From: Spiractinospora alimapuensis
Lineage (GTDB): Bacteria > Actinomycetota > Actinomycetes > Streptosporangiales > Streptosporangiaceae
Assembly (NCBI RefSeq): GCF_018437505.1
Contig: NZ_CP072467.1
Location: 4,488,010-4,552,009, forward strand
Direction: 5' to 3'
Length of the DNA: 64,000 bases
In this document: positions 1 through 64,000 of the stretch, piece after piece
Layout of the letters: every line of letters starts with the position of its first letter
Numbering within the stretch: position 1 is the first letter of the stretch
The notes under the pieces: model-generated
Seen by the model: the letters and a program-made list of their open reading frames with translations, nothing else
Database searches by the model: none
Told to the model about the DNA's origin: nothing
Position numbers and translations under genes: made by a program

Positions 1-157
1 CCACGTGGCCCGCGGCGCGAACAACCGTGAGGTGGCGGAGGAACTGTTCGTCAGCGAGGCCACGGTCAAGACACACCTCGTCCGGATCTACGCGAAACTC
101 GGCGTCTCCGACCGAACCGCCGCATCGGTCGTGGCGCACGAGCGAGGGTTGCTGTGA
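1..157 (+). CDS. LuxR-type response regulator, C-terminal end only
   Basis: Reading from base 2, the frame gives HVARGANNREVAEELF, then SEATVKTHLVRIYAKLGV, and stops at TGA 155-157. This is the second half of a LuxR/NarL-type helix-turn-helix DNA-binding domain: the recognition helix is SEATVKTHL, followed by the conserved I-Y-x-K-L-G-V segment. About 51 residues are visible and the protein begins before the window, so its receiver domain and partner kinase cannot be judged. A strong hairpin (388-420) lies 3' of it, shared with the converging otnC gene. Confidence 0.85.
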   Translation, partial: HVARGANNREVAEELFVSEATVKTHLVRIYAKLGVSDRTAASVVAHERGLL

Positions 158-387
158 ATCACGGTGGGACGACCGCGCTGCGCGGAGTTCGCGTGGCACC
201 CGCTCGGTGAGCCCGTCACGGACGAACCGGGGGGAGACGCGGCGCGAACCGCCGCGCGCGGTCGGTAGCCGCCGGACCATTGACCGAGGTCCTGCCTGGG
301 CCATCGTCCAAGACGGGACCACACGGACCGCCTCGCCTGTCAGTGCCGCCGGGAGTGGGCACGGACCGCGTTCGGTGGGGTTGGGGC

Positions 388-420
388 GGGGGGTGACCGC
401 CCCCCCGGCGGTCACCCCCC
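388..420. terminator. Bidirectional terminator hairpin
   Basis: A perfect 14-bp stem (388-401 pairs with 407-420; arm GGGGGGTGACCGCC) with a 5-nt C loop lies between the converging luxR-type gene and otnC. There is no clear U tract, so it is called from stem strength and position. The rest of 158-433 holds no gene I can support. Confidence 0.75.
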
Positions 421-433
421 ATGCTGGATCGGG

Positions 434-1099
434 TCACACGTCCCAGGTGGTGCCGTACTTGGTGGTGAGGGTGCGTACGTCGGCCGTGCTGAGGGAGGCG
501 GCCGGGAGTCCGTGCAGCAGGACGTGGACGCGGGCGGCCTCCTCGACCTCCACACCGGCGTCGAGGGCCGCGGCAAGAGTGGGGCCGGACATGATGGAGC
601 CGTGGTTGGCCAGCAGGGCCGCGCTGAACTCCTGCGGGACCGACTCCAGGTTGGTCGCCAGCTCGTCCGAACCAGGAGCCGCGTAGGGCACGAGCGGCAC
701 CTGCCCGACCTTCATCACCAGGTAGGGCGTCAGCGGCGGGAGGGCGGACGGGCCCGGTGGGGGCGTGAGGCACGACGCCGCCACCGCGTACGGCGAGTGG
801 ACGTGGACCACCGCCTGCGCCTCGGGGCGGGCCGCGTACATCACCACGTGCAGCGGAAACTCCTTCGACGGCGGCAGACCGTCGAGGTGTCGACCCTCCA
901 TGTCGAGTAGGGACAGGGAGTCCGTGTCGATCTCCCCGAGGGAGATTCCCGTGGGCGACATCAGAATGTGCCCGCCCACGCGCACCGACACGTTCCCGGA
1001 GGTGCCGGGACTCAGCCCCCGGGCGACGAGCGAACGTCCGGTCTCGACCAGTGCCGCCGCCGCTGCGTTGCGTTCGGTGTTCTCCGTGGCCGCCGTCAA
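434..1099 (-). CDS. otnC: 3-oxo-tetronate 4-phosphate decarboxylase (class II aldolase family)
   Basis: A 221-residue class II aldolase/adducin-family protein. It has the family's N-terminal SPGTSGNVSVR segment, the acidic/His metal site region (SKEFPLHVVMY and VVHVHSPYA) and NHGSIMSG near residue 170. The neighbouring OtnK kinase supplies a 3-oxo-tetronate 4-phosphate, which this protein would decarboxylate to a triose phosphate using a divalent metal. I place the start at a TTG whose last bases overlap the otnK stop (TTGA) behind GGGAG; an upstream GTG at 1114 is an alternative. It is the last gene of the minus-strand operon. The function rests on the pairing with OtnK, since family members alone could be fuculose-phosphate aldolases. 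Confidence 0.8.
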   Translation of the reverse strand: MTAATENTERNAAAAALVETGRSLVARGLSPGTSGNVSVRVGGHILMSPTGISLGEIDTDSLSLLDMEGRHLDGLPPSKEFPLHVVMYAARPEAQAVVHVHSPYAVAASCLTPPPGPSALPPLTPYLVMKVGQVPLVPYAAPGSDELATNLESVPQEFSAALLANHGSIMSGPTLAAALDAGVEVEEAARVHVLLHGLPAASLSTADVRTLTTKYGTTWDV

Positions 1100-2322
1100 G
1101 AGAACGTCTCCCACGCGCGGGAGAACAGGTCGGGGCCACCGAAGTTGCCCGACTTCAGCAGCAGCATCACGTCCTCTCCCTGGGAACGCACCGCGCGTGT
1201 CCACGCCACACCCGGATCCACCACCGGGCCGATCAGGAAGTGCGAGACGCCCAGCGCGGCCACCACGGCGCCCGACGTCTCCCCTCCGGCGACGACGAGC
1301 GCGCGGACCCCTTCCTCGTCCACGAGCCGGCGCGCGACGGAGCCGAGCGCCTCCTCCAACACCTCGGAGTCCCCGGTGTCCTGGACGTCGGTGGGTTCCT
1401 TGGTGGCGTAGACGACGAACGGCCGCGCGTCCGCGGACCGCATCGCGTCCACTGTCGCGCGTACGGCGCCGTCGAGGTCGCGTCGGAGGTCCGCGGGATC
1501 CAGGCGCAGCCCCACACCCGACTCCACCCCGTGGCGCACCTGCGCCTGGGTCGCCTGGGACGCGCTGCCGGACAGCACCATCCCCTGTGGCCCACCGGTC
1601 GAGACGTCGGTGAATGCACTCGTCCTGGGCCCCTCGAAACCGAAAGCCAACGCGCTGCCGCCGGTCACCAGCGGTAGATGTGAGGTGCCCTCGGCGATCG
1701 CCGTGATGTCGTCGTCCGTCACCGCGTCGACCACGACGTTGCGCTCACCGGCGGCGAACCGCGTGTCCACCGCGGCCCGCACGGCCTCGGCGCCCTGGCG
1801 CACCACCTCCAGGGGAACCAGGCCGACGGACCCCGAGGTCTGGGCGTCGAGCCACCGCACGATGCTGGAGTCGGTCATGGGGTTGAGCGGGTGGTGGCGC
1901 ATGGGGCTCTCGTCGAGCCGGTCGTCCCCGACGAACAGATGTCCGCGGTACACGGTCCGCCGGTTCGCCGGGAACGCGGGGCAGTAGATCGTGCCCGGGC
2001 CACCGACACTGTCCAGCAGCGCCTCGGCCACGGGCCCGATGTTGCCCTCTGGGGTGGAGTCGAACGTGGAGCAGTACTTGAAGTAGTACCGGTCACAGCC
2101 CAGCCGGCGCAGAGCGTCGAGGGCCCGCAGGGAGTCCGCGACCGCCTGGTCCACCGGCTCGCTGCGGCTCTTCAGGGCGATGACGACGGCGTCCGCGTCG
2201 GCGACGTCGGGCACGTCGTCGGCTCCCGCGACCACGGCGGTTCGATATCCGGCCGTGGTCAGGGAGATCGCGAGGTCCGTTGCCCCGGTGAGGTCGTCGG
2301 CGATAGCGCCCAGGCGAGCCAC
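1096..2322 (-). CDS. otnK: 3-oxo-tetronate kinase (four-carbon acid sugar kinase)
   Basis: A 408-residue protein opening with VARLGAIADDLTGATDLA, the hallmark N-terminus of the DUF1537/OtnK four-carbon acid sugar kinases. CSTFDSTPEGNIGP and the later glycine-rich GETSGAVVAALG nucleotide-binding segment are also typical. It should phosphorylate 3-oxo-tetronate (from erythronate or threonate) at O4 in the cytoplasm. The start is a GTG preceded by GGAGAAGGAG with 6-7 nt spacing; longer upstream reading runs into the TRAP binding-protein gene and is not credible. It lies 35 nt downstream of dctP and overlaps otnC, consistent with one operon. Substrate stereochemistry cannot be read from sequence. 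Confidence 0.88.
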   Translation of the reverse strand: MARLGAIADDLTGATDLAISLTTAGYRTAVVAGADDVPDVADADAVVIALKSRSEPVDQAVADSLRALDALRRLGCDRYYFKYCSTFDSTPEGNIGPVAEALLDSVGGPGTIYCPAFPANRRTVYRGHLFVGDDRLDESPMRHHPLNPMTDSSIVRWLDAQTSGSVGLVPLEVVRQGAEAVRAAVDTRFAAGERNVVVDAVTDDDITAIAEGTSHLPLVTGGSALAFGFEGPRTSAFTDVSTGGPQGMVLSGSASQATQAQVRHGVESGVGLRLDPADLRRDLDGAVRATVDAMRSADARPFVVYATKEPTDVQDTGDSEVLEEALGSVARRLVDEEGVRALVVAGGETSGAVVAALGVSHFLIGPVVDPGVAWTRAVRSQGEDVMLLLKSGNFGGPDLFSRAWETFS

Positions 2323-2357
2323 GTCGTTCTCCTTCTCCTGGTGGTGTGTCGGTGCGG

Positions 2358-3350
2358 TCAGTGCTCGGCGATCCGCTCGGCCCACTCCTGGACCTGCGGA
2401 TCGGCCTCGTCGATCAGCTCGGAGGTGAGGGACCGCCATTCCTCCTGGTCGATCTCGTAGAAGGTCACGTCCTCCTCCTCGAGGAACTCCACGTTCTCCG
2501 ACTGTTCGTCGAGTGAGACCTCCCGGGCCCACGCCGACACCTCGTCGATGGCCTGGTCGATCGCCGCGCGGTGCTCCTCGTCCCAGGACTCGTAGGTGTC
2601 GCCCCAGGTCTGGAAATGGAAGTTGCCGTACAGGTGGTTGGTGTTGGTCACGTATGGCGCGACCTCGAAGTAGGAGTTGAAGCGGACCACGTCGATCGGG
2701 TTCTCCTGGGCCTCGATCGCGCCCTGCTCGATGGCGCCGAACACCTCGTTGAGGGCCAGCGGGGTCGGGCTGGCGCCCAGGGCCTGCCAGGTGTCGATGT
2801 AGGTCTGCTGGGTGGGGACCCGCAGCTTCAGTCCGGCGAGGTCACCTGGCGACTCGATGGGACGCGCGGAGTTCAGCACCCGCGGTCCCCGGTACAGGTC
2901 GCCGAGAAGCAGGAACCCCGTCTCCTCGTGCAGGGTGTCGATGATGTCCGCCCCGACCTCGCCGTCCCACACCGAGAAGAACTGTTCGTCGCTCTCGTAC
3001 AGGAAGGGAATGCCCTCGATCGCGGCCAGGTCGGTGTAGCGCTCCAGGGAACCGACCGACTCGATCACCATGTCGACGCCGCCGAGTTCGAGGCCTTCCT
3101 GCATCTCCTCCCAGCTCCCCAACTGGGAGGAGGGATAGACCTCGATGGTGACGGCGCCGTCGGTCTCCTCCTCCACGGTCTCGGCGAGGCGCTGCGCGGC
3201 CCGGTTGGGCAGGCTGTCCACGCCGTAGGTGTGGCCGAGGCGAAGTGTGAGCTCAGCGTCCTGCTCCGCCGCGCCCACGTCGGAGCAGGCGGCCAGGGAG
3301 ACCGTGAGCGCGACCGCTGAGAGCGTCGCGAGGATGGCAGAGGAACGCAT
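2358..3350 (-). CDS. dctP: TRAP transporter substrate-binding lipoprotein
   Basis: A 330-residue DctP-family protein. The N-terminus MRSSAILATLSAVALTVSLAACS is a lipoprotein signal with lipobox LAAC. It is followed by LRLGHTYGVDSLPNRAAQRLAE and, later, the conserved GLKLRVPTQQTYIDTWQALGA region that contacts carboxylate substrates. ATG 3350 has GAGGAG six bases upstream; the longer open frame back to 3416 lacks a signal peptide. It would capture a carboxylate (here probably a tetronate-type sugar acid) outside the membrane and deliver it to DctQM. It sits between dctM and otnK, which ties transport to the kinase/decarboxylase pathway. Confidence 0.9.
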   Translation of the reverse strand: MRSSAILATLSAVALTVSLAACSDVGAAEQDAELTLRLGHTYGVDSLPNRAAQRLAETVEEETDGAVTIEVYPSSQLGSWEEMQEGLELGGVDMVIESVGSLERYTDLAAIEGIPFLYESDEQFFSVWDGEVGADIIDTLHEETGFLLLGDLYRGPRVLNSARPIESPGDLAGLKLRVPTQQTYIDTWQALGASPTPLALNEVFGAIEQGAIEAQENPIDVVRFNSYFEVAPYVTNTNHLYGNFHFQTWGDTYESWDEEHRAAIDQAIDEVSAWAREVSLDEQSENVEFLEEEDVTFYEIDQEEWRSLTSELIDEADPQVQEWAERIAEH

Positions 3351-3418
3351 GCGGGTTCTCCTCGGTTGGGCTCCGGACGTGGGCGGAACGGTTGGGATAC
3401 TGCCGGTGCCGCGCATCG

Positions 3419-4678
3419 TCAGTACATCCCCACGAGCAGCGGCCCGTAGGTCACGACCATCAGCGAGGCGATCGCGACGCTCAGCCAGGGAACCAGGTCC
3501 CGCAGCGTGTGCTCGAGTTGGATTCCGGCGATCTTGCTGGTGATGAGGATGCAGATCCCCGCCGGCGGCGTGACCAGTCCAATCGCCAGGTTGACCACCA
3601 CGATCAGACCGAAGTGCACCGGGTCGACCCCGACGGCCGTCACGATCGGCAGCAGGATCGGCGTGAAGATGATGATCGCGGCGTTGCCCTCGACCACCGT
3701 GCCGACCAGGAGCAGCAGGATGTTGACCAGCAGCAGGATCAGCAGGGTGTTGGTGGTGACCCCAAGAACCGAGGACGCGATCTGGTCCGCGACCCCGCCC
3801 ATCACCAGGGCGAGCGAGTAGATCTTCGCCGTGGCGATGATCAACATGATGGTGGCGACGAGGATGGCGGACTCGCGCAGCGCCTTGATGATGCGCTTCA
3901 CGGTGAGTTCGCGGTAGACGACCCCACCGAGGATGAGAGCCACGGCCACGGCCACGGCGCCACCCTCGGTCGCGGTGAACGCGCCGATCCGGATACCGCC
4001 GAGCACGATGACGGGCAGGGTGAGTGCGAGCAGCGCGTCCCGGAAGGACCGGAACATCACGCCGGTGCTCACCCGCTCTTCGGCCGGCAGCTTCTTCACC
4101 CGGGCGATGACGTAGCCGGTGATGATGTAGACGAGACCGAAGCCGAGGCCGAAGAAGATGCCCTGGAAGAACAGGTCGGCGATCGACGCCTGGGCCGTCA
4201 CACCGTAGATGATCAGGGTGATGCTGGGCGGCAGGATCAACGCGACCGTGGACCCGATCGCGGTCACGGAGGCGGAGAACCCGGGCGTGTACTTGCGCCG
4301 CAGCATCTGCGGGATCATCAGCCGGCCCACGGAGGACGCGTCCGCCACGGCCGAACCGGAGACACCACCGAAGATCATGTTCGTCACGATGTTCACGGCG
4401 GCCAGACCACCGCGCATCTGGCCCACCAGCGCGGTGGCGAAGTCGATGAGCCTGCGGGTGATACCGCCGGCGTTCATGATGCTGCCGGCCAGGACGAACA
4501 GCGGGATCGCCAGCAGCGGGAACGAACGCATGCCGGAGATCATCTGCTGTGCGGCCATGGTCAGCGGCACGTCGGTGAAGAAGTACAGACCGGCCATCGA
4601 GCAGAGCGCGATCGCGACACCGATCGGGAGACCGATAACGAGAAGGGCGGCGAGCCCTCCTCCGAGGATGGCGGGCAT
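3419..4678 (-). CDS. dctM: TRAP transporter large permease
   Basis: A 419-residue polytopic membrane protein starting MPAILGGGLAALLVIGLPIGV, with about 12 hydrophobic segments. It carries family landmarks: GGVSGSAVADASSVG near residue 120, LILPPSITLIIYG, and NLAIGLVTPPAGICILI near the end. It is the ion-coupled translocation subunit of the TRAP transporter. Its ATG overlaps the dctQ stop as TGATG. The 68-nt gap to dctP is the only sizeable space inside the operon. The long plus-strand frames over this gene are mirror shadows. Confidence 0.93.
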   Translation of the reverse strand: MPAILGGGLAALLVIGLPIGVAIALCSMAGLYFFTDVPLTMAAQQMISGMRSFPLLAIPLFVLAGSIMNAGGITRRLIDFATALVGQMRGGLAAVNIVTNMIFGGVSGSAVADASSVGRLMIPQMLRRKYTPGFSASVTAIGSTVALILPPSITLIIYGVTAQASIADLFFQGIFFGLGFGLVYIITGYVIARVKKLPAEERVSTGVMFRSFRDALLALTLPVIVLGGIRIGAFTATEGGAVAVAVALILGGVVYRELTVKRIIKALRESAILVATIMLIIATAKIYSLALVMGGVADQIASSVLGVTTNTLLILLLVNILLLLVGTVVEGNAAIIIFTPILLPIVTAVGVDPVHFGLIVVVNLAIGLVTPPAGICILITSKIAGIQLEHTLRDLVPWLSVAIASLMVVTYGPLLVGMY

Positions 4679-5214
4679 CAGGCGGAACCTCCCGACACGG
4701 ACGGCTCGGCCGTGAGCTCGTTCTCGTTCTTCCAGCGCCCGGTGATCAGGTTCTCCACGCAGAAGAGCACCGCGCAGGCGCAACCGATGGGCGCCGCCAC
4801 GTACATGGCGGTCAACGAGACGTCGAATCCGACCGCGAGACTCAGCCCCGTCATCTCCTGGCGCGAGGCGATCGGGAGAAGCACGAGCGACAGGGAACCG
4901 ATGATGGCGAACGTCGCCAGCACCAGCAGTGTGACGACCCGGTTCATGATGGCGCGGACGGCGGCCGGTAGACGCAGGAGCAGGAACTCCAACGCGATGT
5001 GCTCGTGCCGGCGCAGTGCCACCGGGATGGAGGTCATGACCAGCCACACGAAGCAGAGGGTGGCGAGCTCCTCCGACCACACGCTCGGGTGGTTGAAGAA
5101 GTAGCGAAGGATGACCTGGATGATCAGGGACGCGCTGATGGTGGCCAGCGCGATGATGGCCATCGCTGTGAACACGCGCTCGATGGCGCCACACACGCGG
5201 TCGAGGGTCTTCAT
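4678..5214 (-). CDS. dctQ: TRAP transporter small permease
   Basis: A 178-residue protein with four predicted membrane segments, including VFTAMAIIALATISASLIIQVILRY early on and a VVTLLVLATFAIIGSLSLVLL helix later. The W-S-E-E-L-A motif after the first helix is the DctQ signature. It pairs with DctM in the membrane. Its ATG overlaps the dehydrogenase stop (ATGA) and its stop overlaps the dctM start, so translation is probably coupled across three genes. Confidence 0.9.
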   Translation of the reverse strand: MKTLDRVCGAIERVFTAMAIIALATISASLIIQVILRYFFNHPSVWSEELATLCFVWLVMTSIPVALRRHEHIALEFLLLRLPAAVRAIMNRVVTLLVLATFAIIGSLSLVLLPIASRQEMTGLSLAVGFDVSLTAMYVAAPIGCACAVLFCVENLITGRWKNENELTAEPSVSGGSA

Positions 5215-6221
5215 CGCGGTTCCATCAAGAGCTTGATGATGTCGCCGGGACCATTGGCGACCATGTCGGTGATGATCTCGGCGCCCTCCTCCAGGTCGAC
5301 GCGCCGCGACACGATCCGCTGCGGGGTGTCGGCGTCAGCGGCCAGCAGCTCCAGCGCCTGCTCGAAGTCCACGCGCGAGTACATGGCGGTGCCGTTGAAC
5401 GCGATCTCCCGGACCTGCAGCTCACCCGCGGGAATCGGAACGTCGACGTTGAACACGGCGACCTGGATGATCGATCCGCCGGACTCGACGTGCCGGAACG
5501 CTTCCTTGGCCAGTGCGGGAACACCCGCGGCGATGAACACCGTGTCGAACCGGCCGGCCTCCTCGACCAGCCCGTCCAGGGACGATCGGACGTCGGTGGC
5601 GCCCATGGCACGGAGCATGTCGTGGTTGGACTCGCGGGGTTCGCTGACCACCAGCGCCGCGGGGTCGGCCTGCGCCAGCACGTGCGCGATCAGACCGCCG
5701 ATGGCGCCGCCGCCCAGAACCAGGTGCCGCCCGCCGCGGATGTCGCCGCGGACCTGACGCACGGCGTGACAGGCCACGGCGAGCGGCTCGGCCAACGCGA
5801 GCGCGTGGTCCGGGATCTCCGACGGGGCGTGCAGGAGCGTGTGTTCGGGCACCGCGACGTAGTCCGCGAACGAACCGTCCCATTCGGCGATTCCGAGCAT
5901 CTGCTTCTTCGCGCACAGGTGGTAGCGGCCGTCCGTGCACAGCGCGCACTCCCAGCATGGCCGCTGCGGCTCGACGACGACCCTGTCCCCGACGGCCACC
6001 TTGGTCACGCCCGGGCCGATCGCGTCCACGACGCCGCCGGCCTCGTGGCCGGAGATGAGCGGCGGAATCCGGAAGGGGTGGGTGCCACGCAGCGCGGCCA
6101 GGTCGGATCCGCAAACGCTCGTCGACGTCACCCGGATCACCACGTCGCCCTCGGAGGGCAGGGGATGCGGAATGTCCACGACGTGGGCGGAGCCATTGGG
6201 CTCGAATCTCACTGCTCGCAT
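5211..6221 (-). CDS. Zinc-dependent medium-chain alcohol/polyol dehydrogenase
   Basis: A 336-residue MDR-family dehydrogenase. Catalytic-zinc residues are visible in SVCGSDLAALRG and GHEAGG. The four structural-zinc cysteines lie in CWECALCTDGRYHLC, and LGGGAIGGLIAHVLAQ is the NAD(P)-binding Rossmann turn. The start MRAVRFEPNGSAH is the usual MDR beginning; the upstream extension is GC-rich shadow. It is the first gene of the tetronate/TRAP operon, so it probably oxidises the imported hydroxy-acid or a related polyol to the 3-oxo compound that OtnK uses. That is inference: the better-known tetronate dehydrogenases (LtnD/OtnI types) belong to other families. Confidence 0.85.
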   Translation of the reverse strand: MRAVRFEPNGSAHVVDIPHPLPSEGDVVIRVTSTSVCGSDLAALRGTHPFRIPPLISGHEAGGVVDAIGPGVTKVAVGDRVVVEPQRPCWECALCTDGRYHLCAKKQMLGIAEWDGSFADYVAVPEHTLLHAPSEIPDHALALAEPLAVACHAVRQVRGDIRGGRHLVLGGGAIGGLIAHVLAQADPAALVVSEPRESNHDMLRAMGATDVRSSLDGLVEEAGRFDTVFIAAGVPALAKEAFRHVESGGSIIQVAVFNVDVPIPAGELQVREIAFNGTAMYSRVDFEQALELLAADADTPQRIVSRRVDLEEGAEIITDMVANGPGDIIKLLMEPR

Positions 6222-6567
6222 CAACGCTCCGTTGCTTGATGGACCTGGGGCGGACGTCGTCACCGACACCGGCTGGGGCCCGTCTCCCCTCGGTGCGGGC
6301 GAACGCCCGGCGAACGGGGAGCGACACGGCGCAGCGGTCGAGCTGACGGTCGGTTCGCCCGTGCGTCGAGAACCAACGCACGGGCTGACGCTACATTTAC
6401 TTAACTTGTGCGTCAATAGTTGTCACACGTGAGAACGTCTGGTTAACACAAGGTCCCCTGGCCTGCGGAAATCACGATCCGTGGGGCACGTGGGTGTGAA
6501 TTTTCTATACAGTGGGTCGGTACGGTGTTCGACGAGCGCGCCCGACCCGCGGAGGGAACAACACCCG
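6222..6567. promoter_or_regulatory. Divergent promoter region, dehydrogenase/TRAP operon and deoR
   Basis: This 346-bp gap separates the divergently transcribed operon and its DeoR regulator. Positions 6385-6530 are markedly AT-richer than their surroundings and contain TTACTTAACTTGTG, GGTTAACACAAGG and TTTTCTATACAG, where promoter elements and DeoR operators would be expected. I cannot assign exact -35/-10 boxes or a proven operator by eye. Confidence 0.5.
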
Positions 6568-7341
6568 ATGATTCCGGACCAACGACGAGAACGGCTGGTC
6601 AAGGAGCTGCGCAGCGCAGGAGTCCTGAGTGTGCGCGAGCTGTGTGACGTCCTGTCCGTCTCGCACATGACCGTGCGCCGGGACATCTCCGTGCTGGAGC
6701 GCGACGGCCGGGTGTACTCGGTGCCCGGCGGGGTGAAACTCGCCCGTCAGATCGAGACAGAGCCATCCTACCTGGACAAATCCGTCACGGACGTCGCGGA
6801 GAAGCAGGCCATGGCCAAGGCGGCCGCGGCTCTCGTGCAGAGCGGGCAGATGATCTACCTGGACGCGGGCACAACAATCGGTCACATGGTGCCGCACATC
6901 TGGGACATCCGGGATCTGACCGTCGTTACCAACGACCTCACTACGGCGGCCCGTCTCATCGACCACCCCAGTATCGACCTGTTCCACATCGGTGGCCGAG
7001 TGGACCGCAAGAACCGGTCGGTGGTCGGCGACATCGCCGCGCGAACGATGGGCGAGTTCAACCTGGACCTGGCGTTCGTCTCCACCAGCTCCTGGGACCT
7101 CAAGCGTGGGTCCACCACTCCGTCCGAACCGAAGGTCGTCCTCAAGCGCGCCGCGATGCGGGCCGCCGTCACCTCGGTCCTGGTCGCCGGAGCGGCGAAG
7201 TATGGATCGTTCGGCACCCTGAAGGTCGCCTCACTCGACCAGTTCGACCACATCATCACCGACGCGGGGTTCTCCCCCCACACCGCCGGCGAGATCCGCG
7301 CCAGCGGTGTGTACGTGGAACTGGCCGAACCAGGCGAGTGA
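6568..7341 (+). CDS. DeoR/GlpR-family transcriptional regulator
   Basis: A 257-residue DeoR-family repressor. The N-terminal winged helix is clear (VRELCDVLSVSHMTVRRDIS at about residues 20-40, then GRVYSVPGGVKLA). The C-terminal effector domain shows YLDAGTTIGHMV and GAAKYGSFG, the phospho-sugar-sensing segments of this family. The ATG at 6568 follows GGAGGGAACAACACCCG. Being divergent from the TRAP/tetronate operon, it is the likely local regulator, probably responding to a phosphorylated intermediate made by OtnK (inference). It converges on the SDR gene with only 9 bp between stops. Confidence 0.88.
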   Translation: MIPDQRRERLVKELRSAGVLSVRELCDVLSVSHMTVRRDISVLERDGRVYSVPGGVKLARQIETEPSYLDKSVTDVAEKQAMAKAAAALVQSGQMIYLDAGTTIGHMVPHIWDIRDLTVVTNDLTTAARLIDHPSIDLFHIGGRVDRKNRSVVGDIAARTMGEFNLDLAFVSTSSWDLKRGSTTPSEPKVVLKRAAMRAAVTSVLVAGAAKYGSFGTLKVASLDQFDHIITDAGFSPHTAGEIRASGVYVELAEPGE

Positions 7342-7350
7342 CCGTGTTGT

Positions 7351-8229
7351 TCAGCTCAGAGGAGTCCGCCGCAGCAGTGCCTCGGTGACCTCGGCGAGGC
7401 GCTCCGCGTTCGCCGGGTCCAGGGTTTTGAGATCGAGGGGAAGTGACTTCCCGCGATCGATCGCGGACAGGGGCTCCGAGGGCGGGCGCTCGATGAAGTC
7501 GTGGATGGGCGCCACAGACGCCTTCACGGGCCGTGCCGCCAGCCGAGCCGCCACCCGTAGCAGCAGCCGCACCGGAGCCGGGAGCGGGCTGAGGTCACCG
7601 CTGCGTGTGAAGCCCGGGTGGTAAAGCACGTAGCGGGCGGGGTTCTCCGCCTGGGCGGCGTAGGCCACCCCCAGGAGGTCGTTGGCCCTGCCGGCCTGGA
7701 GCTGGGCGGTGATCGTGCTGTAGCGGCGTTCCAACTGAAGGTCGTCCCAGTGGATCTCGCCCGCGGTCGCTCCGGTTCCCGCCACATTGATGATCACCGG
7801 GGTCTCGCTCTGGCGCAGCGCCGCGGCGAGTCCGTGACCCAGCAGGTACCGGCTGAGGTAGTACAGGGCGAAGGTCCGCTCCAGGCCCTCCTCGGTCACA
7901 ATGCGCTTCGGCGCCTGCCTGTTGGCGAACAGGCCAAGCGCGTCCACGGTCGGGTGGCGTTCGGTGACTTGGTCGATCGCGGCACGCGTGGCGCTCACGC
8001 TGGAGAGGTCCACGGCGATGAACTCCATCCGGTCACCCGCGCCCGCCGCCGCGGCGTCCGCGAGTAGCCGCCGTCCCTTTTCGGCGTTGCTGCCGAGGAC
8101 CACGGCCCGGTCGCCACGTGCCAGGCGTTCCATGGCCAGTTCGCGCCCCATACCGTCGGTGCCGCCGCTGATCACCACCACACGTTGGCGGTCCGGACGC
8201 TGGCGGTTGGGTTGGGTGGGGTCGGACAT
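7351..8229 (-). CDS. SDR-family oxidoreductase with non-canonical active site
   Basis: A 292-residue short-chain dehydrogenase-like protein. The nucleotide-binding motif SGGTDGMGREL sits near residue 22, followed by the acidic VDLSS turn and INVAGTG. Where most SDRs have YxxxK the sequence reads LQAGRANDLLG, so both catalytic Tyr and Lys appear to be absent. It resembles a group of actinobacterial SDRs annotated as oxidoreductases but may have altered or no redox chemistry. It is divergent from an HxlR regulator, a common arrangement for NAD(P)H-dependent stress or detoxification enzymes. The substrate is unknown. Confidence 0.75.
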   Translation of the reverse strand: MSDPTQPNRQRPDRQRVVVISGGTDGMGRELAMERLARGDRAVVLGSNAEKGRRLLADAAAAGAGDRMEFIAVDLSSVSATRAAIDQVTERHPTVDALGLFANRQAPKRIVTEEGLERTFALYYLSRYLLGHGLAAALRQSETPVIINVAGTGATAGEIHWDDLQLERRYSTITAQLQAGRANDLLGVAYAAQAENPARYVLYHPGFTRSGDLSPLPAPVRLLLRVAARLAARPVKASVAPIHDFIERPPSEPLSAIDRGKSLPLDLKTLDPANAERLAEVTEALLRRTPLS

Positions 8230-8306
8230 GCTTCTCCTCGGTGGTTACCGTCAGTGCGCACTACGATCATGGGTGACAGCGCTGTTCAGCGGAAGGAGGC
8301 AGTTTC

Positions 8307-8723
8307 TTGTCCGATACGCACACTCATGTGCCCTCGATGGTCAGCGCGTCGCTGCCGAGTCCGATACCCAGCGACGAGTTCGAGCGGTGCCCCGTCACCG
8401 ACATCCTGCGTCGGGTAGGGGACAAGTGGTCCATCCTGGTCGTCGTACTCCTGGGGCGACGCACCTACCGCTACAACGAGCTCCAACGCGAGATCGAGAC
8501 CATCAGCCAACGCATGCTGACGCGCACCCTCCGGGCCTTGGAGTCCGACGGACTCGTCCACCGCGAGGTGTTCCCCACCGTTCCACCGAGCGTCGAGTAC
8601 AGCCTGACCCCGCTCGGCCGCTCCCTCCTCGAGCCACTGTCCGCCCTCGCGGACTGGGCCGTTCTGCACCAGCCCGACATCGCCGCCGCACGGGCGACGA
8701 ACCGACCCCAGCGCGGAAATTGA
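8307..8723 (+). CDS. HxlR-family winged-helix regulator
   Basis: A 138-residue HxlR-type regulator. FERCPVTDILRRVGDKWSIL contains the family's conserved Cys and the G-x-K-W-x-x-x-I motif, then YNELQREIETISQRMLTRTL is the recognition-helix region and EYSLTPLGRSLLEPL the end. The start is a TTG eight bases after GGAGG (8294-8299). It is divergent from the SDR gene at 7351-8229, which it probably controls. The single Cys suggests a redox- or electrophile-sensing role, as known for some HxlR proteins (inference). Confidence 0.85.
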   Translation: MSDTHTHVPSMVSASLPSPIPSDEFERCPVTDILRRVGDKWSILVVVLLGRRTYRYNELQREIETISQRMLTRTLRALESDGLVHREVFPTVPPSVEYSLTPLGRSLLEPLSALADWAVLHQPDIAAARATNRPQRGN

Positions 8724-8760
8724 CTGGCCTCGTGCGGGGAGAAGGTGCACAGTCGCCTCT

Positions 8761-9381
8761 ATGCCACCCTCTTACCGCCAGATCCGCGCCGCGTACACCG
8801 ATGACACGGTGACGGTGTACCAGGCCTACGCGCCAACGATCGGTGTCCCCGCCGCCCGGGACGGCCGGTTCCCGCCGGAATGGAAGCGGGACCGGATGAC
8901 CTGGATCAAGCCCTCGTTCCTGTGGATGATGTACCGCTGCGGGTGGGGTCGGAAGCACGACCAAGAGACCGTCCTGGCGGTCGAGATCACCCGCGCCGGC
9001 TTTGAGTGGGCACTACGCGACGCGTGCCTGTCCCACTACACCCCGGCCGTGCACACCGACAACGACGACTGGAAACGTCAGCTCCGCGAGTCCTCCGCCC
9101 GTGTCCAGTGGGACCCGGAGCGCGACCTGCGTCTCCAGCCGCTCGACCACCGATCCCTCCAGGTGGGGCTGTCCGGCGTGGCCACCCGACGCTACGCCGA
9201 CGAGTGGATCGTCACGATCACCAACATCACACCCCTCGCACACGAGATCCACACCCACGTCCGCGCGGGAAACCTGGACACGGCCGGTGACCTGTTGCCC
9301 GAGGAACACCCCTACCCCACGCCTCCGGAGGTTATCGACCACCTCCGCCCCACCGAGGACGAAGCCGAGTCCCCGGAGTGA
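8761..9381 (+). CDS. DUF4291 family protein
   Basis: A 206-residue protein matching DUF4291: YRQIRAAYTDDTVTVYQAY at the N-terminus, then TWIKPSFLWMMYRCGWG, and later VQWDPERDLRLQPLDHRSLQVGL. These segments define a widespread family without established function. It follows the HxlR gene by 37 bp on the same strand but is probably independent. No membrane segment or signal peptide is present. Confidence 0.85.
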   Translation: MPPSYRQIRAAYTDDTVTVYQAYAPTIGVPAARDGRFPPEWKRDRMTWIKPSFLWMMYRCGWGRKHDQETVLAVEITRAGFEWALRDACLSHYTPAVHTDNDDWKRQLRESSARVQWDPERDLRLQPLDHRSLQVGLSGVATRRYADEWIVTITNITPLAHEIHTHVRAGNLDTAGDLLPEEHPYPTPPEVIDHLRPTEDEAESPE

Positions 9382-9549
9382 CGGTGGGGCGTGTACGGCA
9401 CGCCCGGTCGACGACCCGGCACTCGCCCCGCCCGCTCCGGGATGTCCGCCGCCGAGCCGGGAATGAAGACTCTCGGTGGGACGCCCCGGACGGGGAGCCC
9501 GACGTCGGCGGCGACCGGCGGTGTGAGTCAGCGAGTCAAGGAGGTGTTC

Positions 9550-10590
9550 GTGGCCGAAACCGATGGTCCGGCCGGGGGTTCACGGTCGCTGGACGCGGCC
9601 GCGGCAGTGGCCGAGCAGGTGCTCTTTCCGGCGGCATTGGAGGTCGACACCGCCGAACGGGTCCCGGAGGGACACTTCCAGCGGATCGCGGAGATCGGGT
9701 TCTACGGATTCGCCGCACCGGACGGCCTGAACACCCTGGACCTCCCGGACTTCGCGTCCGTCTGTCGCGCCGTGGAGACGCTCGCCGGGGGATGTCTGAC
9801 GACCACTTTCGTCTGGCTGCAGCACCACGGGGCCGTCACGGCCGCCGCGAACACCCAGAACCACGCCCTGCGCGACACCTACCTCGAATCCCTGCTCACG
9901 GGAGAGCGTCGCGCGGGCGTCGCGGTCACCGCCGCGGTCCGACCCGGTCTACCCCAGTTGCGGGCTGAGCCAGCGAGTGGGGGATGGTACCTCGACGGCG
10001 TCGCCCCCTGGGTGACCGGTTGGGGAATGATCGACACCCTCTACGTCGCCGCACGCGACGCCAACGACGCCCTCGTCATGGCGCTTGTCGACGCCGAGGA
10101 GAGCGAGTGCCTCCAGGCGGGACCACCCGCGCGGCTCGTGGCCACGAACGCCGGCCGCACGGTCACGTTGCGCTTCTCCCGGTACTTCCTGCCGCGGGAG
10201 CGGGTCGCGTCGATCACCCCGCGAGAGACCTACCTACGAGGCGACGCGGAGACGGTGCGGTTCAACGGGAACCTCGCCCTCGGTGTCGCCGGTCGGGCGA
10301 TCACCCTCATGGGAGAGGACGGACAGGCGCTCTCCGCCCAACTCTCTCGGACCCGGGACCGGCTGCTCTCCACGACCCCCGAACACGTCCCGACGGCGCG
10401 CGCGGCCACCTCTGAGCTCGCGATGCGCACCGCCGCCGCGCTCACGACCTACGTTGGTGGCCGTTCCCTGCTCACCGACGCGCACGCCCAGCGGTTGGTC
10501 CGGGAGGCGACGTTCCTCCTCGCCTTCGGAACACGCCCGACGATCCGGTCCGCCCTCCTGCGAACGCTCAGCACGCGCGAGTCGACCTGA
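9550..10590 (+). CDS. Acyl-CoA dehydrogenase-like flavoprotein
   Basis: A 346-residue protein with the three-part acyl-CoA dehydrogenase layout: helical N-terminal domain, a central beta domain (GGWYLDGVAPWVTGWGMIDTLYVAARD) and a helical C-terminal domain ending in AFGTRPTIRSALL. I chose the GTG at 9550 because AAGGAGG lies six bases upstream; the frame is open further back but without a ribosome site. It converges on the thiopeptide operon with a strong terminator between. Whether it belongs to that pathway is unknown; the opposite orientation and the terminator argue against co-transcription. Confidence 0.75.
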   Translation: MAETDGPAGGSRSLDAAAAVAEQVLFPAALEVDTAERVPEGHFQRIAEIGFYGFAAPDGLNTLDLPDFASVCRAVETLAGGCLTTTFVWLQHHGAVTAAANTQNHALRDTYLESLLTGERRAGVAVTAAVRPGLPQLRAEPASGGWYLDGVAPWVTGWGMIDTLYVAARDANDALVMALVDAEESECLQAGPPARLVATNAGRTVTLRFSRYFLPRERVASITPRETYLRGDAETVRFNGNLALGVAGRAITLMGEDGQALSAQLSRTRDRLLSTTPEHVPTARAATSELAMRTAAALTTYVGGRSLLTDAHAQRLVREATFLLAFGTRPTIRSALLRTLSTREST

Positions 10591-10612
10591 CCGAGAGACC
10601 GTGAGGACACGC

Positions 10613-10650
10613 CTCCCCGGGTGCGATGGCGCTCCACCACACCCGGGGAG
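10613..10650. terminator. Bidirectional terminator between acyl-CoA dehydrogenase-like gene and thiopeptide operon
   Basis: Perfect 11-bp stem CTCCCCGGGTG (10613-10623) / CACCCGGGGAG (10640-10650) with a 16-nt loop, located exactly between converging stops at 10590 and 10654. It marks the 3' end of the thiopeptide operon. Confidence 0.75.
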
Positions 10651-10653
10651 ACG

Positions 10654-10989
10654 TCACCCGTTCAGCGCGAGGCCGAGACCAGAAAGGGTCTCGTTGACAC
10701 TCTTCCCCTCGGTGACCGCCTCGAGATCGAACATGTAAACCGACGTCGGCGGGTAGCCGATCCTCTCGATCGAACGGCTCACACTGAAGCATCCGTCGAC
10801 GTACTCCGGTCCGTCCCAGAGATACACCGCGCCCCACATCTGACGCTCCGCGTCGGAGAACCACGCCTTGAGACGCAGGCCCTCCAGCTCCGAGAACGCC
10901 GCGATCGCGTGCTCCCGGAGGTACTCTCGGAGACTCTCCGGGGACTCCGCGGAATGACTGAGGTCCCACGCGACGATCATCACCTGCAT
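10654..10989 (-). CDS. YdhR-like/antibiotic-biosynthesis-monooxygenase-fold small protein
   Basis: A 111-residue protein with the ferredoxin-like alpha/beta pattern of the YdhR and ABM families: strand QVMIVAWDL, helix LREYLREHAIAAF, then LRLKAWFSDAERQMWGAVYLW. This last part lines up with the K-V-W-T-E-S...G-G-I-Y-L-F region of YdhR. Its start lies 11 nt after the YcaO stop, so it is the last gene of the thiopeptide operon and very likely co-transcribed. It could be a cofactor-free oxygenase acting on the peptide, or a small binding protein; no catalytic residue can be named. I do not know it from other thiopeptide clusters. Confidence 0.65.
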   Translation of the reverse strand: MQVMIVAWDLSHSAESPESLREYLREHAIAAFSELEGLRLKAWFSDAERQMWGAVYLWDGPEYVDGCFSVSRSIERIGYPPTSVYMFDLEAVTEGKSVNETLSGLGLALNG

Positions 10990-11000
10990 GGTTGCGCTCC

Positions 11001-12998
11001 TTAGGGAAATGGATGCGGGTGGTGGCTGATGTCCTCGGGCCGCAGTGGGCGGTCCTTGTACCCCAGGGCGTGCGGCACGTCGTGCAGCCGAGGAAGGCCG
11101 TCAACCCGCCGGAACTCGTGACCGAACGTCATGGGCAGCGTGCCGGGAATGATGACCTTGACGCAGACGAAGCCGCCCGCGCGGTGCTCCGGGGTGCTCT
11201 GGTCCACGACGATGACATCGAGGCCGCGTTCGTGGAGTCGACGCAGGAGCTCGGCGAGGTCGTCGCGCAGGTCGTCGCTGGCGGGGATGCGTGGCATGTC
11301 GGAGATCGGGCGTGCCGTCGCGGCCGTGCCCAGGAAGTCGAAGCGGGAGAACGCGTCCGGATGGCCGTAGAGCTGGGTGTGGTGCGCCATCCGGGTCACG
11401 AGCGAGGGGTCACGCACCATCTCCCGGGCCTGCTCCTGCAGGGCGGGATCCTGCGACGCGAAGTTGGCCGTCATGGGGCCGAGCTCGTTCAGGGACCGCT
11501 CGATCGCTCGCTCCGGATCGAGGTGTGACCCGCCCGAACAGGCGACCTTCGCTGTCGCGGGGTCATCGGTGGGGTTCACGGCCATGGTCCACACGCACGG
11601 GATTCCGTACTCGAGGGTCGTGTCGAAGGTGTGCACCGAGTAGCCGGTCTCCTGCTCGATCGTTTCGACGAGGAGCGGTAGAGCGGGGTTCCGCGCCGTG
11701 GAGACGTCGACCCGGTTGACCGACATCCTCGCGTACCACGTCATGAGGAACGAGTCCCGCTCGGCCACTTCGAGGATTCCGTAGAAGATGGCCTCCTCGA
11801 TGCTGCTGCCGAGCGCGCACCCGTTGGAGCACTCGTAGACGAACGGCGGGTTCTCCGGGCCGGCCCGCCGCATCAACCGGTAGTACACGTAGTTCTCGGG
11901 CACCAGGATTGGGGCCGACCGCGAGAAGGAGTAGCCCCACACCCACGAACAGGGGACGTCCTCGGTGAACCTCCGGAACCCGAAGCCGGGAACGTGCCGT
12001 TCGGGCGGATAGAGCCCGAGGGTGCGCGGGTCGAGCGCCTGCTCGGCCACTTCGGTGAAGGGTGCGTGGACGACCGTTCGCTTCCCGGCGGCGTGCGTGC
12101 CCCCGTATCTCTCCAACGCCTCCAACAGAGCGACCACGCGACTCGAGTGATAGCTGCGGGTCCACCCGAATCCGTACTCGACCGAGTCCGCGTGCGCGCC
12201 CAGCTCCGCGGACGCCGTGACGACCCCGGCGCCGCTGCCCTTCGTCATCGTGTGGACGAGACCGCACTCGGAGTCGACGTACAGGCGCTCCAGTGCGTCC
12301 CAGTGTCTCTCGACGTCGCGTACACGGAACGTCTCGGGGGACACCTTCGGGCGAGGGAGCAGGTCGATACGAGCGAGGGACGCGGAGTCGTCCGGACGGC
12401 TGTCGCAGCGGACGCACCGGGGGTCGGTGAGGAAGCGGTGGGTCGTCACCTCGAGGGAGTCCAAAGCGACGACCACCAAAGCGTTGCGCGTGCGTGCCGT
12501 CCCCGGATCCGAGGCGACCCGGTGGACCTCGTCGACGACGATCCCGGCCACCAGGTCCGCCGCCAGCGGGGTGAGCCACGCCGACGGTCGGTTCGCCATG
12601 GTCTCACCGTGCAGTCGTCGTACCTCCGCGTGACCCTGAGGGCTGGATCGGGCCGAGCGCCTGCGGAACTCCGCACAGTCCACACATCCGGGAACCCCGG
12701 GGGACTCCGCCGGCCCCACCACGACCCGGCCGAGTTCGGCCCGCACCGGGACCCAGGTCACGTCCGCGGCGACGGCGGCCGCGCGTACGCGTGGATACGG
12801 TTCGTCGTCCCAGCCGTCGCTCGCCACGACCACGACGGAGCCGGTTGGGAACGAGGTGCGCCCCGGTGTGGCCAGCGTGAGCTCGGCTTCCCCCAGGGCG
12901 GCGTGCTCCGAGACGATGGCGTCCGCCAGCACGCCCGCCCCGACCAGTGTAAGAGCGGGTTTGTTGGTGACCTCGACTTTGGCGGTCGGACTAGGCAT
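11001..12998 (-). CDS. YcaO cyclodehydratase (TbtG-like), thiazoline-forming
   Basis: A 665-residue azoline-forming cyclodehydratase. The N-terminal third is ThiF-like with a four-cysteine zinc site split as CVDC (near residue 107) and CVRC (near 198). The YcaO domain follows with GSGAGVVTASAELGA, then SRVVALLEALERYGG, the ATP-binding region of YcaO enzymes, and ALGSSIEEAIFYGILEVAERD. The C-terminus ends in HPHPFP, the proline-rich tail typical of peptide cyclodehydratases. It would use ATP to convert core Cys (and perhaps Ser) to azolines with the adjacent leader-binding protein. Its ATG overlaps the preceding gene's stop by 8 nt. Confidence 0.88.
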   Translation of the reverse strand: MPSPTAKVEVTNKPALTLVGAGVLADAIVSEHAALGEAELTLATPGRTSFPTGSVVVVASDGWDDEPYPRVRAAAVAADVTWVPVRAELGRVVVGPAESPGVPGCVDCAEFRRRSARSSPQGHAEVRRLHGETMANRPSAWLTPLAADLVAGIVVDEVHRVASDPGTARTRNALVVVALDSLEVTTHRFLTDPRCVRCDSRPDDSASLARIDLLPRPKVSPETFRVRDVERHWDALERLYVDSECGLVHTMTKGSGAGVVTASAELGAHADSVEYGFGWTRSYHSSRVVALLEALERYGGTHAAGKRTVVHAPFTEVAEQALDPRTLGLYPPERHVPGFGFRRFTEDVPCSWVWGYSFSRSAPILVPENYVYYRLMRRAGPENPPFVYECSNGCALGSSIEEAIFYGILEVAERDSFLMTWYARMSVNRVDVSTARNPALPLLVETIEQETGYSVHTFDTTLEYGIPCVWTMAVNPTDDPATAKVACSGGSHLDPERAIERSLNELGPMTANFASQDPALQEQAREMVRDPSLVTRMAHHTQLYGHPDAFSRFDFLGTAATARPISDMPRIPASDDLRDDLAELLRRLHERGLDVIVVDQSTPEHRAGGFVCVKVIIPGTLPMTFGHEFRRVDGLPRLHDVPHALGYKDRPLRPEDISHHPHPFP

Positions 12999-15057
12999 CG
13001 ACGAGCACCACCCTCACGACGAACGGGACCTTCGAACTCACCTCTGGGTCGTGGTCGAGGGGGACGGCGAGCGGGCGACGGCCCCGCGTCACTAGTCGGG
13101 CCGTGAGGTCGGCGATGCCCAGTGGCTCCTGGTGCCCCACGGAGACGCTGGGACCGTCGTGCCGCCTCACAGGCAGGTCGGGAGCGGTCGGCGCGTAGAC
13201 CCACTGCCGCTGCGCGTCGGCCTGGTAGGCCAACAGAGCCCGCTCCATCGCTTCGCGAAGGGCCTCCTGGAGAGTCGTCCCCGTCGCCACCGTCACGGGA
13301 TCCCCGGCACGGAAGCAGGCGACTGTGGGGACCCCCAGAGCCGATGTCGCCTCGTGGAAGGTGAACCCCGGACTGATCCGCGCCAGCATCGACCGGTACC
13401 GATCGGCGTCGTCGCCGACGGTCACTCCGCGAGGATCGAGGAGCGGCGACAGCGCGGACGACGCGGCGATGTCGTCCGTCGCGATCTGTTGGCAGTGTTC
13501 GAGGAGCGCGGACTTGACGGCCTCCTCCCAGCTGTAACCCGCGGCCGTACCCGTGTGGAGAGCGTAGGCGCCGTACCCGGAGGTCGAGTCGGGGTGCGCC
13601 CGCCCGCGCCGCAGGGCCGGAAAGACGATGTCGGGGGCCACCAGGGTGGCGGAACCATCCGCCAGGTCGTATGCCCAGCAACGGACGCCGGCATCGCCCT
13701 GGCGCACGGCGTTCAGCATCGCCTCAGGGGAGGTGGCCCCCCAATCGGGGGTCTCGCCCCGGGGAGAAGCGAACCGTCGCGGATCGACCATCAGTGAGCC
13801 GTACAGAGCGAACGCCCGAAGCACCGCGCGGTGCCGCGCGGTCTCGAAACTGAGGCCCGCGGCGACCGCCGTCGGCACCCCCTCACGGTCGTCGAGGAGC
13901 CCGACCGGGTCGGACGACTCCACCCGACAGGTGTGCAGTGGGAACTGGGCCAGCTCACCCTCATCGGGTTCACCGATGGCACCGAGTTGGTCCCCGGTGC
14001 ACAACACGGCGGCTCGTGAGAACTCCTCCCACTCCTGCCCTGGATGGTCCGCCAACGCGGCGATCCGCTTGAGAAAACCGGCTTCGGTGTCAGGTCTGAC
14101 GTCCGACTCCGCCAGCGGGTGCGCGAGGACGCGGTGCGTCGTGCCGCCGAGTGTCACCGGATCCAGGCACGTCACCACCCCTTGCTCCCCCGGCGGGATT
14201 CCGGTGGTGGCCCGCAGGACGCCCTGGACCGCCCGCACAGCCGCCGCCCGTGCCGCCAAGCGGGGGAGCGGGGCGGCCGGCGTCGTACCCGCGTCCTCGG
14301 CCGGCCGTCGCGCGGCTCCACGTCGTCGCACGGACTCCCAGTCCACACCCGAAGGCGAGATCCACACGGCCCGGCGCCAGAGGACGACCCGCGCGAGGGT
14401 GATGGCCTCTTCGCGACAGACCGTTCCCAGCGGATCGGGACCACTCACCGACGGCGTCTCCGAGGCGTGGAGAACGAGGTCGACGTCGGCGAGCAGGCGC
14501 CGCAACCGTGTCTCCGACGGATGGAGGTCCACGTGCTCGGTCGGTCCGGGAAACGACGAGGCCCCAGGCTGGGTGGACATCGGGTCGAAGCCCGAGTCCG
14601 TCTCGCCCGTGACGACCACACGCAGGTCCTCCAACCCAGCGGCGACCGCGGCCGCAGTGGTCGCCGCCAACAGGCGACCCGACCCGAGCACGACCGTCCG
14701 CGTCGCTTGGAACCGTGTGAACGCGGCCGCTCCGTCGGCGCGGAAATACCGAAGGAAACTGGCGCCGAGGGGAAGCTCCGGTGACGGAGCGGGAGGGTGC
14801 GCGGCGCCGTCCACGTCGCGGAGGGCACCACGGTCACGCAGCGTCGTGACCAGGTCCTCCACCAGCCGTCGCCGCTCTGGCGAGAGGTTCGCGGTGAGAT
14901 CGCCGAGGCTGTGTCGTCCGTTGAGGTAGGGGGCGAGGCGTTCGATGACCAAATAGATCGAATCGCCGGTCAGGTGCAGTGATCCGTGATGGCTGAGTAG
15001 GTAGACACCCTCGGGCGACTTCGCGTAGTAGACGTCGGGACGCAGCAACAGTCCCAC
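12991..15057 (-). CDS. Leader-peptide-binding ThiF-like partner of YcaO (TbtF-like)
   Basis: A 688-residue protein. Residues 1-85 (PDVYYAKSPEGVYLLSHHG, then YLVIERLAPYLNGRHSL and VEDLVTTLRDRGAL) form a PqqD-like RiPP recognition element, the domain that grips the leader peptide. A degenerate ThiF/E1-like segment follows (TVVLGSGRLLAATTAAAVAAG), and the C-terminal half is distantly YcaO-like without an obvious ATP site. In thiomuracin-type clusters the homologous F protein delivers precursor to the YcaO enzyme. It begins 12 nt after the SagB stop. I considered it as a second active cyclodehydratase but the missing ATP motifs favour the F-protein role. Confidence 0.8.
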   Translation of the reverse strand: MGLLLRPDVYYAKSPEGVYLLSHHGSLHLTGDSIYLVIERLAPYLNGRHSLGDLTANLSPERRRLVEDLVTTLRDRGALRDVDGAAHPPAPSPELPLGASFLRYFRADGAAAFTRFQATRTVVLGSGRLLAATTAAAVAAGLEDLRVVVTGETDSGFDPMSTQPGASSFPGPTEHVDLHPSETRLRRLLADVDLVLHASETPSVSGPDPLGTVCREEAITLARVVLWRRAVWISPSGVDWESVRRRGAARRPAEDAGTTPAAPLPRLAARAAAVRAVQGVLRATTGIPPGEQGVVTCLDPVTLGGTTHRVLAHPLAESDVRPDTEAGFLKRIAALADHPGQEWEEFSRAAVLCTGDQLGAIGEPDEGELAQFPLHTCRVESSDPVGLLDDREGVPTAVAAGLSFETARHRAVLRAFALYGSLMVDPRRFASPRGETPDWGATSPEAMLNAVRQGDAGVRCWAYDLADGSATLVAPDIVFPALRRGRAHPDSTSGYGAYALHTGTAAGYSWEEAVKSALLEHCQQIATDDIAASSALSPLLDPRGVTVGDDADRYRSMLARISPGFTFHEATSALGVPTVACFRAGDPVTVATGTTLQEALREAMERALLAYQADAQRQWVYAPTAPDLPVRRHDGPSVSVGHQEPLGIADLTARLVTRGRRPLAVPLDHDPEVSSKVPFVVRVVLVDA

Positions 15058-15069
15058 TCGGTCCTCCTG

Positions 15070-16485
15070 TCATTCGTCCGGTCGTCGACTGCCCAGGGAG
15101 AATTCGCCAACGGCGCTCTCCGCTGCGTAATCCACCCCTGTCGCGGCGTTGAAGTCCGTGGCGTCGCCACCTCCGAGGCCGCAGGCGGCAAGCCCCATCG
15201 CCGTCGCCGCCAGATACATCGACTGGTACAGAACGCCGACGTGCTTGAGGACCAGGGAGTAGGGCATCTGTTCGTAGGTCCAGGCGAGCCGGCCGAATCG
15301 GGCGGTGAGCACGAGGAGGACCTGGGGTGGCTCGGCTGCCGGTGCGGCGCGCAGGGCCGCGCGCAGAAGGCGGCGCACCGGAGGCCCACCCGGACTCACC
15401 GTGCGGAGCCCGTGGGAGTGCGAGTCGTAGTGGTACATCCCCGAGGGGAGACCCGACACGCGTCGGACCACGGGGTAGATCTCCAGCTCGTAGGCCGATC
15501 CGCCGGACGGGTGTGGGCGGTTGGGGTATTCCACGCCGTCCACCTCGCGCGTCGTCCGCACCCGGGCACACCGGTAGAGGAACTCGCCAAGCTGGTCCAC
15601 GGTGATCGGGTGGTCGTCGTCGTGGTGCCGCACGGATCGGCGGTCCTCGACGACGGCGGCGAGCGGTGGATCGTCCCGACGGATCCGTGTCAGGTCCGCC
15701 GCGGGCAACGGGATCTCAGGGCCCGGGTAGGGGGGCCGCCGACCGGGGAGCGGAGTATGGAGCCCGCGGGCCCACTGTGTGCGCCCATACGCCTCCTCCC
15801 GGTCGGAGCGGTCGGTCATACGCGACTGGCGGTGGAACCACAGTTCGTGTGGTGTCCACTGGCTCAGCGTGAGGTCGGAATGCTCCCCGCCGTCCGGGGC
15901 CTCCATCAGGCCGGCACGTCGCAGGTCCCGCAGCAGGGCGTCGACGGTCACGGCTTCGACCCCCAGGTCGGACAGCCTCGACAGTGTGGCGAGGTCCGAC
16001 GCGCCGCCGGCGAGTACACCAAGCGCCGCCTGGACCCCCACATCGAGGGTCTCCAGTCGCGCGTTCGCCAGCGGTGACTCCGCGACGAGACCGTCGCGGT
16101 CGCGGCGCAGCACCGTGAACCGGGAGAGCCGAAGCCTGGACTCGACGTCTTCCCGCGTTGGACCCAGTTCGGGCCCAACGGGACGGAGGGTGTAGAGCGC
16201 TCGTTCCCCGAGGTGGGGCGTCACGGACAGCCAGCCGCCGCGCCGCAGTCGTTCGAGCAGCGCGTCGACCTCGTCCGCTGTCGCCCCAGACGCTGACGTG
16301 AGGCGCGACCGAAGGCAGCCGTGGGCGAGCTGGCCGAGGACCGACGTGAGCCATGGAAGGTTTGGCCCCACCTCCTCGTTGCGCCGGCCCGTCGCCAACC
16401 AGACGCCGTCGTGGCCTCGGGCGCACGACACCCCGCCCACCAACCGGAGTTCCACCTCGTGGCCGCCCCACTCCAGGTTCCTCAC
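15070..16485 (-). CDS. SagB-type FMN azoline dehydrogenase (TbtE-like)
   Basis: A 471-residue protein whose C-terminal half is a SagB/nitroreductase domain: VVEDRRSVRHHDDDHPIT, then YPNRPHPSGGSAYELEIYP, and VGVLYQSMYLAATAMGLAACG, the usual FMN-binding and active-site segments. The N-terminal half is a helical leader- or partner-contacting region seen in thiopeptide dehydrogenases. It would oxidise azolines to aromatic thiazoles/oxazoles. The GTG start overlaps the pyridine-synthase stop as GTGA, indicating coupled translation. Confidence 0.87.
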   Translation of the reverse strand: MRNLEWGGHEVELRLVGGVSCARGHDGVWLATGRRNEEVGPNLPWLTSVLGQLAHGCLRSRLTSASGATADEVDALLERLRRGGWLSVTPHLGERALYTLRPVGPELGPTREDVESRLRLSRFTVLRRDRDGLVAESPLANARLETLDVGVQAALGVLAGGASDLATLSRLSDLGVEAVTVDALLRDLRRAGLMEAPDGGEHSDLTLSQWTPHELWFHRQSRMTDRSDREEAYGRTQWARGLHTPLPGRRPPYPGPEIPLPAADLTRIRRDDPPLAAVVEDRRSVRHHDDDHPITVDQLGEFLYRCARVRTTREVDGVEYPNRPHPSGGSAYELEIYPVVRRVSGLPSGMYHYDSHSHGLRTVSPGGPPVRRLLRAALRAAPAAEPPQVLLVLTARFGRLAWTYEQMPYSLVLKHVGVLYQSMYLAATAMGLAACGLGGGDATDFNAATGVDYAAESAVGEFSLGSRRPDE

Positions 16486-17591
16486 ACGGGCTCCTCACGA
16501 ATGTCCGATGTCGGGGCCGGCGGCTCCTCCTCGATCTGACGCATGGCCGAGACTCCGAACACGTCCTCGACGGCACGTGCGGCCAGGTGGCACAGCAGGA
16601 AGCGTTCCTGTGGCGTGACGCCGAGCTGGGTCAGGAACAGGTAGGTGTGGTTGAGCATCGTTCGGTAGAGAACGAACCAGTGTGCGGTCATCGAGTCCAT
16701 GACCGCCGGGTTGTGGAAGGCCGCACGGTGGTAGGGGCTGACGTGCACCAACGGGGGCGGATTCCCGTTGGCGTCCGTGGAGAACCCGTGCTCGGTCGGG
16801 AGCTGGCCGCGTGCCAGGAGTTGGGATGCGCGGACGTGGTACGACCGCGTGATCGAGGTCCAGTCCGCCACGAACTCGGAGGTCGGGGCGTCGCCGTCCA
16901 GTCCGGCCACCGTGTCCGACACCCGTCGCCGCAGGGTGGCCTCGTGGAGGCGATAGTGGTCGTCCCAGGGGCCACGAAGAGTCTCGGCCCCTGGGTACAT
17001 GGCGAGAAAGGCGTCCGCGTGGGACCGGAACGACATGAACCCTGTGGTGACGCCGACGCCCGACAGGACGTGGGCGGTGGCGATCATCAGGTCCAAGGCA
17101 TGGCCGAGACGGGGTCGACCGGTCGACACGTCTTGGAGTATCCGGAACGCGAGCTCGGTGGTGTCGGCGTGGAAGTCGGCGAGCAGGTCTACCGCCTCCT
17201 CACTGCCCAGGGCGCGGGGCCGACGTTCGAATGGAGCCTCGTGCAGGGTGTTGTTCGGGCGCCACGGCGTCAGCGGTCCGTGCTCGTCCTCGAGCCGTGC
17301 GAGTTCGCGGTGCCGCTGTTCGTACTCCTCGGGGGCCAACACCGTGCGGGACGGATGGCGTGAGAGGAACCCTCCGATCGTCTCGCGTGCCGCGGGGCGT
17401 ACGACGCCCGCCATCGTCGCCGCGTCACAGCGCAGGTGGAGGCGTACGTGCGGTCCCAACCGCCAGTGACGCGTGAAGGACATCGCGGGAATCGTGGACG
17501 ACAGGCGTCGGAAGAACGGCCGCACGGCCTCCAGGAGCAGGTGGTCCTTATCCCTGTCGTAGTACACGACGTGCAGACTGCGCCACGACAC
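16482..17591 (-). CDS. Thiopeptide pyridine synthase ([4+2] cycloaddition enzyme, TbtD-like)
   Basis: A 369-residue member of the thiopeptide-type biosynthesis family. FTRHWRLGPHVRLHLR near residue 45 is the family signature. The C-terminal block VMDSMTAHWFVLYRTMLN, then LFLTQLGVTPQERFLLCHLA, matches pyridine synthases rather than eliminases. It would join two dehydroalanines of the modified core, forming the six-membered nitrogen ring and releasing the leader peptide. Its GTG start overlaps the 3' end of the eliminase gene by 44 nt. Assignment between TbtC- and TbtD-like roles rests on the C-terminal block and on gene order. Confidence 0.87.
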   Translation of the reverse strand: MSWRSLHVVYYDRDKDHLLLEAVRPFFRRLSSTIPAMSFTRHWRLGPHVRLHLRCDAATMAGVVRPAARETIGGFLSRHPSRTVLAPEEYEQRHRELARLEDEHGPLTPWRPNNTLHEAPFERRPRALGSEEAVDLLADFHADTTELAFRILQDVSTGRPRLGHALDLMIATAHVLSGVGVTTGFMSFRSHADAFLAMYPGAETLRGPWDDHYRLHEATLRRRVSDTVAGLDGDAPTSEFVADWTSITRSYHVRASQLLARGQLPTEHGFSTDANGNPPPLVHVSPYHRAAFHNPAVMDSMTAHWFVLYRTMLNHTYLFLTQLGVTPQERFLLCHLAARAVEDVFGVSAMRQIEEEPPAPTSDIREEPV

Positions 17592-18558
17592 CCGTGTCCT
17601 CCCCGTTCTCGTTCCCCTCGGGAGCTTCCTCGGAGGCCAGCTCCCTGACAGCGTCGGCCGCCATCCCCCGCACCACGTCCTCGGCGTTCAGCAGCACGCC
17701 GATCCGGTTGCAGAACAAGTGGGCGCAGGTGTCCAGCACCTGGAACACCTCGATCGCCGGACGGTCCTCCGACGGGCACCGTTCCAGGGCGTCCCGAAGC
17801 GCGGTGACCGACCGGGACCAGTCGACGAAGGTTCCGGAGCGCCGCACCTGGTCCACGTGTGAGGCCAGGGTCCGCAGACTTCGCGCGATCTCGGTCGCCT
17901 CGCCGGTCGCCCCTCGGCCACCCCTGCGTGGGGAACCGCCCAGACCGAGGAGGTCCACGGACGCTGGCACCGTCGGACTCGCGGTACCGATCCGTTCGGC
18001 CAGGCTGGGCAGGTCCGGCTCACACGCCAGCCAGGCGAGCAGGATCGCCGCGTAGGCGCTGGTGGTGCGTTGCTCGGACGTCGTTCCCGGACGGAGTAGC
18101 TGGGACGCGAGCTCGCTCGACTCCGTGAAGTGGCGCTCCACGGCCTCGATCGCGGAGTTCCTCCCATACCGGTCGTGCTCACGGGAGTAGGGGAGGCACA
18201 CCAGGGAGTTGTCGGGTCTCAGCTCGGTGGCGAAGGACGACTTCCGTTCCCGCCGGGAGTAGGAGGCCGCGAGGTGCAGGTAGTGGTCAAGCCGCATCCG
18301 TCCTCGGCTCGGGTTGTCGCGGAGGTAGGTCTCCAAGCGGTTCCGGAGCAGCTCCTCGACCGCACCGCGTCGACCGTCTTCCGGCAGGACGCGTAGCCGC
18401 ACGTGCGGTCCGCCCTCCCAGTACCGCAGGAAGAACCAGTCGCGCAGTGCGTTCTCGGCCCGGAGTTCCCCCATCAGGGGGGCGATCCCTTCGGACACGA
18501 GCCCCTCCAGGTCGTCGTGCCGGAACACGTGGACACTGATCCAGTCCGATTCGGCCAT
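17548..18558 (-). CDS. Split LanB dehydratase, glutamate-elimination subunit (TbtC-like)
   Basis: A 336-residue protein with the elimination-domain signature: VHVFRHDDLEGLV, then DWFFLRYWEGGPHVRLRVL near residue 40, and CAHLFCNRIGVLLNAED near the C-terminus, comparable to the H-x-x-C-N-R-L ending of lantibiotic dehydratases. It would remove glutamate from glutamylated Ser/Thr to give dehydroamino acids. It starts one base after the glutamylation gene stops, so the two halves of the dehydratase are made together. Confidence 0.85.
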   Translation of the reverse strand: MAESDWISVHVFRHDDLEGLVSEGIAPLMGELRAENALRDWFFLRYWEGGPHVRLRVLPEDGRRGAVEELLRNRLETYLRDNPSRGRMRLDHYLHLAASYSRRERKSSFATELRPDNSLVCLPYSREHDRYGRNSAIEAVERHFTESSELASQLLRPGTTSEQRTTSAYAAILLAWLACEPDLPSLAERIGTASPTVPASVDLLGLGGSPRRGGRGATGEATEIARSLRTLASHVDQVRRSGTFVDWSRSVTALRDALERCPSEDRPAIEVFQVLDTCAHLFCNRIGVLLNAEDVVRGMAADAVRELASEEAPEGNENGEDTGVVAQSARRVLRQG

Positions 18559-18559
18559 G

Positions 18560-21322
18560 TCAGCTCCCTGGGTCGGAGAGTTCGACGAGAAACTCGGTCA
18601 CGGCGGGGTCGGCCTCCGGGGCGCTGGCCTGGTCCGGAGCGGGCAACGCCTCCTCGAACACCGCCATGGCGGATGTGCCGCCCACCATCCGCTCGAAAGC
18701 GGCGACCAGGAACCAGTTGGCGAAGTCCACGTAGAAGGGCTTGTGGCCCTTGCCCCACAGCCAGTCCGGGTCGGTGTGTCTGCTGCCGTCGGAGCCTGGA
18801 GCGGATGCCCACACCCGCACGAAGCACTGGGTTGGCACGCGGTGGGTTCGCAGCCAACGCAACAGACGGAGCCAGTACTGGGTGTCGGACTCTCCTGACG
18901 GGCGTCGTGGAACCTGGTCCGCCGGTGCCACCCAGCACGCTCGCCGGAGAACGACGGAGCCGACGGCGACGCGCCGGTAGGCCGTCACGGACTCCGGCGT
19001 TGTCAGCTCGTTATCGGCGACGAGCGCCACGTGGGGATAGGTGTAGAAGCTGTGGCCGAACACCTGCGTGAGGAACTGGGCCGCCGAGGGAAGGAAGAGA
19101 TCGCCCATCATGCCGACGTGGAGCGGCACGACACCGACCTCCCGGCTCTCGCTGCGCAGCCGGAGGAGTCCGACCGAGTCGTCGTGAACGACGACGCAGT
19201 CGCCCAGGCGGATCCGTTCCGAGTCCGGGCGCGTGCTCGAGGTGAAGGGGTAGTCGAGCTCGTGTGAGACCGCCGCGGTCCGGACGTTGACGGTCGATCC
19301 GAACTGACCGCTCAGTTCAGCCATCAGAGGGCCCGCGGCGGGTGCCGACGGCTGGCGGTCGGCGGGCGGAATTCCCCCCGCTCGGTCGACGAGGTGTGCC
19401 ACGCGGCTCCTGCCCCGGCCGTGGCCGTTGTGCATGGCGTTGAGCACGAGTGACGGATCCCGCTCCCTGTTCGTTGCCTGTAGGTAGCAGGCGACGGAGG
19501 GCGAGGTCTCGACCCACCGGGGCCAGATGGTCGCCCAGGCGACCATCTCCGTCGGGTCGACGTGAACGACGCCGTCACGTACGTCGGTGGAGAGAACCGC
19601 GTCCCGCGCGGCGTCCTGGAGATGGGCCAACTCGCGAAGCCGCGGAAGCTGACTGCCGGTCAGGGGCCGGAGGAGCTGGGTCCGGGCGTGCATCAGCCGT
19701 ACGACCTCCCGTGCCGCGGGAGTTCGACCGCCGTCGTCGCCGTGGCGCAACTCCTGGTGCAGGGCCCGGTGCGCCGCCAGGAAAGGCACGGCCGTGCCGG
19801 GACCGAACCGTTCGCGGAAGAACTCCGCGAAGGCCAGCTTGAGGGGAAGGGACGGGTCGAACAGAGCCAGCCAGCGGCGAACCGCGTCCAGGTCCTTAAG
19901 GGCGGGGTGCCACCGAGTGACCGCGCACGCCGTCGCGGGTTGGACATGGACGGAGCTTTCGTGGAACGCCCACTTCGCCGTCCGTGCGTCCACCTTGGTC
20001 GGTAGCGCCACGTGCGTGGCGACGCGATCGAGGAGCCGCGTCAGGTGCCGCTGGCGCTGGCCGTGCCCGGCGAGATCATCCACCGGAACGTCGCGGCCGG
20101 CCTCGTCGTGTAGTTCCCCGATCAGGGTGGCCAAAGGGGTGAGCCGCGCGTCGCGGGTTTCGGCCAACCACCGTGCCAGTGCGTCGAGGGGGGCCTTCGC
20201 GAGGTCCGGTGTGGGCGGTACCACCTCCAACAGCCCCAGCTCGACTAGCCCGTCCAGAAACGCTTCGACGTCGGCACCAGGGGCGTTCCCCAGGCGCGTC
20301 AGCGCGTCGCGCAGGTTCGCCCGGGGACACGCGGTACCACGTTCGAGGATCCCGGCGCACGCACGGAGGGCGGCGGTCGCGGGCATCGTCATGATGGCCT
20401 CGTCCGGGCGCGGCCCGACGAAGCTCACCCGGTCGCCGGTGAACGTCGCGCTCGGGTTGAGGCGCAGCGGTAGCGAACGCCTGAGCTCCGGATCGGTGGA
20501 CAGGCTTCGGACCAGTCCTTGGACGAACGCCCCGTCCAGTTCGACCACAGCACGCACCCGTGGCCGGTCCACTATTCGCACCGCTGGTCCGTCGGCGCTC
20601 CACTCGCCGAGTCCGCTGACCATGAAGGTGCTGTACGGGCTGGTCTTGGCCGACGCCCGCGCGACGTACGAAGCCAGCGCGACCTGCGCGCGAAAGCGCG
20701 GAGCGCGGGGTGCCCCGCCCAACCAGGCGGAGACCTCCGCGGACAGTGAAGGGCTCGCCTGCGCGAGACCGCGGCGTAGGTTCGGGTGTCGCGCCGCGGC
20801 GCGGAGCGAGTCGAGTCTCTCCTCACGCTCGGCGGCGAACACCTCCTGAAGTCGCTCGATCTCACCGGGCGCTTCAAGGAAGTCACTGATCCACCGACGG
20901 ACGTGATCGGCGAGGTCGAGGGGGAGAGCGCGCGCCACGATGGGGTTCCATTCGGTCTCCCGTGGGGCACGCGGTCTGTGCAGAGCCCTCCGGAGACCGA
21001 CCATATGTGGTTTCGGTGGACCGTCCGGCAGGGTGCCGATGACGTCGTAGAGAGCGTCCGCGAGTTGTCGGGCCTCCGACTCCAGCCGGTGATGGTGCTC
21101 CGCGATCTCGTTGAGGGCTGTGAACGAACGTTCGAACCGAAGCCCCCGCAGAACCCGTACGGGAAGACCGGCCACGCGGACGACCGGGGGTGCCCCCACA
21201 CGCGTACCGCCGGGCAGGGTCAGCGATGAGATCTCGGCGGCCATCGAATCGATTCTCAATTCACCGTCCATCCAGACCGTCCGCCCGTGCCATTCCTGGT
21301 GACCCGAAGGATTTGCCCTCAT
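18560..21322 (-). CDS. Split LanB dehydratase, tRNA-Glu-dependent glutamylation subunit (TbtB-like)
   Basis: A protein of about 920 residues covering only the N-terminal (glutamylation) part of LanB enzymes: RFERSFTALNEIAEHHHRLE early, then ARASAKTSPYSTFMVSGLG, the most conserved stretch of the family, and HKPFYVDFANWFLVAAFERM at the end. In this family glutamyl-tRNA glutamylates core Ser/Thr before elimination. No strong ribosome site is visible: GTG 21328, ATG 21322 and ATG 21271 are all possible, and translation may be coupled to the precursor gene 69-75 nt upstream. Confidence 0.88.
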   Translation of the reverse strand: MRANPSGHQEWHGRTVWMDGELRIDSMAAEISSLTLPGGTRVGAPPVVRVAGLPVRVLRGLRFERSFTALNEIAEHHHRLESEARQLADALYDVIGTLPDGPPKPHMVGLRRALHRPRAPRETEWNPIVARALPLDLADHVRRWISDFLEAPGEIERLQEVFAAEREERLDSLRAAARHPNLRRGLAQASPSLSAEVSAWLGGAPRAPRFRAQVALASYVARASAKTSPYSTFMVSGLGEWSADGPAVRIVDRPRVRAVVELDGAFVQGLVRSLSTDPELRRSLPLRLNPSATFTGDRVSFVGPRPDEAIMTMPATAALRACAGILERGTACPRANLRDALTRLGNAPGADVEAFLDGLVELGLLEVVPPTPDLAKAPLDALARWLAETRDARLTPLATLIGELHDEAGRDVPVDDLAGHGQRQRHLTRLLDRVATHVALPTKVDARTAKWAFHESSVHVQPATACAVTRWHPALKDLDAVRRWLALFDPSLPLKLAFAEFFRERFGPGTAVPFLAAHRALHQELRHGDDGGRTPAAREVVRLMHARTQLLRPLTGSQLPRLRELAHLQDAARDAVLSTDVRDGVVHVDPTEMVAWATIWPRWVETSPSVACYLQATNRERDPSLVLNAMHNGHGRGRSRVAHLVDRAGGIPPADRQPSAPAAGPLMAELSGQFGSTVNVRTAAVSHELDYPFTSSTRPDSERIRLGDCVVVHDDSVGLLRLRSESREVGVVPLHVGMMGDLFLPSAAQFLTQVFGHSFYTYPHVALVADNELTTPESVTAYRRVAVGSVVLRRACWVAPADQVPRRPSGESDTQYWLRLLRWLRTHRVPTQCFVRVWASAPGSDGSRHTDPDWLWGKGHKPFYVDFANWFLVAAFERMVGGTSAMAVFEEALPAPDQASAPEADPAVTEFLVELSDPGS

Positions 21323-21396
21323 GGCCACCAGGGTTGTTGGGTCAGTGATTGGTCATTTTTACAGGGCGGATGTCAGGGACAGGTGGCCGGAATCGG

Positions 21397-21594
21397 TCAG
21401 CATGCCGGGCTGCTGCATGCGCACTTCGCTTCGTTGCAGATTGAGGAGGCACCGTTCTCTGGAAGTCCGTGGCCTTCGGTCAGGGTCTCGAGGGTGAGGC
21501 CGCGGTCCGCGAGGTCGAAAACATCGACAGGGACCGAGCTCAGGTCGAACTCGAGTTTGTCTGAGACGGATCCGTTCGGTTTGGGGTTGGGCAC
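21397..21594 (-). CDS. Thiopeptide precursor peptide (TbtA-like)
   Basis: A 65-residue precursor starting with GTG behind AGGAGAGGAG. The leader segment VPVDVFDLADRGLTLETL plus TEGHGLPENGA is close to the thiomuracin/GE2270 leaders (which read roughly L-P-M-D-V-F-E-L-A-D-x-G-V-A-V-E-S-L-T-A-G-H-G-M-x-E-x-G-A). By that alignment the core begins after ENGA and is SSICNEAKCACSSPAC, 16 residues with four Ser and four Cys. C11-S12 has the Cys-Ser arrangement that precedes the pyridine in known thiopeptides, and S13-P14 recalls the GE2270 tail. E6 and K8 are charged residues rarely seen in thiopeptide rings. It is the first gene of the operon. Confidence 0.9.
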   Translation of the reverse strand: MPNPKPNGSVSDKLEFDLSSVPVDVFDLADRGLTLETLTEGHGLPENGASSICNEAKCACSSPAC

Positions 21595-22163
21595 ACCTAA
21601 CTCCTCTCCTGGTCATCGTGCTTTCGCACGAAAATGCCAAGCGGATTTCGCTTGGACATCTGAGGTGCCCATGTCACCGGGTTCGGAATTTGTTCGCACC
21701 CGGCGGAGGGCTGTGACAGGGGGTAGTTGTTGGTAGCACTCTGCAGAGAGTAAGTGAGGTGGTTGGAGGGGTCAAGAGGCAGGTCAGAGTGCATGAGATG
21801 GTGAGGTCTCGGTCAATCCGAAACTGGGACACCGGATGGCTGTGTGGCGTGTGATGCCCCCGGGGGTGAGGTGATTCTAATGTCCGAGGGCGAGCGTGTC
21901 CCGTTCTCCGCGTCGTTTTCACCGGCGGGACCTGGGGGGTTCGAACGGCGCTGTGCGATCGAAGTCGATGATTTGTGGTCATGATTGGGTGTGTGCAGAT
22001 TTGGGTGGCCCATCTCCTATCCCATTGTCTATTGCGCATTCCCCGAGTTTGTGTTCTTGTGGTCAATCGGAAAGGGGTAACGAGGGACTAGCTGTACGGC
22101 GACCCTGTTCTCCTGCGTAGCGAACACGCGTAACCGAGGAGACCCGACCGCGGAAATGGTGCC
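21595..22163. promoter_or_regulatory. Divergent control region of the thiopeptide cluster
   Basis: This 569-bp gap between the precursor (minus) and the P450 (plus) is AT-richer than the flanking genes and must hold both promoters. Stretches such as GAGAGTAAGTGAGG and GATTGGGTGTGTGCAG are present but I cannot assign -35/-10 pairs reliably. Short open frames here have no ribosome sites or family resemblance. Confidence 0.5.
21617..21655 (-). promoter_or_regulatory. Two adjacent hairpins in the precursor mRNA leader
   Basis: In minus-strand sense, a 7-bp stem CCAAGCG/CGCTTGG (21637-21655, 5-nt loop) is followed by CATTTTCG and a second 5-bp stem CGTGC/GCACG (21617-21630), then the ribosome site and GTG start of the precursor 23 nt on. 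The first hairpin plus the T-run resembles a weak attenuator or mRNA-stabilising structure. Confidence 0.45.
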
Positions 22164-23474
22164 ATGCGTCTGACGCGAGACATCGCCCGTCAGGTGAAAC
22201 GTCCACCGAGTCTTCCGTATCCACGAATCGTGCAGACCGCCCTGTGGTTCCGTGACCCAAAGGGTGTGCTTACCCGGTGTCAGGAACGCTTTGGCGACGT
22301 GTTTCGTGTCGAAATGGCGCACCAGGGTACCTGGGTGTTCCTCAGTGGCCCAGAGGACGTCAAAAGCGTCTTCACCGCACCGGCGGACCAGGTCCACGCG
22401 GGCGAGGGGAACGCGATGGTGCGTCCCGTCCTCGGGGAGAACTCCATCCTGCTCTTGGACGAGTCCGCCCACCTGGAGCAGCGCCGGCTCATGCTTCCGT
22501 CCTTCCACGGAGCACGGACCAGGAAGTACGCCGACCAGATGACGGAGATCGCCGCTACGGAGATCGACGGATGGCCGCGTGCGCGTCCGCACCGGGTGCG
22601 GGCGAGCATGCAGGCGATGACGATGGACTACATACTCCACGTCGTGTTCGGTGTCACGGACGCGGAGTGGCTGGAACCACTGCGAGAGAAACTCAACCGG
22701 CTCCTCACCATCGGCGCCGACCCGAAGCACGCCCTGTTCCTGCTCGCGTTCGGACCGGACCGGCTCGAGCGGTTCCCCCCATTCCGGCGCGAGATGCGTG
22801 AGATCGACCGACTGATCTACGGGGAGATCGCTCGACGGTCGAACGCGCCGGACCTCGCGGATCGGGAGGACGTCCTCTCGATGCTCCTCCGCGCACAGCA
22901 TGAGGACGGCGCGCCGATGACGCGTCGCGCGTTGCGGGACGAGCTGGTGACACTACTGGTCGCGGGGCACGAGACCACCGCGTCGGCGCTGGTCTCGGCG
23001 GTTCGTGAGTTGGTCCTTCATCCCGACGCGCTCGCCCGCTTGACGGACGACGTGCGATCCGGTTCCGACGTCTACCTCAAAGCCGTGATCCACGAGACGC
23101 TGCGTCTGCGTCCAGTGATCTCCATGATCCCGCGCACGCTGAAACGACCGATGGAACTCGGTGGTTATCGGATTCCCGCCGGCGTCAGGGTGGCACCCGC
23201 GATCTACCTGCTGCACCGTCGGCCCGATCTCTACCCCGAGCCCGACCGCTTCCTACCGGAACGATTCCTGGGCGGGCCTCCCGATCCCTACACCTGGATT
23301 CCCTTCGGCGGGGGCGTTCGTCGGTGCCTCGGCCGCGCGTTCGCGCAGCTAGAGATGGAAACCGTGTTGCGCGAGCTGGTGCGCCGCGTGGACCTTCATC
23401 CCGTCCCGCCGGGGCAAGCGGCGCGTGGCGGCGGAGCCGTGCCGACCTACGACGCCGAAGTGGTCGTCACCTGA
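22164..23474 (+). CDS. Cytochrome P450, thiopeptide tailoring candidate
   Basis: A 436-residue P450: I-helix oxygen-binding motif LVAGHETTASAL near residue 270, K-helix ETLRLRP (ExxR), and the haem loop FGGGVRRCLGRAFAQLE with the cysteine thiolate near residue 390. No membrane anchor, as usual for bacterial P450s, so it needs ferredoxin partners. It is divergent from the precursor and followed after 27 bp by the methyltransferase, which suggests a tailoring operon. In thiomuracin, P450s oxidise ring side chains; here Ile3 of the core would be an obvious target (inference). Confidence 0.88.
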   Translation: MRLTRDIARQVKRPPSLPYPRIVQTALWFRDPKGVLTRCQERFGDVFRVEMAHQGTWVFLSGPEDVKSVFTAPADQVHAGEGNAMVRPVLGENSILLLDESAHLEQRRLMLPSFHGARTRKYADQMTEIAATEIDGWPRARPHRVRASMQAMTMDYILHVVFGVTDAEWLEPLREKLNRLLTIGADPKHALFLLAFGPDRLERFPPFRREMREIDRLIYGEIARRSNAPDLADREDVLSMLLRAQHEDGAPMTRRALRDELVTLLVAGHETTASALVSAVRELVLHPDALARLTDDVRSGSDVYLKAVIHETLRLRPVISMIPRTLKRPMELGGYRIPAGVRVAPAIYLLHRRPDLYPEPDRFLPERFLGGPPDPYTWIPFGGGVRRCLGRAFAQLEMETVLRELVRRVDLHPVPPGQAARGGGAVPTYDAEVVVT

Positions 23475-23501
23475 CCGAGTCGAGTACCGCGTGGTTGAGG
23501 G

Positions 23502-24196
23502 GTGAGCACCGTTTCCATCGATGGACGACAGGCACAGCACATCGGCTGGATCCAGCACGTCAACGGGTGGACGGAGTTCTGCGGCCTGAGGATCGAGGTT
23601 GACCCCGGGGTCTTCGTGCCGCGGCACCGCTCGGAGTTCCTCGTGCGCGTGGCGGCGGAGCTGCTCCCGCCGCGGGCCGTCGTCGTCGACCTGTGCTGTG
23701 GGTCGGGAGCGGTGGGGGTCACCCTGTGTTCAGCCAGCCGTGGAATCGAACTCCACGGCGTCGACCTCGACCCCGCCGCCGTCGCGTGTGCCCGCAGGAA
23801 CGTCGCCCCTGTCGGCGGCAGGGTCTACGAGGGGGATCTCCTCGCGCCGTTGCCCGCCGACCTCACGGGTCGGGTCGACGTGATCGTGGGTAACGCGCCC
23901 TACATCACCAGTGACGAGAGCGGTCGTCTGCCCCTGGAGGTGCGTCTCTACGAATCCCGAATGGCGTTCGACGGCGGGAGCGACGGACTTGACATCCACC
24001 GGCGGTTGCTCCCGGAGGCAGGGCGCTGGCTCGCCCCGGGGGGTACCTGGTGCTGGAGTTGCATGAGAGCCAGGTCTCGTACGCGACCGAGCTGTTCACC
24101 GAGAACGGGCTCACGCCGCGCGTCATGTCCTCGGCGGAGGCCGACGCCACCGTCATCGTCGGCGTCAGGTCAGAGCCCGACGCCACGGGCGGCTGA
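23502..24196 (+). pseudogene. PrmC/HemK-like protein amide N-methyltransferase, frameshifted in this sequence
   Basis: The N-terminal frame gives WTEFCGLRIEVDPGVFVPRH, the SAM site VVVDLCCGSGAVGVTL and VGNAPYIT, a variant of the N-P-P-Y motif of PrmC/HemK enzymes that methylate side-chain amides. At a run of six G (24038-24043) the frame breaks. With one extra G it continues as GGYLVLELHESQVSYA to a TGA at 24194-24196, giving a normal ~231-residue enzyme with the expected C-terminus. So the gene has either a real 1-bp deletion or a sequencing error in a homopolymer. In this cluster it could N-methylate the Asn5 side chain of the core, as Asn3 is methylated in GE2270 (inference). Confidence 0.75.
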
Positions 24197-24238
24197 TCGA
24201 CGGCGCCCACCAAACGCCCCCGGTTCGGATCTGAGGCG

Positions 24239-24257
24239 GCCCCGTTCCGGGGCTTTT
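24239..24257. terminator. Intrinsic terminator after the methyltransferase
   Basis: GCCCCG TTC CGGGGC followed by TTTT (24254-24257) on the plus strand; lies between the methyltransferase stop and the converging MFS gene. Confidence 0.8.
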
Positions 24258-24287
24258 CGTGTGGGCCCTGGAACGGGGACGGGGATC

Positions 24288-25881
24288 TCACGCCTGAGCT
24301 GGAGCGCGTTCCGGTTCCTGCGAGGTGACTTCGTCCTCGGCGGAACCGTCGCCGGCCTTGGGGCGGAGGTACAACGCGGCCAGTATGGCCAGTACCAGTG
24401 CGACGGCGGCGCTCAGGTAGGAGACGGTGGTCAGTCCGGTCGTGAACGCGTTCTCCGCGGCGGCCAGCAGTTCTCCCGCCTGTGCTGCGGGCAACTGTTC
24501 GGCGATCGCGGCCGCGGACGGCATCCCCTGCTCGGCCGCCGAGGTCACCGACTCCGGCAGGCCCTCGGGCAGGTCCACCCGCAACCGGTAGATCATCGCC
24601 AGTAGGGAACCGAAGACGGCGATCCCCAGCGCGGCGCCGACCTCCGCGCCGGTCTCCGACATCGACGCCGCCGATCCGCTCTTCTCCTTGGGTGCCACCC
24701 GCAGCACGATCGTGTTCACCAGCACGATCAGCGGGCTCACTCCCAAGCCGACGATGACCGAACCGAGGATGGGCCAAGGCGAGCACCGTGCCCCCTTGGG
24801 ACAGTCCGTACAGACCGAAGCCGACGGCCGCGAGCAGGAGCCCCAGGGCCATCGCCCGATTCTCACCCAGTCGATTCGAGACCCTCGGGGTCAGCAGTGA
24901 ACCAAGGACGGACGCCACCGCCTGGGGGATCATCCAGAGTCCCGCGGCCCCCGGGGAGAAGCCCAGAACCAACTGCAGGTACTGGGCGAACAACAACCCG
25001 AAGGCCCCCATCGTCATGGACGCGACCAGCATCGTGCCCAGGCCCACGCTGAAGACTCGATGGCGGAACAGACTGAGGTCGAACAGCGGGTTGGCGAGAC
25101 GCCGCTGGAGACGCACGAAGACCCACCCGAAGGTCACCCCCACCACCAACGCGACGACCGTCGACAACTGGATCCCGTAGTTGGCGGCGTTCTTGATCGC
25201 GTAGACCGTCGGCAGGATCGCCAGCAAGGAGAGCACCACGCTCGCCAGGTTCATCCGCCCAGGGGCGGGGTCGCGGTACTCCGGAAGCAGGAACGGCCCC
25301 GCGAGAAGCACCAGCGCCATCACCGGCACACCGATCAGGAACACGGATCCCCACCAGAACCACTCCAGCATGGCGCCCCCGATCACGGGTCCCAGGGCCA
25401 GGCCGGCCATCAGCGTGGATGACCAGATCGCGATCGCCAGGCCCCGCTGCGTGGCGTCGAGGAAGAGGTTACGGATCAGCGCCAACGTGGAAGGCATCAC
25501 CGTCGCTCCGGCGACGCCCAGGAGCGCACGCGTCGCGATCAGCATCTCGGCGCTGGTGGAGAAGGCGGCGAAGACGGACGCCACGGCGAAGGCGGCGGCG
25601 CCCATCATCAGCAGGCGGCGGCGACCGATCCTGTCGCCAAGCGCACCCATGGTGACCAGGAGACCCGCGATCATGAACCCGTAGATGTCCAGGATCCACA
25701 GTTGCTGGGTGTTGCTGGCGCCCAAATCCATGGCGATGGCGGGGATCGCCAGGAACAACACCGTGATGTCGACAACCAGCAGCAGACAGGGCAGAACCAG
25801 GACCGCCAACCCGAGCCACTCTCGTGCGCCGGCCCGCGGTGGGGAAGCGGAGGGCGGAGAACCGTCCGTCGTTGTGTGCAT
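24288..25881 (-). pseudogene. MFS multidrug exporter (DHA2, 14-TM type), frameshifted in this sequence
   Basis: From ATG 25881 the protein reads as a DHA2 exporter: VLPCLLLVVDITVLFLAIPA (helix 1), LGDRIGRRRLLMMGA (motif A), GLALGPVIGGAMLEWFWWG (motif C), then many hydrophobic segments. Near 24774-24780 (around CCAAGG) the frame changes: the first frame degrades after GGTVLAL, while another frame continues as WPILGSVIVGLGVSPLIVLVNT to a normal C-terminus at 24288. Removing one base restores a ~530-residue transporter. Its place beside the tailoring genes suggests export of and self-protection from the thiopeptide. A longer open frame running to 23905 is an artefact of the shift. Confidence 0.78.
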
Positions 25882-25951
25882 TACGTACTCCAGTGGGGAA
25901 TGGGGCGACAGCGCGGACTGGGCTCGAGCCGCCCGGCCCCTGGGCGAGAGG

Positions 25952-26788
25952 TCAGGCCTGGTGGGGTGGCGTGCCGAACCCGTCCTCGTAGGTCGGGTAG
26001 TGCAGGCCGACGGCCACCGTGTCCTCCTCGATCTCGAAGACGGCGGAGACACCCTTGGGCATGTAGAGCATCTCCCCGGCCCGCACCCGAAAGACGCGGC
26101 CCTCACTGCGCACGGTGAACGCGCCCTGGGTCACCGCGGCGACCTCGTCGTAGGGGAAGTCGAACTCGAAGACGCCACCCCGACGGAAGTCCGAGTAGGC
26201 CATGCCCATAGGCGATCCCTCGGCCTTGTCCGCGAGGTAGCCGACGTACGCGCCGTGGTTGGCGTCCAAGGTGATCCACTGGGGCACGTCGGAGATAGAG
26301 AAGACCTGCATCGTCGTAGGATCGAAGAACCCGCCGCCCGCCTCCGGGCCACGGGGGGCGACGACGGGCGCGGACGATTCATGGTCGGTGTCGGTGTCGG
26401 TGTCCGCTTTGTACTCCGCCAGCGTCAGGCCCTGCGCTTTGGCGAACGTGGGGTAGTGCACGCAGATCATCTCCAGGTCCTCCTCGATCTCGAAGGTCCC
26501 GGGGACGCCGCGTGGCTGGTTCAGGATCTCGCCTTCCCGTGCCGTGATCCTTCGTCCGCCGGTGTGAATCGTCAGGCTGCCCTTGGTCACTACACTGACC
26601 TCGTCATAGGGCCAGGTGAACTCGAAGCGCACCCCCCTTCGGAACCGGACGAAGGCCATGCCCATCGAGACGCCTTCCTCATGGTCGGCGATGTAGCCGA
26701 CATGCGTGCCCTCGTCTTCGTCGGTCCAGCTCCACAGTCTCGCGTCATCAGCGGTGTAGGCGGCGATTCGGGTGGGGTCGAAGCTCAT
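25952..26788 (-). CDS. Tandem-cupin protein
   Basis: A 278-residue protein made of two homologous cupin halves of about 120 residues. Half one has FEFTWPYDEVSVVTKGSLTI and EGEILNQPRGVPGTFEIEED; half two repeats this as FEFDFPYDEVAAVTQGAFTV and AGEMLYMPKGVSAVFEIEED. They are joined by an acidic DTDTDTD linker. The pattern resembles EutQ-like or ethanolamine-ammonia-lyase-associated cupins, but the usual metal histidines are sparse, so enzymatic activity is doubtful. ATG 26788 is preceded by GAGAGG. It starts 15 nt after the FMN-reductase stop, so both are likely in one operon, with the exporter 70 nt further on. Confidence 0.75.
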   Translation of the reverse strand: MSFDPTRIAAYTADDARLWSWTDEDEGTHVGYIADHEEGVSMGMAFVRFRRGVRFEFTWPYDEVSVVTKGSLTIHTGGRRITAREGEILNQPRGVPGTFEIEEDLEMICVHYPTFAKAQGLTLAEYKADTDTDTDHESSAPVVAPRGPEAGGGFFDPTTMQVFSISDVPQWITLDANHGAYVGYLADKAEGSPMGMAYSDFRRGGVFEFDFPYDEVAAVTQGAFTVRSEGRVFRVRAGEMLYMPKGVSAVFEIEEDTVAVGLHYPTYEDGFGTPPHQA

Positions 26789-26803
26789 GGTCACTACCTC
26801 TCT

Positions 26804-27394
26804 CTACGGGGTGAAGGGGCGTTGGTTCCGGGCGTCGCGCAGTGCGTAGGCCCACCAGTTCAATTGATCCATGAACGACTTGGCCGCGCCCTCGAGCGAC
26901 ACGCCGTCGGTGGTCTCGCCGTTGTCATCGAAGCGGTCCCAGTAGTTGTCGAAGCTGATGGTGTTGCGGATGGTGGCCGCGTGCACCTCGTTGAACACCG
27001 CACGCAGCTGCTCGACGGCGGACAGGCCGCCGCCGATTCCGCCGTAGGACACGAAACCGACGGGCTTGGCGCTCCACTCTTCGAAGTACCAGTCGATGGC
27101 GTTCTTCAGTGACGCGGGGTATCCGCGGTTGTAGACGGGCGTGACCACGATGAAGGCGTCGGCCTCGGCGAGTCGGGGTTGGAGTGCCTTGACCGGGGCG
27201 GGTGTGGGAGCGTTCTCGTCGTCCCCGGCCAGGATCTCCGGCAGCGCGGCGTCTTTCAGGTCGATCACGTCGACGTTGAGGTCACCGCGCTGTCGGGCGC
27301 GTTTGGCGATCCACTTCGCCGGAGTGGGGCAGAAGCGGTCCGTTCGGGTGCTGCCGATGATCACGGCGATGTTCAGGGGATTGTCAGTGGGCAT
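26804..27394 (-). CDS. NADPH-dependent FMN reductase
   Basis: A 196-residue flavodoxin-fold protein: LNIAVIIGSTRTDRFCPTPA carries the G-S-T-R-x-x-R phosphate loop, VTPVYNRGYPASLKNAIDW the FMN-contacting segment, and FVSYGGIGGGLSAVEQLR the next one. It matches NAD(P)H-dependent FMN reductases/quinone reductases of 180-200 residues. It heads a minus-strand set with the bicupin. It could supply reduced flavin to a monooxygenase, but no such partner is adjacent. Confidence 0.87.
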   Translation of the reverse strand: MPTDNPLNIAVIIGSTRTDRFCPTPAKWIAKRARQRGDLNVDVIDLKDAALPEILAGDDENAPTPAPVKALQPRLAEADAFIVVTPVYNRGYPASLKNAIDWYFEEWSAKPVGFVSYGGIGGGLSAVEQLRAVFNEVHAATIRNTISFDNYWDRFDDNGETTDGVSLEGAAKSFMDQLNWWAYALRDARNQRPFTP

Positions 27395-27783
27395 GGGAGC
27401 TCCTCGTTGTTGGGCTGCGCCCCGGGGCGCCGCGCCGTCACGGCGACCCTGCGGAGTCCGTCGGAGTGGAACGCGAGCTGAGCGAACCCGGTGTCAGGCC
27501 CCGGGAGGGGCTGTGCACCGGTGTCCGACGGGGTGTGGCGTGCCGGTTCGGACCGTCGCCTCGGTTGTTCGTGCGCTCCGGCCCCGGACGTCCATCAGTC
27601 TTTCGAGGAGTGGCCGTGTGGGGTAGTTCGCTGGTCACGGATCCTGTGTGTGCGTTGGTCATGCGGTGGTGTGAATCCGTCATGCCTCCGTGGGCGGAAG
27701 CTCACGCCACCGCCGGACGGTAGCCTTTTGCGCGGGTGCGACGGGCCGCGTCACATCACTGGGAGTACGAGGGGCGGGTGCCG
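27395..27783. promoter_or_regulatory. Divergent intergenic region
   Basis: A 389-bp gap between the FMN reductase (minus) and the NarL-type regulator (plus). It must hold divergent promoters; I see no convincing ORF, repeat or promoter box in it. Confidence 0.35.
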
Positions 27784-28389
27784 ATGATCCGAGTGGTCCT
27801 CGTCGAGGACATGCGTATGATCCGCGCCGCGTTGGTCTCCTTGCTCAGGCTGGAGCCTGACATCGAGGTCGTCGCGGAGCTGGACTCCGGCGACGGAATC
27901 CTGCCCGCCGTGCGTGAGCACCGACCCGATGTCGCGGTGCTCGACATCGACCTGCCCGGAACCGACGGTCTCACCGCCGCCGCCCAGGTACACGAGCGAT
28001 ATCCACAGACCCGCACGCTGATCCTCACCGCCCTCGGCCGCCCCGCGAACCTACGGTGCGCGCTCGAGGTGAAGGCCAGCGGTTTCCTACTGAAGGACGC
28101 GCCGCCCGAGGAACTGGCCGCCGGGATCCGTGGGGTACACGCGGGCCGACGCGTCGTGGATCCCCAGCTCGCGGTGGAGGCACTGGAGAGCGAAGAGTCG
28201 CCCCTGACAACGCGCGAACTGGACGTGTTGCGGCTCACCGCCGAAGGCAGCGACGTCTCCGAGGTCGCCGGCCACCTCTTCCTCACCGTGGGTACGGTGC
28301 GCAACTACCTCACCTCGGTGGCGACGAAGCTCAACGCCCGTAACCGCGTGGACGCCGTACGCATCGCCCGCGAGTACGACTTGATCTGA
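27784..28389 (+). CDS. NarL/FixJ-family response regulator, orphan
   Basis: A 201-residue two-domain regulator. The receiver domain opens MIRVVLVEDMRMIR, has the phospho-acceptor in VAVLDIDLPGTDG (Asp near 56) and LLKDAPPEEL near the dimer surface. The C-terminal LuxR-type HTH reads LTTRELDVLRLTAEG and LTVGTVRNYLTSVATKLNARNR. The ATG at 27784 follows GAGGGGCGGG. No sensor kinase is adjacent, so its input is unknown. It is the regulator gene nearest the thiopeptide cluster on this side, but no direct link is visible. Confidence 0.88.
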   Translation: MIRVVLVEDMRMIRAALVSLLRLEPDIEVVAELDSGDGILPAVREHRPDVAVLDIDLPGTDGLTAAAQVHERYPQTRTLILTALGRPANLRCALEVKASGFLLKDAPPEELAAGIRGVHAGRRVVDPQLAVEALESEESPLTTRELDVLRLTAEGSDVSEVAGHLFLTVGTVRNYLTSVATKLNARNRVDAVRIAREYDLI

Positions 28390-28818
28390 GCCTCGATGGG
28401 GCTGGTGCGAGGAGGTCATCGGGCGACGCCCATCTCCCCGATCGCGCCCTCGGCGACGCCATCCAGTCGCGTCGCGCGAACCGCCGGGGAGTGATCTCCT
28501 CCGCACCGCGCTCCACGGTCCCGGCCGAGCGAGCCGGTTCACCTGACATGACGCGCGATATACCGACACCGGGAAACCGGTGAATCGGCGGACGGTGGAG
28601 AGCATCCGCGTGTATGCTACATCATGATTTGACTAATGTCAATGTGACACGCCGTATGTGGCTTCATCGTGAGTTCCTCAATATCTCGGCGTAATCGGAA
28701 CACCCCAACTCATGGCATACGTTGGGCCCTACGCGTGAGGCGAACGTGCTGGTGGGGGGCACCAGTACACGCCGAGGCGCCACGGGACCACCGAGAACGG
28801 CATGCGGAAGGGGGGAGC
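28390..28818. promoter_or_regulatory. Intergenic region with TTGAC-TAAT-GTCAA inverted repeat
   Basis: 429 bp without a supported gene. At 28629-28642 there is a perfect inverted repeat TTGAC-TAAT-GTCAA inside a short AT-rich island, a plausible operator and/or -35 element for the downstream membrane-protein gene. Nothing else in the gap stands out. Confidence 0.4.
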
Positions 28819-29781
28819 ATGTCCGAACCCGACGAGGGCGAGGAACGGCGTCCTTACCAGGGGGAAGCCGAGCAGGAGGGCGAACAGCCGAAGAAGAGGC
28901 GCATCGACCTGTCGGCGCCGCAGGTCGTCGCGGGTGGTGTGGCCACCCTGACCGCCGCCACGGCCGCGTCCTTCCTCGGTGTCTATGGGACCATCGCCGG
29001 CGCGGCGGTGATGAGCGTGATCAGTACGGCCGGGACCGCGATCACCCAGCGTTTCATCGAGGACGGCCGGGACAAGGCGAAGGAGACCGCACGGGCGGTC
29101 GCCGACCGTTCGGGTCGGACGGTCGTCCGGAACCCGCGCGAGGCCACACCCTCATACGGTGAGGGAGCCGCTGGGAGCGCACCGGATCCCGACGTCACGC
29201 GGGCGATGCCAACGGTCGACGAGACGGTGCCGGCGACGACGTCCTTCGCCGCGGGTGGCGCGGGTCACGGCGAGACCCGTGCCGTCGCGCACCACGGCGA
29301 CGATGACGACGGCGAGGACGAGCGCACGTGGTGGCAGCGCTACCGCGTCTACGTGTTCTCGGCCGCGGCTCTCTTCGTCGCGGTCATGATCGTCATTCTG
29401 GTGTTCGAACTGCTCACCGGTCGCAGCCTGTCCGACACGGTTCGCGGCGAGGGGGGGCACTCGAGTCCCTCCCTGCTCGGGGGCGTCTCACAGTCCGAGG
29501 ATCCTGGAGGCGACACCGACACCGGTGACACCACCGACACTGACGGCGGCGGCCCGGACGACCAGCGCGACCAGGACGACCCCGGAACGACCGACCAGGA
29601 CCAGCCCGGCGGCTCCAACGAGGGGACACCCCAGACACCCGAGGGAGGGGACACCCCACCTCAGGAGGAGACCCCAGGCTCCGACGGCGGCTCCAACGGC
29701 CAACCGGACGAAGGCGTGCAGGAACCAGCGCCCCAGGAAGGGCCCGGAGCCGTCCAGCCGGAAGGTGGGGGAGCGGAGTGA
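28819..29781 (+). CDS. Membrane protein with acidic Pro/Gly/Thr-rich tail, function unknown
   Basis: A 320-residue protein. Residues ~35-80 form a Gly/Ala-rich hydrophobic stretch (VVAGGVATLTAATAASFLGV, then AGAAVMSVISTAGTAITQRF) followed by a charged helix. A clear membrane span VYVFSAAALFVAVMIVILVF lies near residue 180. The last ~120 residues are low-complexity, rich in Asp, Glu, Pro, Gly and Thr, probably disordered and outside the cell. ATG 28819 follows GGGGGGAG. I recognise no family beyond similar hypothetical proteins of actinomycetes; a cell-envelope or stress role is a guess. Confidence 0.65.
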   Translation: MSEPDEGEERRPYQGEAEQEGEQPKKRRIDLSAPQVVAGGVATLTAATAASFLGVYGTIAGAAVMSVISTAGTAITQRFIEDGRDKAKETARAVADRSGRTVVRNPREATPSYGEGAAGSAPDPDVTRAMPTVDETVPATTSFAAGGAGHGETRAVAHHGDDDDGEDERTWWQRYRVYVFSAAALFVAVMIVILVFELLTGRSLSDTVRGEGGHSSPSLLGGVSQSEDPGGDTDTGDTTDTDGGGPDDQRDQDDPGTTDQDQPGGSNEGTPQTPEGGDTPPQEETPGSDGGSNGQPDEGVQEPAPQEGPGAVQPEGGGAE

Positions 29782-29843
29782 GGGAACTAGGTACGCACGC
29801 CGCAGGGGAACGCTGACCCCCACCAGGGAGTCTCCACATCATC

Positions 29844-29884
29844 AGTGAATGCGCACAGCCATCGTGTGGTTGTGCGCATTCACT
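29844..29884. terminator. Bidirectional terminator
   Basis: A 14-bp perfect stem (AGTGAATGCGCACA, 29844-29857, with 29871-29884) with a 13-nt loop, between the converging membrane-protein and NmrA-family genes and followed by a pyrimidine-rich TTCTTCCC. Confidence 0.75.
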
Positions 29885-29948
29885 TCTTCCCGTGTGATGG
29901 GTGCGACCGCAGGCTGGGGCACAGCAGCCACAAAACACGACACAGCGC

Positions 29949-30779
29949 TTACGCCGCGGACCACTCCTTCGGGCGTGCGCGGACGAAGTCGGCGAAGGAG
30001 CGGGGCGGGCGGCCGGTCAGCCGGTGGACGGTGTCGGTGACGCGGGCCGCGTGGCCCTTGGCGATGGCGGTTTCCCCCTCGGCGAGCATGGCGGCGAAAG
30101 GTTCGGGAATGCCCGCCTCTGCGTTGCGTTGGAGCAACTCGGACACCGGGGCGGAGATGTGGCGCACGGGCCGCCCGGCAACCTCGGCGATGATCGCCGC
30201 CGCCTCTGAGTACCCCAAGGGCTCCGGTCCGGTGAGCACGTGCTCACCGGCGACCGGCCCCGGTGCGGTCAGCACCTCAGCAGCGGCCGAGGCGATGTCG
30301 GCCGCGTCGATCCATCCGACCTTCCCCGTCCCGGTCGCCGAACGGATCTCGCCGTGTTCCCGGATGCCCGCGGCCAGAGGGTGCGCCCCGGTGAAGTTCT
30401 GCATGAATCCCGACGGAAGCAGCACCGCCCATTCAGGGAACGACCGCACGGTTTCGGTCAGCTCGGCGGCCTCCGCGTCGTCGTGCACCGGCAGCAGGGA
30501 GCTGAGGAGCACCACGCGCCGTACCCCGGCAGCACGCGCGGCCTCCAGGAACGGACCGGCCGCCGGCATGGGGTTCAGATTCATTGGTGGTGGCACGAGG
30601 TACACCACGTTCGCCCCGGCCAGCGCCCGCGCGTGTGTCGCGTGGTCCGTCCAGTCGAAGGGCACGCCGTTCGGCCCGGGTCGGCGTGCGGCCACGCGCA
30701 CGTCGGCGCCTCGGGAGCGCAGAGAATCGGTGATCGGACGGCCAGTATTACCGGTACCTCCAGTGATGAGGATCGTCAT
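29949..30779 (-). CDS. NmrA/QOR2-like NAD(P)-binding oxidoreductase
   Basis: A 276-residue atypical SDR: MTILITGGTGNTGRPITDSL has the T-G-x-T-G-x-x-G dinucleotide motif, VRVAARRPG binds the NADP phosphate side, and LLPSGFMQNFTGAHPLAAGI matches the NmrA/QOR2 group. These act as quinone reductases or redox-sensing proteins. Its ATG overlaps the SnoaL-like stop (ATGA), so the two are coupled. The pair is divergent from an MmyB-like regulator. Confidence 0.82.
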   Translation of the reverse strand: MTILITGGTGNTGRPITDSLRSRGADVRVAARRPGPNGVPFDWTDHATHARALAGANVVYLVPPPMNLNPMPAAGPFLEAARAAGVRRVVLLSSLLPVHDDAEAAELTETVRSFPEWAVLLPSGFMQNFTGAHPLAAGIREHGEIRSATGTGKVGWIDAADIASAAAEVLTAPGPVAGEHVLTGPEPLGYSEAAAIIAEVAGRPVRHISAPVSELLQRNAEAGIPEPFAAMLAEGETAIAKGHAARVTDTVHRLTGRPPRSFADFVRARPKEWSAA

Positions 30780-31207
30780 GCTTCGAGTCCTTTCCGCAGC
30801 TCCTCCAGAGCGCCGCCGGCGCGTGCCACCTGCACGGGGCTCCAGTAGTCGCGGATTTCCGCGATCATGCCGTCTTGGACCGTGACCACCTGGACGTAGT
30901 CCATCCGGTAGGCGGCGCCCGTGCGCACGGCCCGGCCCTCGGAGCTCAGCTCGACGATGATGGTCTCCGGGTCCTCGGTGCGGTGCACCCGCGCCACCGA
31001 AACACCGGTTGTGTCGTACACGTCGGGATATCTGACGAGATAGTCACGGACGGCTTCGCGTCCCTCCAGCAGCGTCGGTGCCCCGGCTTCGGCGAACGGG
31101 AACGCCGCCGTCCCGTCCGGTGCCCACAAATCGGCCATACCGTCCATGTCCTTGGCCACGAACAGTCCCAGCATCTGCCGGAACACTCGTTCGGTTGCGT
31201 GATCCAT
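30776..31207 (-). CDS. SnoaL-like/NTF2-fold protein
   Basis: A 143-residue protein of the SnoaL/ketosteroid-isomerase-like NTF2 fold: MLGLFVAKDMDGMADLWAPD, then TLLEGREAVRDYL and MIAEIRDYWSPVQVARA. Such proteins are small cyclases, isomerases or ligand-binding partners; no specific substrate can be named. The start was set at ATG 31207, where the family pattern begins; the extension back to 31435 overlaps the divergent regulator. Upstream member of the NmrA operon. Confidence 0.78.
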   Translation of the reverse strand: MDHATERVFRQMLGLFVAKDMDGMADLWAPDGTAAFPFAEAGAPTLLEGREAVRDYLVRYPDVYDTTGVSVARVHRTEDPETIIVELSSEGRAVRTGAAYRMDYVQVVTVQDGMIAEIRDYWSPVQVARAGGALEELRKGLEA

Positions 31208-31338
31208 GTCGATCTCCGTGGCTCGGCGATTGCGTACATCAGTCACACTGCTGGCGTGCGGGATGTAGGGGAACGGCCGCGTTATCCCCGGACCAGCGGT
31301 CCGTGGCTCGCCGGTTGCGCGCATGGCACGCTGGACAC

Positions 31339-32196
31339 GTGGACAAGCGTGAGCTCGGCGGGTTCCTACGCGCCCGCCGCGAATCCCTGCGCCCGGCCGA
31401 TGTCGGCCTTCCTGAACTCGCGGGCCGGCGTGCACGACGCACGCCGGGGCTGCGGCGGGAGGAGGTCGCCGACCTCGCCGGGGTTTCGGTGGACTACTAC
31501 GAACGGTTGGAACAGGCTCGGGCGCGGAGCCCGTCGCCGCAGGTGATTGACGCGATCGGGCGTACCCTGAGGCTGTCGGAGGTGGAACGGTCGCACCTGT
31601 CCCGGCTCGCCGGGCACGCGCTACCCGTACGACCCGGCCCGGCGGAACAGGTCCCGCGGGACGTGCTCACTCTCCTGGACCGGCTCGGCCCGGTCGCCGC
31701 CTACATCTGTGACGCCCGCCATGACATCCTGGCCTGGAACGACCTGGCGGAGGCGGTCATCACGGACTTCGGTGCGCTGCCCGCAGCCGAGCGCAACGTT
31801 CTGCGGCTGGCCATGAGCCTGGGCGAGACACTGTGCGCGGCTCCCCCGGAGGCGGCCGGCGGGTTCGAGGAACAGGCGGCGGCGCAGTCGCGAGAGGCGT
31901 TGACCCGCCGCCCACACGATTCCGCGTTGCGGCAGTTGGTCGGCGACTTCGCCGAGAGGTCACCCGGGTTCGCGGCGCAATGGCGGCGGCACGACGTCCG
32001 CCCGCGCGCGTCGCTGCGCAAACGCGTCACCCACAGCGAACTGGGCATGCTCGACCTCGACTGCCAGACCCTCGCCGTACCGGGCACAGACCTGCGCGTC
32101 GTCATGTTGAGCGCGCAACCGGGCACCCTCGACCATGACAAGCTCACCCGCCTGCAACTCCGCCTCACCCTTCCGGCAACCTCATCACACGGATAG
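31339..32196 (+). CDS. XRE-family regulator with MmyB-like ligand domain
   Basis: A 285-residue regulator starting at GTG 31339 (VDKRELGGFLRARRESL). The helix-turn-helix reads RTPGLRREEVADLAGVSVDYYERLEQAR, the typical start of MmyB-type regulators. The C-terminal half (VAAYICDARHDILAWNDLAEAV through LGMLDLDCQTLAVPGTDLRV) is the MmyB PAS-like domain that binds a small hydrophobic ligand. It is divergent from the SnoaL/NmrA pair, its likely target. Confidence 0.87.
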   Translation: MDKRELGGFLRARRESLRPADVGLPELAGRRARRTPGLRREEVADLAGVSVDYYERLEQARARSPSPQVIDAIGRTLRLSEVERSHLSRLAGHALPVRPGPAEQVPRDVLTLLDRLGPVAAYICDARHDILAWNDLAEAVITDFGALPAAERNVLRLAMSLGETLCAAPPEAAGGFEEQAAAQSREALTRRPHDSALRQLVGDFAERSPGFAAQWRRHDVRPRASLRKRVTHSELGMLDLDCQTLAVPGTDLRVVMLSAQPGTLDHDKLTRLQLRLTLPATSSHG

Positions 32197-32274
32197 CGAA
32201 GTTGCTTCGTGCCGGTTGACCGGTAGTGGGTTTGGGCTTCAGGTGGCTTCGCCCCGAGTGCCACGGACCCGATA

Positions 32275-32292
32275 GGCGCCCCCTGGGGCGCC
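32275..32292. terminator. Terminator-like hairpin between converging regulator genes
   Basis: GGCGCCCC-CT-GGGGCGCC perfect 8-bp inverted repeat between the MmyB-like stop (32196) and the TetR stop (32379). A 2-nt loop is tight, so the real stem would be a little shorter. Confidence 0.55.
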
Positions 32293-32378
32293 AATAGGGT
32301 CATGACTACTCAGTGCTTGTAAGAAGTCGTCGAGAACCCGATGAATGTTGAGCCCAACGATGTCTGGGTTCCCGGGGG

Positions 32379-32969
32379 TCAGTTGGGCGTTTCGCTGCGC
32401 AGGCCGCGTAGGGCTATCTCTACGAAGCGTTGGGAAGCCTCTGTTTCTTCGCCGGGTGAATTGGCGATCACTCCAGCGTTGCCCTTCAGGATCAGCAACA
32501 CGTCGTCGATGGTGAGGTCCTTTCGCACAACGCCTTCAGCGATCGCGCGCGCTGCCAGTGGCTCGAACGCGTCCAGGAGGGGCTCGCGCACCATGGGTTC
32601 GGACGCGGCGGACAAGAGGTGAGCGAGGGGACCGGCTAGCCCAGGGTCTTTCACTTGGTGAGCACAGCAGTCGAGTATGGGTGTGGTGAAAGCGGTCCAG
32701 GGGTCGGAGGTGGCCGATCGCGCGGTGCCTTCACGGATGTGAGCGAGCTGGGCGCGGACCACCTCGGTCACCAGAGCATCTTTAGTGGGGAAGCGACGCT
32801 GTAGCGTCGCGAAGCCCACCCCCGCCCGTCGGGCGATCTCGGTCAGCGAGACACCGAGACCCTCATCCGCGAACGCCTCGTGGGCGGCATCCATGATGAG
32901 CCTGCGATTCCGTTCGGCATCGGCGCGCAATGCCGGTTTGGACGGCTCTGTCCGGTCCGTTTGGCTCAT
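32379..32969 (-). CDS. TetR-family regulator
   Basis: A 196-residue TetR-type repressor. The N-terminal HTH is AERNRRLIMDAAHEAFADEG, then SLTEIARRAGVGFATLQRRF, with the usual x-F-P-T-K-D-A-L-V ending. The C-terminal ligand domain (APLAHLLSA... to GVVRKDLTIDDVLLIL) fits TetR_C groups that bind hydrophobic ligands. It is divergent from the P450-ferredoxin pair across a 161-bp gap containing an inverted repeat, so it probably controls them. Confidence 0.87.
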   Translation of the reverse strand: MSQTDRTEPSKPALRADAERNRRLIMDAAHEAFADEGLGVSLTEIARRAGVGFATLQRRFPTKDALVTEVVRAQLAHIREGTARSATSDPWTAFTTPILDCCAHQVKDPGLAGPLAHLLSAASEPMVREPLLDAFEPLAARAIAEGVVRKDLTIDDVLLILKGNAGVIANSPGEETEASQRFVEIALRGLRSETPN

Positions 32970-33019
32970 CGCGCCTCCTCGCATGCCCTGGGCGGTGCTT
33001 CCCGATGATAGCGTCGAAC

Positions 33020-33041
33020 AAGTGGAGTGCCTGCACCACTT
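33020..33041. promoter_or_regulatory. Candidate TetR operator
   Basis: AAGTGG...CCACTT inverted arms (33020-33025 / 33036-33041) around an imperfect GTGC/GCAC core, in the middle of the divergent TetR/P450 promoter region. A related half-site GAGTGGAG occurs again near 33095. Confidence 0.4.
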
Positions 33042-33130
33042 AGTCGTTCTTTCGTGCGTAAGCCCATGTAGGGAGTCCCTAGTCAATCCACGAATGAGTG
33101 GAGTGTTTCCCCTCGTTTAGGAGTTATGTC

Positions 33131-34363
33131 ATGGCTGAGCCCACGAGCAGTCCCGCCACCACCCACCCCGCTGACGAGATTCCCATGCGTCGCGGGTGTC
33201 CCATGCGGCCGCCCGCGGAGTACGCGGATCTGCGCGCCAACGGCCCTACCCGGATGCGCATGCCGGACGGCCAACCAGTGTGGGCGGTCACCCGTCACCG
33301 CGATGTCCAGGCCATCCTCGCCAGCCCGGACTTCAGCGCCGACAACAGGACCCCAGGGCTTCCCCTCATCAAGCCGGAGGCGCAGGAGGTGCTGGACAAC
33401 CCGACGTTCCTCCGCAAGGACCCGCCGGAGCACACCGCCGAACGTCGGACCCTGATCCCGGAGTTCACCCTGCGCCGCGTCCGGCGGCTGCGCCCCGGGG
33501 TGGAACACGCCACCGCGGGTCTGCTGGACGAGATGCTCCGCAACGGCTCACCCGCCGACCTGGTGGAGAGTCTGGCACTGCCGCTGCCCTCCCTGGTGAT
33601 CTGCCAACTCCTCGGGGTCCCCTACAGCGACCACGAGTACTTCCAGACGCGGGCAGGGGCGGTCCTGTCCCGGAGCAGCACCCCGGAACAGACCAGTACC
33701 GCGTACTCCGAGCTCTTCGCGTATCTGGACGACCTGCTCACCCGCAAACAACGCCACCCCGAGGACGACGTGATGAGCCGCCTGGCGACCGAGCACCTGA
33801 AACCCGCGGGAGATTTCGACCGGGAAACGGTGATACGGATGTGCACCCTGCTGCTCGCCGCCGGCCACGAGACCACGGCGAACATGATCGCGCTGTCGAC
33901 GGTCACGCTGCTGGAGCGCCCTGACCTGGTGGCGGTGCTGCGGGACCAACCCGACAAGCGGTCTGATGTCGTGGCCGAGCTGCTGCGCTTCCACAGCATC
34001 GCGGACGTGATTCCGACCCGGGTCGCGGTTCGCGACACCGAAATCGGTGGCGTCACCATCGCCGAGGGGGAGGGTGCCATCGCCCTCCTCGCCGGGGCCA
34101 ACTGGGACCCGGAGATCTTCGATGTCCCGGAGCGCGTCCAGATACGCGCGGGAGACCAGCGCCACCTTGCGTTCGGGTACGGGATTCACCAGTGCCTGGG
34201 AGCAAATTTGGCGCGTATGGAGCTGGAGGTGGTACTGCCCGCGATGTTCGAGCGACTTCCGGGGCTGCGACTGGACGCACCGGTCGCGGAACTGGACTAC
34301 AAGTACGACGGCGTGGTCTTCGGCCTGCACAGCCTGCCGGTCAGATGGGAGACCCCGGCATGA
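33131..34363 (+). CDS. Cytochrome P450 (CYP105-like)
   Basis: A 410-residue soluble P450: PIPMR-type start (ADEIPMRRGCPMRPPAEYADL), I-helix LLAAGHETTANMIA near residue 245, FHSIADVIPTRVA, and the haem motif FGYGIHQCLGANLARMELE near residue 355. ATG 33131 follows AGGAG. Its stop overlaps the ferredoxin start (ATGA), so the redox partner is made with it. CYP105-type enzymes in actinomycetes oxidise xenobiotics or secondary metabolites; the divergent TetR gene suggests substrate induction. Confidence 0.9.
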   Translation: MAEPTSSPATTHPADEIPMRRGCPMRPPAEYADLRANGPTRMRMPDGQPVWAVTRHRDVQAILASPDFSADNRTPGLPLIKPEAQEVLDNPTFLRKDPPEHTAERRTLIPEFTLRRVRRLRPGVEHATAGLLDEMLRNGSPADLVESLALPLPSLVICQLLGVPYSDHEYFQTRAGAVLSRSSTPEQTSTAYSELFAYLDDLLTRKQRHPEDDVMSRLATEHLKPAGDFDRETVIRMCTLLLAAGHETTANMIALSTVTLLERPDLVAVLRDQPDKRSDVVAELLRFHSIADVIPTRVAVRDTEIGGVTIAEGEGAIALLAGANWDPEIFDVPERVQIRAGDQRHLAFGYGIHQCLGANLARMELEVVLPAMFERLPGLRLDAPVAELDYKYDGVVFGLHSLPVRWETPA

Positions 34364-34554
34364 GGGTGACCGCCAACCGCGAGGTCTGTGTCGGCGCCGG
34401 CATGTGCGCGCTTACCGCACCGGAGGTCTTCGACCAGGACGAAGAGGACGGCCGTGTGCATCTGCTCACCGATAACCCCCTCGATGAGCAGCGGGACAAG
34501 GTCCGCGAGGCCGAACGGCTCTGCCCCAGCCGGGCTCTGGCTATCTCTGGCTGA
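34360..34554 (+). CDS. 3Fe-4S ferredoxin, P450 redox partner
   Basis: A 64-residue ferredoxin: MRVTANREVCVGAGMCALTA and, at the end, LCPSRALAISG. The cysteine spacing (CVGAGMC, then CPSRA) fits the single-cluster 3Fe-4S ferredoxins linked to P450s. It is translationally coupled to the upstream P450 through an ATGA overlap and would pass electrons to it from a ferredoxin reductase encoded elsewhere. Confidence 0.9.
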   Translation: MRVTANREVCVGAGMCALTAPEVFDQDEEDGRVHLLTDNPLDEQRDKVREAERLCPSRALAISG

Positions 34555-34779
34555 GCGCCCGCCCTCCGTCCCGAGGCGGTGGAGTTGGTCGCGGCGTGCG
34601 CATCCACGCAATCTTCCGCTGTTCAGGCCGGAGCACTCATCAACGATGCCCATGCTGCCCGGCAGATCTTGGCAGACAGCTGAGATCCGCCTTCCAGTCA
34701 TGAGCTCGCCGCTCAACGCGTCCACCGTGCTAGAAGTTGGCTCGTCTTCTTGGGGGTGGCGTGGCCGGTAACGGTTCGG

Positions 34780-34935
34780 CCGTACGTCGGGTGGCGCGGC
34801 CCCGGCCGATCTCTCGAATGGAGCCGGCCGGGGGTCTGCTTCTCCCGCCTGCGCTGCGGTAAGAGAACCTGCCCCTCCCGGCGGCTCTCCACCGACCAAC
34901 TCGAACAGGCGGTGCTCGACGCGCTACTGGAGACC
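34780..34935 (+). pseudogene. Remnant of a large serine recombinase (zinc-ribbon region)
   Basis: One frame reads GVCFSRLRCGKRTCPSRRLS, then TDQLEQAVLDALLETRRR. This resembles the zinc-beta-ribbon and following helix of large serine recombinases (C-x-x-x-R-x...C-x-x-R-x-x-x-x-L-E-x-x-V-x-x-x-L). No catalytic or N-terminal part is present nearby, so it is a fragment. It lies just outside the tRNA 3' end, consistent with an older integration event at this spot. Evidence is motif-level only. The rest of 34555-34989 holds nothing I can name. Confidence 0.45.
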
Positions 34936-34989
34936 CGCCGACGTAGCGACCCGACGGTCACCAGACACAGGTTCGCATGCCGTTCGGAA

Positions 34990-35041
34990 TGGTGGCCCCA
35001 GCAGGATTCGAACCTGCGGCACCCGCTTTAGGAGAGCGGGC
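34990..35041 (-). tRNA. 3' portion of tRNA-Arg(CCT), attachment-site remnant
   Basis: On the minus strand the sequence gives an anticodon arm CCGCT-CTCCTAA-AGCGG (anticodon CCT), a five-base variable loop, a T arm GCAGG-TTCGAAT-CCTGC, the acceptor 3' strand TGGGGCC, discriminator A and an encoded CCA at 34990-34992. The matching 5' acceptor strand (GGCCCCA) and D arm are absent upstream, where unrelated DNA begins. A 3' tRNA half abutting foreign DNA is the usual footprint of integration into a tRNA gene; the intact copy would lie at the other end of the element. Confidence 0.7.
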
Positions 35042-35057
35042 GGACTAGTCCAGGGAA

Positions 35058-35109
35058 CTCCACTGCCCTCTACACCTGGATATATGCCAGCGTGTAGAGG
35101 GCAGTGGAG
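35058..35109. repeat. Large hairpin next to the attachment site
   Basis: An 18-bp perfect inverted repeat (CTCCACTGCCCTCTACAC, 35058-35075, pairing with 35092-35109) extends, after a one-base bulge, by CTGG/CCAG around an ATATATG loop. It begins 17 bp inside the element from the tRNA break. It could be an integrase arm/core structure or a terminator facing the host. Confidence 0.7.
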
Positions 35110-35198
35110 CCGCTTAGTGGGGCATCAACTGCAACCCGAACTGCAACCCAAGGGACCCACCTACTCCCGCCGCGCGCCGACCGGCCGGGGCGGGGTTC

Positions 35199-35801
35199 CT
35201 AGCGCCACGCCCCGTCGACGCGATCGACGTCCCGCCACTCACCGGCCGAGACCCGCCGCTGTACTTCCTCCGCTTCCCGGAGGACCCGCCGCCGGCCGTG
35301 GGGGTGGTCGGCCCAGTTGGTGCGGGTGATCGGCACGCCGCCGTATACGGGCTCGAAGGTCACCACATGGAAGCCCGGGACGTCCGGCAGCAGCGTCCTC
35401 AGCATGCTGACCGTGCGGCGGTGATACCACTTGCACACCGCCGTGATGGTGTATCCGGCCGCGATGGCCTCCCGTAGGTAGGGGAGTCCGAACTCGACGT
35501 TCTCCCATGTGCTGGAGGACTTTGATTCACGGCGAATCACGTGCTCGGGTACGCCACGCTCGACCAGCTCACCCGCGAAGGTCTCGGCTTCGACGCTCCC
35601 GTCGTGTCGGTTGACACCGCCGGTAGCAATGATCAGCGGTGCGAGGCCCGCATGGTAGCGGTCGGCGACGATGTCGACCGGCTCGGCCTGGTTGGTTCCG
35701 AACATGAAGAGCGCAGTCGGCACGCCGGCCGGCGGTGGCGCGTCCAGGTCGACGAACGCCGTGATCTCGGCGATCTCGGCCTGCGTCAGTTCATCTGCCA
35801 T
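35199..35801 (-). CDS. YdcF family (DUF218) protein
   Basis: A 200-residue DUF218/YdcF protein: TALFMFGTNQAEPVDIVADRY, then PLIIATGGVNRHDGSVEAE, VPEHVIRRESKSSSTWENV and ITAVCKWYHRRTVSMLRTLL, the typical order of motifs in this family. There is no membrane segment. Family function is uncertain (envelope or nucleotide-sugar related proposals exist). Its ATG overlaps the end of the upstream XRE-TPR regulator by 11 nt, so the two form an operon. Confidence 0.8.
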   Translation of the reverse strand: MADELTQAEIAEITAFVDLDAPPPAGVPTALFMFGTNQAEPVDIVADRYHAGLAPLIIATGGVNRHDGSVEAETFAGELVERGVPEHVIRRESKSSSTWENVEFGLPYLREAIAAGYTITAVCKWYHRRTVSMLRTLLPDVPGFHVVTFEPVYGGVPITRTNWADHPHGRRRVLREAEEVQRRVSAGEWRDVDRVDGAWR

Positions 35802-36979
35802 CGGGGCCTCCCGGGGGTAGCGACGGTGTGCTGGCGCGCTGGACCTCATCACGGTAGAGCGCGCGGTAGGAGGAGACCTCGCCGGCCCCGGCGAAGCTGT
35901 CGGCGAGCACCTGATCCAGCCGCCGGGCGAGCGCCATCGTCGCCCACGCCGGCGGAACGCCAGTGAGCGCCGCCGTCCCGGCCGCCGCCGCTTCGTCGGC
36001 GCGTCCCCGGCCGGCCTCGGCCAGGGCGAGGATGAGCAGCGCACGGGCACGAGACGGGCCAGGAGCCGCGGTGCACAGAACGCGCCCGGTCGCCGCGGCG
36101 GCGCCGTCGGCATCCCCGGACAGCAGCAGGGACGTCGCCACGTACGGCGGGCCGTCGGCGGTGAGATGGATCGAGAACGCGCCGGTGCCGGCGTAGCCCT
36201 CCGGGAGCGCGGCCACTGCCGCGTCCGCCTGGTGCCGCGCACGGGCCATGCCCTCGGTGTCCCCCAAAGCGGACCGCCCGCATCTCCTGCGCCGCGAGCC
36301 TGGCGTGCACCACCGTGCCTACGGGTGCGGCGACCCGGCCGCGTTCCGCGATGGCCGCCGATCGGCCGGCAGACCCCTGGTAGTAGGAGATGACCGCGCG
36401 TGTCATCTCCGACCACCCGACGATCTCCAGGTGTCCCGCCGCGCGGCCGTGCCGCTCGGCGTCGCGGCACCACACAACGGCCGCCGCCGTGTCGCCGGCG
36501 CCGCTGGCGGCCATCGCGAGCAGGGTGGACAACCACCCAGTGGCGACCGCCAGGTCCTTCCGGCGCGGGCCGGCGAGGCCATCGCTCAGCTCACCAGCGT
36601 GGCGTCGGAGCTGGAGCAACTCGTCATAGGCAGTCTCGGCGGCGGCGTGGGCGTAGTGATCGACGAGGTCATGCAGCGCGTCGACCGCGTCGGCGGCGTC
36701 GGCCTGGCCGATCACGTTCAGCGCGGCGACCGTCCGGGGCGTCGGCGGGGTGGGCGCGAGGGCATCCGGCGCGTCGCCATCGAGAAGACCGGTCAGCTCG
36801 TCGAGGGTAATGCCCAGCTCGGCCGCGAGCCGCGTCCGCACCCCCGGCCGTGGCGTTCCCGCCCCGCGCTCCCAGCGCGCGACGGTGCTCGGCTCGACGC
36901 CGAGAGCGCGCGCGAGGGACTCCTGGGTGTGGCCGTGCCGATCGCGCGCAGCAGCGAGTCGGCGGCGGCGGTTCGCCAT
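35791..36979 (-). pseudogene. XRE-TPR regulator, frameshifted in this sequence
   Basis: From ATG 36979 (after GGGAGG) the protein begins MANRRRRLAAARDRHGHTQE with an XRE helix-turn-helix (LARALGVEPSTVARWERG) and then a long helical TPR-like region (ADAVDALHDLVDHYAHAAAE). Around a C5 run at 36261-36265 the frame breaks. With one base fewer it continues GDTEGMARARHQADAAVAAL through VPPAWATMALARRLDQVLAD to a stop at 35791, giving ~395 residues, the usual size. Either a real lesion or a homopolymer error. Such regulators are common in actinomycetes; here it heads an operon with YdcF. Confidence 0.72.
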
Positions 36980-37180
36980 GTGGCCCTCCCGGGGGTGAGG
37001 GGCTTGTGTGCGCGATGCTACCGGGCCGCGCCCAGCTCATGCCTAGTAAACGCCCAGGCGATGCTCTGGCCCGGTGCGTCGTCGCGGGGTTCACTCGGAT
37101 GAGCGCGGATCCCCGCACACGAAAGGTCCCGGCGACAGCTCGCACTGTCCCGGGGGTGGCCACCAGCCGTAGGAGGGCTG

Positions 37181-37336
37181 ATGACGCGGACGACGATACA
37201 GCCACACGGGCCGGCGCGGGACCCCGGCCGACGAAGGCGACGCCGGCACGCACGTGTGCGTCCCTACGTGGTGTGGATGCTGCACCAGCGGGCGGCGGCC
37301 GTGACCACGGCCCCGATGCGGGCGGTGGTCGTGTGA
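37181..37336 (+). CDS. Small basic protein, first of a four-gene micro-operon
   Basis: A 51-residue Arg-rich protein (RDPGRRRRRHARVRPYVVWM) starting at an ATG directly after AGGAGGG. Its stop overlaps the next start as TGATG. No family recognised; the basic centre suggests nucleic-acid or membrane-surface contact (inference). Confidence 0.55.
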   Translation: MTRTTIQPHGPARDPGRRRRRRHARVRPYVVWMLHQRAAAVTTAPMRAVVV

Positions 37337-37584
37337 TGCCCACCTACCTTCTCTTCGGGAGCGCCGGATCGCCGGAGCGCGCCGCCGAGCTGGCGCGTCG
37401 GCGGGGCGTGAGCTGGATCCGGGAACTCGGGGACGTGGTCGTCGTCTCCCCCGTCGGGCTGATCCGGCTGATGCGCGGCGGCGGCGCTCAGGAGAAGGAC
37501 GGCGCGATCACCGTGAGGCCCGGGGGCGGGGCGGAACTCATCCTTCGCCCGCTCTGCGCGACCGATGAGGAGGAGTTCGCGTGA
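37336..37584 (+). CDS. Small hypothetical protein, second in micro-operon
   Basis: An 82-residue protein starting MPTYLLFGSAGSPERAAELARRRGVSW and ending in an acidic TDEEEF tail. The MPTYLL start recurs inside the next protein as VPTYLLRGG. The frame is open further upstream (to an ATG at 37099) but TGATG overlap with the preceding stop favours this start. Function unknown. Confidence 0.6.
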   Translation: MPTYLLFGSAGSPERAAELARRRGVSWIRELGDVVVVSPVGLIRLMRGGGAQEKDGAITVRPGGGAELILRPLCATDEEEFA

Positions 37585-37754
37585 CCGACCCCGACGACGA
37601 CGTCGCGCCGGGCGACGTCCTGGTCGGCTGGACCGACGGCCCGACCGGGCGCAGGGTCCCCACCTACCTTCTTCGCGGCGGTCCCGCCCGTCGCTGGCAC
37701 GGAGACCACTCGACCCATGCCGCACCGATCACTGAAGAGGAAGAGGCTACATGA
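37581..37754 (+). CDS. Small hypothetical protein, third in micro-operon
   Basis: A 57-residue acidic protein (VTDPDDDVAPGDVLVGWTDG ... RVPTYLLRGGPARRWHGD). The GTG start overlaps the preceding stop as GTGA and its stop overlaps the next start as ATGA. Too short for most gene finders but supported by overlap on both sides. Function unknown. Confidence 0.6.
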   Translation: MTDPDDDVAPGDVLVGWTDGPTGRRVPTYLLRGGPARRWHGDHSTHAAPITEEEEAT

Positions 37755-37852
37755 GCGACCCCCCGCCGACCCCACCGCCCGACCCCGGGCGGTGGATATG
37801 CCCCAACTGCCGGAACCGAATGAGGTACTGCACCTGCGGGGGCGGCCACTAG
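37751..37852 (+). CDS. 33-residue zinc-ribbon-like microprotein, fourth in micro-operon
   Basis: MSDPPPTPPPDPGRWICPNC, then RNRMRYCTCGGGH: a proline-rich head followed by CPNC and CTC-G-G-G-H, which could hold one zinc ion. ATGA overlap with the preceding gene. Function unknown; similar tiny cysteine proteins are frequent in actinomycete mobile elements. Confidence 0.55.
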   Translation: MSDPPPTPPPDPGRWICPNCRNRMRYCTCGGGH

Positions 37853-37947
37853 ACCGGCCGTCCCGCACGCCTGGGGGGCTCAGCGGGGCGGCCACCACTT
37901 CGCCGGATCCGGCGACACAGCCGGACGGGGAGTGATACGAAGGAAGT

Positions 37948-38243
37948 TCCCCGCCCGCGGGGACGGCCTGCCGGTTTCCTTGTCGGCGGCAGGCGGACTG
38001 AACTGCCCCCCGGTCCCCGCGAGCGGGGATGACCCGCCGGTCTGCTGGCGGCACGGAGTCGACGGATCGTCGGTCCCCGCTCGCGGGGATGTACGTTGAG
38101 ATCATCCCGAGCCTGGCGCTGCTGACGAGCGCTCCCCGCGTCGCGGGGAGGCCGCCGACCACTACCGCACGGGCAGGCCGAATCCCCGCACGCGGGGATG
38201 GCCCGATGAACCGTCCCGAGTGCCATTTCCCCGCGCGCGGGGA
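37948..38243. repeat. Six CRISPR-repeat-like palindromes TCCCCGC-NN-GCGGGGA
   Basis: Units at 37948-37963, 38014-38029, 38074-38089, 38133-38149, 38183-38198 and 38228-38243. All six have identical 7-base arms (TCCCCGC/GCGGGGA), while the loop is CC, GA, TC, GTC, AC, GC. Start-to-start distances are 66, 60, 59, 50 and 45 bp. Several units extend to CGG-TCCCCGC..GCGGGGA-TG, close to actinobacterial type I-E CRISPR repeats, but flanks diverge, spacing is irregular and there are no cas genes. They fill the 37853-38378 non-coding gap. Confidence 0.7.
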
Positions 38244-38378
38244 TGTTCTACACGGCCTCTTGCCTCGCCTAGGTGGCCGCATGCGGGCGTTCCGTGAGTG
38301 GGCCGCGCAGGCTAGCTTGTTGGCCATGGCTGTCCGTCGCGAACGCTTGTCCCTTCGGGGCCGTTTGAAGAAGGCCGT

Positions 38379-39860
38379 TTGAAGAAGGCCGTTGGAAGAG
38401 GGCCCCAGGAATCATCCGATGACGAGCGGCCCGCGGTCTGGCTGGGGTGGCTCATCGCTGCCGCGTGGGTCGTAGCCGCGACCGCGGTCCTAGCCATGGC
38501 GGGTCTCGTCTGGCTGATTCTCGGCACTCCCGGGATCCAACAAGTCCCCGATGAGCTCTCCCCCCGCGCGCTGGACGCGATCGCCACCCGGGCATTCGCG
38601 ATCGTCGCCGGCCTCGGCGGTGTGGCACTGCTCGTGATCTCCTACCGGCGCCAGCTCACCACCGAAGCAGCTGAGAAACGCGCAGAGGAAGCGGCGGACC
38701 GAGAGGTCACCAAGCTCTTCAACGAACGATTCACCGCCGCCTACAGCGACCTGGGCAGCGAACACGCTGCCGTGCGGTTGGGTGCCGTCTACTCCCTTGC
38801 TCACCTCGCCGACGACGCACCCACCGACGACCTCACCCAAACCGTCATCGACGTACTATGCGCCTACATCCGCATGCCCTACACGCCAGCACCGGATCCA
38901 CTGCCAAAGAACGCAAGCAAGGCTCAACGGGAAGACCACCGCAGGCAAGAACTGGACTTCGCCTCCTTCCGCGAAGTCCGCCACACCATCATCCGCATCA
39001 TCGGCGACCGGCTCCGGAAGGAAACCCGATGGCGAGCCAAGGACTACGACTTCACCGGCGCCACCTTCGACCGATGCGACGTTCACGGAGCACACTTCAC
39101 CGGCGGCACCGTCAGCTTCCGCGATGCCGTGTTCGCTGGGAGCGTGGACTTCTCTGGTGTGACGTTCTCGGGCGGAGTCGTGTCCTTCGACGGCACGGTG
39201 TTCTCCGGCGGATGGGTGACCTTCGCCAACGCGAAGTTCTCCGGCCAGGAAGTGTCCTTCGAGGATGCAAAGTTCTCCACGGAGAGCGTGTCCTTCGACA
39301 GCACGGTGTTCCTGGGTGAGGGCGTGTACTTCTCCAATGCAGTGTTCTCCGGCAGGGGCGTGTACTTCAACGATGCGGAGTTTTCCAGCGGAGCCGTGTA
39401 CTTCGGCGATGCGGCATTCTCGAGCGCAGTCGTGTCCTTCGGCGGTGCAATGTTCTCGGGCGGGGGCGTGTACTTCCACGATGTGGTGTTCTCCAGCGAA
39501 TTCTTGTCCTTCAACCATGCGGTGTTCTCCGGGGCAGACGCGAACTTCAACCAGGCGCTGTTCTCCGGCGGACGGGTGTCCTTCGACAGTGCGGTGTTCA
39601 CCGGCGGAGCCGTGAACTTCCACGATGCGATGTTCTCTGGCGGAGCCGTGACCTTCGGCGGTGCGGTGTTCTCTGGTGGAGCCGTGAACTTTATCGACCC
39701 TGAAGATCCATTCTCTTGTGCGCATGGCGCATGCCCGGATGGCCTGCTGGACGGCATGCGCGCCGGAACGCCAGGCGTCGTGACTCTGCCCGCCGCGTGG
39801 CAGGAGAACGCGAGCAAGAGCGATTCGTCGACGGAGGGGACTTCAGAGGATGCCTCCTAG
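38379..39860 (+). CDS. Membrane-anchored protein with 12-residue pentapeptide-like repeats
   Basis: A 493-residue protein. Two membrane spans lie near the N-terminus (WLGWLIAAAWVVAATAVLAM and AFAIVAGLGGVALLVISY). A charged cytoplasmic region follows (FNERFTAAYSDLGSEHAAVR...), then residues ~240-440 hold about 17 units of the form F-S-G-G-x-V-x-F-x-x-A-x, nearly all exactly 12 residues. The annotation would be pentapeptide-repeat protein, but 12 is not a multiple of five, so the coil geometry may differ. The start is uncertain: TTG 38379 lies inside a 14-bp tandem duplication (GGCCGTTTGAAGAA). No partner gene is adjacent. A membrane-tethered beta-solenoid of unknown role. Confidence 0.75.
   Translation: MKKAVGRGPQESSDDERPAVWLGWLIAAAWVVAATAVLAMAGLVWLILGTPGIQQVPDELSPRALDAIATRAFAIVAGLGGVALLVISYRRQLTTEAAEKRAEEAADREVTKLFNERFTAAYSDLGSEHAAVRLGAVYSLAHLADDAPTDDLTQTVIDVLCAYIRMPYTPAPDPLPKNASKAQREDHRRQELDFASFREVRHTIIRIIGDRLRKETRWRAKDYDFTGATFDRCDVHGAHFTGGTVSFRDAVFAGSVDFSGVTFSGGVVSFDGTVFSGGWVTFANAKFSGQEVSFEDAKFSTESVSFDSTVFLGEGVYFSNAVFSGRGVYFNDAEFSSGAVYFGDAAFSSAVVSFGGAMFSGGGVYFHDVVFSSEFLSFNHAVFSGADANFNQALFSGGRVSFDSAVFTGGAVNFHDAMFSGGAVTFGGAVFSGGAVNFIDPEDPFSCAHGACPDGLLDGMRAGTPGVVTLPAAWQENASKSDSSTEGTSEDAS
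39100..39700 (+). repeat. 36-bp tandem repeats encoding the 12-residue units
   Basis: The DNA follows a 36-bp period with conserved TTCTCCGGCGGA- and GTGTCCTTC-like blocks. Units differ at many synonymous and non-synonymous positions, so the array is old rather than a fresh expansion, though the last three units (GGCGGAGCCGTGA...TTC) are nearly identical. Confidence 0.7.
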
Positions 39861-40362
39861 GCCGGGGCGAGTTATCCACAACCCGCGCACCCCCGCTGGC
39901 GGACGCCGCCCACACCGGGCACCGTGGAGTCACAGGGCCGCGTAGCGGTCACGCCCCACCGGGGGTTCATCCATGGCGCCCCGCCCGTAAGGGTCGGGCG
40001 CCGTCTACCTCGATGCTTCCGCGAAGGTCTCATCGGAATAGCGCACCGACTCCAGCCCCCCAAAGGACTCCGCACCCTTCCTTCGGGATGACACTCGAGT
40101 TGCTCACGAGTAAGTCGTGAATAGCCATCGGATAAGAAGTCGGGCCGTCAGCCCTGACCAGACGTCTCAGCAGTTGCCCTTTGACCTCTAGTTTCACATG
40201 CACATCCCGCATCCATTGGGATTGGATTCGGTGTGCGCTTCTCGTCCCTGGGTTATCCACAGGTCCTGCTGTGGTGTCAACGAAACCAGTCGCCTTTGGG
40301 TAAGTTTGGCCACGAAAAAGCCCCGGCCCGCCAGCCGGGGCGATGAACCCGGAGGTTCAGAA
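39861..40362. promoter_or_regulatory. Non-coding region with two perfect DnaA boxes
   Basis: TTATCCACA occurs at 39872-39880 and 40253-40261, both on the plus strand, 381 bp apart, at either end of a 500-bp gap without a credible gene. The consensus is the strong E. coli-type DnaA box. This could be a replication or regulatory site of the element, or chance. Short frames in between lack ribosome sites. Confidence 0.4.
40315..40341 (-). terminator. Minus-strand intrinsic terminator upstream of the KilAC gene
   Basis: GCCCCGGC (40320-40327) pairs with GCCGGGGC (40334-40341). On the minus strand the stem is followed by a U5 tract (A40315-40319 on plus). It would stop any minus-strand transcript escaping the lysis operon, or an antisense RNA to the KilAC gene. 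Confidence 0.6.
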
Positions 40363-40845
40363 GTGACAGCTCACGACACTAACATGCCCCTAAAGTCCGC
40401 TGGCGAGGGGTCGCTCTTCGAAGTGATCAAGGATGTTGATGTAGACGTGCTTGACCTCATCGACCATGTCGCGACCAGCACCAGAATCGCAGTGCGACAA
40501 GCACGAAACGCGAAGGCCCAGCTTACCGACTACCAGTCGAAGGCCGAGAAGTACGACCGGTACCTCAACTCAAGCAACCTGATCACGCGCGAATCCATGG
40601 CGAAGAAGTTCGGCATGACCCAACACACCTTCGACCGCATCCTTCGCGATAATAATGTGCTGTGCAAGGACCGCCGGCTCGCCAGAAAAGGATTCGAGCA
40701 CTGGTTCGCAGTGGTACACGAAGAGATCCAGATGGGGCGACACTCGAAGTGGGTCGAGGTATTGAAGGTCACGCCTGCCGGCCTCGATGGCATCGGTGAC
40801 ATGCTGACCAACATGGGCTATAGGACCGTAGGAGAGGGAGCTTAA
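40363..40845 (+). CDS. Phage antirepressor-type protein, KilAC domain
   Basis: A 160-residue protein starting at GTG seven bases after GGAGG. RNAKAQLTDYQSKAEKYDRYL, then NLITRESMAKKFGMTQHTFD and RILRDNNVLCKDRRLARKGF form the KilAC (YoqD/ANT C-terminal) pattern. The last part fits the typical extended strand-helix end. There is no Bro or AntA N-terminal domain; residues 1-45 are acidic instead. KilAC proteins bind DNA or repressors during phage development. It stands alone on the plus strand between two terminators. Confidence 0.75.
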   Translation: MTAHDTNMPLKSAGEGSLFEVIKDVDVDVLDLIDHVATSTRIAVRQARNAKAQLTDYQSKAEKYDRYLNSSNLITRESMAKKFGMTQHTFDRILRDNNVLCKDRRLARKGFEHWFAVVHEEIQMGRHSKWVEVLKVTPAGLDGIGDMLTNMGYRTVGEGA

Positions 40846-40867
40846 CCTCAACGGCGCCCGAAACACG

Positions 40868-40901
40868 AAGAGGGCGCCCCACCCGAAGGTGGGGCGCTCT
40901 T
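40868..40901. terminator. Bidirectional terminator at the end of the late operon
   Basis: CGCCCCACC-CGAA-GGTGGGGCG (40875-40896), extended by GAAGAG/CTCTT with a two-base bulge. A stable tetraloop hairpin between the converging KilAC and endolysin genes. Confidence 0.85.
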
Positions 40902-40958
40902 GGTTCGGCCGGCCTTCCCCAACCGGTCGAACGCGTGTGCGATGCTACCAGCTCATGA

Positions 40959-42104
40959 TCATCGGGGCCAGTAGAAGACGTCCGACGTCGCGCTGGTCAG
41001 TCGGGCGGTGGTGTCGCCGAACTGGGCCACACGGACGCGTACGCGCCTGCCCGCGGCGAGGTTGCCCTTCCACGCGTAGGTGAAGTGCCCGCCGCCGCCG
41101 ACGTGGGCGGGCGAGTGGATGGGCCGGTTGCGGACGATGGTCCAAGAGTCGCCGTCGTGCTCATACTCGGTGGCGCGCACCTGGACCTCGCAGCCGGGTT
41201 GGAGGTCCTGAATGGTGAGGCCGACGGAGAAGTCGTAGAACGCCCCGTCCTTCTCGTAGACGCCGACGAGTGAGTAGAGCTCCTCGTCGTTCTTGTCACC
41301 GTGGACCGAGTCGGCGACGGAGTCCATGAGCACGCTTCGCCAGCTCCCCGGTGGCAGCTCAACCTCCGTGCGTCCTTCGTAGCGGCGGTGCTTGGGCATG
41401 TCGTCCTCCAATGCGTCGTCGAGTGCGGCGCGTGTGTCCGGGCCGACGATCCCGTCGGCCTCCAGGCCCGCGCTCCGCTGGAACTTCTTCACCGCGGCCT
41501 CGGTCTCCGCACCGAAGTCACCATCAGCGCCGTACTCAGGCAGGCCGTAGCCGAGGCTGATGAGCTGCTCCTGGAGCTGGCGGACGTCAGGTCCGCGGTC
41601 GCCACGGCGAAGCAGGGAACCGCCGCCACCGCCTCCGCTGGCGACGTCGCGGTAGTTCGAGGAGCGCCACCACGAGTAGTTGCCGCTGCCCGGACACGAC
41701 GTGGAGTTGATGTCCCGGTGGCCCTTGCGCGCCAACGTGCGGCCCGCCCGCCGGCATGCTTCGTCGTAGATCGCGATAACGGCGCGCTTCGCCGCGTCCG
41801 ACATCCCATCGGAGCCGATGAAACAAACTCCGATCCCCTGCCGGTTACGCGGCGCCGCGTGCGCCCCCTGCACGTTCCACCCACGCCCCTCATAGGCGTT
41901 GCCGTCATTGTCGACCAGGAAGTTGTAACCGATATCCACCCAGCCACGAGAATCCATGTGGTAGTTCTGAATCGACCTCGGCGTCTGCGACGTGGAACCC
42001 GTGGAGTAGTGCAGCGTCACCTCCACCCGCTCCGACATCCCCACCGTGGTACGGCCACGGGGAGCGCGGGCGCCCCACGCGGCGCGCGAGATGATCGCCG
42101 ACAT
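40959..42104 (-). CDS. Endolysin: N-acetylmuramoyl-L-alanine amidase with peptidoglycan-binding domain
   Basis: A 381-residue lysin. Residues 1-150 are an Amidase_2/PGRP domain: ISRAAWGARAPRG, zinc ligands in EVTLHYSTG (His32) and KGHRDINSTSCPG (His and Cys near 128-136). A Gly6 linker follows, then a PG_binding_1 domain (LRRGDRGPDVRQLQEQLISL, FGAETEAAVKKFQ). The last ~150 residues (from DDMPKHRRYEGRTEVELPPG) are a beta-rich domain I do not recognise, probably a further wall- or sugar-binding part. Its ATG overlaps the holin stop. The long frame upstream to 42662 is a shadow. Confidence 0.9.
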   Translation of the reverse strand: MSAIISRAAWGARAPRGRTTVGMSERVEVTLHYSTGSTSQTPRSIQNYHMDSRGWVDIGYNFLVDNDGNAYEGRGWNVQGAHAAPRNRQGIGVCFIGSDGMSDAAKRAVIAIYDEACRRAGRTLARKGHRDINSTSCPGSGNYSWWRSSNYRDVASGGGGGGSLLRRGDRGPDVRQLQEQLISLGYGLPEYGADGDFGAETEAAVKKFQRSAGLEADGIVGPDTRAALDDALEDDMPKHRRYEGRTEVELPPGSWRSVLMDSVADSVHGDKNDEELYSLVGVYEKDGAFYDFSVGLTIQDLQPGCEVQVRATEYEHDGDSWTIVRNRPIHSPAHVGGGGHFTYAWKGNLAAGRRVRVRVAQFGDTTARLTSATSDVFYWPR

Positions 42105-42304
42105 CAAGCGTCCCCAGCGGTGACGACGTCCGGCCGCGGGGTGTGCGGGGCGAGGTAACCGGCGATGAACACGGCCACCGTGACCGCAGCGCCGGCCACG
42201 TCCGCGGGGACGTCGAGGCCCACCAGGCCGGCGACGAACACCAGGACCGTCGCAGCCGCGGCTGCTGCCGTCGCGGCGGTAACCTTCTTCTCCACTGTCT
42301 TCAT
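42104..42304 (-). CDS. Holin
   Basis: A 66-residue protein with two membrane segments (AAATVLVFVAGLVGLDV and AGAAVTVAVFIAGYLAP), a charged N-terminus (MKTVEKK) and a short polar tail. Its size, topology and position directly before the endolysin identify it as the holin. Overlaps the endolysin start. Confidence 0.75.
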   Translation of the reverse strand: MKTVEKKVTAATAAAAAATVLVFVAGLVGLDVPADVAGAAVTVAVFIAGYLAPHTPRPDVVTAGDA

Positions 42305-42327
42305 GTGTGTCCTCCTGACATGGCGAA

Positions 42328-42350
42328 GCCCCGACCCATCTGGTCGGGGC
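42328..42350 (-). promoter_or_regulatory. Hairpin upstream of holin-endolysin
   Basis: GCCCCGACC-CATCT-GGTCGGGGC perfect 9-bp stem in the 63-bp gap between the XhlA-like and holin genes; on the minus strand followed by TTCG rather than a U tract. It could attenuate or stabilise the lysis message. Confidence 0.45.
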
Positions 42351-42367
42351 GGGGATGGTCCCTCTGG

Positions 42368-42610
42368 TCAGCCGACGAGTGCGGCGATGATCGCCGCCAC
42401 CGCCGCGGCGACCGCGCTGATGCTGCTGATGGGGAGCGCGTAGCGCCACGCCTCCAGCGACCTCAACCTGTTCTCGTGGTCGTCGAGCCGGTCGGCGTGC
42501 GCCTCTTGCCGCGCCAGCGCGGCCTCGACCTTCCCGGAGAGTTCGCGCTGTTGCCCGTAGACATCGGCCACGGTGACCACCGCGTAGGGCCTGGTCTCGT
42601 CGGTGCTCAC
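42368..42610 (-). CDS. Small coiled-coil membrane protein, XhlA-like lysis accessory
   Basis: An 80-residue protein with a coiled-coil middle (REAHADRLDDHENRLRSLEA-type heptads) and a C-terminal membrane span (ISSISAVAAAVAAIIAALVG). This is the layout of XhlA/hemolysin-like phage proteins that assist holins. The GTG start overlaps the preceding stop as GTGA. The function is inferred from layout and position. Confidence 0.6.
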   Translation of the reverse strand: MSTDETRPYAVVTVADVYGQQRELSGKVEAALARQEAHADRLDDHENRLRSLEAWRYALPISSISAVAAAVAAIIAALVG

Positions 42611-43095
42611 GTGAGCCCCTGGACGAGGATGGAGCGCACCCGCACGATTCCGTTGGTGCCACTGGATACGCGGTGCATCATCCGGGTGTTGTACACGCGT
42701 CCGGGCGTGAGTCCGGTGACGACCATGAAGCCCGACCGGCCGCTGTTCGGGGAATCCGAGGAGGAGTCGCCGGCCATGCAGGAGAGGCCATCGTTGATGT
42801 TCGCGCTGGCCACGACGGGCCCCTGGCCGACGGACCCACCCTCGCGGACCTCTGGGCACATGCGGATCGTCGACCCGCCGTCGCCGGCCTTGTTGAGTTC
42901 GGCGTGGAAGTGGATCACCACGGCCCCGCTGGTCGGCGCGATGAACGAGGTCCCGCAGTCGATGTAGTCGCCGCTACTGACGCTGTCTTCCGCGCCCCAC
43001 TCGCCTGTCGCGCTCACCTCGAACGTGCCCTGGTGAACGTCGTGCGCGGCAGCGGGGAAGTCAGTACTGAGCAGCCTCTGTCCTGCTCTGGGCAT
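42607..43095 (-). CDS. Phage tail-tip/fibre-associated protein, unknown
   Basis: A 162-residue beta-rich protein (FEVSATGEWGAEDSVSSGDY, IAPTSGAVVIHFHAELNKAG, VVTGLTPGRVYNTRMMHRV) resembling the C1q/TNF-like jelly-roll folds of tail fibres or receptor-binding proteins. It lies between the large tail protein and the lysis genes, where receptor-binding or fibre proteins usually sit. No catalytic motif. Confidence 0.5.
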   Translation of the reverse strand: MPRAGQRLLSTDFPAAAHDVHQGTFEVSATGEWGAEDSVSSGDYIDCGTSFIAPTSGAVVIHFHAELNKAGDGGSTIRMCPEVREGGSVGQGPVVASANINDGLSCMAGDSSSDSPNSGRSGFMVVTGLTPGRVYNTRMMHRVSSGTNGIVRVRSILVQGLT

Positions 43096-43106
43096 GGCGG
43101 TCCTCT

Positions 43107-46100
43107 CTATAGGCCGACGATCGCCGGGCGGTGAAGGCGGACGTCGGTGCCGCCCCTGTGCGACTTGCTGACGCCGTTCACGGCGCGCTCGACGGTGAGG
43201 ACCTGAGGCCACCCCGTGCTCGCAGCCGTGACGCGCATGACCTCGCCGCCCACGGCGATGTCGAACGGCATGTCCGCGGGGTCGGTGGTCCAGCCGTGCC
43301 CAGGCACGGCCGCGGTCACGGGCAGCTCGATGGCGGTCTCGTCGAGGTCACCGACGAGGGTCGAGCCTGGCGTGTCGTATCGGTCGCGCTGGTCGTCTGG
43401 CGGCTGGTCGGGGTGGTGCCATTGGCCGATCAGCCACGGCGACGCCGGGGTGCACGTCAGCGTGATCTCCCAGGTGTGCAGGTTCAGCAGCTCTTCGTAG
43501 CCCTGCACGATGAGGTCGAGCGCGTCAGCCTGGGTCCAGCTCGGTGGATGCAGGATGCGGATCCGGTCGCCAGCGTCGAGGCGCAAGATGTCTTCAATGT
43601 GATTGCGCACCCTCGGGTTGGCCAGGTTGAGCCGGATCGACGGCCAGCGCAGAGCGTCCACGGTTCCCAGGTGGAGGCGCCACTCGGCTTGGGCTTGCGC
43701 CTGGGCGTCACCGTGCAGGTTCAAGCTCACGGATTCGTCGTACCGGCCGACCGCGGCGATGCCGAGTGGCCCGTCGTGGTCGGCGGCTTCCGCGCTCGAC
43801 CCCGACGAGCGCTGGACCTCGATCTCGTTCCTAAGTGATTGGTCGTCGTCCTCTGGCTCGAACGGCTCTGAGATGACGCCGGCCTCGTAGTCGAGGACGA
43901 GCACGGGCTCGGCGCTGTACAGCGTGTCTCGCCCGCGGTACGTCAGCCCGAGATGGTGCCTGGCTTCGCCGGGCACTCCGAGGTCGGCTTCCTGTGCCTC
44001 CTCGATGATCGCCAGGGTCGACGCCTCGGGCTCGGGTCCCATCGCCTCGTCGGCCCGGCCGGTGATCTCCAGCGGGACGCCACGGTCGGCGGCGATGCGG
44101 TCGAGCCGTGCGCGGGCTGACTCGCCCGCGAAGCCCGGAAGGGAACTCAGCATCGCGGAGTGGCCGGTGTTGTCCCACACGCTGAGATGCCCGACTCCCA
44201 TGCCGGACAGCTCGGGGCCGAACGTCCACTCCAGCCGTCGCAATGGAAGGGGCGGGCCGACCAGGTTGTAGACCAGGCCGCTTCCCCATTCCCCCTCTGC
44301 GGTCCAGTAGACGAAATGGATCTGGCCATCGGTCGACCGCACCCCGATCCGGCGCCACCCGCCGACCAGCCGGGGCGGCGAGTCCACGACCCTGGTCCCC
44401 TCGAAGTCGATCACATCGCCGTCGAGGCTGAGCTGGTAGATCCACAGGGTCGGTCCGCTGACGTCTCGGAGTGTGACGCGGATCCGCCAGTCGGCGGTGA
44501 CGATGCTGATCAGTGTCTGCTCGGTCTCCAGTTCTGGCCATTCGTCGAGATGGATGGCAGCCGAGACCTCCCAGGTGGTGCTCTCCATCGCGAGGCTCGG
44601 GCCGATGATCCGGCCGCCTTCGCGAACCTGGGGCAGCGGCCCGGAGCCGGCGAGGGAGGAGTCCGCGGCGAAGTCGAGGCTCCTGGCCCTCACGGGCGGT
44701 ACGCCTGGCACGAGTGATCGTGCCTGCTGTGCGTCGCTGCCTTCTTCCATCGGCCAGTAGGCGATTGGGAAGAACCGCGGCACTGTCCGTCTCAGCGGCG
44801 ACGTGATCGGCTTTTGCCCCTGGCCGAGGCGACGGAGGATGCCGGACGCAGTGACCGGCGCCTGGACGTCGGAGTCCGACAGGTCCCACCGTGAGGGCCA
44901 CGAGCTCACCTCGCCCGTGAACCGAACGTAGCCCGGATCCGGTGCCGGCGCTGGCCGCACCTCCAAGTCGCGGAAGTGCACCTCCACCGGGAGCGTGGTG
45001 GGATCGACGTTGTCGGTAGCGATCGCTCGGATGCCGAGCAGGCCGCCGCCCACGAGATCCGCATGCCACGCCTGGGCATGCCACACCTCGGGCTCGGGAG
45101 CACCGTCGGGCCAGACCCGCATCCGGATCTCGGGGCCGATCGCCTGGGCGCGCACCCGCAGCCAGTCGCCGGGGGTGTAGGGCAGGTCGGCCACGGGCGC
45201 GTCGAGGCCGCCGGTGATCGCGCCATCGCCCCCGCCATGTGAGATATGCGCCGAGATCCGTACCCGGCCGGCCGAGGCGACGCGCGTGCCGACGTTGCCC
45301 CGATACTCCACCCAGTCCGCGCCGCGCCGGCGTCGACGCATCACGATGGATCCATAGATCGCGCCGCCGGCCACGCCTCGGGGAGCGACCGGGACCATCA
45401 TCGACACCGTCACGTCGACGTCACCGGCGACGTCATCGGCGGTATGGACGAGTCGCCATTGGTCGGCGCCCGCGGAGTCGAGGCGGATTCGGCCGGTGCC
45501 GTCCACGACCCGCACGGGGATACCGGCCGGGTCGGTCTCCCACGACTGCCCTGTGTCGGCGGTGCCCCACCCGCTGGTGATGGTGCGAGAGAAGGTGTCG
45601 ACGAGTAGCGGTTCGGGGGCGGGCGCAGGATCGGCGACCCTCACACGTAGCGGGGTGTTCTTGCCGATCAGCCCGTAGTACGGCGACAGCGGATTGCGCG
45701 GGGAGTACTTGCCGTCACGGTTGTCGAGGGTGAGCGCGCACGACGACGGGTCGGCGCTCGCAGCTTCGTCGGCTCGGCCGCGCGTGATGTGGATGTCCTC
45801 GGACACGCGTACGTCCCCGCTGACATCCACCCACCGATCGCCGAGGAACAGCTCAGTCGTGACGCGCGGCGGGAAGCTCGGCCTGGTCCTCGTCGTCGCT
45901 TCCGCGGGCCGTGCCGTCAGCGACAGCATCCCGACCGCAGGAGTGTCGCCGATGCGACGGGACCCCACCGGCCGGGCCACCAAGCCCAGGCTGGCGCCGG
46001 CCGCCACCGTCGTGGCGCGCCGCGACGACGCCGACCCGACCAGACCCAGGTGCGCGCCCGCACCGACGCGCGTCGCCCTGGTGCTCCCCACCGGGCGAGG

Positions 46101-46820
46101 AGTCAGCGCCAGCGTCGCCTGAGCAGGCGACCGCCCATCAGCGATCCGGGTGGCATCGGCATGACCGGACAGGGTGAGAGTCGCCCGAGCCGAGCTGTGC
46201 CGCTGGACGACGACCGGGCCGATCCACTCGGCGGCATCGCTGATAGCGACCTCGTCGACATAGGCAGGCCCCGACCACCCCCCAGGACGGAGTAGCTGAA
46301 GAAGTGTCGCCGAGATCGTGTGCGTGGGTCCCGTGATGTCGACGTCAGGATCATCGACCGCGTGAGGATCGGTCCACCACGCACGAAGAGAGGTCGTCGC
46401 GGTACGGCCGGGACGGATCCACTCCACCCGTACCGTCCGCCCGACGAGGTCGGTCCCGACCTCCTGGCCGAGAAGTCGGTGCATGCCCTCGGCATCGCGG
46501 ATCTCGATCGTGGCGAGCTGAGAGCCGCCCGTCCCGCCAGAGTTCGTGGCGCACACCAGCGACCCGCCCGCCGGGACATAGAAGTACAGTCGGGCCGCCC
46601 ACGTCGCGCGACCCAGAGCAGCCCCCACCTCAACCGCCAAACCCGAAGCATCGGCGACGTCTTCTATGCGCGCCGAAGCGGCGCCGGCGGCAGTCCAGGC
46701 GGCCGAGTAGCGCACCACGCCAGCGACAGCAGCGACCGGGTCGCCATGGCCTCCGGAGTTCTCGGCCGTGACGACGGTCCCGTCGACGCCGTCGAACGAG
46801 TTCGACCAGACGACGGCCAT
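43107..46820 (-). CDS. Large tail-tip protein (tail-associated/minor tail)
   Basis: A 1,237-residue protein. Residues 1-195 look LamG/concanavalin-like (SNSFDGVDGTVVTAENSGGH...). Residues ~200-330 contain four or five imperfect repeats of the type R-A-T-L-T-L-S-G/ARPVGS. From ~330 it has VTTELFLGDRWVDVSGDVRV and SCALTLDNRDGKYSPRNPLS, the start of the typical actinophage minor tail protein, followed by a second LamG-like region and an end (YEELLNLHTWEITLTCTPAS) typical of tail-tip hubs. It probably forms the tip that contacts the cell wall. Confidence 0.75.
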   Translation of the reverse strand: MAVVWSNSFDGVDGTVVTAENSGGHGDPVAAVAGVVRYSAAWTAAGAASARIEDVADASGLAVEVGAALGRATWAARLYFYVPAGGSLVCATNSGGTGGSQLATIEIRDAEGMHRLLGQEVGTDLVGRTVRVEWIRPGRTATTSLRAWWTDPHAVDDPDVDITGPTHTISATLLQLLRPGGWSGPAYVDEVAISDAAEWIGPVVVQRHSSARATLTLSGHADATRIADGRSPAQATLALTPRPVGSTRATRVGAGAHLGLVGSASSRRATTVAAGASLGLVARPVGSRRIGDTPAVGMLSLTARPAEATTRTRPSFPPRVTTELFLGDRWVDVSGDVRVSEDIHITRGRADEAASADPSSCALTLDNRDGKYSPRNPLSPYYGLIGKNTPLRVRVADPAPAPEPLLVDTFSRTITSGWGTADTGQSWETDPAGIPVRVVDGTGRIRLDSAGADQWRLVHTADDVAGDVDVTVSMMVPVAPRGVAGGAIYGSIVMRRRRRGADWVEYRGNVGTRVASAGRVRISAHISHGGGDGAITGGLDAPVADLPYTPGDWLRVRAQAIGPEIRMRVWPDGAPEPEVWHAQAWHADLVGGGLLGIRAIATDNVDPTTLPVEVHFRDLEVRPAPAPDPGYVRFTGEVSSWPSRWDLSDSDVQAPVTASGILRRLGQGQKPITSPLRRTVPRFFPIAYWPMEEGSDAQQARSLVPGVPPVRARSLDFAADSSLAGSGPLPQVREGGRIIGPSLAMESTTWEVSAAIHLDEWPELETEQTLISIVTADWRIRVTLRDVSGPTLWIYQLSLDGDVIDFEGTRVVDSPPRLVGGWRRIGVRSTDGQIHFVYWTAEGEWGSGLVYNLVGPPLPLRRLEWTFGPELSGMGVGHLSVWDNTGHSAMLSSLPGFAGESARARLDRIAADRGVPLEITGRADEAMGPEPEASTLAIIEEAQEADLGVPGEARHHLGLTYRGRDTLYSAEPVLVLDYEAGVISEPFEPEDDDQSLRNEIEVQRSSGSSAEAADHDGPLGIAAVGRYDESVSLNLHGDAQAQAQAEWRLHLGTVDALRWPSIRLNLANPRVRNHIEDILRLDAGDRIRILHPPSWTQADALDLIVQGYEELLNLHTWEITLTCTPASPWLIGQWHHPDQPPDDQRDRYDTPGSTLVGDLDETAIELPVTAAVPGHGWTTDPADMPFDIAVGGEVMRVTAASTGWPQVLTVERAVNGVSKSHRGGTDVRLHRPAIVGL

Positions 46821-47210
46821 CTACTTCTTCTTCACGCGGGCGCGCGCCGTCGCCACACCGGCCGCCATATCCAGTACCAAGGGCTCGACCGTCACCACCG
46901 ACGGCGTGGGCGACGGCTGTGCCTGGGCGAGCGGAACCGGCCCAAGCCAGTTGCCCTCAGCGTCCCGCAGTCCGACGTGCGTCACCTCCGTGTCGCCCGT
47001 CATGGCCGGTGTCGAGAACGCCAGTTCTCCGGTCGCCGCGATAGATCCGCCGGCTGGCGACTCCCATGACACCGGCAGCCTTTCGTACTCGCCGCCGCTG
47101 ACCTCGTCGGACCCGTCGCCGTCCGGTGCGGCCGTGTGCAGGGAGGCTTCTACCGCAGTCGAAGCGGCAGCCGACAGCATGGGGTGAAACAGATTGTTGG
47201 TGAACGCCAT
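46821..47210 (-). CDS. Phage tail fibre-domain-like protein
   Basis: A 129-residue beta-rich protein (MAFTNNLFHPMLSAAAS start; ELAFSTPAMTGDTEVTHVGL) matching the short tail-fibre-like proteins found between tape measure and tail-tip genes in actinophages. Its stop directly abuts the next start. Role inferred from position. Confidence 0.55.
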   Translation of the reverse strand: MAFTNNLFHPMLSAAASTAVEASLHTAAPDGDGSDEVSGGEYERLPVSWESPAGGSIAATGELAFSTPAMTGDTEVTHVGLRDAEGNWLGPVPLAQAQPSPTPSVVTVEPLVLDMAAGVATARARVKKK

Positions 47211-47226
47211 ACGTGCGTCCTCTCTT

Positions 47227-49458
47227 CTACTGCCCGAAGGCTCTCTGGACGTCGCCGCGGCCGTCGGTGCGGACCATGCGGCGGATCAGTCTTTTGAATT
47301 CGCCGTCGGCGCCGGTGACGTCGATCGTCACCGTGGACCCCGACCCCCCACGGGACACGGACGCGTTGACGTTCGCGGGGATCGACCGCGCAACATCCCT
47401 CATCCCGGCGACACGAGAATCCAGCGGAGACATCAGCGCGTCGGCCGCGGCGTCGATCCGGCGAAGCTCCGACATGACGCCCTCGCCGAGGGTCTCGGCG
47501 ATCCGCGCGCCGCTGACCTCGGGGGCGCCGGACCCGCTGAGCGGGCCGATCTCGGCGGGCGAGAACGGCAGGTAACTCCGGATCGTTCCGGCAATGGACG
47601 ACATCGCTCCGGTCACCCGGCCGACCATCGACTGAATGCCGGACACCAGCCCGGAGATCACCTTCTTACCCGCATCCCTCAACCAAGATCCGGCGCTACC
47701 GAAGAATTTCTTGATCCGGTCGGGAATGGATCGGACGAAGTCAAGGAGTCTTTGTCCTTGCTCGCGGGCGCGGACGTACATTGTGAGGAAGTGCAGCCTG
47801 ACAATCTTTGGAATCAACTTAAGCATTTCGACACGTAGCTTGATCGTGTCGATCCAACCCTGCACAAGCCCGACTATCCAGTCGACCGCACCCTGCACGA
47901 TCGACACAGCCCAGTCCCAGGCGCCTTGGATAATCCCGACGACCCAGTCCCACGCCGCCTGAGCAGACGATTTGATCCATTCCCACGCGGCGGCGAGGAA
48001 ACCCACGACCGCGTCGACAGCGGTCATCGTCGCGCTTTTGATCCACTCCCAGGCCCTAGACGCGGCGTCCTTGATGTCGTCCCAGTAGACGATACAGAGA
48101 ATGATGATCGCGATCAGGGCGATGATCGCGATGACGATCCACGTGACCGGGGACGCCCAGAGTGCAACATTGAAGAGCATTTTCGCCGCAGCAGCGAGCT
48201 TGAAGAGCGGCACGATGATCTTCAGCAATGGGGCCAAATGCCCGATTGCCTGCATGATGAAGCCGAGCACGACCAACAGGGGGCCGACCGCAGCGAGAAC
48301 ACCCGCAATTATGCTGCCCCACTTAAGTAGGTGGGGATTGGTGTCGCTCAGCCCCTGGACAATTCCCGTCAGTTTCTCCACGAGCCCTGTCGCGAACTCT
48401 AGGAGTCCGCTGTCGGCGATCGAAAGCATCAGCGCCTCAGCGGCGCTGCCAAGCTCCTTGAGTGAGCCCTGCAAGCCCTCCATCCGGATATCGGCCATCT
48501 CTTCGGCCGCTCCCCCGGATCCCTCCAACTGCTCCGTGAAAGCTTCGAGGTCGTCTGCGCCGCGCTCCAGGATGGCCAGCATGGCGGGCCCGGCCTCCTG
48601 GCCGAAGATCGCGGTCATGTCGTTAACGTCGGCGCCCGCGTCCTCGAAGTCCCGGAATATGTCCGTGAGGCTCCGCATGTTGCCGTCGGTGTCATTGACC
48701 GTGACACCAAGGGCGTCCAAGGTGGACTGCGCGTCGCCCGTGGGGGACGTTAGGCTTGTCAAGGCACTACGCATCGCGGTACCACCACGGCTGCCTTGAA
48801 TGCCGGCGTCGCCGAGGATGCCCATCGCAGCGGCGGTTTCTTCCAGGCTGATGCCCAGGCCCGACGCGATTGGTGCCGCGTAGCTCAACCCGTCGCCGAG
48901 CTGCTCCACCGAAGTGTTCGACGACGCGGACGCTTCCGCCAGCACGTCCGCGACCCGTGCCGCTTCGGACGCCTCGATGCCGAAGCCGGACATGATGTTC
49001 GATGCGATGTCCGCGGCGGACGCGAGTTCCAGCCCGCCGGCCGCAGCGAGGTTGAGCACGTCGGGTAGCCCGGACATGATCTCGGTGGTGTCCCACCCGG
49101 CCATGCCGAGGAACTCCATACCGTTCGCGGCCTCGGTCGCGGAGAACTGGGTGGTCGCACCGAGGTCGCGCGCCTGCTCCGTCAACTGGTCGAAGTCGCT
49201 GCCCGTGGCGCCGGTCACCGCGCGAACGCCGTTCATGCTGGACTCGAAATCACCCGCAGTCTTCAGCACCGCGGCGCCGAGCCCGACGATCGGCGTGGTC
49301 ACACGGGCCGTCAGGGTCTGACCGACACTCGAAACGCGTTCCCCTGCGGAACGGACGGACCCGAGCTTTCCCTCGATTCCTTCGGCCGCGCGGTCAATTT
49401 TCTCTAGGCCCTCGACGTCCGCACCAATGCGGATCAAGAGTTCTTGGAGGGTGGCCAT
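47227..49458 (-). CDS. Tail tape measure protein
   Basis: A 743-residue TP901-type tape measure protein. The conserved N-terminal domain is clear: DFESSMNGVRAVTGATGSDF, then FSATEAANGMEFLGMAGWDT and GTAMRSALTSLTSPT. A membrane-like block lies near 380-470 (LKWGSIIAGVLAAVGPLLVVL; VTWIVIAIIALIAIIILCIV), then tryptophan-rich repeats (AWEWIKSSAQAAWDWVVGII). Its length sets the tail length and implies a fairly short siphovirus tail, near 110 nm by the usual rule of about 1.5 angstrom per residue. Confidence 0.9.
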   Translation of the reverse strand: MATLQELLIRIGADVEGLEKIDRAAEGIEGKLGSVRSAGERVSSVGQTLTARVTTPIVGLGAAVLKTAGDFESSMNGVRAVTGATGSDFDQLTEQARDLGATTQFSATEAANGMEFLGMAGWDTTEIMSGLPDVLNLAAAGGLELASAADIASNIMSGFGIEASEAARVADVLAEASASSNTSVEQLGDGLSYAAPIASGLGISLEETAAAMGILGDAGIQGSRGGTAMRSALTSLTSPTGDAQSTLDALGVTVNDTDGNMRSLTDIFRDFEDAGADVNDMTAIFGQEAGPAMLAILERGADDLEAFTEQLEGSGGAAEEMADIRMEGLQGSLKELGSAAEALMLSIADSGLLEFATGLVEKLTGIVQGLSDTNPHLLKWGSIIAGVLAAVGPLLVVLGFIMQAIGHLAPLLKIIVPLFKLAAAAKMLFNVALWASPVTWIVIAIIALIAIIILCIVYWDDIKDAASRAWEWIKSATMTAVDAVVGFLAAAWEWIKSSAQAAWDWVVGIIQGAWDWAVSIVQGAVDWIVGLVQGWIDTIKLRVEMLKLIPKIVRLHFLTMYVRAREQGQRLLDFVRSIPDRIKKFFGSAGSWLRDAGKKVISGLVSGIQSMVGRVTGAMSSIAGTIRSYLPFSPAEIGPLSGSGAPEVSGARIAETLGEGVMSELRRIDAAADALMSPLDSRVAGMRDVARSIPANVNASVSRGGSGSTVTIDVTGADGEFKRLIRRMVRTDGRGDVQRAFGQ

Positions 49459-49475
49459 TTCACCCCCCGGGGCGT

Positions 49476-49841
49476 CTATTTCGTTGTGGTCTCGCGGCCG
49501 TTCACGGTCCCGCCGAACGCCGCATTCAGCATCTGCGCGACACTCTTCTGCTGCCGCCAGGACTGTTGTTCACCACGGCGCTTATCCCACTGCGGCAAGA
49601 AATCCTTGGGCTTCGCGGCCCGTGACTTCTTGTCCCGCTGTGCATTCGCTACGACCGCGCATAGCTGAGCAAAAAGAATGTCTTGGCGTTCCGGGCCGAG
49701 TGGCCCCGTGATCTGCTCATAGGCCATCCACTCGGTGAGCTCAGCCGAGGACGTGCGGCGAAGGAGTTCACCGACCGGTAGGCCTAAGTGGCCCGCTAGT
49801 CGGAAGTAGAAGCGTCGCTCGGGTCTGACCCGGAGTTCTCT
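49476..49841 (-). CDS. Tail assembly chaperone, frameshift extension (gpT part of gpGT)
   Basis: This frame has no good start of its own. Reading from the slippery site it gives PERRFYFRLAGHLGLPVGEL, then TSSAELTEWMAYEQITGPLG, the conserved T region of tail chaperones, ending at 49476. Made only as a -1 frameshift fusion with the upstream chaperone; the fusion would be about 238 residues. The ATG at 49727 sometimes chosen by gene finders is internal. Confidence 0.8.
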   Translation of the reverse strand, partial: RELRVRPERRFYFRLAGHLGLPVGELLRRTSSAELTEWMAYEQITGPLGPERQDILFAQLCAVVANAQRDKKSRAAKPKDFLPQWDKRRGEQQSWRQQKSVAQMLNAAFGGTVNGRETTTK

Positions 49842-50191
49842 TTTCCCTCCGCCACCGCATCCTTGCCCATGCCGGACAGCTCGCGCGCGATATCAAACAG
49901 GCGATCGACGACCGCCCCATTCTTCTGGCCGAGGACCTTGGCCTTGTCGTCGCCGAAGAGGCGCCGGCCTTCTTCGTCGACCAAACACTTAACGACCAGC
50001 TTGGCGCGGAAATTGGCCAGCCGGATGCTGGCCGCTTTTCCCTTGTTGTCGACCATGGCCGCTTCGTATGCGTCGCGGTCGGTACCGCTAAGCCCGACGA
50101 CTCGGACGGTTCCGCCCCATTCCGGCACTTCCTCGTCGCGGTGCTGCCGGTCGTCGGCCGCCTCGATTTCTTCAGCAGAAAGAAGTGCCAT
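49796..50191 (-). CDS. Tail assembly chaperone (gpG-like)
   Basis: A 131-residue protein (MALLSAEEIEAADDRQHRDE, then VVGLSGTDRDAYEAAMVDNK and ANFRAKLVVKCLVDEEGRRL) of the actinophage/HK97-type tail chaperone family. It keeps the tape measure soluble before tube assembly. Its stop lies 45 nt past a GGGAAAA slippery heptamer used for the longer gpGT product. Confidence 0.82.
   Translation of the reverse strand: MALLSAEEIEAADDRQHRDEEVPEWGGTVRVVGLSGTDRDAYEAAMVDNKGKAASIRLANFRAKLVVKCLVDEEGRRLFGDDKAKVLGQKNGAVVDRLFDIARELSGMGKDAVAEGKENSGSDPSDASTSD
49841..49847 (-). promoter_or_regulatory. Programmed -1 frameshift site GGGAAAA
   Basis: On the minus strand the zero frame reads GAG-GGA-AAA-GAG, so G-GGA-AAA fits X-XXY-YYZ. 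Slipping back one base gives GGG-AAA then AGA-GAA-CTC and enters the open T frame. Position relative to the G stop and the conserved T product make this a strong call. Confidence 0.85.
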
Positions 50192-50388
50192 CAGGTTCCC
50201 TCCTGGAGTGCGTTTCTGAATTCGACCTGCCGTGCGATCAGCGTCAGATGGACCTCCGGAACACCATCTGGGTCGACGGGGATCGTCACTGAGTCCCCGA
50301 GGATCGCATTTCCAGGGATCTCAATTCCATCAACCGTGATTGAGAATCCGCGGGCGTTCCGCACGACTGCTATGCGGTCGGCCAACAT
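50191..50388 (-). CDS. Small phage protein of unknown role
   Basis: A 65-residue protein (VRNARGFSITVDGIEIPGNA; VPEVHLTLIARQVEFRN) between the tail tube and chaperone genes, with overlapping start and stop on both sides. Beta-rich and without known motifs. Its constant position in similar phages suggests a minor tail-assembly role. Confidence 0.6.
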   Translation of the reverse strand: MLADRIAVVRNARGFSITVDGIEIPGNAILGDSVTIPVDPDGVPEVHLTLIARQVEFRNALQEGT

Positions 50389-50825
50389 CAGTCCTCACCG
50401 CCGCCGTTGTCGTTCTCGGCGTCGTCGAAGTTCGGCCTGCCGGAAACCTTCCACGTCATGGACGCTTCGGCCGGTCCGTCGTGCGGGAAGTCCGGCTCGA
50501 AACCGGTCAGGCCCGCCTTAAAAGCCCACCTGCTGCCGTCGGGGAAGGTCATCCGGTAGTCGACCGGCTCGGAGGTATTGAAGTCGTCCAGGAGGGTGAT
50601 GTGCTTCTCGGCGTCGAAGTACACGTCAGCGCTCACCTCACCGGAGCGCTTGATGCCGAAAATGATCTCCTCCCACTGGTCAGGTGACTGGTGGGTGGTG
50701 ACGTCGTATTCCTCACGCTCCAGCCCCGGGCCGGAAATGCTGTGGATGTTGGCGACTTCCTCCCAGCTGCCCGGCCCGTTCTCGCTGCGTTCCAGCTTCA
50801 CGCCGTGAGCGTCCTTGCCCGCCAT
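50388..50825 (-). CDS. Major tail tube protein
   Basis: A 145-residue protein: GSWEEVANIHSISGPGLERE, then YDVTTHQSPDQWEEIIFGIK and DGSRWAFKAGLTGFEPDFPH match the tail tube/major tail protein family (TIGR-type gp17.1-like fold). It follows the connector genes and precedes the chaperones, the standard place. Confidence 0.87.
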   Translation of the reverse strand: MAGKDAHGVKLERSENGPGSWEEVANIHSISGPGLEREEYDVTTHQSPDQWEEIIFGIKRSGEVSADVYFDAEKHITLLDDFNTSEPVDYRMTFPDGSRWAFKAGLTGFEPDFPHDGPAEASMTWKVSGRPNFDDAENDNGGGED

Positions 50826-50848
50826 AGCGGCCCTCCTTGCAAGCGAAT

Positions 50849-50873
50849 GAGCCCCCGCCGTGGCGTGGGGCTC
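50849..50873. repeat. Intercistronic hairpin before the tail tube gene
   Basis: GAGCCCC ... GGGGCTC, 7-bp stem with an 11-nt GC-rich loop, in the only sizeable gap (62 bp) between the connector genes and the abundant tail tube gene. It may stabilise the downstream message. Confidence 0.45.
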
Positions 50874-50887
50874 GTGGTCTATCTGTG

Positions 50888-51316
50888 TCAGGTCTGTGCT
50901 GTGCGGATCCGGAAGCGGGCCACGACGTGGCGTACCTCGGGGTCCTCATCCCGCAGGGTCTGGCCGAACTCGAACCGCAGGCTCGTGACGTACTGGCCGT
51001 CGCCGACGTCGAGCTCGGCGGGCCGGTGGTCGAGCAACGCGGTCACCCGGTTGGCGACGGCGTTGGCCTCAGCGAAGCCCCGGTAGCGGGACCACACGTG
51101 CACCGTGATGGTGGTGTCCCGGCCGATGAAACTGTGGCTGTTGGCCGGGGTTTCGATCGCCTCACCGAGCGTGACGTACGGCCAGGACGCCGCGTCCTTC
51201 TCGGGTACGTAGTCGTACACGGCCGCGCCCAGGGCCGCGTCCTCGGCGGTGAGGCGCTGATACAGGGCCGCCTGGATATCGGCCATCGGCCGGCGGGCCG
51301 GCGTGGACGCGGTCAT
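50888..51316 (-). CDS. Tail terminator/completion protein (DUF3168-like)
   Basis: A 142-residue protein: MADIQAALYQRLTAEDAALG, then WPYVTLGEAIETPANSHSF and TVHVWSRYRGFAEANAVANR, the DUF3168/tail-terminator pattern. It caps the tail at the head end. ATG overlaps the upstream gp10-like stop. Confidence 0.8.
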   Translation of the reverse strand: MTASTPARRPMADIQAALYQRLTAEDAALGAAVYDYVPEKDAASWPYVTLGEAIETPANSHSFIGRDTTITVHVWSRYRGFAEANAVANRVTALLDHRPAELDVGDGQYVTSLRFEFGQTLRDEDPEVRHVVARFRIRTAQT

Positions 51317-51684
51317 GACGGCGGGAGCGCCCGGTTCAGCGCCGACGCCATCTCCTGCGGGAAACGCGCCTCGGCGACGCGGGCCGCCGGCTCGGCGAAC
51401 GGAGACGCAGGCCGCGCGCTCGTGCCGAACTCGACCATCGCCGCGTACCACGCCCTACGCGCACCGAGCACTCCGACTTCGTGCGTGAGGCGGTCCCGCT
51501 GTCGGCTGTCGATCGCGCCCTGGAGCGTGCCAGACGCACGCGGCGCGGACGCCGACATCTCCTCCTCGACGCGACCCGCCTCAGCGGCGACCACGCGCCC
51601 GGCCTCGGCGACCACGGTCGGCCCGATCTGGCGAAGCTTCCGCTTCAGCTCGGGCAAGCCGACGATCGTCGTGCTCCTAGCCAT
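51313..51684 (-). CDS. HK97 gp10-like connector/tail protein
   Basis: A 123-residue protein with IVGLPELKRKLRQIGPTVV, APRASGTLQGAIDSRQ and RRAWYAAMVEFGTSARPASP, the gp10-like family motifs (the E-F-G-T block is diagnostic). Works at the head-tail junction. Starts within the end of the preceding gene. Confidence 0.82.
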   Translation of the reverse strand: MARSTTIVGLPELKRKLRQIGPTVVAEAGRVVAAEAGRVEEEMSASAPRASGTLQGAIDSRQRDRLTHEVGVLGARRAWYAAMVEFGTSARPASPFAEPAARVAEARFPQEMASALNRALPPS

Positions 51685-52018
51685 GGTTCTCTTCCCCCTG
51701 CACAAGTTCGCAATCGCAGCGCCGGTAGACGGGCTCGGACGGCCGGTAAACCGCGGTGACCCGCCAACTACCTTCCGGTCCGCGTAGCTCATCGCCACGT
51801 CTCACGTCCGCGCGCGGGCGAACGTAGACCGGCTGGGTGTGCTCAGAGCCGGCCTGCTGTGCGGCGACCCGCTCGGCAGTCGTCGCCTGGGACACGCGGG
51901 CTCGGATCGATCCGAGGTGGACCCAGTCGGTGATGCCCCCGCCGGCCCCATCGGGCTCCTCCTGGCGGCGGTAGTGCTCCAAGAGTCTGTTCAGGTGCAT
52001 GCCGATCGGCGGCATCAT
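51677..52018 (-). CDS. Head closure/head-tail adaptor protein
   Basis: A 113-residue protein (LLEHYRRQEEPDGAGGGITD, VRPRADVRRGDELRGPEGSW RVTAVYRP split over two segments) of the SPP1 gp16-like head-tail joining family: the R-G-D-E-L...W-R-V-T-A-V-Y pattern is typical. It seals the connector after DNA packaging. Confidence 0.75.
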   Translation of the reverse strand: MMPPIGMHLNRLLEHYRRQEEPDGAGGGITDWVHLGSIRARVSQATTAERVAAQQAGSEHTQPVYVRPRADVRRGDELRGPEGSWRVTAVYRPSEPVYRRCDCELVQGEENHG

Positions 52019-52602
52019 CCGGTCCTCATCACCGCAGCCCCACCACCGAAACGCGCCCGCAGCCGAGACCGGGTGGTCTCGGGCAGCTCGATCTCGGTCA
52101 GGGTGCCATCGTCGGCGAACGATGCCGAGTAGTCGCCGATCCTGAGCTGGGTCACGCGCTTCGTCGCCAGGCCTCCACCGGTCTCATCCGACCGCCAGGC
52201 CATCAGGGTCGTGGCCGCGATCCGGCAGACGAGAGCGATGATGTCCGCGGGCACCTCGGGCAGGCCGTGGATGTAGGTCACCTCGACCTCCGAGGCGTCC
52301 GACCCCCACCCGGCGGCCCGGTACAGCGACGCGCGCGGTCGGGACAGCCGCCACCCGCTGGCCTCGGCGTCGTCCAGGAGTACGGTGTCCACCGAGGTGA
52401 TCGGCGGGCCTGGCAGAGGAAGGCGCTCCTCGCGCTGCCCGGCCAGCACCACCGTGGACGTGCCCTGACTGATGGGGCACCCAGCCGCTTCCCGCACGCT
52501 GGCGGACGCCACGGCGAGGTACCGCTCCACGATCGGCCGCTCGTCGCCCTCGACAGTGACGCCGAGCGCCTCCAGGTCCTCGACAGTGGCCAGCGAGCCC
52601 AC
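52015..52602 (-). CDS. Head-tail connector protein (gp6/gp15-like)
   Basis: A 195-residue helical protein (MGSLATVEDLEALGVTVEGD; RYLAVASASVREAAGCPIS; LYRAAGWGSDASEVEVTYIH) of the adaptor family that binds the portal. Overlaps the next gene start. It lies six bases after the capsid stop. Confidence 0.8.
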   Translation of the reverse strand: MGSLATVEDLEALGVTVEGDERPIVERYLAVASASVREAAGCPISQGTSTVVLAGQREERLPLPGPPITSVDTVLLDDAEASGWRLSRPRASLYRAAGWGSDASEVEVTYIHGLPEVPADIIALVCRIAATTLMAWRSDETGGGLATKRVTQLRIGDYSASFADDGTLTEIELPETTRSRLRARFGGGAAVMRTG

Positions 52603-52607
52603 GGCGA

Positions 52608-53654
52608 CTACTTCTTCTTGGGCTTCGGCGGCTCGGCACCGAGGTCGGCGCTCTCCGCCTGAACACCCGCGCCACCGGCGTCGCCGGTGTCCACCTGGAT
52701 CGGCTGACCGGTCACGGCGACGTCCGCGGTGCCCTCCACCGTCACAGGCAGACTGGAGTCGGTACCGGTGATGAACACCTGCTGGGTGCCACCGCCACCG
52801 TTGCCTCCGTCCACGACCTCCACGAGCGCGGTCGCCAACCCGGCGGGTTGGAACGTCTGGGCACCGAACACATGCAGACCTCGCACGATGTCAGCGAACC
52901 GCGCCTGCGCGCGGAGCGCCTCGGTCTGAGTGATCTGCTCGGCAACGCTGATCGCGTCCGGGATCCCAGCCATGACCACGCGCTCGCCGTCGTCGGTGGT
53001 CGGCGCGTTGTTGGACAGCAGGATGTCGAATCCAGCGGCGCGCCCGACGAGACCGTTCCTGAGGGTCTGGTCGGTACCTGAGGCGTCGACGCGGACGAAC
53101 CGGTCATCACGCTGCAACACGCCGTGGAACTCGGGAGGCACCACGACGTACCTACCGTCGGTCGGGCAGTCTGCCTTGGTCAGCGCGACCGCCAGCTCCA
53201 CGAGGATGTCGTAGGCGCCACCGGGTGCGCTCTTCGCGACCTCGATGGATCCAAGCTGGTTCGCAGTCAGGGCGCTGGTGTAGAGGCCCGCGACATAGGA
53301 GTCCAGACCGTCCTTGAGCCGGTACCCGGCCCGTGCGGTGGCCGGCCCCTGGAAGTCGCCAGCGGCTTGGACCCGGTCGACGTCGTTGACCCGGAAGCTG
53401 AAGTACTGCCCCTGGTCGATGACCAGGGATGTGCTGGAGTCGTCGAGATCCTCGGTCGTCAGATCAGTGCTCTTGTCGTAGGTCCGGATCGTGGGGTCAG
53501 CGATCGACGTCACGTGTACCGTGTCGCCCATCTGGCTGATCTCGCCCTCGTAGCGGCGGTTGGACACTGTGCCCTGGGCGTAGACCAAGGCCCGCTCGAA
53601 CGGCACCTGGACGGCCGCGCTCCAGAGCTCGGGGATGAAGTTGGTGATGGCCAT
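52608..53654 (-). CDS. Major capsid protein
   Basis: A 348-residue capsid protein. The start MAITNFIPELWSAAVQVPFE, then DVDRVQAAGDFQGPATARAG and RFVRVDASGTDQTLRNGLVG are typical of the P22 coat/Gp5-type capsid family in actinophages. A Gly4 linker near residue 283 leads to a short C-terminal beta domain (VFITGTDSSLPVTVEGTADV) ending in a PKPKKK tail, which may decorate the capsid surface. Confidence 0.85.
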   Translation of the reverse strand: MAITNFIPELWSAAVQVPFERALVYAQGTVSNRRYEGEISQMGDTVHVTSIADPTIRTYDKSTDLTTEDLDDSSTSLVIDQGQYFSFRVNDVDRVQAAGDFQGPATARAGYRLKDGLDSYVAGLYTSALTANQLGSIEVAKSAPGGAYDILVELAVALTKADCPTDGRYVVVPPEFHGVLQRDDRFVRVDASGTDQTLRNGLVGRAAGFDILLSNNAPTTDDGERVVMAGIPDAISVAEQITQTEALRAQARFADIVRGLHVFGAQTFQPAGLATALVEVVDGGNGGGGTQQVFITGTDSSLPVTVEGTADVAVTGQPIQVDTGDAGGAGVQAESADLGAEPPKPKKK

Positions 53655-53667
53655 GACTGGCTGCTCC

Positions 53668-54294
53668 TTAGTTCTGCAAGAGGTTCTTCAGACGCCCTTC
53701 CTGGTGCGCCTTGAGCCGCTGGTCAGGCGTCATCTTCGCCAGGTCCTCACGGCTGGTGATCTGCTTCGGTCGTCCCCCGTTGCGGGATCCGCCGTCGCCG
53801 GTGCCCTGGAACCTCCGCGCCGTTGCGGCAGCCAGGTAGGGCTTGTTGGTGATCAGGTCGTCAATCGCGTCGGCGATCTCATCGGCATCGACTCCGCCGT
53901 CCCCGTCGACCTCGAACCCGTCGAGATCGAGGAACTTGAGTGCGTCCTTCGGGTCGGAGAGCTTCCCGGCCGCGGCGGCGCGCACCTCTGCGCGCACGAT
54001 CCGCGCGTTCGCGCCGGCGACAGCCTCCTGTGTGGCCTGCTGTCGGATCGCGTCGGCGTCCGGAGCGTCCCCATCCGCAGACTGGGGCCGTCGGGCTTCC
54101 TCCAGCTCCCGCTCCAGTGCCCGGCGTCGGTCCCTCTCGGCCCGCCACTTCGCCTTGGTGGCGTCCAGCGCCTTCTTCCCCGGATCGCCGAGCGCCTCGG
54201 CGCCCTCCGGGTCGACGTCGACATCGACGTCCTGGCCATCGACGGCCTCGTCCTGGGGCTCCTCGACGGCGGGCTCGGTCTCTTCGGTGTTCAC
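53668..54294 (-). CDS. Capsid scaffolding protein
   Basis: A 208-residue protein with an acidic N-terminus (DVDVDVDPEGAE), a coiled-coil centre (KAKWRAERDRRRALERELEE) and a basic C-terminus (RLKAHQEGRLKNLLQN), the standard scaffold layout. GTG start at 54294; the long extension upstream is a shadow. Directly before the capsid gene. Confidence 0.82.
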   Translation of the reverse strand: MNTEETEPAVEEPQDEAVDGQDVDVDVDPEGAEALGDPGKKALDATKAKWRAERDRRRALERELEEARRPQSADGDAPDADAIRQQATQEAVAGANARIVRAEVRAAAAGKLSDPKDALKFLDLDGFEVDGDGGVDADEIADAIDDLITNKPYLAAATARRFQGTGDGGSRNGGRPKQITSREDLAKMTPDQRLKAHQEGRLKNLLQN

Positions 54295-54338
54295 GTGTCG
54301 TCTCCCGTTGCGGGTCAATGCCCCCGTTGCGAGGGCGG

Positions 54339-55247
54339 TCAGTCCAGGTATCCGTGCTGGCGCAAGAGGTCGATCGCTTCGTCGCGGCTGTTCGCGTTCT
54401 GCATGATGGCTTCGGGCATGAGTCGTGGTTGGCCTTGGAGGCGCCGGTAGGCCCACCCTCGGCGCGTGGTGCCCTCGGTCGTGTAGCCGGCCGAGGTCAT
54501 GCCGCGCTGAGCGTTCACTATCTGGTTCATGTCGGCGCCCTGGCGGATCGCCTCGGCGGCTCCAGCGCCGAACCGGGCGTCCTGCTCCGCAGTCGTCATA
54601 GCGTCGAAGATGCTCTGCGGGCTCTGCGCAATCTCGTAGTACTCGTCCGGCCGCATCGGCACCGTTTGGCATTTGCACTGTGGATGCCGCAGGAAACCAG
54701 TGCTCCAGCGGTACTGCCTTCCGGCGAGGACGAGACACCGGGGGCACGCGCCTGGCTCGACCACCCGCGTGTAGATCCCCACGCGGGGACGGGCAGCGAT
54801 GCCCAGCTCGTCGGCGACGCGGCCGGCGTCGAAGATCTGCGTCCCAGCGAACATAAGCAGCGATGCCAGTCCAGAGGCCAAGGCGCGGGCGATCGACTCG
54901 CCGCGGCGGATGGCGCCCAATGCGACGATCGCCGGGTAGGCCATCAGGCTTACGAGGCTGCGTCCATCCGACGCCACTCCAGCCAGCGACCCCGGAACGA
55001 CCCGCGCCACAGGCGCGACCGCCGACCCCGTACCGAGGACTCGTCCGAGGTAGGGCTCTGCCTGGCGCGCGGCTTGCTCCTGGGCCTGAGCGACCCGAGC
55101 GGTCACGCCCGGCACCTGGCGCGCCCACGACTCCGATATCGCGTCCGGGTCGACTCGCTGCCATGCCCGCTGAACATCCCGGGACGCCACGGCGGCTATT
55201 CGTTCGCGATCGCGGCGATGCTCGTGCGCCACGGCTGGCGTGGTCAC
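54339..55247 (-). CDS. MuF-like minor head protein
   Basis: A 302-residue protein with VVEPGACPRCLVLAGRQYR followed by FLRHPQCKCQTVPM, the C-x-x-C ... H-x-x-C-x-C metal-like motif of MuF/SPP1 gp7-type minor head proteins. The N-terminal half is helical. It overlaps the portal stop by 4 nt. Ejected or internal head protein by family knowledge. Confidence 0.8.
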   Translation of the reverse strand: MTTPAVAHEHRRDRERIAAVASRDVQRAWQRVDPDAISESWARQVPGVTARVAQAQEQAARQAEPYLGRVLGTGSAVAPVARVVPGSLAGVASDGRSLVSLMAYPAIVALGAIRRGESIARALASGLASLLMFAGTQIFDAGRVADELGIAARPRVGIYTRVVEPGACPRCLVLAGRQYRWSTGFLRHPQCKCQTVPMRPDEYYEIAQSPQSIFDAMTTAEQDARFGAGAAEAIRQGADMNQIVNAQRGMTSAGYTTEGTTRRGWAYRRLQGQPRLMPEAIMQNANSRDEAIDLLRQHGYLD

Positions 55248-56634
55248 ACGTCACCCGCCGGCGGCTGCTGCCCCATGGCGTCAGTGATCGCACCGATCGG
55301 GTCCAGCGACCTTTCACGGTCGCGCATCGCAAGCACGTCGGCGATCTCCGTGGGAGTCAGCCCGTAGCGAGACGCGATGAACTCGAACGGGAACCCGATC
55401 TGCCGCAACTTCAACAGCGCGTCAGCGAGCTGCGCGTGCGACCGCGACTCAGCATCAGCCCACAGCACCCGACCCGACGTCAGGGCGCGGGCCTTGGCCT
55501 CGTCATTCTGGGCGAGAGCGATCAGCCGGAAGGCTTCGCGCAACCCCTGGCCGAACCAGAGCTGCTTCTCCTCGGTGCGCTTGACCAGGCCCGTCTCGGC
55601 CGCGATCAGGGCGTCCCCACTGAGGTTTGCCATCTTGCCAACCAAATAATGCTGAGGCGTTCTCGTCTGAGCCGCTATGTGCCCAACGCCGACCTCAATC
55701 ACGGTGGTGAACGCGGACAGGTCCGCCGCGGACCACTCGGCTATCCGCGCGTTCTCGCCCTCAACCCAGAACACGCGGTCCTTGGCGAACTGTTTCAGAT
55801 CCACCGGGCGTTCGCCGATGACCTGACCGCGCTCGTCGAGGATTGGCGTCTTAGGTACGTCGGCGCCAAGGATGACTCGCTGGGACAAACTGGCGTAGTC
55901 GCTGGCGGTGAACAGATGCGACCACAGGAGATTGATGGCGTCCTGCATGGCGGCCGCACCCGACACGTCCGAGAGCGGTTCATCGGCGAGCAGAGGCCGG
56001 TTCGGCAGCTCCACGACCGGCACGACGCCCATAGGGTTGGGCTGCGGGTTCGGCTCGTCCTCGCCCACCTCGCGGGGCTGCCACTCCAACACCTCATCAA
56101 CCCCGGCCATGTTCATGCTCTTGGCCTGGCGCAGCAGCGGCCTCTTGAACTTCCACACCTCGGTGGGCAGGTACAGGGTGGCGAACTCGGCGCTGCCGTC
56201 CTGCCAGCGCTTGAGCGCCGCGCGACGCTTGCGGCGGGACCCCGGCTCGTAGGCCACGACGCACTCGCGCGCGTCCTCGAACGTCACCTCCGGCGTATCC
56301 GGATCGTCCGGGTGGCCCCACACGAGCACGAACGAGCGGGCCGCGATGCCCGCGCCGAGGAAGCCGAGCTGAGAATCGGCATCCAAGCCATTGGCCTGCC
56401 ACACGCGCCACAGGTCCCGGTCGGCGCGCTCGGCCCGGTCGGCCTGCACGCCGGTGACGGTCAGCCGCTCCACCGGGGAGTCGGCGACCACCTGTGTCCA
56501 GTTGTCCGAGAAGCCTCGGTATCGCTGTCCGAAGTACTCACGGAACTCAGGACTCGCGAACCTGAGCGGGTGAACTCCCCCGTAGTAGTCGTTAAGTCGG
56601 CTCGCCTCGCCTGAGCGACTAACCAGTTCCGCCT

Positions 56635-57180
56635 CTAGGTCGTGTTTTTTGAACGGGTGAGGTCGCGGAGCCAGATCCGGATGGAGGCGATTTGCGTGGT
56701 TCCGTCGTAGATCACGGCTCGTTTGTCGTATCTGGTCGCGACCGCTCGGTTTTGCTTGAGCAGGTTGATGGACCGTTCGACGGTGTTGCGGTTTCGGTAG
56801 GTGTCCCGGTCGAAGGTCGGGGGTCTGCCGCCTTTGGCTCCTTTGCGTTTGCGGTTGGCGCTTTGGTCGGCGGGCTGGGCGATGGTCGCCCGGATGCCTC
56901 GTCTGCGCAGGTGGGCCCGGATCGCTGATGAGGAGTAGGCCTTGTCTGCCAGCAGACGGTCCGGGCGAGTCCGTGAGCGGCCGGCGCCGCGCGGCAGCCG
57001 TAGCGCGGCCATCAGCGGCTCGAACATGCGGGTGTCACCGCGCTGGCCGGGGCTGGTGGCGATGGCCAAGGGGCGGCGACGGTTGTCGGCGATCAGGTGA
57101 ATCTTGGTGGTCAGTCCTCCCCGGGAGCGTCCCAGTGCTTCGGACCCGTCCGGTTCGTTCCGGGCCGCTCCCCCTTTTTT
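56635..57180 (-). CDS. IS5-family transposase OrfB (frameshift product)
   Basis: The C-terminal DDE half: LGRSRGGLTTKIHLIADNRR, then LLADKAYSSSAIRAHLRRRG with the second Asp, and NTVERSINLLKQNRAVATRY with the catalytic Glu. It is entered at A-AAA-AAG (57174-57180) by -1 slippage from OrfA. The stop TAG is completed by the duplicated TA and the next flanking base outside the IS. Confidence 0.85.
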   Translation of the reverse strand, partial: KKGGAARNEPDGSEALGRSRGGLTTKIHLIADNRRRPLAIATSPGQRGDTRMFEPLMAALRLPRGAGRSRTRPDRLLADKAYSSSAIRAHLRRRGIRATIAQPADQSANRKRKGAKGGRPPTFDRDTYRNRNTVERSINLLKQNRAVATRYDKRAVIYDGTTQIASIRIWLRDLTRSKNTT

Positions 57181-57570
57181 GTGGCGCCGGCGGCGTGGTG
57201 GTGGGCGCGCACGGTGGTGGAGTCGATGCCGACCTCGAGGGCCTCGCCGGTGGCGGCGTCGATACGCAGCCGTTCGGCGATCCTGTCCCAGGTCCCGTCC
57301 AGTGACCAGCGGCGGTGCCGCCCGGCAGCGGTCTCCCAGGGCCCGTACCGCTCGGGCAGATCCCGCCAGGGGATCCCGGTGCGGGTTCTGAACAGGATCG
57401 CGTTGATGACCTTGCGGTGGTCGGCCCACCGCTTTCCTTTGTGGGGGTGGGCGGGCATGAGCGGGGCGAGCAAAGCCCATTCCTCGTCGGTGAGTTCATG
57501 GCGTCGAACCATGCCACCCAACACTTCCAGACCACCCACCCACCCCGCAGACCCTCCACAAAACACGACC
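56638..57570 (-). mobile_element. IS5-family insertion sequence (IS427-like), 933 bp
   Basis: Ends are GGTCGTGTTTT (56638-56648) and AAAACACGACC (57560-57570), an 11-bp perfect terminal inverted repeat. TA is duplicated on both sides (56636-56637 and 57571-57572). It contains a two-frame transposase joined by a -1 slippery run. Apparently complete and probably recent, since the ends and both frames are intact. Confidence 0.9.
57111..57512 (-). CDS. IS5-family transposase OrfA
   Basis: The N-terminal half of the transposase: MVRRHELTDEEWALLAPLMP, then HRKVINAILFRTRTGIPWRD and VGIDSTTVRAHHHAAG, which includes the first catalytic Asp (G-I-D-S-T-T). DUF4096-type start. The frame ends at 57111 but the functional enzyme is made by a -1 shift on the A6G5 run (57170-57180) into OrfB. 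Confidence 0.88.
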   Translation of the reverse strand: MVRRHELTDEEWALLAPLMPAHPHKGKRWADHRKVINAILFRTRTGIPWRDLPERYGPWETAAGRHRRWSLDGTWDRIAERLRIDAATGEALEVGIDSTTVRAHHHAAGATKKGERPGTNRTGPKHWDAPGED

Positions 57571-57625
57571 TAGGAGGGTAACGAGCTGGCGCGCCTGGTC
57601 GATGGAGACCACCGGGCCTCCTCTC

Positions 57626-59266
57626 TCAAGCGGTGTAGACGTAGGTCTTCCGGACGCGGGCCAACCCGGCGGCGACGGCGTCCATGGCCGCCTCGTGAGC
57701 GAGGATGCTGGTGACGGCGGCGTCGATCTTCTGGTGCTCGGACGCCTTGCGGAGCACGTACCGATCGCCGGGCCGGGCGGCCGTCCTTGCGTTGGCGATG
57801 TGGTCCGCGGTCATCTCGCATCCATCGTGCGTGAACGTCGAATCCTTCTTCGTCACGTCCGTGCGCAGACGCTCAGCCGCGGCGTGCATCTGCACCACCC
57901 GGCGCGTGTGCCAGCGGATGATCCGGCGCTCCCCGTACTTCTCGACCCACGTGTCGACCTCGGTCTCCCAATAGGGAGGATCCGCGTAGACAAGGGCGAC
58001 GTCGTACACCCTCATGAGTTCGTCGAGGGCGGCGTCGACCTCCAGCCGCGGCACTTGGCCGTCCGGGTAGTCAGCCGGATTCCACACGGTCGGCCGCTGG
58101 TCGGGCCCATAGGTCGGCGTGAACTGGTGCCCGTCGAGGGCCTCGGCGCGGATCGCGGTGTGGTCGTCGATGTCGGACCCGTCGAACCCGAGCACGACCC
58201 GCGTGCCCGGCTTGACCTCCCGGGCCTCGGTCCGTGCGGCCCACGCCTCCGAATCCAGCCACGACCCGGTGCCGCTGACGACGCGGTTTCCGAAAAAGCG
58301 TTCCGCCTGCGCCGGGTCCTTCTCCAACAGCTCGGCGGCCTCGGCCTCGATGGCGTCCAGGTCCACGTGGCTGGATCCGGCGTAGACGTACCGGTGGATC
58401 TTCTGTCGCTGCCGTTTGTTGTCGTACTTCAAAGCCTTCGGGGCCTGCGGGTGGTACCGGAAGATGTCCTTCGCCCTGGAGGCAGCGGTGCGCTGGGCGT
58501 AGGAATCCTCGCTGGGGTCCCACGTGTTCGTGGTCTCCAACGACCGGCCAGACATACCCGCCAGGCCACGGCGCTGGGCTTCCGCGACTGGGATCATCTT
58601 GTTCGTGGTCGTGTACGTCCCGGTCTCGTCCTGCAACGCAAACACAATCGGGTTACCAAGCCGCGAACGCGCCGAGGAGGTGACGACGTCAGCACGGCCA
58701 CCGCCGTCGCCGGTCAGGATGCGGGTGAACTCCTCACCCGTGGTCAACAGTTCGGCGAGCGGGCCGTTCTTGACCATCGCCTTCAAGTGGCCGTACACGT
58801 TCGTCTCGACCTGGTCAGAAGACGCACCGAGCATCTGGATCAACGGGTCGTGCCACGGCATCCCCATCGGTTCGCCGGGCTCGTAGGCGTACCACCACCC
58901 GCACCCACAGCCGTGGGCCGAACAGCGGTAGACTTCGCCACCCTTGGCCCATCCGGCGAACACGACCGGGCCGACCATCTCTGCGAGGGTGATCGCCGCG
59001 CTCCAAGGGCCCTTGCCAGTCTTCTGCGGAGCGACGACCTGGGAGCGCCGATAGTGAAACGCGGTGGAGCGCTGCCCGAACGTGGCCCGGGGCTTGATCC
59101 GGTAGTGGTTGACGGTGCACCACAGCTGCCAGGGGTAGAGCTCCATGGGCTCACCGGCTCGAAAGCCCCCGGGGATGGGCAGGTGGGATTCCATCCAGTC
59201 CGGCACGACCCACAGGGTGGGGAAGTCGACAACGAACGCGTCGGCCGCGCTAGGAGCCTTCGCCAT
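57626..59266 (-). CDS. Terminase large subunit
   Basis: A 546-residue terminase. The ATPase half has a variant Walker A, VAPQKTGKGPWSAA, at residues 78-91, after FHYRRSQ. The nuclease half starts near RVVLGFDGSDIDDHTAIRAE, with the acidic D-G-S-D cluster, and continues through VALVYADPPYWETEVDTWVE. It packages DNA through the portal. Its start overlaps the small-subunit end by 17 nt; portal begins 14 nt after its stop. Confidence 0.9.
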   Translation of the reverse strand: MAKAPSAADAFVVDFPTLWVVPDWMESHLPIPGGFRAGEPMELYPWQLWCTVNHYRIKPRATFGQRSTAFHYRRSQVVAPQKTGKGPWSAAITLAEMVGPVVFAGWAKGGEVYRCSAHGCGCGWWYAYEPGEPMGMPWHDPLIQMLGASSDQVETNVYGHLKAMVKNGPLAELLTTGEEFTRILTGDGGGRADVVTSSARSRLGNPIVFALQDETGTYTTTNKMIPVAEAQRRGLAGMSGRSLETTNTWDPSEDSYAQRTAASRAKDIFRYHPQAPKALKYDNKRQRQKIHRYVYAGSSHVDLDAIEAEAAELLEKDPAQAERFFGNRVVSGTGSWLDSEAWAARTEAREVKPGTRVVLGFDGSDIDDHTAIRAEALDGHQFTPTYGPDQRPTVWNPADYPDGQVPRLEVDAALDELMRVYDVALVYADPPYWETEVDTWVEKYGERRIIRWHTRRVVQMHAAAERLRTDVTKKDSTFTHDGCEMTADHIANARTAARPGDRYVLRKASEHQKIDAAVTSILAHEAAMDAVAAGLARVRKTYVYTA

Positions 59267-59735
59267 CGCGGACGACCTTCAACCGGTCCCGCGCCGACTT
59301 GCGGGCCGTCGGCTTTGTCGCGGTTCCGGCGGCAGTCTCCTCGGCTTCGTGGTGATCCGCAGGGGCGATTTTCCACCGCAGCCGAGCCATGCCCGGCGCG
59401 GTCAGCCCCAGCGATTCGAGGTACTGGCGGGTGAGTTTGGCGTCCTCGGTGCGCGGCTTGTCGCCCTCGGCACGGGCCAAGGTGCGGGCGAACAGCGCGA
59501 CCTCGAAGTGGAGGCCGTTCTCCTCCCACATGATCGCCTGCGGGCGCGTCCACAGGTCCCGCCACAGATCCCACTCGCGAGGCTGGACATCCTCCAACGG
59601 GAACTCCGGAGTCGGGCCGGTGCGCCCCTCGGCCGGGAGGGTTCGCCATCCGGCGGCGTCGCTCTTGCGGTTGCGTCGTAGCGCGGTCGGATCCGGGGCG
59701 GGGCCGGACGTTGCGCGGGCACCTCCACTGGGCAT
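59250..59735 (-). CDS. Terminase small subunit
   Basis: A 161-residue protein (LEDVQPREWDLWRDLWTRPQ, AIMWEENGLHFEVALFARTL, RQYLESLGLTAPGMARLRWK) with the P27-like small terminase pattern common in actinophages. It would recognise the packaging site and recruit TerL. The start could be ATG 59735 or further upstream. Confidence 0.8.
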   Translation of the reverse strand: MPSGGARATSGPAPDPTALRRNRKSDAAGWRTLPAEGRTGPTPEFPLEDVQPREWDLWRDLWTRPQAIMWEENGLHFEVALFARTLARAEGDKPRTEDAKLTRQYLESLGLTAPGMARLRWKIAPADHHEAEETAAGTATKPTARKSARDRLKVVRDGEGS

Positions 59736-59867
59736 CGGGCCTCCTGTTGGTGGGCTGCGTTGCGCAGCACTGAGCGTCATCACATTGCGTGACGACTGGG
59801 GCCTTTTGATCTTGACGGAGTAGGCGAAGCCCTCCCCGGCGCCCCGGAGCAGCAGGTCAGAAGGGGG

Positions 59868-60254
59868 TCACCCCCCGGAGGTCGGTGACTTTCTGTCATT
59901 CCATCCGGCGGGCTGCTCGGCCGCGGTGATCCTGCTGTGACAACGTTTCGTCAGCGCCATCAGGTTCGTCCAGTCGTGACCGCGCGGTCCGAGCGGACCG
60001 AGACCATCTCGATGGTGAACCTCAGTGGCTCGCGGCCGGATGATCCACGGCTGCGCTGAATGCTCTTCGCACTCGCACAGCTCATGCACACGTAGATACT
60101 GAGCGCGCGTGCGATACCAGCGCGCGTCGTAGCCAGCGGCTGCGCTGGTGCGTCGGCGTGCGCGTGCTGTGCGGCGGCAGTCGTCGCACCGGCCGGCGCG
60201 GGTGAGGGTGGGGCATCCAGGGGTGGGGCACACCTGTAGGGCCCTGGGGGGCAT
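59868..60254 (-). CDS. HNH endonuclease
   Basis: A 128-residue HNH nuclease: zinc-type cysteines CPTPGCPTLTRAGRCDDCRR at the N-terminus, then ATEVHHRDGLGP (first His pair) and LMALTKRCHSRITAAE (last His of the HNH fold). Located just before TerS, where HNH proteins assist terminase cutting in many siphoviruses. Confidence 0.88.
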   Translation of the reverse strand: MPPRALQVCPTPGCPTLTRAGRCDDCRRTARARRRTSAAAGYDARWYRTRAQYLRVHELCECEEHSAQPWIIRPRATEVHHRDGLGPLGPRGHDWTNLMALTKRCHSRITAAEQPAGWNDRKSPTSGG

Positions 60255-60331
60255 GGGGGGTCACCTCCTGCGGGGGGTGCCTCCATGTGATCGGGGCAGC
60301 GCGATCTGCCCCCCGGTCGTCCTTCGCTGGC

Positions 60332-60655
60332 TTACTGGTCGCAGAGGTAGACCTCAGCGTGCCCGACCAGCGGCGCGGCGACCTTGCTGATCGGGGTGTC
60401 CTCACCAGCGGGCTGGAGCGACTGCACCACCGAGGTGGGGTCCATACCGTCAGCCAGGTCCTCGCACACGGCGTACCCGAGGTCCAGGTTGTCCTGGTCG
60501 CTGAGTCCGGCGATGCCGGACCCTGCCTCGCTCGCGTCGTCGTACAGCGCGTCGAGGAATTGTTGCTCGTGCTCGGGGAGGTCGGGGTCGCCGCTCCCGC
60601 AAGCGGTGACCGCGGCCAGGGCGAGAACAGTGATGGGGAGGTATGCGTGACGCAT
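60332..60655 (-). CDS. DUF732-type lipoprotein
   Basis: A 107-residue lipoprotein: MRHAYLPITVLALAAVTACGSG is a signal peptide with lipobox V-T-A-C. The mature part HEQQFLDALYDDASEAGSGI, then LDLGYAVCEDLADGMDP, fits DUF732 with two further cysteines that may pair. Prophage lipoproteins often act on the host surface, for instance in superinfection exclusion (inference). It lies upstream of HNH in a lower-GC neighbourhood. Confidence 0.72.
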   Translation of the reverse strand: MRHAYLPITVLALAAVTACGSGDPDLPEHEQQFLDALYDDASEAGSGIAGLSDQDNLDLGYAVCEDLADGMDPTSVVQSLQPAGEDTPISKVAAPLVGHAEVYLCDQ

Positions 60656-60730
60656 GTCTACTCCAGGGGGCTGGGGGATATACGCGTGAGACGTTCCCGC
60701 ATCTGCGAAGGTTCCCCAGATCTGAGTAAC

Positions 60731-60774
60731 TGGCCCGGCTCGACGCGTCCCCCTCAAGCCACGGAGCCGGGCCA
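60731..60774. repeat. Inverted repeat in lipoprotein leader region
   Basis: TGGCCCGGCTC (60731-60741) pairs with GAGCCGGGCCA (60764-60774), 11-bp perfect, 22-nt loop, about 76 nt upstream of the lipoprotein start. May be a terminator or leader structure. The remainder of 60656-61044 is unusually AT-rich and I see no solid gene in it. Confidence 0.5.
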
Positions 60775-61044
60775 GGCTTTGGGTGATCTGGAATGTGGCG
60801 CCGAGTTCCGGATCAATCGATTCTCGTGGGTCACACGACCAACAAGGATGCGAGAACTGAGGGGGTAGTCATTTCATTGCTGCCGGTAGATTCTCAGGGG
60901 CTAATTCGGTTCCGATGCCTATTGAATTCAAAAATGTTGCGATAGCCTCGCTGATGCTTCGAAGCTCACCAGCCGTCGATTGGCGCGCCGTCGACGGCAA
61001 GCGGCCCGTCGCGGCAGGATGATTCCAGCCGTAAAGGAACGCCC

Positions 61045-61149
61045 ATGGTGGATGAGCCAGAGGAGCACCCGTGGTGGCTACACCCTGACGTACTGCGCGT
61101 GGCAGAGCTCCTGCTGCGTATCGTCTGGGAGGTGATGCGCCACAGGTAG
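61045..61149 (+). CDS. 34-residue hypothetical microprotein
   Basis: MVDEPEEHPWWLHPDVLRVA then ELLLRIVWEVMRHR: an acidic, Trp-rich head and an amphipathic or membrane-binding helix. ATG is preceded by AAAGGA at 8-nt spacing and the stop is followed at once by a terminator hairpin. The only plus-strand gene candidate in the right arm. Function unknown. Confidence 0.45.
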   Translation: MVDEPEEHPWWLHPDVLRVAELLLRIVWEVMRHR

Positions 61150-61175
61150 GGCCACCACGATGTTCGTGGTGGCCC
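61149..61175 (+). terminator. Hairpin after the microprotein ORF
   Basis: GGGCCACCAC-GATGTTC-GTGGTGGCCC, 10-bp perfect stem starting at the last base of the TAG stop. No U tract. Confidence 0.6.
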
Positions 61176-61303
61176 CTGGAGCCCCGCCGGGTGGAGTAGC
61201 TGGACGCGCCCGCCCGGTGGGGTACACATTTCAATGAGCAAGGTGTAACCCTGAGTTGCAACTTAGTGTTTCAAAATCCAGAGCGCCCTGCATGAAACAT
61301 CTA

Positions 61304-61338
61304 GGCATGCCTGCATAAAACATATAGGCATGCCTATA
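61304..61338. promoter_or_regulatory. Paired palindromic operators
   Basis: AGGCATGCCT occurs at 61304-61313 and 61326-61335, centres 22 bp apart. Both sit in a longer direct repeat AAACAT(C/A)TAGGCATGCCT, and the second extends to the 16-bp palindrome TATAGGCATGCCTATA. The surroundings are the most AT-rich of the window. Likely binding sites for a dimeric phage regulator controlling the late (minus) transcript, the microprotein ORF (plus), or both. Confidence 0.6.
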
Positions 61339-61488
61339 CATAGATAATCGCAGGACACGTTCACTGTCAACCGCATGGTTGTCAGAATGCGAACCGGGTG
61401 GTTCCATCCCGCTCAGTCCAGCAGATTTGACCGTCCGATGCCGAGCTGACTCCCAGGGGCTCGAAGGGCGAGTGCCCCGGACGCACGA

Positions 61489-61511
61489 AAGCCCCGCGCT
61501 GGGCGGGGCTT
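61489..61511 (-). terminator. Terminator of the right-arm minus-strand genes
   Basis: AAGCCCCGC-GCTGG-GCGGGGCTT, 9-bp stem; on the minus strand followed by TCGTGCG after the TT of the stem. It ends the gene block running from beyond 64,000 down to 61,554. A minus-strand ORF drawn across it is not credible. Confidence 0.7.
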
Positions 61512-61553
61512 AAGTACAAGTCTTCGATTAGATCACTGAATCTAGCCGATGTG

Positions 61554-62234
61554 TCAAGTCGGCGCAACCGCCTGCGTCCGTGCTCCTCGTCGCCGGTCGG
61601 TCATGGCGGTGACGGTGGTGGTGTGGTCCGGACTGCCGCTGGTGCATCGGACGTGGCCGTCGATGCCGAGGCCGGGCGCCAGGAGGGCGACGAGGTCGCC
61701 GTCGCATGGGGTTGGCCTGCCGCCTTCGTCGAGGCTCACTGCGGGGCATCGGCGGTGAAGCGGAACACGCCGTACGGGCAGGTCCACCGCGCGCTGGGCC
61801 TGGCGCACCGCCGCGAGAACTTCGTCCACCAGCTCGGCGCCGTACGCCTTGTGGCGCGCCCATCCGACGAGTGGCGCGAGCCAGCTCGCCATGGCGCTGA
61901 GCTGATCATCGGGCAGTTCCCCGCCGGTCTCTTCGTGGATCACCCGCACCCACCCGATGAGGGTGGAACGCAGGACGTCGGCGGCTTCGCTTGCCGCGAG
62001 GTTGATCAGCAGCGGGCTCTCGGCGCTCCTGGACCGCCGACCCCCGCCGCCCCCACTGCCGCTTGTCCCCATCTTCGCGACCGCGAGGTCGAGGTCGACG
62101 TCGAGCCCGTGCACGCGCCCGTCGCCGGCGACCTGTCGGAGCGCCGCCGTGGCGCCCCCGGCGCACCCGCCGCACACGTAGGCGTCGTCCCCGCCTGCGT
62201 CGCGTCCGCACAACTGGCAATTCACTGTCGGCAT
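61554..62234 (-). CDS. Phage protein with N-terminal zinc finger
   Basis: A 226-residue protein: MPTVNCQLCGRDAGGDDAYV then CGGCAGG gives a C-x-x-C...C-x-x-C zinc site. A helical middle (LINLAASEAADVLRSTLIGW) and later cysteines (RRCPAVSLDE; HVRCTSG) suggest a second metal site. This architecture recurs in actinophage early regions, where its role is unknown, probably DNA-related. Confidence 0.7.
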   Translation of the reverse strand: MPTVNCQLCGRDAGGDDAYVCGGCAGGATAALRQVAGDGRVHGLDVDLDLAVAKMGTSGSGGGGGRRSRSAESPLLINLAASEAADVLRSTLIGWVRVIHEETGGELPDDQLSAMASWLAPLVGWARHKAYGAELVDEVLAAVRQAQRAVDLPVRRVPLHRRCPAVSLDEGGRPTPCDGDLVALLAPGLGIDGHVRCTSGSPDHTTTVTAMTDRRRGARTQAVAPT

Positions 62235-62264
62235 CAGGACCCCCGAGTCGATGCAGTCAAGGTA

Positions 62265-62343
62265 TGATGGCTGCGTACCTTCGGTTGGGGGGATTCCGGG
62301 GGAGCGCAGGCCCAGGTGGAGCACGACCGCCTGGGCCTTTTTC
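62265..62343 (+). ncRNA. Possible small RNA ending in a strong plus-strand terminator
   Basis: AGGCCCAGG (62309-62317) pairs with CCTGGGCCT (62331-62339) and runs into TTTTT, a textbook intrinsic terminator on the plus strand, where no protein gene precedes it. TATGAT near 62264-62269 could be a -10 box. All neighbouring genes are on the minus strand, so this would be an antisense or intergenic RNA. Confidence 0.4.
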
Positions 62344-62551
62344 ATGTGCGGCCTTCCTCGGGGAGGTCTTCGCGGGCGGGCCACGGCGCCTGGCGCTTGG
62401 GTGCGGGTGCGGTGCCGACGATGAGCCCTGTCAGGCCGGCGATGAGTCCGGTCAAGGCGTGGCGCCAGTCGCTGGCGTAGAGCGCGAAGACCAGGCCGGC
62501 GGGGAGCGCCAGGCCGAGCACGGCGGCGACGCCGGTGCGTAGGTGGGTCAC
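62342..62551 (-). CDS. Small membrane protein
   Basis: A 69-residue protein with two membrane spans (GVAAVLGLALPAGLVFALYA; ALTGLIAGLTGLIVGTAP) and a basic C-terminal tail. GTG start after AGGAGT overlaps the upstream stop (GTGA). Function unknown; could be a holin-like or superinfection-related protein. Confidence 0.65.
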   Translation of the reverse strand: MTHLRTGVAAVLGLALPAGLVFALYASDWRHALTGLIAGLTGLIVGTAPAPKRQAPWPAREDLPEEGRT

Positions 62552-63000
62552 AGAGACCACTCCTGTCGGTAGTCGGGGTGGTCCTGGTATCCGGCGGCGA
62601 GGTGGCGCAGGATCCGGTCGCCGATGTAGGGCTCCTCGGCCGCATCCCTGTCCCCGACGCGCCTGTCGGTGTCAACCGACATGTCCAGGCCCGACGCCTC
62701 AGCGGCGAGATCGATGATCTGCCGCTTGGCGGCGATCTCTCGGAGCACCCGCTCCGGGTCGTGGCGGGCGACGTGTTCCGCGAGGTGGCGGTGCCCCGAT
62801 TGGCGGAGGAGGGTCCCGCCGAGTCGGTACCACTTGCTCCCGTCGGGGTGGTCTGGGTGGGGTGCGCCCACAGACCAGACCTCCTCTTCTGCGCTGCCGT
62901 ACGCGGACCACTGCTCGTGTCGGGCCTGCGCGGCGGCGAGGTGTGCGGCCTGCTCGTCGTCGTCGAGGCGGGCGCGGAGGAACTCGACGATGTCGGTCAC
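62548..63000 (-). CDS. DUF6221 family protein
   Basis: A 150-residue protein starting VTDIVEFLRARLDDDEQAAH, with HVARHDPERVLREIAAKRQI and ending ILRHLAAGYQDHPDYRQEWS. These are the hallmarks of DUF6221, a family widespread in Streptomyces and their phages, with unknown function. Start and stop overlap both neighbours. Confidence 0.82.
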   Translation of the reverse strand: MTDIVEFLRARLDDDEQAAHLAAAQARHEQWSAYGSAEEEVWSVGAPHPDHPDGSKWYRLGGTLLRQSGHRHLAEHVARHDPERVLREIAAKRQIIDLAAEASGLDMSVDTDRRVGDRDAAEEPYIGDRILRHLAAGYQDHPDYRQEWSL

Positions 63001-63236
63001 TGGGGCTCCTGGGTGGTGGGCCATGGGGTGGTGCCGTGTCGGTAGGGCGACCATGCGCATACGGCGCACAAGCCCACCCCGCCGATGACGTGGACCGCTC
63101 CGCTGGTCATGGCGTAGACCCATCCGACAGTGAGGGCGGGCCGGTCGCAGGCGGGGCATTGGTGGTCGTCGTCCATGCGGAGGGTCGGAGTCACCTCCTC
63201 GCTGCCGGTCACTGGGTCTCCTGGGTCGGTGTCCAT
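62997..63236 (-). CDS. Small zinc-ribbon protein
   Basis: A 79-residue protein with QCPACDRPALTVGW and GLCAVCAWSPY, two C-x-x-C pairs about 30 residues apart, likely one zinc ribbon. Stop overlaps the DUF6221 start. Unknown role in the phage early block. Confidence 0.65.
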   Translation of the reverse strand: MDTDPGDPVTGSEEVTPTLRMDDDHQCPACDRPALTVGWVYAMTSGAVHVIGGVGLCAVCAWSPYRHGTTPWPTTQEPQ

Positions 63237-63397
63237 CGCATGGCGTCGGGGCCAATGCTGGGGTCGGGTCGGGTGCCGTCGAGCCGGGCGAGGATCTCGC
63301 CCGCGGCGTCGGGCTGTAGGGCGTGGCGTAGGGCTTCGCCGGCGGCGTCCGCGGTGACGCCGTACGCGCGGACGGCCTCCAAGTCGGGGTCGGTCAT
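63209..63397 (-). CDS. Small hypothetical phage protein
   Basis: A 62-residue acidic helical protein (MTDPDLEAVRAYGVTADAAG; LRHALQPDAAGEILARLDG). Overlaps both neighbours, which supports it as a gene; no family recognised. Confidence 0.55.
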   Translation of the reverse strand: MTDPDLEAVRAYGVTADAAGEALRHALQPDAAGEILARLDGTRPDPSIGPDAMRWTPTQETQ

Positions 63398-63729
63398 GGT
63401 GTCTCCTTGTCCTCTCTGGGCTTCTCAGCGAGCCGTTCCTGTCGGGCCTTCTCGTTGGCCGGCGTCCCGTCGCCGCGGGGGATGCCGATCCGGTCGCAGC
63501 AGCGGCCGCACCGGGGCTGGCGCGTCCGCGACGCGTACCCGGGCATGCGCCAGGGGGCCCGGAGCCCGCACGTGGCGCGGTGTGTCGGTCCGGGGTGCTC
63601 GCACAGCAGGTCGACCTGGGCGTCGTCGTCGGGGTCGGCGACGGCGCGGGGGACAGCGTGGAGCCGGCGCCAGGAGCCCGTCACCAGCCACCAGTAGTGG
63701 TGGTTCCGCGGCGTCGGGTAGGCGGTCAC
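63394..63729 (-). CDS. Cysteine-containing hypothetical phage protein
   Basis: A 111-residue protein from GTG 63729 (VTAYPTPRNHHYWWLVTGSW). LLCEHPGPTHRATCGLRAPW and QPRCGRCCDRIGIPRG give a possible C-H...C...C-x-x-C zinc site. Overlaps its neighbours by 4 nt each side. Function unknown. Confidence 0.6.
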   Translation of the reverse strand: MTAYPTPRNHHYWWLVTGSWRRLHAVPRAVADPDDDAQVDLLCEHPGPTHRATCGLRAPWRMPGYASRTRQPRCGRCCDRIGIPRGDGTPANEKARQERLAEKPREDKETP

Positions 63730-63938
63730 TGGTCGTCCTTGCCGTCGACGACGCGGATGGTGGGACACGGCCACGGGACGGCGTACTCTCCGGGGGTGCC
63801 GCACGAGGAGCAGGAGGGGGCGATGTCGCCGTAGCCGCCATCCGGGAGGTATCCCTGCCCCGGGACGGGCCGGTGGAGGTCGCGGACGCGGTCGAGCTGG
63901 TCCACGCGGATCGCGGCCAGGTCGATGGGGTCACTCAT
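63726..63938 (-). CDS. Small zinc-ribbon-like phage protein
   Basis: A 70-residue protein (MSDPIDLAAIRVDQLDRVRD; APSCSSCGTPGEYAVPWPC) with C-x-x-C and a later Cys. ATG 63938 overlaps the upstream partial gene. Function unknown. Confidence 0.6.
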   Translation of the reverse strand: MSDPIDLAAIRVDQLDRVRDLHRPVPGQGYLPDGGYGDIAPSCSSCGTPGEYAVPWPCPTIRVVDGKDDQ

Positions 63939-64000
63939 GAGTGGTGTCCTTTCCGAGGATCGTGGCGGCGGTCTCGACCGCGGCACGTCGTAGGAGGTCG
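63931..64000 (-). CDS. Partial phage gene, C-terminal end at the window edge
   Basis: The frame reads DLLRRAAVETAATILGKDTT-HE then TGA at 63931. Only 22 residues are visible and the gene begins past the window. It overlaps the next gene by 8 nt, continuing the pattern of this operon. No function can be assigned. Confidence 0.5.
   Translation of the reverse strand, partial: DLLRRAAVETAATILGKDTTHE

Follow-up and report, generated by a model that had tools for sequence, protein, structure and literature searches.

The window, a stretch of 64,000 nucleotides from Spiractinospora alimapuensis, carries a gene cluster whose product class is, with near certainty, a thiopeptide; the thiopeptides are macrocyclic peptides and include many antibiotics. 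Its predicted core peptide, SSICNEAKCACSSPAC, would give a 32-membered pyridine macrocycle closed between Ser1 and Ser12, with a likely carboxamide end left after removal of Ser13-Pro-Ala-Cys; the chances that this combined reading is right or wrong appear evenly balanced. We infer ring size and tail fate, as well as every chemical step, from what is observed: the genes, their homologies, the conservation of critical residues, the limits of the block, and the SSPAC pattern. A near-identical core is already present in databases. The genes of the cluster and its flanks are as follows (percentages refer to the counterparts in G323, the genome carrying the sister cluster).

9391-10590, plus strand: flavoprotein resembling acyl-CoA dehydrogenases, convergent with X; syntenic counterpart at 62%; start uncertain
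10654-10989, minus strand: X, NosA homolog (terminal amide synthase), 111 aa; 79%
11001-12998, minus strand: G, YcaO cyclodehydratase; TIGR03604 355 bits, cut-off 219; 69%
12991-15057, minus strand: F, ocin-ThiF-like protein; TIGR03693 94 bits, below the cut-off of 561.9; 46%
15070-16485, minus strand: E, SagB-type azoline dehydrogenase; TIGR03605 over cut-off; 62%
16482-17591, minus strand: D, pyridine synthase; NF045556 454 bits, cut-off 325; 61%
17548-18558, minus strand: C, glutamate-elimination subunit; PF14028, TIGR03891; 58%
18560-21328, minus strand: B, TbtB-type glutamylating dehydratase; PF04738; PDB ID: 6ec7, E 1.6e-135; 54%
21397-21594, minus strand: A, 65-aa precursor; the leader ends in ...PENGA and the predicted core follows
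22164-23474, plus strand: P450, divergent from A; about 70% (69-70%), its counterpart lying beside the sister cluster
23502-24060, plus strand: PrmC-like methyltransferase comprising only the catalytic domain, with a NAPY motif; 64%

The thiomuracin/GE2270 enzyme type and the gene order A-B-C-D-E-F-G, both proposed in the first-pass annotation, are confirmed, with the small eighth gene X in addition; A to G and X are all full length. The split tRNA-dependent dehydratase is represented by B and C (PF04738, PF14028, TIGR03891, and PDB ID: 6ec7, which we take to be TbtB, the entry being titled 'Lantibiotic dehydratase domain protein'), and the azole synthetase by the YcaO, ThiF-like, and dehydrogenase genes (TIGR03604 and TIGR03605 over their cut-offs). 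NF045556, which recognizes D, is the TbtD/PbtD equivalog model, and the PDB matches of D are TbtD (2.9e-64) and PbtD (1.4e-54), with no others. The score of F is far below the family cut-off, and the protein is placed by its position and its 46% match to G323; from gene position it would be the leader binder. The cluster thus shares with the tbt and pbt systems the PF19409 leader, the separate B-C-D-E-F-G genes, and the TbtD/PbtD-type pyridine synthase, whereas it differs from them in its core (four Cys, a predicted ring of 32 rather than 29 members, and the SSPAC end) and in its acyl-CoA-dehydrogenase-like and PrmC-like neighbors. The originally proposed span of 10654-21594 proves too narrow: a comparison of all window frames of at least 90 codons against 51 kb of G323, with E<=1e-25 as the limit, gives a common block from 9391 to about 24,060, with nothing beyond, and the whole 15-kb block is syntenic in G323.

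The precursor gene starts with GTG, preceded by AGGAGAGGAG, and its 65-residue product terminates in GASSICNEAKCACSSPAC. The product narrowly passes Thiopep_pre (PF19409; 24.8 bits, cut-off 23.5), and the top non-self match among the seven proteins listed, its own included, is P0002 from Streptomonospora (83% identity, E 9.4e-29). Codons of the window and G323 precursors differ silently in 26 cases and with a change of residue in 11 (six and two, respectively, within the core). The family match, the homolog, and the predominance of silent differences argue that the precursor is no chance ORF. The P0002 core, SSICNELMCACSSPAC, is identical to the window core at 14 of 16 positions, A7-K8 being replaced by Leu-Met; the syntenic precursor of G323 contains the same core as P0002, while the N-termini of these two precursors are slightly different, and they are not equated here.

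The initial description of the core composition (four Cys, the charged residues E6 and K8, and a Ser pair at either end) is correct, and so, it appears, is the leader/core boundary between Gly-Ala and Ser: an alignment search with the precursor retrieved 87 proteins, of which 79 can be cut at this boundary by a rule requiring Ser and eight cannot. The claim that the core is unfamiliar survives in part. None identical was found in the literature searched, but the Streptomonospora and G323 cores with 14 of 16 residues in common make it less isolated, and the former already bears the automatic name 'thiomuracin/GE37468 family'. Nothing relevant in that literature, whose scope mostly excludes subscription journals, contains the exact core strings; the matches obtained are, judged by titles, chance occurrences of SSICNE. 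To our knowledge, no product has been assigned to the P0002 or G323 cluster. Streptomonospora litoralis is reported to produce sulfomycin and litoralimycin, both assigned to other cores (PMC8448680).

The predicted fate of the tail is connected with X. Searching the PDB with X yields a sole relative below E 0.5, NosA (PDB ID: 4za1, E 2.7e-24), and K41 and E90 of X align with the critical K49 and E101 of NosA. Assignment of X as a 'ydhR mono-oxygenase' was rejected, the Pfam score of 21.2 bits being below the cut-off of 27.1, and NosA fits instead. We know of no other role for the NosA family. NosA is reported to cut the terminal dehydroalanine (Dha) and thereby leave the C-terminal amide of nosiheptide; its K49A and E101A variants lose all activity, the former perhaps through folding, and NocA, PbtH, TpdK, and BerI are its homologs (PMC4525488). 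The two proteins also differ: X is devoid of the NosA C-terminal loop 112-151, its alignment stopping at NosA residue 120, and truncation of NosA to 120 residues causes a significant loss of activity (PMC4525488). Moreover, X is predicted to cut a Dha with three residues after it; as the NosA substrate ends at Dha and Pro-Ala-Cys stands behind it here, X would need either an internal cut or prior trimming. Eleven of 40 related stretches encode an X, with an equivalent Lys and Glu in each as judged by eye; its absence from the other 29 applies to the 12-20 kb fetched and may reflect the limits of these segments. Among the clusters with X is L142, a GE2270-type cluster which, like the window, has the NosA-family gene after G; its core contains a residue past the last tail Ser (SPSA).

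The SSPAC end occurs in four cores among the 87 retrieved precursors (window, P0002, P0003, and P0020), where it is combined with three different rings. Identical last five residues are found in 17 of 2701 core pairs; five of the six SSPAC pairs have a ring identity of 0.33-0.47, and the other five end-identical pairs with ring identity below 0.5 have ends composed of Ser only or of Cys and Ser only. A search of 394 genomes of the class with P0003 gave four matches, all already collected, with one place (G006:C14) left unread. A scan of genome contigs gave a single locus at 38%. Such conservation of the end might also mean that the same 32-membered ring retains its tail, Dha13-Pro-Ala-Cys (or a terminal thiazole) being needed by the molecule and X acting elsewhere or trimming nothing. 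The natural NosA substrate, which stops at Dha, and the loop missing from X are in line with this alternative; nevertheless, we consider it unlikely, because X is a clear NosA homolog with both critical residues, belongs to a family without another role known to us, and is present in L142 despite the residue following the last tail Ser. Since the cluster encodes such a homolog, the retained SSPAC tail and the S13 oxazole, both suggested at first pass, become less likely, and S13 fits as the cleaved Dha.

The favored reading, removal of the tail, has a parallel in the pyritides (MroA-D), whose enzymes depend on the leader together with a C-terminal tripeptide and tolerate ring sizes from 14 to 68 members (PMC9247985). 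In both systems a variable ring lies between a constant leader and constant C-terminal residues; the pyritide systems have no azole genes, whereas YcaO, F, and E are present here and removal of the end is predicted. By analogy, SSPAC may constitute a C-terminal recognition handle for the enzymes, which X would remove at Dha13. If so, it would be a natural counterpart of the tolerant two-site recognition of pyritides, with traceless release in addition, and such a removable handle would be useful for ring libraries.

The size of the ring depends on the choice of the closing serines. C11-S12, initially named as the azole-pyridine junction, is plausible, Cys-Ser being the usual junction. If the junction is taken as the first Cys-Ser with Ser n at n>=9, and a Ser1-Ser n closure is taken to yield 2+3(n-2) ring members, the window core gives n=12 and 32 members. 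Applied to 85 cores (74 distinct ones from the retrieved proteins and 11 from genome loci), the rule assigns 32 members to 11, window and sister among them, and for cores of the GE2270 and thiomuracin types it gives 29, which agrees with the literature (PMC3917276). It is a rough rule, as it provides no answer for 11 of the 85 cores and an improbable 23-membered ring for another 11. In P0003, one of the SSPAC relatives, the junction Ser is preceded by Val, which does not form an azole.

Of the two ring sizes considered at first pass, 32 (S1-S12) is favored over 29 (S2-S12). Core position 2 is variable (of the 85 cores, 33 have Cys there, 15 have Ser, and 37 have another residue), and in the SSPAC-tailed P0020, which begins with SCCG, it is occupied by Cys, so that Ser1 is the sole N-terminal Ser; Ser1 is therefore preferred to Ser2 as the ring partner. 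Closure between Ser2 and Ser12 to a 29-membered ring of the EF-Tu type, with Ser1 as an extra N-terminal Dha or an oxazole, would match the similarity of leader and enzymes to the 29-membered GE2270/thiomuracin systems, and three of the four SSPAC cores do have Ser2. This alternative is nonetheless very improbable given the variability of position 2, the absence of Ser2 from P0020, the location of Ser1 directly behind the leader end, and the single EF-Tu gene over cut-off. In addition, 29-membered binders keep an Asn at one fixed position (PMC3917276), relative to which Asn5 of the window is misplaced when read against the GE2270 and thiomuracin core sequences. Asn5, like Ile3, is kept in the closest core pair; Asn5 is missing from P0003 and P0020.

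Closure between Ser1 and Ser13 would give a 35-membered ring, with Ser12 as an oxazole and Pro-Ala-Cys as the tail. Ring formation following a Ser-derived azole has precedents in lactazole and berninamycin. Thiopeptides with 35-membered rings exist, sizes of 26, 29, and 35 members being given in a 2014 review (PMC3917276). Little credence can be attached to this option, however, as it would leave X no tail Ser and would depart from the usual Cys-Ser junction, C11-S12.

For the preferred 32-membered ring, the following route can be proposed. F/G and E would convert Cys4, Cys9, and Cys11 to thiazoles, while B and C would dehydrate Ser1, Ser12, and Ser13. D would couple Dha1 with Dha12, forming the pyridine and expelling the leader as an amide. 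X would then hydrolyze the Dha13 enamide, so that pyruvoyl-Pro-Ala-Cys is released and -CONH2 is left. The SSPAC end, invariant across varied rings, would act as a handle alongside the leader and be missing from the product. Decoration of the ring, with Ile3 and Asn5 as candidate sites, might fall to the P450 and the acyl-CoA-dehydrogenase-like protein, and perhaps also to the methyltransferase. The computed [M+H]+ before tailoring is 1083.36 for the product with the tail removed (1065.35 with Dha2) and 1424.46 with the tail retained (1404.44 with a fourth thiazole).

The putative tailoring genes are of uneven distribution and integrity. When the five best P450 candidates are scored in each of 341 genomes of the family, matches at E<=1e-90 are found in five: the genome of the window itself, G323, and three at 44-47%. 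D has matches at E<=1e-20 in 63 of the 341 genomes, and the three genomes with the 44-47% P450s are outside these 63. The methyltransferase is without the PrmC N-terminal part in window and G323 alike; in the window its frame is interrupted near 24.05 kb, and the neighboring MFS gene also contains a reading-frame change, within about 1 kb of the first break. A role as an asparagine N-methyltransferase is speculative, considering the absence of Asn5, although kept in the closest pair, from P0003 and P0020, the PrmC-like genes of 55-65% identity in other genomes, and the broken frame. The two frame changes might indicate a pathway silent or decaying in the window strain, which is very unlikely given the full-length A to G and X, the mostly silent precursor differences from G323, and the possibility that assembly indels account for the changes (single contig, 96.9% completeness). 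A possible RNA element before A was discarded: the upstream sequence and its fold differ in G323, and Rfam at gathering score gives no RNA match anywhere in the window.

In a maximum likelihood tree of 39 D proteins, the window and G323 group together (100/100), followed by G246 and G182 (97/93). For these two neighbors, the ring prediction is different or could not be made, and ring size therefore looks labile; over the whole tree, there is no clean correspondence between ring size and the branching of the pyridine synthases, with ring labels that were given by eye and in some rows disagree with the Cys-Ser spacing rule. We tentatively suggest that the family might be built for ring evolution, with a fixed leader and an SSPAC exit tag, a ring varying from 32 to perhaps 44 members, and traceless removal of the NosA type.

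The producer genome provides some hints on the target. GE2270 producers possess a second, resistant EF-Tu; here a single EF-Tu gene is over the cut-off (closest solved relative PDB ID: 7vmx), and EF-Tu duplication as self-resistance was accordingly rejected. TSNR_N methyltransferases have no match in this genome and one in G323. One EF-Tu over cut-off and no TSNR-type methyltransferase suggest that the product may miss the usual thiopeptide targets; activity outside the two classical ones fits this pattern without being proved by it.

A parallel in ring size is lactazole A, a 32-membered thiopeptide that is poor in Cys/Ser/Thr and lacks antibacterial activity (PMC7210931). The window core resembles it in the predicted ring, in its low content of these residues, and in a residue 2 that is not necessarily an azole (PMC7210931), and the Ser1-Ser12 distance would fit the lactazole type at the level of sequence spacing. 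Lactazole is made by a compact five-enzyme cluster (PMC7210931), whereas separate Tbt-type genes, X, a P450, and a flavoprotein are present here. Among the titles retrieved on 32-membered thiopeptides, none names a Tbt-type product of this size. The predicted product would thus represent a rare ring, so far described for lactazole, reached via separate Tbt-type enzymes, and this ring would hold two charged residues.

A gene of the MFS type adjoins the island, the block from 9391 to ~24,060 that the window shares with the sister cluster of G323:

23905-26106, minus strand, MFS gene

Its product is a candidate exporter. An MFS stretch of G169 (L132, 14794-15636), 55% identical to it, lies ~2 kb from another thiopeptide precursor; near the G323 cluster, no counterpart was found in the 51 kb compared (E <= 1e-25). 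Within ~1 kb (window 23502-24900), reading-frame shifts occur in both this efflux-type gene and the adjoining PrmC-like methyltransferase gene, and may represent either decay or assembly indels; bearing on the latter, the genome assembly is a single contig with a completeness of 96.9%.

Stem-loops are predicted immediately 5' of the precursor's ribosome-binding site (21600-21680), where G323 differs in both sequence and fold. On G323:C57 and G323:C77, G323 has three additional Thiopep_pre (PF19409) matches as well as a TSNR-type gene, the latter absent from the window genome (both genomes searched).

Among other precursors, the cores of P0008 (SSICASNMCSCCS) and P0009 (SSVCVTTYCSCCS) start similarly to the window's ring. 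At position 10 the window core has Ala; these two have C9-S10-C11, which suggests a 26-membered ring. When the first Cys-Ser at n >= 9 is taken as the junction, a divergent precursor pair close to a single enzyme set (L124, G246:C97) yields 38 members for SCPTCAGGAVCICSCFSL and 26 for STVSPPCYCSQCCSCCVTL; closure at Ser14 would give 38 for each. By the same rule, no Cys-Ser junction was found in the L135 core (G006:C34, SCFEDDPTGSLSCTS), which contains three acidic residues and whose locus includes a gene for a NosA homologue. The L154 precursor (G170:C76, STGSMPCSFNTVCCCACCSQTCSTPAPYAFENGSDELE) has an unusually long core.
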